From assembly GCA_016182605.1 (NCBI GenBank), contig JACPGE010000065.1, positions 1-36,334 on the forward strand: DNA of 36,334 nucleotides, in the 5' to 3' direction. Under the pieces are notes generated by a model. That model ran no database searches and was not told the origin of the DNA. It was given only the letters and a program-made list of their open reading frames with translations. Shown here piece after piece: positions 1-36,334 of the stretch (its first letter is position 1; each line of letters opens with the position of its first letter). The translations under genes were made by a program, and so were the position numbers. The stretch is from Candidatus Hydrogenedentota bacterium (GTDB taxonomy: Bacteria > Hydrogenedentota > Hydrogenedentia > Hydrogenedentales > JAEUWI01).

Positions 1-2
1 AG

Positions 3-110
3 AAAGCCAGGAAGGTAAGTAACGCGGAGATGGCAGAAATCAACATCCACCCACACGAATTTCACGGTGAATGGAACTACACTATCCATGCAAACACACC
101 GCCAAAATGA
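3..110 (+). CDS. C-terminal end of a transposase, possibly ISAzo13-like (truncated by window edge)
   Basis: An open frame enters from the left window edge and stops at TGA 108-110, giving about 35 residues that include HPHEFHGEWNYTIHA. A WNYTI-type ending preceded by His/Pro-rich residues is what I associate with ISAzo13-family (Rhodopirellula-type DDE) transposases. That attribution rests on memory of the family, not on a search. The catalytic residues would lie outside the window. The stop codon is only 24 bp from the stop of the convergent WD40 relic, so the right end of the element probably lies between about 111 and 160. No terminal inverted repeat can be paired here because the other end is not in view. 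Confidence 0.5.
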   Translation, partial: KARKVSNAEMAEINIHPHEFHGEWNYTIHANTPPK

Positions 111-133
111 TCGACTTGTTTTGTCACGACCCC

Positions 134-367
134 TTAGCGTTGCGTTGCAGCCGGGCCTTCGGTCACAATTGCGGCCTCCGCCTTCAGCGATTTCCGGTAC
201 TGCTCGGCCTGCCAGAGCGCATACCGTTCCTCCCAGTCATCACCCTCGCCTGGCAAATCCTCGATACGCCAAGGCACCGCGTCCCACACCTTGACGGTGC
301 CATCATGAGACGCGGTCACGATCCGGTGCCCGGCCGGGCTGAATTCCGCGCTCCGCTCTTGCGGGGG
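134..367 (-). pseudogene. Relic C-terminus of a second WD40-repeat protein
   Basis: Directly after the TGA of the WD40 kinase (368-370), the same minus-strand frame stays open for 77 more codons to TAA at 134-136. It reads as most of one further WD40 repeat (SAEFSPAGHRIVTASHDG, then TVKVWDAVPWRIE) and a charged tail (DDWEERYALWQAEQYRKS). The stretch at about 259-355 is clearly homologous at DNA level to the last repeat of the kinase at about 712-810. The tail, however, differs from the PDZ-like end of the intact gene. It is best read as the end of a paralogous WD40 kinase left by deletion or recombination next to an insertion sequence. A GTG at 319 could start a 61-residue peptide, but no ribosome binding site supports it. 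Confidence 0.65.
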
Positions 368-3300
368 TCAAGGGTCTTCTACGATGAATTGAACCGTAAT
401 TCGCCTGGCATCCTCCCGGTCAACAACCAAATCCATTTCGGTAAGCGTACCTGCGGCGATGGCTTCCCGAGCCGAATCAAGAGCTGAAAGCAGTGAAGGA
501 TATCCCTTAATGGGTGAATCATTCAGCGAGACCAACTGGTCGTTCGGCAAGAGGTCCAATGGTGGGGCCATGACTTCACCGACTAGGAGAGTTTGCTCGA
601 CGTCTACATCGTCGCCAACGCTATGCAGTCTATTTATCTCCGACTGTATGTAATCCGCGCCCATACCAAACAACTGAAGCGCTTGCGACTTGGAAATGAG
701 TCTCCGTTGCTCGATACGCCAAGGCGCTGCGTCCCACACCTTGGCGGTGCCGTCACCAGACGCCGTCACGATACGGCGCCCGTCCGGGCTGAATTTCGCG
801 CTCCATAACACGTGCGTGTGCCCGGCCAAGGTCGTAAGTTCCTTGCCGGACTCAGCGTCCCACACCTTGGCCGTGCTGTCCTGCGACGCTGTCACGATCC
901 GGCGCCCGTCCGGGCTGAATGCCGCGCTATATAACTCGGCCGAGTGCCCGGCCAGGGTCGCGAGTTCCTTGCCCGACTCGGCGTCCCACACCTTGGCGGT
1001 GCCGTCACCAGACGCCGTCACGATACGGCGCCCGTCCGGGCTGAATGCCGCGCTCCATAACACGTACGCGTGCCCGTCCAGGGTCGTAAGTTCCTTGCCG
1101 GACACGACGTCCCACACCGTGGCGGTGTAGTCATGGGACGCTGTCACGATCCGGCGCCCATCCGGGCTGAATGCCGCGCTACTTACCCAGTCCGAGTGCC
1201 CGGCCAGGGTCGCGAGTTCCTTGCCGGACACGGCGTCCCACACCTTGGCGGTGTCGTCATGGGACGCTGTCACGATCCAGCGCCCGTCCGGGCTGAATGC
1301 CGCGCTCGAAACCGATTCCGAGTGCCCGGCCAGGGTAACGACATCTTCGCCGGACTCGGCGTCCCACACCTTGGCGGTGCGATCAAACGACGCCGTCACG
1401 ATCCGGCGCCCGTCCGGGCTGAATGCCGCACTCAATACCCCACCCAAGTGCCCGGCCAGGGTTGTGAGTTCCTCGCCGGACTCGGCATCCCACACCTTGG
1501 CGGTGTAGTCCCTCGACGCGGTAACGATACGGCTCCCGTTCGGGCTGAAGTCCGCGCTCAGTACCTCCTCCGAGTGCCTGGCGAGGGGCACGACATCCTC
1601 GTCGGACTCGGCGTCCCACACCTTGGCCGTGACGTCCTGGGACGCTGTCACGATCCGGTGCCCGTCCGGGCTGAACGCCGCGCTCTCTACGGGAGCCGAG
1701 TGCCCGGCCAGGGTCGCGAGTTCCTTGCCGGACTCGGCTTCCCACACCTTGGCGGTGCCGTCATACGACGCCGTCACGATCCGGCGCCCGTCCGGGCTGA
1801 AGTGCGCGCTACTTACCGCGGCCAAGGTCACAAGTTGCTGACCGGACTCGGCTTCCCACACCTTGGCGGTCCGATCAGACGACGCCGTCACGATTCGTCG
1901 CCCGTCCGGGCTAAATTCCGCCCACCGTACCCCATCCGAGTGCCCTGCCAGGGCCACGAGTTCTTTACCGGATTCGGCGTCCCATACCCTAGCAGTGCGG
2001 TCATCCGACGCCGTCACGATTCGGCGCCCGTCCGGGCTGAATTCCGCCCACCGTACCCCATCCGAGTGCCCGGCCAAAGTCGCGAGTTCCTTGCCGGACT
2101 CGGCGTCCCATACCTTGGCGGTGCGGTCCCACGACGCCGTCAAGATCCGATGCCCGTCGGGGCTAAATTCCGCACTATATACCTCGTCCGAATGCCCGGC
2201 CAGGGTCGTGAGTTCCTCGCCGGACTCGGCGTCCCACATCTTGGCGGTGCTGTCATACGACGCCGTCACGATCCGGCGCCCGTCCGGGCTGAATGCCGCC
2301 CACCGTACCCCATCCGAGTGCCCGGCCAGGGTGATGAGTTCCTTGCGGGACTCTGCGTCCCACAACACCTTGGCAGTGCTGTCAAACGACGCCATCACGA
2401 TCCGGGGCCCGTCCGGGCTGAAGTGCGCGCTCCATACGCGGTCCGAGTGACCCGACAGGGTCGAGAGTTCCTTGCCAGACTCGGCGTCCCACACCTTGGC
2501 GGTGCGGTCCCGCGACACCGTCACGATCCTGCGCCCGTCCGGGCTAAATTCCGCGCTCTCTACGGGAGCCGAGTGCCCGGCCAGGGTGAGCTTTGATGCA
2601 TCCAGGCATTGGTACAGGTACCCCCACTCCCAGCCACGAAGGTCTGCCGGTGCCGCGAGCAACTGCTTACGGGCGGATACGACGTTATGATTGTCTATTT
2701 GCACTTGCGCCAGAAGGACCGATGCGTGATACAGGTTTCGCTCCGCGTTCTGGAGCGCGGTACTCTCTTTCTCTTTCGCCGCCACAGCTTCCGCCCGGGC
2801 TATCTCGGCGGTTTGGCGGGCTGTTTCGGCGGTTTGGCGGGCCACCTCCGCCTTCTTCCGCTCGGCGGCTTCCCGATCCCGGGACTCTGCCAAGCGGTAG
2901 GTATAGCCCGCGATGACCATGGCAATCGCGGCGAACGCCAGGGCCCCGGTCGCGATGAGCGGCTTGTAACGCCGCCAGACAACCCGCGTGTAGTCGGCGA
3001 GGTTGTAGCGGTGGGCCTGCACCAGAGCGCCGGACTGGAAGCGCTGGACTTCTTCCGCGAGGGCGTTGGCGTTGGGGTAGCGACCGGCCTTGTCTCTGCG
3101 CATGGCCTTGGCGGCGATGGCCACGAGTTCGGGCGGGGCGAGCTTTTCGTGGCTGCTGATGGGCGCCCATTCTCCGGCGATGACCTGCTTGAGGACGTCC
3201 CGGGTGGACCTGCCCTCGAAGGGAATCCTGCCGGTGAGGATTTCGTAGAGCACGACGCCGAGGGAGTAGACGTCACTTTGTTCATCGACTTCGTCGAGAT

Positions 3301-4372
3301 CGCCCTTGGCCTGCTCGGGAGGCATATACACCGGGGTACCGAGGATTTGGCCATAGGCGGTCTTGGCGGCGGCAGCTTCTTCGCCAAGTTTCATGGCGTG
3401 GAGGGTCTCGGCGAGTTCGTGCTGGTGGACGTCTTCACGATCGCGCTTTTTTGCCAGGCCCCAATCGAGCACCACCGTTTCGCCGAACTCCCCGACCATG
3501 ATGTTGGCGGGCTTAATGTCGCGGTGGATGACGCGGCGGCTGTGGGCGTAGGCAATGGCCTGGCACAAGTCGACGAAGTGGGGCAGGAGCCTCAAACGCT
3601 CTTCCAGTCCCCGGCATTCACCGATGGCCTTGGCGAGGCTGCGTCCACGCACAAGCTTCATGGTGTAGTAGAGGCTGCCATCGCTGCGGTGGCCCAGTTC
3701 GTAGACGGGGACGATGCTGGGATGTTCGAGTTGCCCGGTGATACGCGCTTCCTGCAGGAAGCGGGCGAGGATGTGTGCGGAGAAGCGCACGGGGCTCAGG
3801 TGCTCCACATCGGAGGACGTGCTCTCCCCCGCGTTCGGAGTGGAGTCAACCCTTTCTCCCAAGTGCGGCAGCAGTTCCTTCAGGGCGATGTCGCGGCCAA
3901 GAAAGTCATCGTGAACGAGCAGGACGCGGCCCATGCCGCCACGGGCATGTTCGGAGATGCTGGTGTAGCGTCCAGGCGCCTCAAAGACGCCCTTGATCGA
4001 AGACGTGGCGGTGAAGCGCTCCACCCCGGGATCGGGTTCCGTGGGTGCGCCCGCCGTGGGCGGAATGGAGACCTGGCCGTCTGCCGTGAGCAAAATGCTG
4101 CCGCGATAGGACTGATGCACCTGGGACTCACCGCCGAAAGAGGCCAGGGTCTGGCTCGCGTCACCACCGTGGGCCGCGACGGCTTCGTCGACGAGTCGCT
4201 GGATGAGTTCGCGGTCCCGGGGGTCGAGGGCCTTCGCCTCAACGAGACGGTCGGGGAGGTTTGTCGCGGGCGCGATGGCCCAGGCCCCGGCGGCCTCCAT
4301 GAGCCGGCCCGGCGTCACCTTGCCCAATTGCACGGCAAAGACGCCAAAGAGGAGATTGCGGTCACGTTCCAT
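368..4372 (-). CDS. Membrane-anchored Ser/Thr protein kinase with 15 WD40 repeats and PDZ-like C-terminus
   Basis: Predicted Hanks-type signalling kinase of 1334 residues. The kinase domain covers about 134-445: glycine-rich loop ARGGMGRV, lysine in ALKEL (K165), catalytic HRDIKPAN (D285), DWG in place of DFG, and GTPVYMPPEQ. One transmembrane helix follows at about 472-490, then an Ala/Glu/Lys-rich coiled coil (about 495-555) and the motif LRGWEWGYLYQ common before WD40 repeats in such kinases. Fifteen WD40 repeats fill about 598-1215, and a PDZ-like segment (LLPNDQLVSLNDSPIKGY) ends the protein. The kinase should be cytoplasmic and the propeller extracytoplasmic. The frame opens at 4453, but ATG 4372 has an AAGGGG ribosome site about 8 bases upstream, and a likely promoter lies at 4410-4438. 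ATG 4378 is an alternative. Partners and substrates are unknown. Confidence 0.9.
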   Translation of the reverse strand: MERDRNLLFGVFAVQLGKVTPGRLMEAAGAWAIAPATNLPDRLVEAKALDPRDRELIQRLVDEAVAAHGGDASQTLASFGGESQVHQSYRGSILLTADGQVSIPPTAGAPTEPDPGVERFTATSSIKGVFEAPGRYTSISEHARGGMGRVLLVHDDFLGRDIALKELLPHLGERVDSTPNAGESTSSDVEHLSPVRFSAHILARFLQEARITGQLEHPSIVPVYELGHRSDGSLYYTMKLVRGRSLAKAIGECRGLEERLRLLPHFVDLCQAIAYAHSRRVIHRDIKPANIMVGEFGETVVLDWGLAKKRDREDVHQHELAETLHAMKLGEEAAAAKTAYGQILGTPVYMPPEQAKGDLDEVDEQSDVYSLGVVLYEILTGRIPFEGRSTRDVLKQVIAGEWAPISSHEKLAPPELVAIAAKAMRRDKAGRYPNANALAEEVQRFQSGALVQAHRYNLADYTRVVWRRYKPLIATGALAFAAIAMVIAGYTYRLAESRDREAAERKKAEVARQTAETARQTAEIARAEAVAAKEKESTALQNAERNLYHASVLLAQVQIDNHNVVSARKQLLAAPADLRGWEWGYLYQCLDASKLTLAGHSAPVESAEFSPDGRRIVTVSRDRTAKVWDAESGKELSTLSGHSDRVWSAHFSPDGPRIVMASFDSTAKVLWDAESRKELITLAGHSDGVRWAAFSPDGRRIVTASYDSTAKMWDAESGEELTTLAGHSDEVYSAEFSPDGHRILTASWDRTAKVWDAESGKELATLAGHSDGVRWAEFSPDGRRIVTASDDRTARVWDAESGKELVALAGHSDGVRWAEFSPDGRRIVTASSDRTAKVWEAESGQQLVTLAAVSSAHFSPDGRRIVTASYDGTAKVWEAESGKELATLAGHSAPVESAAFSPDGHRIVTASQDVTAKVWDAESDEDVVPLARHSEEVLSADFSPNGSRIVTASRDYTAKVWDAESGEELTTLAGHLGGVLSAAFSPDGRRIVTASFDRTAKVWDAESGEDVVTLAGHSESVSSAAFSPDGRWIVTASHDDTAKVWDAVSGKELATLAGHSDWVSSAAFSPDGRRIVTASHDYTATVWDVVSGKELTTLDGHAYVLWSAAFSPDGRRIVTASGDGTAKVWDAESGKELATLAGHSAELYSAAFSPDGRRIVTASQDSTAKVWDAESGKELTTLAGHTHVLWSAKFSPDGRRIVTASGDGTAKVWDAAPWRIEQRRLISKSQALQLFGMGADYIQSEINRLHSVGDDVDVEQTLLVGEVMAPPLDLLPNDQLVSLNDSPIKGYPSLLSALDSAREAIAAGTLTEMDLVVDREDARRITVQFIVEDP
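733..2593 (-). repeat. Fifteen tandem WD40-coding repeats, about 126 bp period
   Basis: Tandem units encode AGHS..V.SA.FSPDGRRIVTAS.D.TAKVWDAESGKEL.TL with a 42-residue, 126-bp period. Units are highly alike at DNA level, which indicates recent amplification or gene conversion. Two units depart from the period. The second has one extra codon (KVLWDAES, near 2365). The seventh lacks four residues of the GHSD segment (near 1820-1840). Both changes keep the frame. Confidence 0.9.
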
Positions 4373-4409
4373 GGACATGCCCCCTTCGTTGCACAGGACA
4401 GCACGCGTG

Positions 4410-4438
4410 AGTATAGGACAGTTTTCCCCGGAGGGCAA
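4410..4438 (-). promoter_or_regulatory. Probable sigma-70-type promoter of the WD40 kinase gene
   Basis: On the minus strand TTGCCC (4438-4433) is followed after exactly 17 bases by TATACT (4415-4410). The predicted start near 4403 gives a leader of about 30 bases ahead of ATG 4372. It would also exclude the upstream ATG at 4453. Confidence 0.45.
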
Positions 4439-4790
4439 CCCGTCTGCACGCAAGGGGTGACAGGCGCCCGCGCGTGATGGAGCGCTCCGGCCGCGCCCGT
4501 GTGAAGGGCCTTTGCCGGCTCCCCGCTACCCGGTATATACTTACCCATTGGGCCAATTCGCGGGCGTATGGTGCTTATCCCGAAGGGCACTAACTTAAGG
4601 AGCATACCCCAAGCATTTCCGCGCAAAATCATGCGAAGGATCACAACAATCTCCGTTGAAAAGGTCCCCCTTCGAAGGGGGGTAGGGGGGATGTAAGAAC
4701 CTTACGCAAGAACAGACACCAGCATAATCTACCTCTTAATTTAACGCCATTCGCGCCTGTCCCCGCCCTCTTCAAAAGGACTTACCCGTC
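4439..4790. other. Intergenic region with a G-rich palindrome
   Basis: No convincing gene lies in this gap between the divergent kinase and thioredoxin genes. The only structure noted is the 16-base palindrome CCCCCTTCGAAGGGGG at 4666-4681, followed by a G-rich run to about 4690. It has no T-run, so it is not an obvious terminator. It resembles short GC-rich palindromes dispersed in many genomes. Confidence 0.5.
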
Positions 4791-5438
4791 ATGGAACGTG
4801 TTCTTATCGGCGTCATCGTCGTGTTCGCCGCCCTGATTACCGGTGCGGCCTTTCTTGCCCAGCCGGACGCGCCGGAGACCGGTTCCAAAGTAACGGCCGT
4901 GCCGCCTGACAGCGCGTCGCCCCCAGGACCCCCCCCCGCAGCGCCGCCAGCGCCCTCCCCGCCTCCAGTCGCCGCCGAAAAGCCGCTCAACGCAGCGGCG
5001 AGCCCGGAACTGCCCGCCATCAAGACGGCGGACGCCGACAAGATTGCCGCGCTGCTCAAGGCGGCCGAGGGGACGGTGGTGGTCTTGAACATGTGGGCCA
5101 CTTGGTGCCCCCCGTGTGTCGCGGAGATGCCGGAACTGATCCGTTTCTATACGGCCTGGAACGGGAAGGGGGTGACCTTTATCAGTCTGAGCGCGGACGA
5201 GTACAAGACGCTTGAAAGTGACATCCGGCCGTTCCAGAAGTTGAAGTCCCTGCCTTTTCCCATCCATGTATTGCAGGACGCGAACTTTGAAAAAGTGGAA
5301 AAATCACTTAAAACTCCCATGAGTGGCGCCATCCCAACCACGCTCATTTACGATCTCAAGGGGAAAATGGTCAAAATGCGGGAGGGAGAGGTGACCCAGA
5401 AGGAGCTGGAATCCTGGATCGCCCCGTACCTCAAGTGA
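4791..5438 (+). CDS. Membrane-anchored TlpA/ResA-like thioredoxin-fold protein
   Basis: A 215-residue thiol-disulfide oxidoreductase. Residues 4-22 form an uncleaved membrane anchor or signal sequence. A long Pro/Ala-rich linker (about 35-66) follows, then a thioredoxin domain from about 80. The active site is WCPPC (C106, C109) inside NMWATWCPPCVAEMPEL, and a cis-proline loop is seen in AIPTTLIYD. This arrangement is typical of periplasmic TlpA/ResA/DsbE proteins, which reduce or oxidise cysteines, for example in cytochrome c maturation. No cytochrome biogenesis genes are adjacent, so the client is unknown. AAAAGGA about 11 bases before ATG 4791 is the likely ribosome site. The gene appears to be a single unit ahead of groEL. 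Confidence 0.88.
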   Translation: MERVLIGVIVVFAALITGAAFLAQPDAPETGSKVTAVPPDSASPPGPPPAAPPAPSPPPVAAEKPLNAAASPELPAIKTADADKIAALLKAAEGTVVVLNMWATWCPPCVAEMPELIRFYTAWNGKGVTFISLSADEYKTLESDIRPFQKLKSLPFPIHVLQDANFEKVEKSLKTPMSGAIPTTLIYDLKGKMVKMREGEVTQKELESWIAPYLK

Positions 5439-5504
5439 GCTGCGCGCCCTTGAATTGGGGCTCCAATCTCCAATCGTAGCAGGCACTTCCTTGGGGGATG
5501 CTGG

Positions 5505-5533
5505 TTGACACGCGGGCCGCGATATGGTAGTAT
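5505..5533 (+). promoter_or_regulatory. groEL promoter (sigma-70/sigma-A type)
   Basis: TTGACA (5505-5510), a 17-base spacer and TAGTAT (5528-5533). The -35 box is perfect, the spacing is ideal and the -10 box has one to two mismatches. The CIRCE element starts 9 bases downstream, so bound HrcA would cover the transcription start. Confidence 0.8.
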
Positions 5534-5542
5534 CTGCGTTTG

Positions 5543-7289
<1,747 letters not shown>

Positions 7290-7315
7290 GCTGCAAGCTC
7301 TTACGATGTAATGAC

Positions 7316-7353
7316 AGCGCCGGCCCGGGAAGTTCCCGGGCCGGCGCTTTTTT
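7316..7353 (+). terminator. Rho-independent terminator of groEL
   Basis: A perfect 15-bp GC-rich stem (7316-7330 with 7334-7348), a three-base loop and six T residues (7348-7353). Confidence 0.92.
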
Positions 7354-7369
7354 CTTGCGGGTGCCGTGC

Positions 7370-7876
7370 TCAGAAGCTGCGCTCGAACCAGCCCACGTCC
7401 CAGTAACGGTTGAACTTGAAACCGATCTCCGACATGGTGCCCACAGCGCGGTAGCCAAACTTCTGATGCAGGGAAACCGAAGCGGTATTGGGCAGGGTGA
7501 TGCCCGCGATGGCCCGGTGCACCCCTTCCCCCACGATGGCGTTGAAGAGCACGCTGTAGAGCAGGGTGCCTATGCCCTGGCGCGTGTATTCGCGATCGAC
7601 GTAGACGCTGGTTTCCACGGTGGGCCGGTACGCCGCTTTTTCACGAAAAGGATGGCTGTCCGCGTAGCCCAGCACCGCGCTGCCTTGCACGGCAACCCAC
7701 AATTGATGCGGGCCACGATCGTGAAAGTGGCTGAACCAGGGCCGGCGCGATTCCACCGTAACGGGCTCCACGTCGAACGTGATTGCGGTATGCACGATGT
7801 AATGGTTGTATATCCGTACGATCGCCGCGGCATCCTGCGCGCCCGCCTGCCGCACCGTGACTGTTGCACGACTCAT
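7370..7876 (-). CDS. GNAT-family N-acetyltransferase, phosphinothricin acetyltransferase-like
   Basis: A 168-residue acetyl-CoA-dependent N-acetyltransferase. It starts SRATVTVRQAGAQDAAAIVRIYNHYI. The following ITFDVEPVTVESRRPWF is characteristic of the Pat/Bar/MnaT branch of GNAT enzymes. The acetyl-CoA loop is seen as YTRQGIGTLLYSVL (R/Q-x-x-G-x-G), followed by NTASVSLHQKFGYRAVGTM, the usual GF/GY-containing end. Substrates in this branch include phosphinothricin, methionine sulfone or sulfoximine, and other amino acids, so the true substrate cannot be given. ATG 7876 has GGAGG about 7 bases upstream and fits the family start better than the upstream start at 7921. The gene is convergent with groEL. 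Confidence 0.85.
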   Translation of the reverse strand: MSRATVTVRQAGAQDAAAIVRIYNHYIVHTAITFDVEPVTVESRRPWFSHFHDRGPHQLWVAVQGSAVLGYADSHPFREKAAYRPTVETSVYVDREYTRQGIGTLLYSVLFNAIVGEGVHRAIAGITLPNTASVSLHQKFGYRAVGTMSEIGFKFNRYWDVGWFERSF

Positions 7877-7950
7877 TGCGCCCCTCCTGGAAGATGACAG
7901 TGGCTCCCTTGCGGCCCTCACCTGCCGGTCCCACTGCCCCTACTGTAATG

Positions 7951-7994
7951 AAAAACTCCATCAGACGCAAGACCCGGTGTGCGCCTGATGGAGT
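7951..7994 (-). terminator. Terminator of the SSS symporter gene
   Basis: On the minus strand a 10-bp perfect stem ACTCCATCAG / CTGATGGAGT (7985-7994 with 7955-7964), partly extended inward by GCGC/GCGT pairing, is followed by five T residues. It ends transcription just past the symporter stop at 8012. Confidence 0.87.
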
Positions 7995-8011
7995 GCGGAA
8001 TACGGCGTGCG

Positions 8012-9952
8012 TCACGCGCCCCAGGTGGCCATCCAGTACACAAACCCAATGAGGCCCACCACCCAAAGCCAGAGAAAAATGAAGCCGCCGGCAGCCACAG
8101 CGGAGGGTATGGGGATTTCCAGGTCCGGATGATTTATCAATTTGCGTGCCGGTGGCGCGGTTACTCCCGGAGGCAGACTGAAGGGCCGTGGGTCGTGAAT
8201 CTCGTTCTCCTGCACCGGGGTGCGCAATGCTTCGAATACCCGGTTGAGCTTCTCCTCGGACACCCGTTTCGTGAAGAGGCTCACCACGATTCCCGTCAGG
8301 AATCCGCCCGTGAGATAAAAGAACATCTGCCAGGAATCGCGGAACTTTCCGTTCCACAGCATCGTCGCAGGCAGCGCCGGCTTCGAGATGGTGATGGCCG
8401 TATCGAGGCCGATCGGTGCGTCAAACTGTGCCTCGTCCCAGGTCTGCTGGCGCGATATCCCGTTCCAGGCTTGCAGTTCCTCCAAAGGAAGCTGGTATGC
8501 CGTGCTCAATTCGCGCAAGGTGCGCGGCAGCCCGTTCATGGTGGATTCCACCTCGCTCAACGACTTCAGGCCAGATTGCCGTGCCGCATCCACCGCGGCG
8601 CTGCGGATGGTGAAGGACTTGCCCGCCGCCCAATCGTGAAATGTTTGCGTCGACAAGAGAAAGAGCAGCGAGAAGCCCACCAGCGTGGCCGCCCAGGCGC
8701 CCGCGACGGTTGCCCGGCGCCAGAAGAGTCCCAGCCAGAAGGCGGCGCCCATGAGGGCCTGCACCTTGAAGAACCAGAGCAGCCCACTGGGCACATCGGT
8801 TACCGCAAAGGCGAACACCACGCCAACCACGACGATCACGAGCGCAGCGATCCGGCCGACCCAGACATAGTGGGCTTCATCGGCATGGGTCACGAGCCAG
8901 CGCCGGTAAAAGTTCTGGGTGAAGAGCCCGGAAGAAGAGACCATGAAGGCATCGCAAGAAGACATGACAGAGGCGAACAGCGCGGCGAGAAAGATTCCGA
9001 CCAGCCCCGGCATGACGCCGGGGAGCAAGTCCTTCGCCACTTCCCCGTAGACCTGATCGGGATGGATGCTTCCATCGGTGTACATGACCACGGCGCACAG
9101 GCCTACAACCGTCCACGCGATGGTGCAAAAGCGTTTCAGCAAGTTGCCGAACGCGAAACCGACGCGGCCATCCATTTCCGTGCGGCCGGCCGCGCAAACC
9201 CCCATGATGTGGGGCTGCGTGACAATGCCCACCAGGGCGCTGATGCAGAGCATCGTAATGTAGAAGAGGTTGATTTCGCCCGGCGCAACGAGGCTGAACA
9301 TGTGGGGGTCGGTGATTTTTTCGTGGAGTCCTGCAAAGCCACCCACGGTCTTGAGGGCAAAGGGCAACAACATGAAGGAGAGAATGACCGTGAGAATGCC
9401 CTGAATAAAATCGGTCACGATTGCGGCCGCGAGTCCGCCCGCCATGCCGTACACGACAAACATGACGGTCATCGCCAGGATCGCATAGTTCCGGGGCATC
9501 GCGCCATCCGTGACGGCCTCCACCATGGAGCCCGCGCCCAACTGGATGATCCCGATATTCACCGTGAGCTGCGTCACGCCAATCAGCGCGTAGAGTCCGG
9601 CCATGCTGCCATCGTAGCGGGTTTCGAAGTAGTCCCCGGTGGTCAGGCAGCGCATGCGCCGCAGCACGGGCGCGATCAGCCAGTAGAAGGGAGTGCAGAA
9701 GAGCCACAGCCACTGCCACCAGATGCCGGAGAGGCCGCTGGTAAAGGTCTTCGAGGATACGCCGACCGCGTCATTGCCGCTGGTGCCCGCACCAAAAGAG
9801 AAGAAGACCATGAAGACCTTGCCGAAGCGCCTGCCCGCCATAAAGAAGTCGGATGTGTCTGCCACCTTCCGCGCGGTCCAGAGCCCCACCGCGGTAATTA
9901 CGATGAAGTACGAGAGCAACGCGATCCAATCGACTACACCAATTCCCAGCAT
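8012..9952 (-). CDS. Sodium:solute symporter (SSS family) with LysM-like insert
   Basis: A 646-residue inner-membrane secondary transporter. The N-terminus VDWIALLSYFIVITAVGLWTARK and the segment DFFMAGRRFGKVFMVFFSFGAGTSGNDAVG are typical of the Na+-coupled SSS family (relatives of SGLT, PutP and SMIT). About a dozen hydrophobic helices are visible, the last near 610-635. Between two late helices lies a soluble stretch (about 450-535). Within it, residues 476-523 (TLRELSTAYQLPLEELQAWNGI ending GLDTAITIS) look like a LysM domain. The substrate is not readable from sequence. Inositol or sugar is conceivable given the nearby myo-inositol oxygenase, but there is no operon link. The gene has its own terminator. 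Confidence 0.88.
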   Translation of the reverse strand: MLGIGVVDWIALLSYFIVITAVGLWTARKVADTSDFFMAGRRFGKVFMVFFSFGAGTSGNDAVGVSSKTFTSGLSGIWWQWLWLFCTPFYWLIAPVLRRMRCLTTGDYFETRYDGSMAGLYALIGVTQLTVNIGIIQLGAGSMVEAVTDGAMPRNYAILAMTVMFVVYGMAGGLAAAIVTDFIQGILTVILSFMLLPFALKTVGGFAGLHEKITDPHMFSLVAPGEINLFYITMLCISALVGIVTQPHIMGVCAAGRTEMDGRVGFAFGNLLKRFCTIAWTVVGLCAVVMYTDGSIHPDQVYGEVAKDLLPGVMPGLVGIFLAALFASVMSSCDAFMVSSSGLFTQNFYRRWLVTHADEAHYVWVGRIAALVIVVVGVVFAFAVTDVPSGLLWFFKVQALMGAAFWLGLFWRRATVAGAWAATLVGFSLLFLLSTQTFHDWAAGKSFTIRSAAVDAARQSGLKSLSEVESTMNGLPRTLRELSTAYQLPLEELQAWNGISRQQTWDEAQFDAPIGLDTAITISKPALPATMLWNGKFRDSWQMFFYLTGGFLTGIVVSLFTKRVSEEKLNRVFEALRTPVQENEIHDPRPFSLPPGVTAPPARKLINHPDLEIPIPSAVAAGGFIFLWLWVVGLIGFVYWMATWGA

Positions 9953-10002
9953 GTGAAGCGTTCCCTTTCCCGCAGGCGCACTCGGCCCAGTCCAGCCCGG
10001 GC

Positions 10003-10032
10003 ATGGTAGCCTGCACGTACGGGGTGAAGCAA
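10003..10032 (-). promoter_or_regulatory. Possible promoter of the SSS symporter gene
   Basis: On the minus strand TTGCTT (10032-10027), an 18-base spacer and TACCAT (10008-10003). It lies downstream of the MFS gene terminator and about 50 bases ahead of ATG 9952. It is a modest match. Confidence 0.35.
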
Positions 10033-10080
10033 TGACGGGAAGAACGCCCAGGGCGTGCCAAGGCTGCCGCAGGGCGCATC

Positions 10081-10117
10081 AAAAAAGTACGCGGAGGGTG
10101 CAGGCCTCTCCGCGTAC
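10081..10117 (-). terminator. Terminator of the MFS transporter gene
   Basis: A perfect 10-bp stem GTACGCGGAG / CTCCGCGTAC (10108-10117 with 10087-10096) is followed on the minus strand by six T residues (10086-10081). It separates the MFS gene from the symporter gene. Confidence 0.9.
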
Positions 10118-10140
10118 GAACTGGTCCATGGGTATTGCGG

Positions 10141-11457
10141 CTATTCCGGCAGGGGTTTGCCCTTCGTTTCCGGCGCGAACGGCAAGATGAAGAGCCCCAG
10201 AATGAAGACGACAGAAATGACGGTGGCTGCCCAGGGAATACCGTAGATCGCCGCCAGGTAGCCGAATGCCGCAGGGCCGCTGATGGCGATGTAACGCGCC
10301 ACGTTGTAGCAGATTCCGGTGCCCGTTGCGCGCAGGCGCGTGGGGAAGAGTTCGGGGAAGTAGACGGCATAGCCGCCAAAGAGCGACGAGGTGGCAAAGC
10401 CCATGACGGGGAAGAGCACAAAGGCCATCGTGAGCGAGTTTACCGCGTGAAAGGTGAAGGGCACCACAAAGGCGCACGCGATGAAGCTGCACATGAACGC
10501 CTTCTTGCGCCCGATGCGCTGCGCCAGCATGGCCCAGCCCAGCATACCGAAGAAGGCGCCGAAATTCTGCGCCATGACGCTTGCACTGATGAGCATCTCG
10601 GTGCGCTGCGCGAGTTCCGGTTTGGCTTCGGGATTGATCACGCTCTTCAACAGATCGGGGGAGAAGGTGCCGATACCCCAGAAACCGATCACGCCAATGG
10701 CCGCCAGACCCACCCCCACAAGCATATTGCGCCGCAGCGGGGCCTCTTTCCAAAGCTGGGTGATGGCCCCCAACTGAATCTGCCCCTGGGCCGCCTTGTC
10801 CCGTTCATGCTTCCACATTTCCGGTTCTTTTACGATAATGCGCACGACGAAGGCCATGAGTGCCGGCGCGAGCCCGATGAAGAACATGATCCGCCAGCGC
10901 CCGGGATCCGGATTGAGGTAGGCGACAGTGAGCCCGATGGCCCCTGCCATAATGTTACCCAGCGCGCTGCACGCCTGCATGATCCCGAGTGCGGCCGCCC
11001 GCGCGTGGGCGGGAAAGACCTCCGCCACGAGGGAGGCGCCCGCCGCGAATTCTCCGCCGATGCCCAGGCCGGTCATGAAGCGGTAGGCCGCGAAATCGTA
11101 GACGCTGGTTGCCGTGCCGCTCAGGCCCGTGAAGACCGCGTAAATCAGCACGGTAATGGCCATGGTGGTGGTGCGGCCCATGCGGTCGCCCACGATGCCA
11201 AAGAAGAGCCCCCCGGTTGCCCAGCCAAAAATGAAAATGGCCTGCACAATGCCCGACATCTGCTTTACGGCCGCCGGATCCGCCGGCACACCGGGCAGAC
11301 TCATCAAATCGGTGAGTGCTGGATTGCGGGCAAGCACATAGATCCACTGGTCCATCGTGTCGAAGAGCCAGCCACAGGCGGCCACTGCGAGGACAATATA
11401 GTGATAGCGGGTAAGTCCTTCGTTCCATTTTTTGGGCGCGGCGATAGCGGTAGACAC
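10141..11457 (-). CDS. Major facilitator superfamily transporter
   Basis: A 438-residue, roughly 12-helix inner-membrane transporter. The loop 2-3 signature is visible as GDRMGRTTTMAITVL and its second-half counterpart as QRIGRKKAFMCSF. The segment RFMTGLGIGGEFAAGASLVAEVFPAHARA matches sugar/organic-acid transporters such as the sialate and aromatic acid-H+ symporter groups. The GTG at 11457 is preferred as start because AGGAG lies 9 bases upstream. An ATG at 11541 would add 28 residues rich in Arg and Pro with no homologous feel. The substrate is unknown. The gene is divergent from the thioesterase gene and has its own terminator. Confidence 0.87.
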   Translation of the reverse strand: MSTAIAAPKKWNEGLTRYHYIVLAVAACGWLFDTMDQWIYVLARNPALTDLMSLPGVPADPAAVKQMSGIVQAIFIFGWATGGLFFGIVGDRMGRTTTMAITVLIYAVFTGLSGTATSVYDFAAYRFMTGLGIGGEFAAGASLVAEVFPAHARAAALGIMQACSALGNIMAGAIGLTVAYLNPDPGRWRIMFFIGLAPALMAFVVRIIVKEPEMWKHERDKAAQGQIQLGAITQLWKEAPLRRNMLVGVGLAAIGVIGFWGIGTFSPDLLKSVINPEAKPELAQRTEMLISASVMAQNFGAFFGMLGWAMLAQRIGRKKAFMCSFIACAFVVPFTFHAVNSLTMAFVLFPVMGFATSSLFGGYAVYFPELFPTRLRATGTGICYNVARYIAISGPAAFGYLAAIYGIPWAATVISVVFILGLFILPFAPETKGKPLPE

Positions 11458-11630
11458 CGTGAGATACTCCTGTCCTGTGCGAGGCACAGGCATAGATGGG
11501 AGGTTGGGGTACAGAAATGCAAAGGCCCGTATTTTCCGCAATTGAGCCGGGGAATTGCAAACCTCGGGCTTGCATATTTGGCGGGCTGGACGTTATTGTC
11601 AGCCAAAATTGCAGGGAGATGGACACCTAT

Positions 11631-12077
11631 ATGGCTGAAGCGCCTTTTCAACGAGACCATTTCAAATCGTGGGTCACTGTCCCGGTGCGCTGGGGCGACA
11701 TGGACGCGATGGGCCATGTGAACAACGCCATGTACATGACCTATCTCGAGAGCGCACGCATCCATCTCTTTGCCGAACTGGGCATGGAACGGCCGATGGA
11801 CGACGCCCACATCGGCTTCGCGCTGGTTTCCGTGACGTGCAACTTCCGCCAGCAGGTTCAGTTCCCCGCAACCCTGGAGATCGGCACGGCGGTCGAAAGA
11901 ATTGGCATGCGGAGTTTCCACCTGATCCATGGCATGTTCTGGGAAGGGACGGACCGCCTTGCCGCCGATTCCAGCTCGGTGGTTGCCTGGGTGGATTATG
12001 CGAAGGGTCAGTCAATTCCGTTGAGCGAGGCCATGCGCGCGTTGCTGGAGCGGATGCTGGCGCCACAAAAGAAATAG
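11631..12077 (+). CDS. Hot-dog fold acyl-CoA thioesterase (4HBT/YbgC-like)
   Basis: A 148-residue protein. The motif VRWGDMDAMGHVNNAMYMTYLESARI is the catalytic-helix signature of 4-hydroxybenzoyl-CoA thioesterase-type hot-dog enzymes, with the catalytic Asp in WGDMD and the GHVNN turn. These enzymes hydrolyse acyl-CoA thioesters in the cytoplasm, usually as dimers or tetramers. The acyl substrate is not predictable. ATG 11631 is chosen with GGGAG 12 bases upstream. ATG 11619 (four residues longer) sits directly on the same GGGAG, which is too close. The gene is divergent from the MFS gene and convergent with the inositol oxygenase gene. Confidence 0.85.
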   Translation: MAEAPFQRDHFKSWVTVPVRWGDMDAMGHVNNAMYMTYLESARIHLFAELGMERPMDDAHIGFALVSVTCNFRQQVQFPATLEIGTAVERIGMRSFHLIHGMFWEGTDRLAADSSSVVAWVDYAKGQSIPLSEAMRALLERMLAPQKK

Positions 12078-12134
12078 GCCCCATAGGCATACAGGGCCTG
12101 TGAAATCGAATGGGTTATCGGATTGTGCCGGTGC

Positions 12135-13016
12135 CTACCACGCAACTTCCGGGGGGAAGAATTCCGCGATCAAATCCTCGTAGTAGGGTTTCAACTCAGC
12201 CACCTTGGGCGGGGAGTCGCTCTTGCTGTAGAGGTCGTAGGGGTTGAAGGCGCGCACCCACTGAAACATCTTCTTGTCCTGTTCGTTCATCAGGTGCGTG
12301 TAGGCGCCTTCGCGGTGCGCCGCATAGAACGAGTGGTAGCGAATCATATATAGGGCTTCTTGCGGCAGATAGTCCTTGCTGATGCGGTACATGTATTCAT
12401 CATGACCCCAGGACATATGCACCTTGTCCAGGCCGCAGCCCGGCTCGTAGATGCCATACTCGGTGGAGAGTTCCGGCTTTTCCCGGTCGGGGTTTTCCGA
12501 GAAGAAATCGGGAAGAATGATCTTTTCGGAGAAGGCACACCCCACCGGAAAGGTGTCGCCCACCACGGCCCATTGCGGCTCGCCATAGAGACAGAGCACC
12601 TTGCCCAGATCGTGCATGAGCCCGGTGAGTATGAACCAGCGCGGATGACCGTCTTTCCGGATCGCCTCCGACGTTTGCAGCAGGTGCTCGATCTGCGTCA
12701 TTTCCGTATCCGGATCGCTGTCGTCCACCAGGGTGTTCAGGAATTCCATGGCCTGCCAGATCGGTTTCGTGCCGCGCTTCCCCGGCTGATACTCCGCTTC
12801 CTTCTCCAGCACAAAATCCAGCGTCTGGTAGCGGTGATTCAACTGATAGAAATCCCGCACGGTGTCCCGAGGCGGCGCGTCGTAGTTGCGGAACGCGCTC
12901 TTCGCCTTGCCGTTCGGGTTATAGCCGGTCTCTGGATAACGCTCCAGCAAATCGTCTTCCCACTGGTCAAGGCTGGCCAATGGGTTCTTCTCTTTCTCGC
13001 TCAGTTGCTCGTGCAT
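12135..13016 (-). CDS. myo-Inositol oxygenase (MIOX)
   Basis: A 293-residue non-haem di-iron enzyme that cleaves myo-inositol with O2 to D-glucuronate (EC 1.13.99.1). The sequence follows animal MIOX nearly end to end: [61 protein letters not shown], and an ending LKPYYEDLI...W. All six iron ligands are in place as H111, H135, D136, H205, H228 and D261, with substrate-binding K139. Length is close to the usual 285. ATG 13016 fits the family; a GTG at 13073 would add 19 residues. MIOX is common in eukaryotes and patchy in bacteria. No glucuronate catabolic gene is adjacent, though two transporters lie nearby. Confidence 0.95.
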
Positions 13017-13100
13017 GGTGTGCGCTTCCCGGTTTCCGTTAAGGGGCTGGTTTGTGTCCTGTAAATGTACCACAAGAGCGGCTGGGCGGGGGAATTCCAG

Positions 13101-13129
13101 TTGACACCCCCCGCGTTTAGGCCTATGAT
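13101..13129 (+). promoter_or_regulatory. Promoter of the beta-propeller lipoprotein gene
   Basis: TTGACA (13101-13106), a 17-base spacer and TATGAT (13124-13129). The -35 box is perfect and the -10 box has one mismatch. The predicted leader is about 85 bases before ATG 13222. Confidence 0.75.
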
Positions 13130-13221
13130 CATTATACGGAGAGGGGGGTGTCTAATCAGGCGCGTATCATAGTGCCGCGCCGCCTGTTAGTTCATAACCC
13201 GTTTCCAGGCAGGGTTTTACC

Positions 13222-15975
13222 ATGAAACACGCAGTATCGATCCTCGTTACGCTCACGCTGGCCGGCTCTCTGGCCGGCTGTCCCTGGTTTCCCTTTATAC
13301 CCGTAACGCCGCACGAGTTTTTGAGCGCGGACACGGGCAACCGGAATTTTGGCGCCCTGCCGGGAACGGTGGATGACGCCACCGGCGCGGAGGGCGAGGA
13401 ATCGCCCGGGGGCGATTCCGCCAGCCGGGAGGTGGTAGAGCCGGACGTGGTGCGGCGCGTGGGGAACACGCTCTATATATTGAATCAGCACCGGGGCCTG
13501 CTCATTGTCGATCTGGACTCGCTGACGCTTGTGGGCCAGGCGCCCACCTATGGCTACCCGCGCGACCTCTATGTGGATGGCGATCGGGCCTATGTGATCG
13601 TGGGCCAGGTGCAGGACTTTGCGGTGCTCGACGCGGCGGCAGTCTATAGCGCGCAATCGCGCCTGTATACGGTGGATATCTCGGAACCGGCGCACCCCTC
13701 GGTGCAGGGTGAATTCGAAATTGAGGGCGATCTGGTGGACAGCCGGCTCGTGGGCGAGGTGCTCTATGCTGTGAGCGCCTCGTACAATTGGTACAACGGC
13801 GGCGGTGTGGCGGAGAAGCAACAGGGCGCCGAGTCGTGGATCACCAGCGTGAACCTGGCCGATCCCGGCAATGCGGCGGTGGTGGACACCCTGAAATTTT
13901 CAGGCTACGGCACGGTGATCCATGCAACCTCGACGGGGCTCTACGTGGCGGCGCCCGACTGGGAAACGAACACCACGCAGATAACCAGCATCGACATCAG
14001 CGATGCGGGCGGCGCCATGGCCACGGGGGGCTCGGCGACCGTGCCGGGGCACGTGGCGGATCGCTTCAAGATGGATGTATTTGAGGGTGTGTTGCGCGTG
14101 GCGTCGAACACCTCCTGGCCGCAGCGCGATGTCTATGTGAGCACGATCGGTGTCACCGACCCGTTCGCACTGGTGCCGCTGGGGCAGACCCTGATAGAGA
14201 ATGCCGCGGGCGAGACACTCTTTGCGACGCGCTTTGACGGGGACCGCGCCTACCTCGTGACTTTCCTGCGCATCGATCCGCTTTTCGTGATCGATCTCTC
14301 CGATCCCGCCGCGCCGCTGGTGGCGGGTGAATTGGAGGTGCCCGGCTTCTCCACGCACATAGAGCCCCGCGGCGACCGCCTGATCGCCCTGGGGGTCGAC
14401 GACACGGCCGGGGGCAACCGCGTGAAGGTGAGCCTGTACGACGTGGCCGATCCCGCGAATCCGCTGGAGCTGGACACGGCGAGTTTTGGCGAGTCGTGGA
14501 GCTGGTCGAGCGCCTATGACGACGTGAAGGCCTTTACGGTGCTCGACGATCGGTTGCTGGTGCCCGTGAGTGGCTGGGACCCGCTGACCTACCAGAGCTT
14601 TGAGCGGTTGCAACTGATCGATTATGACAACGACAGCCTGACGGTGCGCGGCTATGCCAGCCTGCAGGGGCGCGCGCTTCGCTCGTTGGAGTATGGGGAT
14701 CGGCTCTACGCGGTGACGCCCGAACAGGTGGTGCGCCTCGACGCGAGCAATCCCGACGCCCCGGTGGAAACCGGCGCGCTAACACTGGCCGAGTACCTGG
14801 TGGACTATCTGGAATTGCCGCTAGGTGCGGGTGTGGAGGTTGTTTCGAACTTCTCCCAACAGCAGACCCTCGTGCGTACGGTCGATGCGAATGGCACCCC
14901 GTTGGACGAGGTCGCCGTGGAGGGCGAGAACTTTGTGTCGGCCCATGTGGCGGGCGATCGGATCGCCGTGGTCCACAATGGCTGGGACGAGAAAGGCTTC
15001 TACCGCGTCGCGATAATCGATGCAAGCGATCCCGCGGCGTTGGACGTGCGCGCGAACTTGCGCGTGGATGTGGACCCGTTCTGGGGCGGCTATTGGTACT
15101 ACTACGACATCGGTCTGGGCGGTGCGGTGCCCGTGGCGGAAGATGCGCTCGTGGCCTACCCGTGGTGGGGCGGCGCAGCGCAGGACAACGCCGTGGTGGC
15201 CGGGAACACGCTGGTGCTGCGTTGTACTTCGCAGCAGTACGACGCGGTGATTGGCGAAGAGACACCGGCGCAGGGCCTGGCCCTGATCGATCTGGAAAGT
15301 GCCGCGTGGTCCGCCACGCTTGGCCTCGGCTACGATCAAGTCAACACCGTTGCAGCGGTGGACGGCACGGTGTATCTGGGCACGAAGGAAACCGCGGGCC
15401 AGGATATCCTTGGCCGCGGGATATGCGCCCACTATGTGCATGAACTCGATCTTGCGGCGCGCTCTGTGGCGCGCGAAGCCAATGTGCCGGGCACGTGGGT
15501 GCAATACGATCCCGCGGGCGAGGTGCTCGTGCTCGACGATTATCAGTATGACGGCCTGTCTGGTCTTTCGCGCACCTTGCATACGGTCTCCTGGACGGAT
15601 GCGGGGGTGACTCCGCTGGACAGCCTGGATCTGGCGTCCAGTTATGGCAGCGTGACCGCCGCGGGCACTTCGATCTACGTCGATTCCTATGAGAACGGTT
15701 ACAGTCTGCGGCGCATCGGCGTGGCGGGCAATGGCACGCTCAGCGTGGGCGCCTCGCTGCCGCTGGGCAATGTCTGGTCCTACGTGATCGGCGCGCGGGA
15801 TGAAACCGTGTTTCTCGTGCTGGGCGGGCGGGCTATCGCGAACTATGACTTCAGCGGCGAGCCTGTGGCGAATTATACCGAGCCGGTGATGAGTTCGCCC
15901 TTGCGGCTGCGCTTTGGCGCGGAAGCGGCCCACGCCCCGCTGGGCTACAGTGGCCGGGTGATACTGCCCTATTAG
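13222..15975 (+). CDS. Secreted lipoprotein with beta-propeller domain (PF09826-like)
   Basis: A 917-residue exported protein. The N-terminus MKHAVSILVTLTLAGSLAGC is a lipoprotein signal peptide with lipobox LAGC (Cys20). After a low-complexity acidic linker, the mature part holds repeated short blade-like units such as VVRRVGNTLYILNQHRGLLIVDLDS, GYPRDLYVDGDRAYVIVGQ and GDRAYLVTFLRIDPLFVIDLSDPAAPLVAGELEVPGFSTHIEPRGDRLIALGVDD. This pattern matches the beta-propeller family often labelled 'Beta_propel' (PF09826). No catalytic motif is seen. A scaffold or binding role on the cell surface or in the periplasm is likely, but the ligand is unknown. The gene stands alone under a strong promoter at 13101-13129. 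Confidence 0.82.
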   Translation: MKHAVSILVTLTLAGSLAGCPWFPFIPVTPHEFLSADTGNRNFGALPGTVDDATGAEGEESPGGDSASREVVEPDVVRRVGNTLYILNQHRGLLIVDLDSLTLVGQAPTYGYPRDLYVDGDRAYVIVGQVQDFAVLDAAAVYSAQSRLYTVDISEPAHPSVQGEFEIEGDLVDSRLVGEVLYAVSASYNWYNGGGVAEKQQGAESWITSVNLADPGNAAVVDTLKFSGYGTVIHATSTGLYVAAPDWETNTTQITSIDISDAGGAMATGGSATVPGHVADRFKMDVFEGVLRVASNTSWPQRDVYVSTIGVTDPFALVPLGQTLIENAAGETLFATRFDGDRAYLVTFLRIDPLFVIDLSDPAAPLVAGELEVPGFSTHIEPRGDRLIALGVDDTAGGNRVKVSLYDVADPANPLELDTASFGESWSWSSAYDDVKAFTVLDDRLLVPVSGWDPLTYQSFERLQLIDYDNDSLTVRGYASLQGRALRSLEYGDRLYAVTPEQVVRLDASNPDAPVETGALTLAEYLVDYLELPLGAGVEVVSNFSQQQTLVRTVDANGTPLDEVAVEGENFVSAHVAGDRIAVVHNGWDEKGFYRVAIIDASDPAALDVRANLRVDVDPFWGGYWYYYDIGLGGAVPVAEDALVAYPWWGGAAQDNAVVAGNTLVLRCTSQQYDAVIGEETPAQGLALIDLESAAWSATLGLGYDQVNTVAAVDGTVYLGTKETAGQDILGRGICAHYVHELDLAARSVAREANVPGTWVQYDPAGEVLVLDDYQYDGLSGLSRTLHTVSWTDAGVTPLDSLDLASSYGSVTAAGTSIYVDSYENGYSLRRIGVAGNGTLSVGASLPLGNVWSYVIGARDETVFLVLGGRAIANYDFSGEPVANYTEPVMSSPLRLRFGAEAAHAPLGYSGRVILPY

Positions 15976-16494
15976 TCGCGGAGCCGGAAAAAGACCAGCT
16001 TCGAGCACCAAGGGGACTGTCCGTTCCGAGTTTCACGAGGAAAATGGACTGTCCAAAGCGGGGCTTACTATTGCAGTCTCACCCCAATCACGCTGCTCGG
16101 CGAGCAGCGTGCTACCATTTAGGCGCGCCACCCAAGTAGGCCTTCGCTCGCCGAGCGTAGGCATTCCGCTTCGAAGCACCCGCCTGAACCCAATCAACCA
16201 GGCAGATAGATTTGAGAGCCACATCCGAACTCGATGCCACGCCAAAAGTTTGCGCCATTCGGGACGGGCCCCATCAAAATCACGGTCGTGGCGTGCCCGA
16301 AGACTCCGTTTTAAGCGCGTCGGGGCAATTTTCCTTTTGAGCCCGCTTCCAGTAGAATACCAGCTTCGATTTCCATATGATCGAGGGGAGTGTCCCTTGG
16401 GGACATAGCAGTAGGAGCGGCATGGTGCCCTGTGCCGATCCAGACTGTGCGGATATTGTCCCGCATGGCCAAAACGAAGCTGGGAGGATGCGCG
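15976..16494. other. Intergenic region rich in short inverted repeats
   Basis: About 520 bp with no convincing gene. It holds a perfect 10-bp hairpin (CACGCTGCTC / GAGCAGCGTG, 16089-16111), a 6-bp hairpin (CGCTCG / CGAGCG, 16145-16157) and TGTCCC-TTG-GGGACA (16391-16405). Two GGACTGTCC-containing stretches lie near 16013-16021 and 16043-16051. None has a T-run. They look like REP-type or other dispersed intergenic repeats rather than terminators. No clear promoter for the downstream operon was found. Confidence 0.55.
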
Positions 16495-18168
16495 GTGCTG
16501 CAAGGCTATCTTGTCGTGGAGAAAGATGGCCGCAGAGTGCCCATTTTCAGTGAATTGACCGTGGGCCGCACGCAAGACAGCGGGCTGGTCATCGAGGATA
16601 CGGCCGCATCCCGGCGGCACGTGGAGATCAAGCAGAACGGCGGCCGCATGCTCTGGCGGGATTTGGGCAGCACCAATGGCACCATGATCAATGGGTCGCG
16701 CATGCTTGCCGGCGAATTGAAGGATGGCGATCGCATCCAGATCGGCGAAACGGTGTTGAGCGTGCACCTGGAGACGGCGGAGCGGGATTCCTCGCAGAAG
16801 AAGCCCGATTCCAGGCTCTTCTCGGAGACCATCTTGAATCTTTCGGGCGAGGTGGAGGCCCAGTCTGGGGAATCCGACAAGGCGACGGCGCTGCTGGAGG
16901 CGGTGTATCAGGTGGTGAACGATATTGCCGACAACGACGATCCCGGCACGTTGATGCATCGTATTTTGGAGACGACGCTCCGCGCTATCAGCGGCCAGCG
17001 CGGCGCGATTTTTCTTTCCAACGAAGGGGGCGAACTGGAGCCGCTGCCGGCCTGTTGCGTGGCCTCGGATGGCGCGGGCGGATTGAGCCCAGCCGCACCC
17101 ATGGCTTTTCAGGTGAGCAGCACCGTCACCCAGCGGGTGCTGCGCCACGGCGAGAGCGTGCTTTTTCAGGACAGCGACGCCGATTCCGAATTCAATGCGT
17201 CGGCAAGCATCATGTCGTTGCAGCTTCGCTCCATTTTATGCGTGCCTTTGCGCGCCAAGGACAAGATTCTCGGCCTGCTCTACATCGATTCCAACCGCGA
17301 CGATCAGAAGTACAATCACGATCATCTCCTGCTTGCCGCGGCCGTGGGCAACAGCGCCGGGATCGCGCTGGAAAACGCGCGCATGCACCGGCAGATGCTG
17401 GACAAGCAGCGTATCGAACAGGAGATCGAAACCGCCTGGACCATCCAGGAGGGCTTCCTGATCAAGGACTGGCCCAACAGCGATCCGCGCTATGCCGTGT
17501 ATGGGGAGACGCGGCCGGCAAAAACCGTGGGCGGCGACTTTTATGATGTGGTGCAGCCGGCGCCTGACGTGGTGGGCCTGCTCATCGGCGATGTGAGCGG
17601 CAAAGGGGTGCCCGCGGCACTGACCATGGCCCAACTGCTCGCAGAATTCCGGCTCTTTGCACGGGACAGCATCTCCCCGGCCACCGTCTTGAAGCGGCTC
17701 AATGAGAACCTGGCGCGGCGCAGCCGGCGCGGACTCTTCTGCACGCTCTCCTATCTCACGCTTGATTTGAAAACCGGCGCGCTGACCTGCGCAAACGCGG
17801 GGCACTCGCCGCTGCTGATTATTGCGCGCGAGGGCACATCGTACTTTTGCGAGGCCTCGGGGCCGCCCGCCGGTATATTGCCGGACGGGCCCTGGCACGA
17901 CGAAGGCGCCGTATTGAATCCGGGGGAAAGCCTCCTGCTGTACACCGATGGTATCGTAGAGGCGCGGAGCATGACGACACGGGTGCATTCGCACGAAGCC
18001 GAGCCGGTGGAGTTTGAGTCTTCCGGTTTGTCTGAAGCGGCGAAGCCCTGCTACGGGAGGCCGCCCCTTGAATTGATTGCCGCGATCAACGCTCAGGTTA
18101 AGCGTTTTTGCGCCCCCGCACAGCCCCATGACGACTGCACGATGATCGCCCTGAGGTATACGCCATGA
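16495..18168 (+). CDS. FHA-GAF-PP2C (SpoIIE/RsbU-type) protein phosphatase
   Basis: A 557-residue cytoplasmic signalling protein and the first gene of an eight-gene operon. The FHA domain (about 5-95) has VGR, SRRH and GSTNGT and should bind phosphothreonine. A GAF sensor domain (about 135-295) ends in SILCVPLRAKDKILGLLYID. A helix links to a SpoIIE-type PP2C domain (about 345-555) with metal-binding aspartates in GGDFYD (D348), GDVSGKG (D366), YTDG (D485) and HDDCTMI. Such phosphatases dephosphorylate STAS anti-anti-sigma factors. GTG 16495 is chosen because GGGAGG lies 7 bases upstream and the FHA fold begins at once; ATG 16465 is possible but has a poor ribosome site. Its stop overlaps the next start (ATGA). 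Confidence 0.9.
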   Translation: MLQGYLVVEKDGRRVPIFSELTVGRTQDSGLVIEDTAASRRHVEIKQNGGRMLWRDLGSTNGTMINGSRMLAGELKDGDRIQIGETVLSVHLETAERDSSQKKPDSRLFSETILNLSGEVEAQSGESDKATALLEAVYQVVNDIADNDDPGTLMHRILETTLRAISGQRGAIFLSNEGGELEPLPACCVASDGAGGLSPAAPMAFQVSSTVTQRVLRHGESVLFQDSDADSEFNASASIMSLQLRSILCVPLRAKDKILGLLYIDSNRDDQKYNHDHLLLAAAVGNSAGIALENARMHRQMLDKQRIEQEIETAWTIQEGFLIKDWPNSDPRYAVYGETRPAKTVGGDFYDVVQPAPDVVGLLIGDVSGKGVPAALTMAQLLAEFRLFARDSISPATVLKRLNENLARRSRRGLFCTLSYLTLDLKTGALTCANAGHSPLLIIAREGTSYFCEASGPPAGILPDGPWHDEGAVLNPGESLLLYTDGIVEARSMTTRVHSHEAEPVEFESSGLSEAAKPCYGRPPLELIAAINAQVKRFCAPAQPHDDCTMIALRYTP

Positions 18169-18611
18169 CGCCTGTTGACATCCGGATGGAAGTCCGCTCG
18201 GAGCCGCGCCTGCTGCAATCGATCCGCAGTCTGGTGCGGTGCTATGTCTCGGACCGCGGCTTCTCGCGGGACAAGACCGACGAGGTGGTGCTTGCCGTGG
18301 ACGAGGCGTGCACCAACGCGATTCGCCACGCCTATCAGGGCGACAAGGACAAGGCGCTTCATCTGCACATCCACACCAATTCCTCGTGGATGGAGTTTCA
18401 GTTGATTGACGAGGGCAAGACGGCGCCCGCCGATCGCGTCCAGCCCAAATCGGCGGAAGTAATCGATGCGGAAGCCATGACGCCCGGGGGGCTGGGCATG
18501 GCACTGATCTACCAGGTTTTCGATGAAGTGGCGTTCAGTCCCGGCAGCCCCGCGGGCAACATCATCACCATGCGGCTGCGGCTGCCCACCCCAACCGAGG
18601 AAACGACCTAA
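18165..18611 (+). CDS. RsbW/SpoIIAB-like anti-sigma factor-type serine kinase (HATPase)
   Basis: A 148-residue GHKL ATPase-fold protein. The N-box is DEACTNAIRHAYQ (E47, N51), the G1 box IDEGK (D82, G84) and the G2 box PGGLGMALIYQVFDEVAF (about 107-122). These are the hallmarks of SpoIIAB/RsbW-type kinases, which phosphorylate a serine on a STAS partner and usually also bind a sigma factor. No sigma factor gene is present. The gene overlaps the phosphatase gene by four bases and the STAS gene by one base. This strongly implies that all three form one partner-switching module. The G1 box is DEGKT rather than the usual DxGxG, a small deviation. Confidence 0.88.
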   Translation: MTPVDIRMEVRSEPRLLQSIRSLVRCYVSDRGFSRDKTDEVVLAVDEACTNAIRHAYQGDKDKALHLHIHTNSSWMEFQLIDEGKTAPADRVQPKSAEVIDAEAMTPGGLGMALIYQVFDEVAFSPGSPAGNIITMRLRLPTPTEETT

Positions 18612-18928
18612 TGGCACTCGAACTGAATCTGACAGAGCAGCATGGCGAACATGTAATCGTGGCCTCGGGCGAAGTCGACCTTTACTCGTCGCCCGCCTTG
18701 CGCGACGCCATTCTGAAGGCGGTTCCGAAGACGGCCGGCAAGGTTGCGGTCGATCTGCGCGCCGTGGTGTACATGGATTCCTCCGGGGTGGCGACGTTGG
18801 TGGAGGGCTTGAAGGCGGCCGGTGCCAAGCAGAAGACCTTTGTGCTGCTGGCGCCCTCGCACGCGGTGATGAAGGTCCTGCAACTGTCCCGGCTCGATTC
18901 CGTGTTCACTATCGTTGAGGCGCTCTAG
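18611..18928 (+). CDS. STAS-domain protein (anti-anti-sigma / MlaB-like)
   Basis: A 105-residue single STAS domain. The phosphorylation loop is YMDSSGVATLVEG. Serines 57 and 58 align with the SpoIIAA site, where Ser58 is the residue phosphorylated by SpoIIAB. Two readings are possible and not exclusive. By its upstream neighbours it is a SpoIIAA/RsbV-type anti-anti-sigma factor. By its downstream neighbours it occupies the place of MlaB, the STAS subunit that binds the MlaF ATPase. It starts in the stop of the kinase gene (TAATG) and ends three bases before the MlaE-like gene, so it bridges the two modules. Confidence 0.9.
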   Translation: MALELNLTEQHGEHVIVASGEVDLYSSPALRDAILKAVPKTAGKVAVDLRAVVYMDSSGVATLVEGLKAAGAKQKTFVLLAPSHAVMKVLQLSRLDSVFTIVEAL

Positions 18929-18931
18929 GGC

Positions 18932-19717
18932 ATGACCTACCTGCTCGGCTATACAGGGCGCTCGACGCTGAACCTGCTCTACGCAGCGGCGACCGTCTGT
19001 GTGTTGATGGTCGACACGGTGAACTGGACCTTCATCCAGCCCCTGCGCGGCCGCGGCATCCGCATGCGCAGCGCCGTGGAGCATTTCGTGGAGTTCGGCG
19101 TGCGCTCCATGCCTATCGTGGGGCTCATCTGTTTTCTCATTGGGGTGATCATGGCGCTGAACGCCGCAGGCACCCTGGCCACCTGGGGCGCGACCCGGTA
19201 CATCGCCAATCTCGTCGGCGTGTCTTCCCTGCGCGAACTCGCGCCGTTGATGACCGCCATCCTCATCACGGGCCGCAGCGGCTCGGCGATCACCGCGGAG
19301 ATCGGCACCATGAAGGTAGCCGAAGAAATCGACGCCCTCAACGTGATGGGGCTCAATCCCACCAAGTTCCTCGTGGTGCCCAAGTTCCTTGCCATGCTCT
19401 GCGCCGTCCCTTGCGCAACGGTCCTCAGCATGCTCATCATGATCTTCGGCGGGTACTGCGTCTCCGTCTACTACGTGGGCGTCGATTCCGGCATCTATAT
19501 CGATCAGACGCTTGAAGCCCTGGAAATGAAGGATTTCGTCACCGGCATGGTGAAGAGCGTTTTCTTCGCCGTCGTGATATGCTGGGTCGGCGTCTTTCGC
19601 GGCTTCCAGGTGGAGGGCGGCGCCGAGGGCGTGGGACGCCAGACCACCTCTTCCGTGGTAACCTCCATTATGTTCATTATTTTTGTCGACCTGGTCTGGA
19701 CCGTACTTTTTTATTGA
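18932..19717 (+). CDS. MlaE-family (YrbE) phospholipid ABC transporter permease
   Basis: A 261-residue inner-membrane permease, close to E. coli MlaE (260). An N-terminal amphipathic stretch is followed by about five hydrophobic helices. The segment LRELAPLMTAILITGRSGSAITAEIGTMKVAEEIDALNVMGLNPTKFLVVPKFLAM is the family's core signature, including the EEIDAL coupling region. The protein should move phospholipids or other hydrophobic molecules to or from the inner membrane with the ATPase and MCE subunits encoded next. The gene starts three bases after the STAS stop and ends next to the ATPase start. Confidence 0.95.
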   Translation: MTYLLGYTGRSTLNLLYAAATVCVLMVDTVNWTFIQPLRGRGIRMRSAVEHFVEFGVRSMPIVGLICFLIGVIMALNAAGTLATWGATRYIANLVGVSSLRELAPLMTAILITGRSGSAITAEIGTMKVAEEIDALNVMGLNPTKFLVVPKFLAMLCAVPCATVLSMLIMIFGGYCVSVYYVGVDSGIYIDQTLEALEMKDFVTGMVKSVFFAVVICWVGVFRGFQVEGGAEGVGRQTTSSVVTSIMFIIFVDLVWTVLFY

Positions 19718-19726
19718 GTGCCCTTT

Positions 19727-20551
19727 ATGACACAAGCAGCGACAGCACAGCCCGAGCCCCCGAAAGCGGATGACTACATCATCCAGGTGCGCGATCTCGT
19801 GGTGAAGTATGGCGAGCGCACGGTGCTGGACGGTATCAACCTCGATGTGAAGCGCGGCGAAGTCTTCGTCATCCTTGGCGGCAGCGGCTGCGGCAAGAGC
19901 ACGCTGCTGCGCAACCTGGTGGGGCTGATGCGGCCGCATTCCGGCACCATCCTGATCGATGGCAAAGACTTTACCGCCATGAACGACGAAGAGCGGATAG
20001 AGATCCGGCGCCGCCTCGGCATGTGCTTCCAGGGCTCTGCTCTTTTCAATTCCATGACGATCGGGGACAACGTGGCCCTGCCTCTGCGCGAGCACACCCG
20101 GCTCGAAGCCTCCACCATCGACATCATGACCAAGATCAAGCTGGAACTGGTGGGCCTGGGCGGTTTTGACGAGTATATGCCCTCGCAGCTCAGCGGAGGC
20201 ATGAAGAAGCGCGCCGGGCTGGCGCGGGCCATGGCCATGGATCCCGATATCATCTTTTATGACGAGCCCTCGGCCGGTCTGGATCCCATCGTGGCCGCCG
20301 GTCTGGACAGCCTCATACGCAAGATGCAGCATACCTTCAACCTGACGAGCGTCGTCGTGACGCATGAGATGGAAAGCGTGAAGCTCATCGCAGACCGGGT
20401 GGTCATGCTGCTCAAGGGGCGCGTGGTCGGTCTGGGCACCCTGGACGAGTTGCGCCAGAACGACCACCCTTTTGTACAACAGTTTTTTGCCCGCGAACCC
20501 GACGACGAGTCCACGGGCAACGCGAATTACCTGGAGTCCCTCACGGCCTGA
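19727..20551 (+). CDS. MlaF-like ABC transporter ATP-binding protein
   Basis: A 274-residue cytoplasmic ATPase. Walker A is GGSGCGKST (51-59), the Q-loop lies in MCFQGSALF, the signature is LSGGMKKRAGLARA (from 155), Walker B with catalytic Glu is IIFYDEPSAGLD (175-186) and the H-loop is VTHEME (H213). The sequence GMKKRAGLARAMAMDPDIIFYDEPSAGLDPI is typical of the MlaF/Ttg2A branch. ATG 19727 is used. A GTG at 19718 abuts the MlaE stop and would add three residues. In E. coli MlaB contacts this subunit, so the STAS protein upstream is a plausible regulator of this ATPase. Confidence 0.95.
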   Translation: MTQAATAQPEPPKADDYIIQVRDLVVKYGERTVLDGINLDVKRGEVFVILGGSGCGKSTLLRNLVGLMRPHSGTILIDGKDFTAMNDEERIEIRRRLGMCFQGSALFNSMTIGDNVALPLREHTRLEASTIDIMTKIKLELVGLGGFDEYMPSQLSGGMKKRAGLARAMAMDPDIIFYDEPSAGLDPIVAAGLDSLIRKMQHTFNLTSVVVTHEMESVKLIADRVVMLLKGRVVGLGTLDELRQNDHPFVQQFFAREPDDESTGNANYLESLTA

Positions 20552-20593
20552 TCCGGGCTCTGGCCCGGCACAACTTGTGGAGAAGTAAGCGGA

Positions 20594-21835
20594 ATGGCCG
20601 GTTCGAAACATGATTTCACCGCGACGGAGATCAAGGCGGGGCTGCTTGTCATCAGCAGCTTCCTTGTTGCCGCCGTCTTTGTCGCCGCCGTGCTGGGCAT
20701 GCGCCCCCCCGGTGAGAAGAAGGTGCTCTACGCCAAGTTCACCAACACCATCGGGCTCGACATCAATGCTCCGGTGCGCTTCGGCGGTTACCCGGTGGGC
20801 GTTGTCTCCGGGATTGTGCCCGACCCCGAAGATCACTCGCTCATCCGGCTGCGCGTGGAAGTCGCGCCGAATACACCGGTGAACGAGGAGAGCATTGCCA
20901 CGGTGGAACAGACCACCCTCACCGCGCCCAAGCACCTGGAAATCACCACCGGCACCGCGGAGGCCCCGCTCCTGGCCGAGGAAGGCGTGATAGACACGGT
21001 TTCGAAAGGCTACGGCTTCATCAATCTGCCCGACCTGACGGAAGTCGTGGATGGCAGCGGCGATCTGCTCGCGGATCTGCGCGATCTCCTCGGCGTGAAG
21101 GAGGCCAAGCAGGCTGAGGAGGCGGGTGGCGAAGAATTCGGCAACGTGGAGCGCGTCATCAGCGACGTGCGCCGCTTGCTCGGCATCCAGGAGGCGGAGA
21201 AGGCTGAGACGGAATCGGGCGAGGAATTCCCGAGCATCACCGCGCTCAGCAAGAACATTCAGGATCTGCTGGGCGTAGAGGAGGTGCAGGCCGAGGAAGC
21301 CCAGGGCGCCGAGGAGCTGGCCTCGGTTGCGAAGATCACCGGCGACGTGCGCGATCTGATTGGCGTGGAAGAAGCCAAGAAGAAGGAAGCCGGCGGCGGC
21401 GAGGGCCTGACCGAACTGACCGACATCACCCATAGTGTGGACGATTTGGTGGACGATCTGGGCGGTCAGATCGACAAGCTCATCACGGATCTGGAACCGA
21501 TGAAGGATTCGGTGCAGTCCACGCTGGACGAGGCCAAGGATCTGCTCGCCGACAACCGGGAAAACATCGATCGCACCCTGAAGAGCACGGCCGATATTGC
21601 CGAGGCCCTGCAAAAGCGGGTGGAAGAACTGAGCGAGAATCTGAACGCGACCCTGGACAACGTGGAAGGACTCACCGACGAGGCCAAGGCCGTGATCCAG
21701 GCCAAAGGCCCCGCGCTGGAAGAGGCCATTGGCGATCTGGGGGTCACCGTGCGCAGCCTGAACTCGCTGCTGGAAGAACTGAAACGCCATCCCCAGTCCG
21801 TGATTTGGGGCAAACCCGAAGAAGGCCGCAACTGA
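20594..21835 (+). CDS. MCE (MlaD-like) lipid transport substrate-binding protein with internal repeats
   Basis: A 413-residue protein with one N-terminal transmembrane helix (about 14-35) and a single MCE domain (about 44-120) beginning VLYAKFTNTIGLDINAPVRFGGYPVGVVSGI. Hexamers of such domains form a hydrophobic tunnel in the periplasm. After a linker come four tandem 30-residue repeats (residues 160-279) with core DLLGVEEA, then a long coiled coil (about 285-395) with repeated LxExLxDN character. The repeats are acidic and not something I know from MlaD. They could lengthen a periplasmic needle towards the outer membrane. GGAGA lies 10 bases before ATG 20594. It is the fourth transport gene of the operon. 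Confidence 0.93.
   Translation: MAGSKHDFTATEIKAGLLVISSFLVAAVFVAAVLGMRPPGEKKVLYAKFTNTIGLDINAPVRFGGYPVGVVSGIVPDPEDHSLIRLRVEVAPNTPVNEESIATVEQTTLTAPKHLEITTGTAEAPLLAEEGVIDTVSKGYGFINLPDLTEVVDGSGDLLADLRDLLGVKEAKQAEEAGGEEFGNVERVISDVRRLLGIQEAEKAETESGEEFPSITALSKNIQDLLGVEEVQAEEAQGAEELASVAKITGDVRDLIGVEEAKKKEAGGGEGLTELTDITHSVDDLVDDLGGQIDKLITDLEPMKDSVQSTLDEAKDLLADNRENIDRTLKSTADIAEALQKRVEELSENLNATLDNVEGLTDEAKAVIQAKGPALEEAIGDLGVTVRSLNSLLEELKRHPQSVIWGKPEEGRN
21071..21430 (+). repeat. Four tandem 90-bp repeats inside the MCE gene
   Basis: Units start at residues 160, 190, 220 and 250. Their cores are DLRDLLGVKEAK, DVRRLLGIQEAE, NIQDLLGVEEVQ and DVRDLIGVEEAK. Each is followed by an Ala/Gly/Glu-rich stretch and a short hydrophobic turn. 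The period is exactly 30 residues in all four units, and a fifth partial unit (HSVDDLVDDL) leads into the coiled coil. Confidence 0.85.
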
Positions 21836-21876
21836 GGGTGGCCGCATGCCGGCCCAATAGAAGGACATTTCGATTC

Positions 21877-22422
21877 ATGTACAACCGCATCGCACTCTGT
21901 GTGGCCCTCTGCGCCCTCGCCGGATGTGCCTCCACGCCCCAGCGATTCTTCACGCTGGACATGGCGCCCTCGGCGCAACGGACCGGCGTCAATATCGAGA
22001 TCCAGCACATCCGCGTGGCCGACCCGCTCTTGGGCAAACAGTTGCTCATCCGGAAGAGCCCGACGGAACTGGAGTATTATGCCGTGGGCCAGTGGGCCTC
22101 CCAGTTGGACGAGCTGCTGACGGAGAAGTTCTACGCGGAGTTTGGTCCGCGCACGGCCGGGACACCGGCACTTCATTTGAGCGGGTGGCTGCAGGCCTTC
22201 GAGCAGATCGATCTCCCCGGCGGCGGCGCCGAAGCCCACATCAAACTCACGCTCGTCTTCCGCGACCCCGTGCGCTCCCGCACGGAGCCGCCCTTGCTCG
22301 AGAAGACCTACGAACTGCGGGCGCCCGCCCCGGCGGCGGAAGCGGCTGCGGTTGCAGAGACCCTGTCGCGCGGTGTAGAAGCACTTGCAGAACAGATTGT
22401 GAACGACGCCCGATCCCTTTAA
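21877..22422 (+). CDS. ABC-type transport auxiliary lipoprotein (PqiC/DUF330-like)
   Basis: A 181-residue lipoprotein. MYNRIALCVALCALAGC is a short signal peptide with lipobox LAGC (Cys17). The mature start RFFTLDMAPSAQR and the region GVNIEIQHIRVADPLLGKQLLIRKSPTELEYYAVGQWASQLDELLTEKF match the PqiC/LetC-type auxiliary lipoproteins of MCE systems (PF03886). In E. coli PqiC sits on the inner face of the outer membrane and links an MCE needle to it. This supports a trans-envelope lipid route for the operon. ATG 21877 has AAGGA 11 bases upstream. A longer frame from 21805 would overlap the MCE gene and lose the signal peptide at the N-terminus. Confidence 0.85.
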   Translation: MYNRIALCVALCALAGCASTPQRFFTLDMAPSAQRTGVNIEIQHIRVADPLLGKQLLIRKSPTELEYYAVGQWASQLDELLTEKFYAEFGPRTAGTPALHLSGWLQAFEQIDLPGGGAEAHIKLTLVFRDPVRSRTEPPLLEKTYELRAPAPAAEAAAVAETLSRGVEALAEQIVNDARSL

Positions 22423-22445
22423 CCCGCCCCGGCGCGGAGGTACCC

Positions 22446-23249
22446 ATGGCCCAGGCCGAGATACGCGATGATCATCTCACCGATTACGAGCGGGCGATCT
22501 GTTACTACACCCTGCCCAAACTCAACAACCCCGTGACTTTCGGGTTGATCGTCGCCTATGCGGTTTGCCTCTTCGAAGCCCTCGGCGTTCTTGTGGTTGG
22601 GGCGCTGCGCAACAACAGCACCTGGATTGCCGCCGGGCTGATCGCCACGGCCGCCATCGTGCTCTTCGGAATCGTGGTGTTTCTGGTGCGGGCCTTTCTC
22701 ACGGAGTTGCGGCGCCGCAGGGCCCTGGCCGAAGCGCAGGGCGTTCCCGACCACTCCGATTCTTTTCAGGACTTCGATTTGCCCGATCCTTTTGCCAGCC
22801 ATATTCTCTTGAAACATCCGGCTTCCGCGCCGCAGCACCTCTTCGCCTGCACCGAGGACGATGCCACCATCCGCTATTTCGTGGAAAGTGTGCCTGGCGA
22901 AAACTGGTGGCGCATTAAGTCGGTGCAGGATACCGAAGTCTGCCGGGTGCGCAGCCTGCTCGGTCCCCGGCCCTTTGCCTTCAATTCGGGGCGCCCCCGG
23001 AAATTGGGGGTCTACCTGGAGGACCGGGAACTCGCAACGATTGAGCGTCCCTTTGGATTCGCCCTTCCCTCGGTGGAGATTGTCCACCGGGATCCGGCCA
23101 TTCCGCGCTACGCCATACGCAATTCGGGCATCTATGTGGATGATCGGCTGGTGGGACGGCTCTACGAGTTGCGGAACAGCTACTATCTGGATGTGGAGAA
23201 CGCCCATTTTCATCCCGGCGTGCTTGCGTATTACGCGACACTTACTTAA
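22446..23249 (+). CDS. Two-helix membrane protein with possible tubby/scramblase-like (LURP-one) domain
   Basis: A 267-residue protein not firmly recognised. Residues 30-53 and 60-83 are hydrophobic helices joined by a short loop, followed by an Arg-rich LRRRRAL stretch that should be cytoplasmic. The remainder (about 120-265) is beta-rich with paired units such as WWRIKSVQDTEVCRVRSLLGPRPFAF and KLGVYLEDRELATIERPFGFALPSVEIV. This rhythm recalls LURP-one/phospholipid-scramblase (tubby-like) domains, an inference only. GGAGG lies five bases before ATG 22446. The frame can be extended far upstream, but that would overlap the lipoprotein gene. It is the last gene of the lipid transport operon, 23 bases after the lipoprotein gene. 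Confidence 0.75.
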   Translation: MAQAEIRDDHLTDYERAICYYTLPKLNNPVTFGLIVAYAVCLFEALGVLVVGALRNNSTWIAAGLIATAAIVLFGIVVFLVRAFLTELRRRRALAEAQGVPDHSDSFQDFDLPDPFASHILLKHPASAPQHLFACTEDDATIRYFVESVPGENWWRIKSVQDTEVCRVRSLLGPRPFAFNSGRPRKLGVYLEDRELATIERPFGFALPSVEIVHRDPAIPRYAIRNSGIYVDDRLVGRLYELRNSYYLDVENAHFHPGVLAYYATLT

Positions 23250-23252
23250 TTA

Positions 23253-23282
23253 TTGACAATGCCGCAGATTGCGCGGTAAACT
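23253..23282 (+). promoter_or_regulatory. Possible promoter of the PagL-like gene
   Basis: TTGACA (23253-23258), an 18-base spacer and TAAACT (23277-23282), starting only three bases after the previous stop. The -35 box is perfect and the -10 box matches 4 of 6. It implies that the gene can be transcribed apart from the lipid operon. Confidence 0.45.
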
Positions 23283-23348
23283 TCGGGCAGCTCTACGACT
23301 TGGCGTCCAACCGCGGCGCGTGGAGTGTGCCGCTTCCCGGAGGAACCC

Positions 23349-23951
23349 ATGCCCCGTGTCACCCGTCTGCTGGCCTGCCTGATTGCCGCTCCCCTCTTAA
23401 TCGCCCATGCTCCAGCCGCCCGCGCCGGGTTGGACCTCGAAGAGGGCCATTGGCGCGTGGAACTGGCCACCACCTACGGCATCCACTCCGGCACGACGAA
23501 CCGTTCTGGCAATGTGTTAACGACGGGTACCGTAGAATACGAGATTCCCGCGACTCCCCGGACGACCCTCGGGCTGCGCCTCATGCCGCTGTTCCTGTAT
23601 ACGCAGGACGATACGAGCATTAAAGATTCGGACGATTGGTACCGCCTGGACGAGGAAGATGCCAGCGACACGGTCTGGGGCGGGGGTCTGGGCTTGACCG
23701 GCCGTATCTATCAAGTGAAGGACGAGTACCGGGGCTGGTATGGCGAGGCCGAGGGGCTGGCCGTAGTGCATGACAACAAGATCATCGGGAACAGCAGCAA
23801 CTTCAATTTTCTGATAGGGCTGGGTGTGGGCTACAAATTCAAGAGCCACTGGCACACCGTGCTGAAGTACGAGCATATTTCCAACAGCAGCATTGGCGCG
23901 CGCAATGCCGGCGCGAACAGCCTGGGCCTGGGGCTTGGATACTCGTTCTGA
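23349..23951 (+). CDS. PagL-like lipid A 3-O-deacylase / acyloxyacyl hydrolase family protein
   Basis: A 200-residue predicted outer-membrane beta-barrel. A signal peptide with cleavage after AARA (about residue 26) is followed by amphipathic strands and a C-terminal aromatic residue (LGLGLGYSF). The segment FLIGLGVGYKFKSHWHTVLKYEHISNSSIGARNAGANSLGLGLGYSF fits the PagL family (PF09411). Its EHxSN motif provides the catalytic His (H176) and Ser (S178). The third catalytic residue is not evident to me. PagL removes the 3-O acyl chain of lipid A at the outer membrane. GGAGGA lies four bases before ATG 23349. Its place right after an Mla/Pqi-type operon suggests a shared role in outer-membrane lipid balance. 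Confidence 0.7.
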   Translation: MPRVTRLLACLIAAPLLIAHAPAARAGLDLEEGHWRVELATTYGIHSGTTNRSGNVLTTGTVEYEIPATPRTTLGLRLMPLFLYTQDDTSIKDSDDWYRLDEEDASDTVWGGGLGLTGRIYQVKDEYRGWYGEAEGLAVVHDNKIIGNSSNFNFLIGLGVGYKFKSHWHTVLKYEHISNSSIGARNAGANSLGLGLGYSF

Positions 23952-24078
23952 GTGGTGGGAAGCCCCTCTGCGGAAATCGCGATTCCGGTCTCGAGCGAGA
24001 CACTGCGGACGCGAGACTCACTATTCCTCCTTTCCGCTCTAATCTCTTTTCGCCCATTGGTTTAGGTGCTGTAAAGTA

Positions 24079-24107
24079 TTGACCATTCCCAAGCCCCGTG
24101 TTATCAT
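24079..24107 (+). promoter_or_regulatory. Promoter of the EF-hand pseudopilin gene
   Basis: TTGACC (24079-24084), a 17-base spacer and TATCAT (24102-24107), about 34 bases before ATG 24141, whose GGAGGAG ribosome site falls in between. Confidence 0.6.
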
Positions 24108-24140
24108 ACGTTTAGGTACAACCCTTCTTGGAGGAGACAC

Positions 24141-25100
24141 ATGGCCCCCCGACACCCCGCCCGCGCTGTCTCTCGGCGCGGCTTCACGCTTATTGAACTG
24201 CTGACGGTAATCGCCATTATTACCCTGCTCGCGGGGATCACCTTTACCGTGCTGCCCCGGGTGCGGGAAAAGGCGCGGATTACCGCGATGGTGGGCACGG
24301 CCAAGCAGATGCAGACCATATTGGTCAACTACATGACGAGCAGCAAGAGCTATCCGCCCATGTACGGGTATGTATCGCTCGACGCGCGGGATATTGCCGC
24401 GGGCGACCCGATCGACCTGAATTACTACTTCCGCCGGCCCTACATGGCCCTGATGAAGTCGCACGGCCAGGAAGACCTCTACGACAATTTTTCCGAGTCG
24501 GGCGATACGGATCGCGACGAGGCAATTTCCCTGCTGGAGTTTTCACCGATTGGGAACAAGGACATCGCATCGGGCGCGGTAACCTTTGATGAATCGGAAC
24601 TCTACAACGGGAGCAATCTGGGAACGGAGCGCAGCCGGCAGTTGAACGCAGAGAAGCGTCCGTTGACCTATATTGCAGTGAATGCCAGCCAAGCCAAGGC
24701 GGCGCGCCGCTATTGGGTCGAAACCGGGGACTTTCTGGGCACGACGTGGAACCGGAACGACACCAACGCCCTGCGCAACATCACCTTCCCCCCTCCCACG
24801 CTGGACGCGTATGTGCTGATCAGTGTGGGCCCCAGTGGGAGCACCTTTGGGCTGCTGGGCGATCCGCCCACGGGCAACTACGATCCCCAGCACATCTATT
24901 ATGTGGCGGCGCTCCGCGCGTATTATTTGGCCACACGCGATTTGAACGACAACGGCGCACTCGATTTTGAGTTCCAGGCCCGCACGCAACAAGACGAGGG
25001 CGCCACGGAATACGACGTGAACGGGACGCCCGTGAACAATGACCTACCCGATCCTGCCAACGCGAAGAATGCCGGCCCGCTGATATTCACCTCTCCGTGA
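24141..25100 (+). CDS. Type II secretion/prepilin-like protein with EF-hand-like loop
   Basis: A 319-residue pseudopilin. The leader ends in RRG and is followed by FTLIELLTVIAIITLLAGITF, the class III prepilin cleavage site (G14/F15) with Glu at +5 and a hydrophobic helix. The mature protein is exported and probably built into a pilus-like or type II secretion fibre. Residues 122-133 (DTDRDEAISLLE) match a canonical EF-hand loop at positions 1, 3, 5, 8, 9 and 12, and a second Asp/Asn-rich loop, DLNDNGALDFE, occurs near residue 271. GGAGGAG sits just upstream of ATG 24141. The gene is a single unit with promoter 24079-24107 and terminator 25126-25160. No peptidase or assembly gene is adjacent. 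Confidence 0.85.
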   Translation: MAPRHPARAVSRRGFTLIELLTVIAIITLLAGITFTVLPRVREKARITAMVGTAKQMQTILVNYMTSSKSYPPMYGYVSLDARDIAAGDPIDLNYYFRRPYMALMKSHGQEDLYDNFSESGDTDRDEAISLLEFSPIGNKDIASGAVTFDESELYNGSNLGTERSRQLNAEKRPLTYIAVNASQAKAARRYWVETGDFLGTTWNRNDTNALRNITFPPPTLDAYVLISVGPSGSTFGLLGDPPTGNYDPQHIYYVAALRAYYLATRDLNDNGALDFEFQARTQQDEGATEYDVNGTPVNNDLPDPANAKNAGPLIFTSP

Positions 25101-25125
25101 TCTGAGGGTCCAAGCGATCCCTCCT

Positions 25126-25160
25126 CGGGCCAGGCGGCGCTGTCGCTTGGCCCGGTTTTT
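25126..25160 (+). terminator. Terminator of the EF-hand pseudopilin gene
   Basis: An 11-bp stem CGGGCCAGGCG / CGCTTGGCCCG with one G-T pair (25126-25136, 25144-25154), followed by five T residues (25156-25160). Confidence 0.82.
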
Positions 25161-25473
25161 CTTTGAGGCCGGTGTTTCGTGGGTGAGGCGCCGCAGCACA
25201 CCCATCCAGGAACTCGCTGAACCGCAGGATGTTTTCGGGTTTTTGTCGCGGAGCAACGTCCTAAGAGTGGAGAGAATTTCCCGTTGTCGCGTGCATAGTT
25301 CGGATTTACTGGATAATCGCAGTGTATTTTGCGGTGTATATTAGGGCTATCTCGACGCACGGAAGTCCACGTTCCTGAAATCATACAGAGAAATGGGCCA
25401 AAAGGGGCTGGCCATCGATAGCGAATGCTATGAATTATAATAAAAGTGCAATTATATGGCATCATCGTGGATC
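25161..25473. other. Intergenic region without recognisable gene
   Basis: AT-richer than the surroundings. No frame with a credible start, ribosome site or family resemblance was found. It separates the terminator of one pseudopilin gene from the promoter of the next. Confidence 0.5.
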
Positions 25474-25502
25474 TTGACATTTTTGGGGTACTACGCGATA
25501 AT
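25474..25502 (+). promoter_or_regulatory. Promoter of the first DUF1559 pseudopilin gene
   Basis: TTGACA (25474-25479), a 17-base spacer and GATAAT (25497-25502), each box at or near consensus. The leader to ATG 25652 would be about 140 bases and contains a hairpin (25574-25591). Confidence 0.65.
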
Positions 25503-25573
25503 GGTGGCATATAGGAATTTTCTGGAATTCATTGTCTTAACAGGCAAGATGTTGACGATGAAAGGAGGATGGA

Positions 25574-25591
25574 CGCGTGCGAGGGCACGCG
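25574..25591 (+). other. 5'-UTR hairpin of the first DUF1559 gene
   Basis: A perfect 7-bp stem CGCGTGC / GCACGCG with loop GAGG, about 60 bases upstream of ATG 25652. It has no T-run, so it is not a terminator. It may affect mRNA stability or translation. Confidence 0.45.
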
Positions 25592-25651
25592 CACGATTGA
25601 TCCCACTGTACTCTTAACCCCAAAGTTGTATTATTCTGGAGGAATCATCTC

Positions 25652-26581
25652 ATGAACCGTAAAGGTTTCACGCTTATCGAGCTGTTGGTCGTGATCGCGA
25701 TCATCGGCATTCTGGCTGCCATCCTATTGCCCGCACTGGCGCGCGCCCGTGAAGCGGCACGCCGCGCAAGCTGCCAGAACAACCTGAAGCAATTCGGCAT
25801 CGTATTCAAGATGTATGCGGGCGAATCCAAGGGCGAAAAGTTCCCGACCAACCACACGTGGGGTTGCGACGGGGATACCGACGGCGATTTCACGCTCAAT
25901 CTGCTTTCCGTCTATCCCGAGTATCTCAATGACGCGAACCTGACGCTGTGCCCCTCGGGCGCAGAAGGCACGGTCGAAGAGAACTACGACGGTGCGAATG
26001 ACTTGGCTCAGGTGTGGGACGGCTCGGCTTTCGTAAGCACGGCCGGCAACCCGAACACCGAGTTCTATGGTTGCGAAGGCGACTCCTCGGCCCAGAGCTA
26101 TCTGTACCTCGGCTGGGTGATTGACGCTCCGGACGTGATCGACTATGAAGGTCCGATTCCGGGCTTCATTCCGGGAACGGATGACTTTGGTTCGATCGTT
26201 GCGGCCTGGCCGGGCGGCACGGCGGCCTTGGGCGTGTTCACGGTGCTGGACGCGATGATTAACTACGAGGATATCGACGGTACGGAATACAACACGGATT
26301 CGGAGTACTCCGAGGATGTGGTTGGCGTTCCGGTCCGCATCATGCGCACACGGGAAGGCATTGAGCGCTTCTTCATCACGGACATCAACAATCCGGCGGG
26401 TTCTGCGCAGGCGCAGAGCACGATTCCGCTCATGTATGACTTCTTCAGCGCGCAGTCGGACGAGTACAATCACGTTCCCGGCGGCTCGAACGTGCTGTGG
26501 ATGGATGGTCACGTTACCTTCGTCCGTTACCCGGGCGAATACCCGCTCACCCCGCTTATCGGCGTGCTGAACGGCCTGTAA
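25652..26581 (+). CDS. DUF1559 (H-X9-DG type) prepilin-like protein, copy 1
   Basis: A 309-residue protein starting [47 protein letters not shown]. This is a prepilin leader with cleavage G5/F6, followed by the DUF1559 opening. The C-terminus has [22 protein letters not shown], the H-X9-DG signature of this large family, which is abundant in Planctomycetota and relatives. These proteins are exported and presumed to form pilus-like or secretion pseudopilus structures; the true function is unknown. GGAGGAA precedes ATG 25652. It is followed by a strong terminator at 26607-26645. It is a close paralogue of the next gene and has the same length. Confidence 0.92.
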
Positions 26582-26606
26582 GACTCCATTCGCGAATGGT
26601 AGATTC

Positions 26607-26645
26607 GGCGGGCCCCTCTCCGGAAGGAGGCGGGCCCGCCTTTTT
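26607..26645 (+). terminator. Terminator of DUF1559 copy 1
   Basis: A perfect 9-bp outer stem GGCGGGCCC / GGGCCCGCC (26607-26615, 26632-26640) with additional inner pairing (CTCC with GGAG), then five T residues. Confidence 0.9.
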
Positions 26646-26707
26646 CATTCGTGCTCTTGGTGGCGCCGGTGAAGAAGAGGTATGGCAGGTGGCGGGTTTA
26701 GCAGTGC

Positions 26708-26732
26708 ATGCGGGGCATGTGGAGCCCCGCAT
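26708..26732 (+). other. 5'-UTR hairpin of the second DUF1559 gene
   Basis: A perfect 9-bp stem ATGCGGGGC / GCCCCGCAT with a 7-base loop, about 54 bases before ATG 26787. Its position matches that of the hairpin ahead of copy 1, though the sequence differs. Confidence 0.45.
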
Positions 26733-26786
26733 GAGATCCTATCAATATCATCCCAACGGGGCAACCATCTCTGGAGGACTTATCCC

Positions 26787-27716
26787 ATGAAACGCAAAGG
26801 TTTCACACTTATCGAGCTGCTGGTCGTGATTGCGATCATCGGCATTCTGGCCGCCATTCTGCTGCCTGCGCTGGCGCGGGCCCGTGAGGCGGCGCGGCGC
26901 GCGAGCTGCCAGAACAACCTGAAGCAATTCGGCATCGTGCTCAAGATGTACTCGGGCGAATCCAAGGGCGAAAAATATCCGACCAACTACACCTGGGGTT
27001 GTGACGGGGATCCCAAGGGCGACTTCACCGTAAATTTGCTTTCGATCTATCCCGAGTATCTGAGCGACGTCAATGTGACGCTGTGCCCCTCCCAGAGCAC
27101 CGCGACTTCGGTGGAAGAGGCGTATGAAGACGCGAATAACCTGCCCCAAGTGTGGGACGGCTCGGGCTTTGTGTCCACGGCGGGCAATCCCAACACGGAG
27201 TTTTATCCTTGTGAAGGGGATTCCGGCGCCCAGAGCTACACGTATGTGGGCTGGGTGATGGACGCCCCGGGCATGCGCTACGCCGGCCCGGTCTCCAACA
27301 TTGCAGGCCAGGGCGAAGGCCCGCTTATCAACGCAATTCTGACCGAAGTGCCGGATGGCGCCGCCGTAGTGGACGGGTTCCTGTTCATTGTGAAGTGCTT
27401 CGACCAGGACGACGACCTCACGACGGACTCGGAATTCAACGAGACCGGCACATTGAGTGGCGCAACCATCAAGATTTTGCGCACGCGCGAAGGCATCGAG
27501 CGCTTCTACATCACGGATATCAACAATCCGGCGGGTTCGGCGCAAGCGCAGAGCACGATCCCGATCATGTGGGACTTCTTCAGCCAGGAAGTGGATGAAT
27601 TCAACCACGTTCCGGGCGGCTCGAATGTACTGTGGATGGATGGCCACGTGTCGTTCATCAAGTACCCCGGCGAATATCCCGTAACCGAACTTATCGGCGC
27701 GATCAACGGCAATTAG
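26787..27716 (+). CDS. DUF1559 (H-X9-DG type) prepilin-like protein, copy 2
   Basis: A 309-residue tandem paralogue of the preceding gene. It starts [65 protein letters not shown] and ends with [22 protein letters not shown]. The two proteins agree best at the N-terminus and in the last hundred residues ([26 protein letters not shown]). They diverge in the middle, the likely exposed part. ATG 26787 has GGAGGA nine bases upstream. A longer frame from 26682 lacks a signal. Terminators on both sides mean it needs its own promoter; TTGGTG-18-TATGGC at 26657-26686 is a weak candidate. Confidence 0.92.
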
Positions 27717-27737
27717 CCGGCTGTTCCTGAGCTATCG

Positions 27738-27773
27738 GCGGGCCCATCTCCACCCGGAGTTGGGCCCGCTTTC
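27738..27773 (+). terminator. Terminator of DUF1559 copy 2
   Basis: A perfect 9-bp stem GCGGGCCCA / TGGGCCCGC (27738-27746, 27761-27769) followed by TTTCTT. It is clearly related to the terminator of copy 1, so it was probably duplicated with the gene. Confidence 0.75.
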
Positions 27774-27798
27774 TTGTTTCTCCCAGAAGGCCCTGGCC

Positions 27799-27828
27799 TT
27801 GGCGGGGCGGGGCAAGAACGGGTATAGT
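27799..27828 (+). promoter_or_regulatory. Possible promoter of the DUF1501 gene
   Basis: TTGGCG (27799-27804), an 18-base spacer and TATAGT (27823-27828), about 44 bases before ATG 27872. The -10 box is good and the -35 box is weak. Confidence 0.38.
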
Positions 27829-27871
27829 AGGCTGTGGATTCGCCACACCGACCGTCTATCAGGAGCCCGGC

Positions 27872-29296
27872 ATGGACCCCCTATACGAATATCAATTGCG
27901 CGAGACCCGCCGCCAGTTCTTCAGCCGCACGGCACGCGGTTTGGGTGGCTTGGCTCTGGCCAGCCTGCTCCATCAGGAGCGGGGCGCTGCTGCCGAGATC
28001 GAGCATTGGCCGGGGTTGCTCGATCCGATGCACTTTGCGCCGCGCGCCAAACGGGTCATTCATCTGTACATGGCGGGCGGCCCCTCCCATCTGGAGACGC
28101 TGGACTACAAGCCGGAATTGGCGCGGCTGGACGGCCAGCCCATGCCGGCGTCGGTGACCCAGGGCCAGCCGATCGCGCAGCTCCAGGGCCAGGCGTTGCG
28201 CTGCTTCGGGCCGCGATTCAAGTTTAACAAGTATGGCGCCTCCCAGCAGGAAATCTCCGAGGTGCTGCCTCACATAGGAAGCATCGCGGATGAAATTTGC
28301 ATCCTCCGCTCGATGCAGACGGAGCAGATCAACCACGATCCCGCGCACACCTTTATGAACACGGGCACGGCCATCTCCGGACGGCCCAGCATGGGGTCGT
28401 GGATAACCTATGGGCTTGGAAGCGAGTCTCAGAACTTGCCGGGCTTTGTGGTGATGACTTCCGTCGGGGGCGGCCAAGCGCAGCCGATTGCGGCGCGCCA
28501 ATGGCACAGCGGCTTCCTGCCGAGCCAGTTCCAGGGCGTGCAATTTCACTCTCAGGGCGATCCGGTGCTGTATGTGAGCAATCCGCCGGGGGTATCGAAT
28601 GCGGAACAGCGCGATATCGTGGATACGGTGCAATCGTTGAATGCGTTGCGCGAGGAGGTGGCCGACGATCCCGAGATCCGCACGCGAATCAGTCAGTATG
28701 AACTGGCCTTCCGCATGCAGACGAGCGTGCCGGAGTTGATGGACTTTTCCAACGAGCCGCAGCACATCAAGGACATGTACGGCACGCAGGGGGCGGATGG
28801 CAGCTTTGCCGCCAACTGTCTGTTGGCGCGGCGCATGGCGGAACGCGGCGTGCGCTTCATTCAGTTGTATCACCGGGGCTGGGATCACCACGGCGACATC
28901 GGCAATGCGCTGAAGGTGACGGCGGGGCTGGTGGACCAGGCCTCCGCGGCGCTGGTGAAGGATTTGAAGCAGCGCGGCATGCTGGAGGATACGTTGGTGA
29001 TCTGGGGCGGCGAGTTTGGGCGGACGCCGATGGCCCAGGGCAACGGCCGGGACCATCACATCCGCGGCTTTTCGCTTTGGATGGCCGGCGGCGGTGTGCG
29101 GCCCGGCATGAGCTATGGGTCCACCGACGACTTTGGGTACTTCGCGCAGGAGAATCCGGTGCACGTGCATGATCTCCATGCTACCCTGCTGCACCTGCTT
29201 GGGGTGGATCACAAGAAGTTGATCTACAAGTTTCAGGGGCGCAATTTCCGGTTGACGGACGTGAGTGGGAATGTGGTGAAAGAAATCTTGGTGTGA
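27872..29296 (+). CDS. DUF1501 family protein (alkaline-phosphatase-superfamily-like), Tat-type signal
   Basis: A 474-residue protein of the DUF1501 family, common in Planctomycetota and relatives and distantly like sulfatases/alkaline phosphatases. The N-terminus TRRQFFSRTARGLGGLALASLL is a twin-arginine-like export signal. Family motifs include YMAGGPSHLETLDYKPEL, NHDPAHTFMNTG, GRPSMGSWITYGLGSE, LYHRGWDHHGDI, VIWGGEFGRTPMAQG, GRDHHIRGFSLWMAGGGVRPG and the end DLHATLLHLLGVDHKKL. His and Asp residues in these motifs are candidate metal ligands. The usual partner encoding a DUF1549/DUF1553 cytochrome-like protein is absent here. The substrate is unknown. The stop is 14 bp from the convergent mfd stop. 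Confidence 0.9.
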   Translation: MDPLYEYQLRETRRQFFSRTARGLGGLALASLLHQERGAAAEIEHWPGLLDPMHFAPRAKRVIHLYMAGGPSHLETLDYKPELARLDGQPMPASVTQGQPIAQLQGQALRCFGPRFKFNKYGASQQEISEVLPHIGSIADEICILRSMQTEQINHDPAHTFMNTGTAISGRPSMGSWITYGLGSESQNLPGFVVMTSVGGGQAQPIAARQWHSGFLPSQFQGVQFHSQGDPVLYVSNPPGVSNAEQRDIVDTVQSLNALREEVADDPEIRTRISQYELAFRMQTSVPELMDFSNEPQHIKDMYGTQGADGSFAANCLLARRMAERGVRFIQLYHRGWDHHGDIGNALKVTAGLVDQASAALVKDLKQRGMLEDTLVIWGGEFGRTPMAQGNGRDHHIRGFSLWMAGGGVRPGMSYGSTDDFGYFAQENPVHVHDLHATLLHLLGVDHKKLIYKFQGRNFRLTDVSGNVVKEILV

Positions 29297-29310
29297 GGCG
29301 CCCTCGTCCC

Positions 29311-32300
29311 TCAGCCCTCCAGCACCGCCTTTAACAGCGCGATCGCCGTCTTGGGGGCTTCATCGGCGAGGTCGATCTTGATGAGCAGCTCGGGCTTGTC
29401 TTTCCAGGCGAACTGCACCGTATCGCCAAATTCCTGACGCAGCGTCTTCTGGACCTCGTTGTTCAGAAACTGTGCCGAAGCGAAGCTGAAACGCAGCGTG
29501 CCCCCCGTGACGGCCAGTCCGGAAACGCCTGCTTCCGCGGCGAGAGCGCGGGCGCGCATCACATCGAGCAGGCGGCGCACGGGTCCGGGCAACTGGCCGA
29601 ATCGGTCCTTGATCTCGAGCGCCAGTTCCTCGACCTCGTCGAAGCTGTGCACGTTCGTGGCGCGGCGGTAGAGGGTCATCTTCTGTTGTGCCGTGGGCAC
29701 GTACTCGTCGGGGATATATGCGTCGATGGCGATTTCGAAGGGCGGCAGGTGACGCTGTTTCACGGGCTCGCCGCGCTGTTCGGCCACGGCCTCTTCGATG
29801 AGTTCCTTGTAGGTCTCGTAGCCGACCGTGGCGATGTTGCCGCTCTGTTCTGCGCCGAGGATGTTGCCGCACCCGCGAATCTCCAGGTCGCGCATGGCAA
29901 TGCGGAAACCGGAACCCAGCGTGGAGAAATCTTCCAGGGCCTTGAGCCGCTCTTGCGCTTCCTCGCTCAATGCGCGGTCGCCGGGAATGAGCAAGTACGC
30001 GAAGGCGCGGTGCTTGTACCGGCCCACGCGTCCGCGGATCTGGTACAACTCGCCCAGGCCGAAGGTATCGGCGCGATCGACAATGATCGTGTTGGCATTG
30101 GGAATGTCGATGCCGGATCCGATGATGGTGGTGCACACGAGTATGTCGATCTTCTTGTTCACGAAGTCGAGCATCACATCTTCGAGCTGGTGCCGTTCCA
30201 TCTGTCCGTGGCCCGTGGCCACCCGTGCCGTGGGTACCAGCCGGTTGAGGTGCGCCGCCATCTTGTCGATGGTCTGCACGCGGTTGTGCAGGAAAAAGAC
30301 CTGCCCTTCCCGCGCCAGTTCGCGCTCGATGGCCTCCTTGATCGTGTCCTCATGCCACGCCTCGATGCAGGTGTGGATGGGCAGGCGATCGTTCGGCGCG
30401 GTGTTGATGACGCTCATGTCACGCACCCCAATCAGGGAAAAGTGCAGGGTGCGGGGAATGGGCGTGGCCGACAGGGTGAGCACGTCCACATGGGTCCGGA
30501 TCTGTTTCAGCCGCTCCTTTTGCGCCACACCGAAGCGCTGTTCCTCATCCACAATCACCAGTCCGAGATCCTTGAAGTTCACGTCCTTCGAAGTGATGCG
30601 GTGCGTGCCAATGACAATATCCACCTCGCCCGATTTCAACCGGTCGATGGTGGACTGCTGTTCCTTGGCGGTGTGAAAACGGTTGAGCACCTCCACCTTC
30701 ACGGGAAAGTCCGCCAGGCGCTCAGAGAAGGTCGTGTAATGCTGTTGACTCAGCACGGTCGTGGGTGCGAGCATCGCGACCTGTTTGCCGTCCATCACCG
30801 CCTTGAACGCCGCGCGCAACGCCACCTCCGTCTTCCCAAAGCCCACGTCGCCGCAAAGCAGCCGGTCCATCGGGCGCGGCGACTCCATGTCGCGCTTCAC
30901 ATCTTCAATGGCGCGCAATTGATCCGGCGTCTCGTCGTACTCGAACGCGTCTTCAAATTCGCGCTGCCAGGGCGTGTCCGATGCGAACGCATGCCCGTTG
31001 CGCGTCTCCCGTGCCGCATAGAGCTTCACCAGCTCCTCGGTCATGTCCTTGACCGCCTTCTTCACACGCGCGCGTTTCTTCGCCCACGAGGCCCCGCCCA
31101 GCTTGTCGACCTTCGGCATCGCGCCATCGCCCGCCGTGTATTTCTGTATCTGGTCGATCGCGGTCACGGGCACATACATCGTGTCGCCGCCCGCATACTG
31201 GAGCGCCATGAAGTCGCCCGCCTTGCCTTCAAAGCGGCGCAGCCCCACGTAACGCCCGATACCGTGAAGCGAGTGCACGACGTAATCGCCCGATTTCAGA
31301 TCGCTGAACTGCGTAATCGTTGCGCCCGCTTCGAAGCGGCGGCGTTTCCGGCGCATGTAGTGCCGGCCAAACATCTCGCGCTCGCTGAGCACGGCCATCT
31401 TGTCCGCCCGCGAGGTGAAGCCCGCCCGCAGCCGGCCGATGTTCACGCGCAGATCGAAAGCGTCCTGGCCAATCCGGTAGCCCTGCTCTTCCAGCAATTC
31501 ATGGAGACGCCGTTGCTCGCCCGTGTTCACGCAATAGAGCTGCACGGTGTACTGTTCGGCGTCCCACTGCCTGAGCTGCTCCCAGAAATCGCCCATCTGG
31601 CCCGCCCAGCCCGTGATCGATTGCATCGGCAGCACAAAGCGCTTCGCGCCCTCTCTTGCCGCATAGCCCACCTGTGCGAGGCTCAGCTTGGTGAAGGGCT
31701 TAAAGCGCAGTTGGGCCTCGCCCCACTTCAAAAAGAAGGGGCTGTCCGCGGTCTGCGCCGCAAGCTGCGCCCCCGCGTCCTCCAGTTGCATGGGTTCATC
31801 GAGCACGAGCAGCGTCGAATCGGAAAAATAATCGAGCACGGAGGCGAGCGTCTTGTTCTCGCGGGACTCCGATGCGATAAGCGCCTTTTCCGATCGGGGC
31901 AGCACGCTGATGCGCTCTTCTTTCGCGATGCTCCGCTGGGTCTCCGGCTCGAATCGGCGTATCGATTCGATCTCGTCCCCGAAGAACTCGATGCGGTACG
32001 GCAGCTCGCTCGCAATCGGGAAGATGTCGAGTATGCCGCCGCGCACACTGATGTCCCCGCGATGCTCCACCATGATCTCGCGCCGGTATCCCAGCCGGAT
32101 CAACTTCTCCAGCAGGTCCTCGAGTTCATACTCCTCCCCCGTTGCCAGGGTGAGCGTGTCGCGCAGCAGATCGTCCCGCCGCACCACATGCTGCAGCAGC
32201 GCGCGCAAGGGCAGCACGGCGTACTTGGCCTTCCCCTCTTTCAGCGACATGGCCAACTGCTCCAGCGTGTTGAGCCGCTCCGCCACCACATCGTCCGCCG

Positions 32301-32583
32301 GGTTCATCGTGTCCGTCGGCAGCACTTCCCACGCGGGGAAAAGGACCGTGTCCTCCTCGCCGGCAAAGGTGCACAAGTCGTCGTAGATGGCCTCCGCGTC
32401 GATGCGGCTCGCGGTCACGATAAGCAGGGAGGCCTGCTGGGCCCGCGCAAGCTGAAACGCGAGCAGGCTCTTCCCCGAACCCCAAGGCCCCACCGCCTCG
32501 ACAAAGTCTTCCTTCCGCGCCGTGCCGCGCACTGCGGCCAGGATCGCATCGTGGCTGGAGAAATGGGGCAGTGATGTGGCCAT
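29311..32583 (-). CDS. mfd: Transcription-repair coupling factor Mfd
   Basis: A 1090-residue DNA translocase that removes stalled RNA polymerase and recruits UvrA. Order of parts: UvrB-like module (about 1-320, with GGILDIFP and FFGDEIESIRRF), RNA polymerase-interacting region (SDLKSGDYVVHSLHGIGRYVGL), RecG-like motor with Walker A GDVGFGKTEVALRAAF, DEEQRFG, LTLSATPIPRTLHF and RADTFGLGELYQIRGRVGR, then the TRCF C-terminal domain (YIPDEYVPTAQQKMTLYRR). Unusually, the UvrB-like module keeps a P-loop-like GPWGSGKS at 32-39. ATG 32583 is chosen because homology begins there; the frame runs open to 32781, past the purA stop. It follows the purA terminator by about 70 bp. Confidence 0.97.
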   Translation of the reverse strand: MATSLPHFSSHDAILAAVRGTARKEDFVEAVGPWGSGKSLLAFQLARAQQASLLIVTASRIDAEAIYDDLCTFAGEEDTVLFPAWEVLPTDTMNPADDVVAERLNTLEQLAMSLKEGKAKYAVLPLRALLQHVVRRDDLLRDTLTLATGEEYELEDLLEKLIRLGYRREIMVEHRGDISVRGGILDIFPIASELPYRIEFFGDEIESIRRFEPETQRSIAKEERISVLPRSEKALIASESRENKTLASVLDYFSDSTLLVLDEPMQLEDAGAQLAAQTADSPFFLKWGEAQLRFKPFTKLSLAQVGYAAREGAKRFVLPMQSITGWAGQMGDFWEQLRQWDAEQYTVQLYCVNTGEQRRLHELLEEQGYRIGQDAFDLRVNIGRLRAGFTSRADKMAVLSEREMFGRHYMRRKRRRFEAGATITQFSDLKSGDYVVHSLHGIGRYVGLRRFEGKAGDFMALQYAGGDTMYVPVTAIDQIQKYTAGDGAMPKVDKLGGASWAKKRARVKKAVKDMTEELVKLYAARETRNGHAFASDTPWQREFEDAFEYDETPDQLRAIEDVKRDMESPRPMDRLLCGDVGFGKTEVALRAAFKAVMDGKQVAMLAPTTVLSQQHYTTFSERLADFPVKVEVLNRFHTAKEQQSTIDRLKSGEVDIVIGTHRITSKDVNFKDLGLVIVDEEQRFGVAQKERLKQIRTHVDVLTLSATPIPRTLHFSLIGVRDMSVINTAPNDRLPIHTCIEAWHEDTIKEAIERELAREGQVFFLHNRVQTIDKMAAHLNRLVPTARVATGHGQMERHQLEDVMLDFVNKKIDILVCTTIIGSGIDIPNANTIIVDRADTFGLGELYQIRGRVGRYKHRAFAYLLIPGDRALSEEAQERLKALEDFSTLGSGFRIAMRDLEIRGCGNILGAEQSGNIATVGYETYKELIEEAVAEQRGEPVKQRHLPPFEIAIDAYIPDEYVPTAQQKMTLYRRATNVHSFDEVEELALEIKDRFGQLPGPVRRLLDVMRARALAAEAGVSGLAVTGGTLRFSFASAQFLNNEVQKTLRQEFGDTVQFAWKDKPELLIKIDLADEAPKTAIALLKAVLEG

Positions 32584-32651
32584 GAAAACTCGCTTCCAGG
32601 TTCCGCTATGGGTGGCATGGGCTTCGTATCGGCCCCGGCGAATCAACGCCG

Positions 32652-32679
32652 AAAACCCGCCCTCCAGGGAGAGGGCGGG
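32652..32679 (-). terminator. Terminator of purA
   Basis: On the minus strand a perfect 9-bp stem CCCGCCCTC / GAGGGCGGG with a 6-base loop, followed by four T residues (32655-32652). It lies between the purA stop and the mfd start. Confidence 0.78.
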
Positions 32680-32713
32680 TAAGCGCTTCGCATTTTTCGA
32701 ATCTATATACCGG

Positions 32714-33985
32714 TCAGCAGCCGCGATCGATGAGCGCGGCGCGCTCCGGTCCCACGGACACGTAGCGTATCCGCTTCTCAATCAAGCGTTCGATCTCCAG
32801 CACATAGTCCTGCGCCGTCTTCGGCAGGGCGCTGAATTCCCGCGCACCGGAAATGTCCTCGTCCCAGCCGGGCATCTCTTTATAGAGGGCTTCGGCCTCG
32901 TCCAGCACGGCGTTGATGGGGAAGCGGTCGATCTGCTTCCCGCGGCAGGTGTAGGCCGTGCAAATCTTCAGCGTCTTCTGCCCGCTCAGGCTGTCGAGCT
33001 TCGTCAGCGCCACCTCCGTCGTGCCCTGCATGTACACGCCATAGCGCGTGGCCAGCGCATCGAAATGCCCGATGGTGCGCGGACGCCCCGTCGCCGCGCC
33101 GTATTCCGACGCAATCTCGCGCAGCTCGTTGGCTTCCTCATCGCTCATGCGTGTTACGAAGGGGCCTTCGCCCACGCAGGTCGAAAAGGCCTTCACCACT
33201 GAAATCACGTGATCGGGGTGGTGGCCAAAGAGCCCGCCGCCCACGGGCGCATAGGCCGCAAGGGCGCACGACGAGGTTGTGAACGGGTAGATGCCAAAAT
33301 TCAAGTCGCGCAGGGTGCCGAGTTGAGCCTCAAAAAGGATGTTCTTGCCTTCCGCCGCCGCCTTTTCCAGCACCTCCGTGGTATCGCAGATATACCCCTT
33401 GATCGCATCGCCATACTTCGCCGCCCACGCCAGCGTCTCCTCCAGCTTCACTTCGCCGCTCTTGCCGTACATCGCGCCCTGAAGCTGCTTCCAGGCCACC
33501 ACATCCGCAATCCGCTCCTTCAAGCGTTCGGGATAAAGGAGTTCGCCGATCTGGATCGCCTTCTTCAGCGTGCGGTCGCCATAGGCCGGCGCTATGCCGC
33601 GCCGCGTCGATCCGTAGGCCTTGTCGCCCAGGCGCTCTTCTTCCCACGCATCCTGCAGGCGGTGAAACGGGAAACAGATCGTCGCCCGATCGGAAACCAG
33701 GATCTTCGCGTCGAATCCCTTCGTCTTCAAATCGGCCAGCTCTTCCACCAGCCCCTGAAGATCGATCACCATCCCAGGGCCGAGTATATTCGTCACCGCC
33801 GGATTGAACACGCCCGAGGGCAGCAGGTGCAGCTTGAAGATGCCGTGGTCGTTCACCACGGTGTGCCCCGCGTTGTTGCCGCCCTGATAGCGCACCACGT
33901 AGTGCGCGTCCTGGGCCAGGTAATCCACCATGCGGCCCTTGCCCTCGTCGCCCCAGTTGGCGCCCACAACTATCTGGATGCTCAT
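32714..33985 (-). CDS. purA: Adenylosuccinate synthetase
   Basis: A 423-residue cytoplasmic enzyme joining IMP and aspartate with GTP to form adenylosuccinate, the first committed step to AMP. The N-terminus IQIVVGANWGDEGKGRMVDYLAQ holds the GDEGKG phosphate loop and catalytic Asp. Also seen are GGNNAGHTVV (catalytic His), STRRGIAPAYGDR (IMP loop), ATGRPRTIGHFD (aspartate-binding loop) and a LTKLDSLSG guanine-binding motif. Length is close to the usual 430. KAFSTCVGEGPF replaces the common KAYSTRVGxGPF, a Cys for Arg change. ATG 33985 has weak GAGAG upstream; the frame extends to 34135 but that part is not conserved. It lies downstream of the rpsD terminator. Confidence 0.97.
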   Translation of the reverse strand: MSIQIVVGANWGDEGKGRMVDYLAQDAHYVVRYQGGNNAGHTVVNDHGIFKLHLLPSGVFNPAVTNILGPGMVIDLQGLVEELADLKTKGFDAKILVSDRATICFPFHRLQDAWEEERLGDKAYGSTRRGIAPAYGDRTLKKAIQIGELLYPERLKERIADVVAWKQLQGAMYGKSGEVKLEETLAWAAKYGDAIKGYICDTTEVLEKAAAEGKNILFEAQLGTLRDLNFGIYPFTTSSCALAAYAPVGGGLFGHHPDHVISVVKAFSTCVGEGPFVTRMSDEEANELREIASEYGAATGRPRTIGHFDALATRYGVYMQGTTEVALTKLDSLSGQKTLKICTAYTCRGKQIDRFPINAVLDEAEALYKEMPGWDEDISGAREFSALPKTAQDYVLEIERLIEKRIRYVSVGPERAALIDRGC

Positions 33986-34135
33986 TCGAAATCTCTCGCT
34001 TTCTTGCGTGCCCGCGCCCGGGTTGTTCCGCGGCGGGCCGCGTTCCGGCAGCCGGCATGCCTTGCGGCCTGGTCTCCCAGGCGGCTGGCAATTCACCCTG
34101 CTACCCCGCGCGCATGCGCACGGCCGGTGCGACAC

Positions 34136-34169
34136 AAAATTAGCGGGCCGCTGTGCGCGGGCCCGCTAA
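34136..34169 (-). terminator. Terminator of rpsD
   Basis: On the minus strand a perfect 10-bp stem TTAGCGGGCC / GGCCCGCTAA (34169-34160 with 34149-34140) is followed by four T residues (34139-34136). It separates rpsD from purA. Confidence 0.83.
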
Positions 34170-34201
34170 CGTATAGAATATTTGGGTGTACAGGCCGCTT
34201 G

Positions 34202-34810
34202 CTAGCGCGAGTAGAAACCGATCACCGCCAGCATGTCCACCTGGAAGGGAATCGTCTCCGAATTCGGCGTCGCGATCATGCGCCCTTCATAGGACTTCGG
34301 CGCGCGCTCCAGAAAGCCCGGCAGCATCGAAGGCGGATGTTCCACACCGTCCGATATCATCGGTACCTTCTTGCTGCGCTCCCGGATCCCGATGATCATG
34401 CCCGGCTTCACGTGAAACGAGGGAATGTCCACCCGCTTGCCGTCCACCGTGATGTGGCCATGGTTCACCAACTGGCGCGCCGAATGAATCGTCGGCGCGA
34501 AGCCCAGGCGGTAGACCACGCAGTCCAGGCGCGCTTCCAGCAGGGCGAGCAGGTTTGTACCCGTCACACCACCCATGCGCTGCGCTTCCTTGAACGTCTT
34601 GCGCATCTGCTTTTCCATGATCGCATAGTGGATCCGGATCTTCTGCTTTTCCTGGAGCTGCTGCCCATACACGGAAAGCTTCCGGCGCGCGGTCTGTCCA
34701 TGCTGCCCCGGCGCAAAGGGGCGCTTCGACGAGGGGCACTTGGCGCTGTGCCAAATGCAGCTTCCAACACGGCGGCACAACTTGTGCTTCGGTCCAATTG
34801 AACGGCCCAT
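34202..34810 (-). CDS. rpsD: 30S ribosomal protein S4
   Basis: A 202-residue primary 16S rRNA-binding protein that nucleates 30S assembly. The N-terminus [16 protein letters not shown] is standard. [31 protein letters not shown] follows, and then the S4 RNA-binding domain ([46 protein letters not shown]). Three cysteines (12, 18, 25) remain in the region that forms a zinc knuckle in some bacteria, fewer than the four needed. The gene stands alone rather than in the alpha operon with rpsK, rpsM and rpoA. A candidate promoter lies at 34941-34970, giving a leader of about 125 bases. Confidence 0.97.
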
Positions 34811-34940
34811 AGAGCTTCACTTGTTCCTATCGTTCGTGGGCCCCGGTCTTCACAATTCCCCCATAAAAGGGGATTGTTACATATTGGCTGGCGCGAACGG
34901 CCAGACAGACAGGCCCTGACTAAATATCACAGAGTTGCGT

Positions 34941-34970
34941 ATGATACCCTCCGCCGGAGGGACATGTCAA
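34941..34970 (-). promoter_or_regulatory. Probable rpsD promoter with a palindrome in the spacer
   Basis: On the minus strand TTGACA (34970-34965), an 18-base spacer and TATCAT (34946-34941). The spacer holds the perfect inverted repeat CCCTCCG-C-CGGAGGG (34947-34961), a candidate operator placed between the two promoter boxes. Confidence 0.65.
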
Positions 34971-35077
34971 ATCCAATTCCAACTGCCCCGCGAAGACCCT
35001 GCGTTCAAGCGCTGCAACCCCTATTGCCGCACGGCCCGGGCTCCCCGCACCACCCGCAGACTTATTAAACCAAACGG

Positions 35078-35106
35078 TTGACAAATTCCGTTCGTGGCAT
35101 TATACT
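35078..35106 (+). promoter_or_regulatory. Strong promoter of the ArsR-AHSA1 operon
   Basis: TTGACA (35078-35083), a 17-base spacer and TATACT (35101-35106). It is the best promoter match in the window. Only seven bases separate the -10 box from ATG 35114, so transcription should begin at or next to the start codon. Confidence 0.82.
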
Positions 35107-35113
35107 AAACCCC

Positions 35114-35485
35114 ATGGTTGAACAACACCCCGCACAACTCGACGCCGTTTTCCACGCCCTCGCCGACGCCACCCGCCGTCACATGCTCCGTAGCCTCGCC
35201 ACGCACGAGCACAGCATTGGCGAACTCGCGGCGCCTTTCCACATGTCCTTCGCCGGCGCCTCGAAACACGTGAAGGTTCTCGAACGCGCCGGGCTCGTCC
35301 GCCGCACCGTTCAGGGCCGCACCCACCTCTGCCGCCTGGAAGCGCAGGCCCTGGCCGAAGCCCACGAATGGATGCGCTACTACGAAAAATTCTGGAACAA
35401 CCGGCTCGATGCCCTGGAAGCCCTCTTGCGCGCCGGCGATCAGGCGCCGAAGCCCAGCCCCTCCCAAAAAGGAAAAAAACCATGA
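35114..35485 (+). CDS. ArsR-family winged-helix transcriptional regulator
   Basis: A 123-residue regulator with a winged helix-turn-helix: LDAVFHALADATRRHMLRSLATHEHSIGELAAPFHMSFAGASKHVKVLERAGLVRRTVQGRTHLCRLEAQAL. No metal-sensing cysteines (ELCVC type) are present, which fits the subgroup paired with AHSA1/SRPBCC genes. ATG 35114 is the only start compatible with the family. It is only seven bases past the -10 box, so the mRNA is probably leaderless, and no ribosome site is visible. The stop overlaps the next start (ATGA), giving translational coupling. It probably represses its own operon; the ligand is unknown. Confidence 0.9.
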   Translation: MVEQHPAQLDAVFHALADATRRHMLRSLATHEHSIGELAAPFHMSFAGASKHVKVLERAGLVRRTVQGRTHLCRLEAQALAEAHEWMRYYEKFWNNRLDALEALLRAGDQAPKPSPSQKGKKP

Positions 35486-35925
35486 GCGCCAATAAAACGG
35501 TTCGGGTGCAGGTCACCCACAGCTTCACCACCACACCCGAGCGCGTATTCGATGCCTGGCTCGACCCCCACTGGATCGGTCAATGGATGTTTGGCCCCAA
35601 CGTGCGCGAGGAAGAAGTGCTCCACCTGCAGACCGATCCCCGCGTGGACGGCGCCTTCTCCTTCCTTGTCCGCCGCGGCGAAACGACCATCGACCACATC
35701 GGCGCCTACCGCGAACTCGACCGGCCCCACCGCCTCGTCTTCACCTGGGGCATCGCGGGCGAATCGGTCGACGAAAGCGTCGTCACCATTCTCATCGAGC
35801 CCACCAAAGAAGGATGCGCGCTCTCGCTCACCCACGTTATGGACGTCAAATGGGCGGAATACGCCAGCCGCACCCAGGCAGGCTGGACCACCATGCTCAA
35901 CGCCCTGGCAAACGCATTGCTATAA
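35482..35925 (+). CDS. SRPBCC / AHSA1-family protein
   Basis: A 147-residue START-like protein. The segment TTTPERVFDAWLDPHWIGQWMFGPN is the typical opening of AHSA1 (activator of Hsp90 ATPase homologue 1-like) proteins, and HRLVFTWGI and GWTTMLNALANALL are typical of the end. The fold encloses a hydrophobic pocket that binds small ligands. A role in Hsp90 activation is not established for bacterial members. It overlaps the ArsR-type gene by four bases, an arrangement seen in many bacteria, so the two are co-expressed and may respond to a common lipophilic signal. No terminator was found downstream. Confidence 0.88.
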   Translation: MSANKTVRVQVTHSFTTTPERVFDAWLDPHWIGQWMFGPNVREEEVLHLQTDPRVDGAFSFLVRRGETTIDHIGAYRELDRPHRLVFTWGIAGESVDESVVTILIEPTKEGCALSLTHVMDVKWAEYASRTQAGWTTMLNALANALL

Positions 35926-36334
35926 AGCGCGCAAGTGAACGAGGGGCAAACCAGGGAACGATTCGCCGAACCCACCGCACCCCACAGAGCGGATTTAAGC
36001 CACCATCAGTGCGGATCACCGCCAACGGCTTTAGAAATAAAGCTTTTCATAAATTTAATGGTACGCGTCAATCAATTACCCCTCGTTCCGCACAATCCTT
36101 CTTCCATTCCATTTCGTACTACAACCCGTCAAGTTCTTCGAATCCTTCGAAGAAATTCCTGCGGCCATTGCTGTAAGTTGTTTGATTGGCGCATTTGCAG
36201 CAATGAGCAACGCGGAGGCTTTGCGGCTTTGCCTGAATTCCCTCTCTGGGATCGCCGAGTTGCACCCGGCTTTGATCCCTCACAACTTTGCTTGCAGCCA
36301 TACCGCGTCAACAACACACACGAATACGAGACCA
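35926..36334. other. Gene-free right end of the window
   Basis: About 400 bp with no credible coding frame on either strand. The one clear structure is a perfect inverted repeat TTCTTCGAA-TCC-TTCGAAGAA at 36134-36154. It has no adjacent T-run and no assigned gene. Confidence 0.45.

Follow-up and report, generated by a model that had tools for sequence, protein, structure and literature searches.

A conserved operon arrangement suggests control of an MCE lipid transporter by a partner-switching phosphorylation module

The window analyzed here is the whole stretch of 36,334 nucleotides of contig JACPGE010000065.1 from a Candidatus Hydrogenedentota bacterium. Eight co-directional genes on the + strand, spanning positions 16495-23249, encode the regulatory proteins and the transporter components listed below, together with the sequence elements that are relevant to their proposed interaction:

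16495..18168, + strand: FHA-GAF-PP2C phosphatase of the SpoIIE/RsbU type (Pfam SpoIIE/PP2C 8e-45, FHA 2e-16, GAF 5e-14)
18165..18611, + strand: RsbW/SpoIIAB-type serine kinase, 148 aa (Pfam HATPase_c_2 5e-26)
18611..18928, + strand: STAS protein with a DSSG motif, 105 aa, candidate kinase substrate and candidate MlaF-binding subunit (Pfam STAS_2 8e-17, STAS 2e-15)
18779..18781, + strand: Ser57 codon (TCC) of the STAS gene, predicted phosphorylation site (sequence; HHalign to MlaB)
18782-18784, + strand: Ser58 codon of the STAS gene (sequence)
18932..19717, + strand: MlaE permease, 261 aa (Pfam MlaE 3e-74)
19718..20551, + strand: MlaF ATPase, 277 aa (Pfam ABC_tran 3e-33; top NCBIfam match MlaF, 7e-67)
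20486..20548, + strand: C-terminal extension of MlaF, ending NANYLESLTA, putative counterpart of the E. coli 'handshake' Tyr261/Leu265/Leu266 (motif counts)
20594..21835, + strand: MCE (MlaD-like) protein, 413 aa, with an N-terminal helix and a long coiled coil (Pfam MlaD/MCE 3.5e-11)
21877..22422, + strand: PqiC-like lipoprotein, 181 aa, lipobox LAGC (Pfam ABC_trans_aux, PqiC-type, 2.5e-12)
22446..23249, + strand: two-helix membrane protein with a C-terminal domain, 267 aa (no family in Pfam and NCBIfam scans)

The genes are tightly packed: the phosphatase stop and the kinase ATG overlap at 18165-18168 (ATGA), base 18611 is common to the kinase stop and the STAS ATG, only 3 nt separate the STAS stop (18928) from the MlaE ATG (18932), and the MlaE stop abuts the GTG of MlaF (19717/19718). 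The original prediction, which had named these genes with their order and overlaps, the three-base spacing between STAS and MlaE, and a DSSG motif containing Ser57 and Ser58, is thus borne out by the Pfam matches and the sequence coordinates. For the phosphatase, the GTG at 16495, with GGGAGG ahead of it at 16482-16487, appears to be a better start than the in-frame upstream ATG at 16465, which is possible; for MlaF, an ATG at 19727 is a possible alternative to the GTG at 19718. The best PDB matches of the MlaF protein are solved MlaF-type chains. The Pfam and NCBIfam scans place the genes for MlaE, MlaF and MCE in one operon and detect no MlaC gene in that operon. Homologs of the two-helix membrane protein occupy the equivalent position in 20 further loci of the same order, whereas the 80 loci of other groups have none.

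All three regulatory proteins retain the residues expected of active partner-switching components. The metal-binding Asp positions of the PP2C domain are 99-100% conserved (80 linked loci), the N-box Glu and Asn of the kinase are invariant, and its DxG and GLG motifs are invariant or nearly so (101 loci). The kinase is nearest to RsbW, with a PDB match to the B. subtilis protein at 9e-13. The serine at the phospho-site of the STAS protein is kept in all 98 linked loci, and the complete DSSG motif in 95. In the AlphaFold model of the window STAS protein (pLDDT 95.8), Ser57 caps helix 2 (residues 57-72); the model thus places a putative phospho-acceptor serine at the start of this helix, a feature of partner-switching modules. 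In most linked loci, the kinase gene overlaps or touches the STAS gene (the median gap is 4 nt), and in 19 of the 98 loci no phosphatase was detected in cis. No other STAS protein found in this genome has DSSG. A second RsbW-like gene in this genome (C10) was considered as another copy of the module and rejected, its partner STAS protein having YLSSAV in place of DSSG.

The affinities of the STAS protein are mixed. Its predicted fold is closer to RsbV and SpoIIAA than to MlaB, with TM-scores by query mostly in the range of 0.82 to 0.91 for the former and 0.63 to 0.77 for the latter; the scores are 0.82-0.88 against chains of RsbV and SpoIIAA taken from complexes with a kinase. With the curated MlaB model NF033618, the protein scores 19.1 bits against a cut-off of 90. 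A profile search of the PDB with the same protein matches MlaB from E. coli, P. aeruginosa and A. baumannii, and Ser57 aligns with Thr52 of E. coli MlaB (HHalign probability 95%, E 1e-8 to 3e-8). That a single STAS protein fills both roles, MlaB-like and kinase-controlled, as originally predicted, is something that we infer, because the protein falls outside the curated MlaB family.

The survey of relatives had been set in advance as a test of the prediction, with the regulatory trio standing apart from the transporter in most of them as the adverse outcome. This outcome did not occur: of 39 kinases in same-order relatives, 36 lie within 2.5 kb of MlaE, as do 29 of 36 kinases in the phylum of one other genome (G072), and the transporter accompanies the kinase at 62 of 80 named loci drawn from about a dozen phyla. 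The STAS gene directly adjoins mlaE in the large majority of the linked loci. The layout varies: in one Verrucomicrobia genome, the regulators are placed after the transporter; in another genome (G096), phosphatase and kinase share a single open frame; and in Desulfobacteraceae, a canonical mlaFED-STAS-mlaC operon, with the STAS gene between mlaD and mlaC, is divergent from its own phosphatase-kinase pair. Phylogenetic analysis of MlaE places the same-strand-linked proteins, including that of the window, in one 92-row clade in which 90 rows are kinase-linked, and the divergent set groups with E. coli MlaE (100/95). Given these two separate placements, the association of the kinase with the transporter appears to have arisen or moved at least twice. 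Since the arrangement recurs in dozens of genomes, chance linkage is excluded; chance assembly, misannotation and local horizontal insertion are all ruled out by the conservation across phyla.

Gene losses were also traced. STAS and transporter are lost together in one genome (G132); in another (G159), the transporter is gone and both phosphatase and STAS are decayed. In Nitrospinota, loss of the transporter leaves an incomplete set of regulators. Kinase and STAS are retained without the transporter in one case (G125), and another (G029) has the trio intact but no kinase-linked transporter, the next genes being PilZ-like and amidase genes.

The C-terminal extension of MlaF provides a link of a different kind. 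In E. coli, MlaF inserts a C-terminal motif beside MlaB. The window MlaF carries the Tyr/Leu motif YLESL in its extension, and such a motif is present in 80 of 86 kinase-linked MlaF proteins compared to 1 of 17 kinase-free ones (Fisher 5e-13); of the 6 misses, two (L094 and L111) carry the motif upstream of the anchor. The second MlaE locus of the same genome (L003) serves as an internal control: there, STAS is fused to MlaE, no kinase is present, and the MlaF tail lacks the motif. Mean-field coupling analysis of STAS with MlaF or the kinase, too shallow to rely on at 85 loci and Neff 71, yields no more than a weak hint, amid noise, between Lys68 of STAS and the C-terminal extension and helical subdomain of MlaF. 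Linkage alone could reflect co-regulation; the predicted tie between the regulators and the transporter is supported by the MlaF motif, the divergent pair beside the canonical mla operon and the decay of regulators after transporter loss.

Taken together, these observations suggest that phosphorylation acts as an on-off switch for the pump and that the locus encodes a partner-switching module whose output is not a sigma factor but an ABC lipid transporter, a reading to which we assign a probability of roughly 0.7. Under the proposed mechanism, the unphosphorylated STAS protein would bind one MlaF at its helical subdomain and the neighboring MlaF at its C-terminal 'handshake', keeping the MlaFE(MCE) complex assembled and active. 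Phosphorylation by the RsbW-type kinase would fall on Ser57, where helix 2 begins and in the center of the putative STAS-MlaF interface, so that STAS would leave MlaF and transport would stop; sequestration of unphosphorylated STAS by the kinase may contribute as well. The FHA-GAF-PP2C protein would remove the phosphate and restart transport, in response to a GAF ligand and to phosphothreonine peptides bound to the FHA domain. The MCE tube and the PqiC-like lipoprotein would carry lipid between the inner and outer membranes, as proposed for Brucella Mpc. Lipid transport would most probably be gated through the STAS-MlaF contact, inactivated by the kinase and restored by the phosphatase.

The strongest competitor, albeit an unlikely one, is a classical transcriptional switch in which the kinase would act as anti-sigma factor on a sigma factor whose gene lies elsewhere, with the STAS protein as antagonist of the kinase and the transporter as a mere neighbor within the regulon. 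The resemblance of the STAS protein to RsbV/SpoIIAA in both fold and sequence, that of the kinase to RsbW and the transporter-free trio of G029 all fit this scheme, as do three weak SigB/F/G-like genes in the genome (108-136 bits, cut-off 234). These genes are all on other contigs, however, and no sigma factor domain was found by Pfam and NCBIfam among the window proteins scanned; a dedicated local sigma factor was thus sought and not found, and the prediction that none is encoded nearby holds. Furthermore, the adjacency of STAS to mlaE, the STAS-MlaE fusion in the paralogous locus, the position of STAS inside the Desulfobacteraceae mla operon, the joint loss of STAS and transporter in G132 and the tracking of kinase-linked loci by the MlaF motif are all at odds with a purely transcriptional output.

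It is slightly less probable still that the transporter is the target with the opposite or a bimodal sign, such that phospho-STAS activates, or the kinase docks on MlaF-bound STAS, and phosphorylation tunes the ATPase rate rather than assembly. Phosphorylation of RsbV and SpoIIAA breaks their binding to partners, which argues against this possibility. So does the weaker binding of MlaF by the phosphomimetic T52E variant of E. coli MlaB (PMC7367683). Conversely, the T52A variant abolishes ATPase activity in a complex that still assembles, which gives the hydroxyl a role beyond binding (PMC5016091), and T52A was described as hard to reconcile with simple phospho-regulation (PMC7367683). Finally, an operon of two independent units, in which STAS is a structural subunit constitutively and the kinase and phosphatase have some other target, would fit the loci without a cis phosphatase and the lack of a kinase beside E. 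coli mlaB, but is highly improbable given the overlap of the kinase and STAS genes, the near-universal DSSG phospho-acceptor motif and its restriction to the window protein among the STAS proteins found in this genome.

Control of this pump family by phosphorylation is long suspected and never shown: two studies of E. coli Mla proposed phosphorylation of MlaB Thr52 and left the kinase and the regulation open (PMC5016091, PMC7367683), and our literature search found no published description of the kinase/phosphatase/STAS-transporter arrangement. The conserved operon places a dedicated kinase and phosphatase next to an MlaB-like protein, making the question testable in vitro with three to four small proteins. 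With somewhat less confidence than the assignment of the output, we consider it probable that dedicated partner-switching enzymes gate a widespread class of MCE lipid transporters by reversibly phosphorylating a serine of their MlaB-like STAS subunit, so that envelope phospholipid flow would follow cytosolic signals directly and not by transcription. If so, partner switching would gain ABC lipid transporters as a further kind of target, many proteins annotated as 'anti-sigma factor antagonist' next to MlaE could be read as transporter subunits, and the Thr52 arrangement of E. coli MlaB would be a kinase-less relative of a regulated ABC transporter switch.

Among characterized systems, RsbU/RsbW/RsbV and SpoIIE/SpoIIAB/SpoIIAA of Bacillus share with the window the PP2C phosphatase, the HATPase_c_2 serine kinase and the DSSG STAS protein, with conserved catalytic motifs and phospho-site; in the window, however, the neighbor is an ABC lipid transporter and no sigma factor accompanies the module. 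E. coli MlaFEDB likewise combines MlaE, MlaF and MCE with a STAS gene in the operon, a Tyr/Leu extension of MlaF and Thr52 at the position of Ser57, and the Desulfobacteraceae version shares even MlaC with it. Unlike the window, E. coli mla has no adjoining kinase or phosphatase, whereas the window STAS falls below the MlaB model cut-off and its operon includes a PqiC-like lipoprotein and no MlaC. The Mpc (Mla-Pqi chimeric) system of Brucella abortus (PMC12436622) has the same MlaE, MlaF, long MCE protein and PqiC-like lipoprotein and, like the window operon itself, no MlaC; the second locus of our genome has a STAS-MlaE fusion as in Brucella MpcE, whereas in the window STAS is encoded as a protein by itself and comes with a dedicated kinase and phosphatase. 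In SiaABCD of Pseudomonas aeruginosa (PMC8457831, PMC7647112), a phosphatase/kinase pair similarly controls a small enzyme-activating protein instead of a sigma factor, the target being the diguanylate cyclase SiaD where that proposed for the window is a transporter.

The operon has the gene content and order of the original prediction, which placed a phosphatase/kinase/STAS module inside an Mla/Pqi-type operon, and its proteins have strong domain assignments:

16495-18168, +, phosphatase (FHA-GAF-PP2C; GTG start behind GGGAGG, with an in-frame ATG also at 16465)
18165-18611, +, kinase (RsbW-type)
18611-18928, +, STAS protein
18932-19717, +, MlaE
19718-20551, +, MlaF
20594-21835, +, MCE protein
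21877-22422, +, PqiC-like lipoprotein
22446-23249, +, two-helix protein

The first four junctions overlap or almost abut, as is usual where translation of neighbouring genes is coupled. A search of the operon for consensus sigma-70 promoters found none, an observation that carries little weight in an organism of such kind; gene content points tentatively to Hydrogenedentota. A PagL-like outer-membrane lipid A deacylase gene (23325-23951, same strand), located 75 bases past the operon and with homologues in the stretches of four relatives (L052, L053, L056, L062), is possibly a functional neighbour. Upstream, 13222-15975 encodes a 917-aa lipoprotein-like Beta_propel (PF09826) protein, a homologue of which is absent from the stretches fetched from relatives. 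Elsewhere in the window are a protein of 1361 aa with 15 WD40 repeats (368-4453, -) and a pair of neighbouring, highly similar DUF1559/N-methylation pseudopilin-type genes (25652-27716), probably a recent duplication.

Searches with the kinase in 100 relatives were paired with MlaE-family searches of these genomes. The co-occurrence expected in relatives was borne out: 36 of the 39 strong kinase matches in the same order are co-directional with MlaE at a distance of at most 2.5 kb, and in the second phylum surveyed (77 genomes), 29/36 kinases are MlaE-linked. The three same-order kinases without a nearby MlaE correspond to a contig break (G050), a trio without the transporter (G029) and a diverged phosphatase-kinase pair (G051). 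Conversely, 36/40 non-fusion MlaE genes share a contig with the kinase; three of the four exceptions (G021, G026, G047) fall in a different clade of the MlaE tree, and the fourth is the contig break in G050. The annotated fetched loci have a common gene order, namely FHA-GAF-PP2C, kinase, STAS, MlaE, MlaF, MCE, PqiC. In one linked locus of the second phylum (L206, G072:C23:90892-91522), MlaE is broken into two overlapping frames, by a frameshift or a sequencing error; other members of this lineage have lost the transporter.

When named genomes were scanned with a diverse alignment of kinases, 80 loci were obtained. Of these, 62 include the transporter: STAS lies within the stretch in 59, and in 3 its position falls past the contig end. 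This proportion applies to this kinase subfamily rather than to RsbW-like proteins overall because the query kinases came from Mla loci. The sources are KSB1, Calditrichota, Nitrospirota, Nitrospinota, Thermodesulfobacteriota, Tectimicrobiota, Abyssobacteria, Auribacterota, Omnitrophota, Acidobacteriota, Phycisphaerae and Verrucomicrobia. The arrangement varies: in one Verrucomicrobia locus, the transporter precedes the phosphatase-kinase pair, and in G096, a single open frame encodes both phosphatase and kinase. In an independent ARRANGEMENTS, the Desulfobacteraceae transporter operon reads mlaF-mlaE-mlaD-STAS-mlaC (MlaC confirmed), an order close to the E. coli mlaFEDCB; GAF-PP2C and the kinase are encoded divergently from this operon. 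In the MlaE tree (117 rows), the co-directional set falls within one 92-row clade (100/99), which also contains the fused STAS-MlaE paralogues, whereas MlaE proteins of the divergent loci cluster with that of E. coli (100/95). Two separate MlaE clades therefore include Mla transporters linked to the kinase-phosphatase pair; owing to its long branch, the exact position of E. coli MlaE is less certain than the clade separation.

Among Nitrospinota-type genomes, G132 retains the phosphatase and kinase and lacks STAS and the entire transporter; G159 lacks the transporter and has a decayed phosphatase and STAS; G125 keeps only the kinase and STAS. The joint loss of STAS and transporter fits a role of STAS as a transporter subunit. 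The counter-example is G029, rated 100% complete and devoid of a kinase-linked MlaE, where genes resembling PilZ and N-acetylmuramoyl-L-alanine amidase (identified by eye) lie behind an intact trio (L080, G029:C37, 1508-7190), so that another target is possible there and the switch may have been re-targeted. The same scan detected PP2C-STAS-kinase loci without MlaE in a Bacteroidota/Ignavibacteria/Rhodothermia group; ten such loci (L155, L161, L163, L164, L173, L181, L184, L185, L187, L190; Bacteroidota, Ignavibacteria, Rhodothermia, Calditrichia), several with a second PP2C protein, represent a related switch.

The catalytic residues are conserved: the kinase N-box Glu and Asn, DxG and GLG are invariant or nearly so (101 loci), and the PP2C metal-binding Asp positions are 99-100% conserved (80 loci). 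Of 98 linked loci, 95 have the STAS motif DSSG, and the remaining three, from Auribacterota, have ISSAG with the serine kept; DSSG is lacking from the further STAS proteins detected in the window's genome (VSYMG, ISSNG, LSSAV, LSSTV). In the same genome, a second RsbW-like kinase gene overlaps a STAS gene with the site YLSSAV, not DSSG (L201, G000:C10, 8502-9333). The AlphaFold model of STAS is confident (pLDDT 95.8), and Ser57 begins its helix 2. Among solved folds, the model is closest to TM1442, RsbV and SpoIIAA, with query-based TM values of 0.82-0.91 that include chains of the RsbV/RsbW and SpoIIAA/SpoIIAB complexes, followed by MlaB chains (0.63-0.77). Profile comparison matches RsbV (1e-19) and SpoIIAA (8e-19) and, more weakly, MlaB of P. 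aeruginosa (4e-6) and of E. coli (2e-4). HHalign aligns Ser57 with MlaB Thr52.

The window MlaF ends in NYLESLTA. Of 86 kinase-linked MlaF proteins, 80 carry the motif [YF]xxx[LIVM] downstream of the final conserved QF[FL], compared to 1 of 17 kinase-free ones (Fisher 5e-13, a nominal value because the MlaF rows are related). In the kinase-free paralogous locus of the window's own genome, where STAS and MlaE are fused, MlaF ends in ERRPDEFIAQRNIV, without the motif. In our reading, this distribution points to binding of the kinase-linked MlaF proteins by a free, MlaB-like STAS.

In E. coli, T52E weakens MlaB-MlaF binding (PMC7367683), and T52A eliminates ATPase activity without disassembling the complex (PMC5016091); the authors of the latter study proposed that MlaB is phosphorylated in the cell, and the idea of MlaB phosphorylation is raised in both papers. 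Given this work and the kinase and phosphatase present here, the simplest model would be a Ser57 phospho-switch acting on STAS-MlaF: dephosphorylated STAS would keep MlaF active, phosphorylation of Ser57 would cause STAS to release MlaF, and PP2C would restore the STAS-MlaF state. In openly accessible full-text literature, we found nothing on MlaE with SpoIIE, MlaB with partner switching or an MCE protein with partner switching; the component parts are of known kinds and, as far as could be checked, their combination and target are new. SiaABCD provides a precedent in which a kinase/phosphatase pair controls an enzyme-activating protein (PMC8457831, PMC7647112). The window transporter is similar to the Brucella Mpc system (PMC12436622), the domain plan of which is identical to that of a second MCE transporter encoded by the window's genome (L003, G000:C62:74000-90000, 6595-10164), comprising a STAS-MlaE fusion, MlaF, an MCE protein and a PqiC-like lipoprotein, with the kinase absent.
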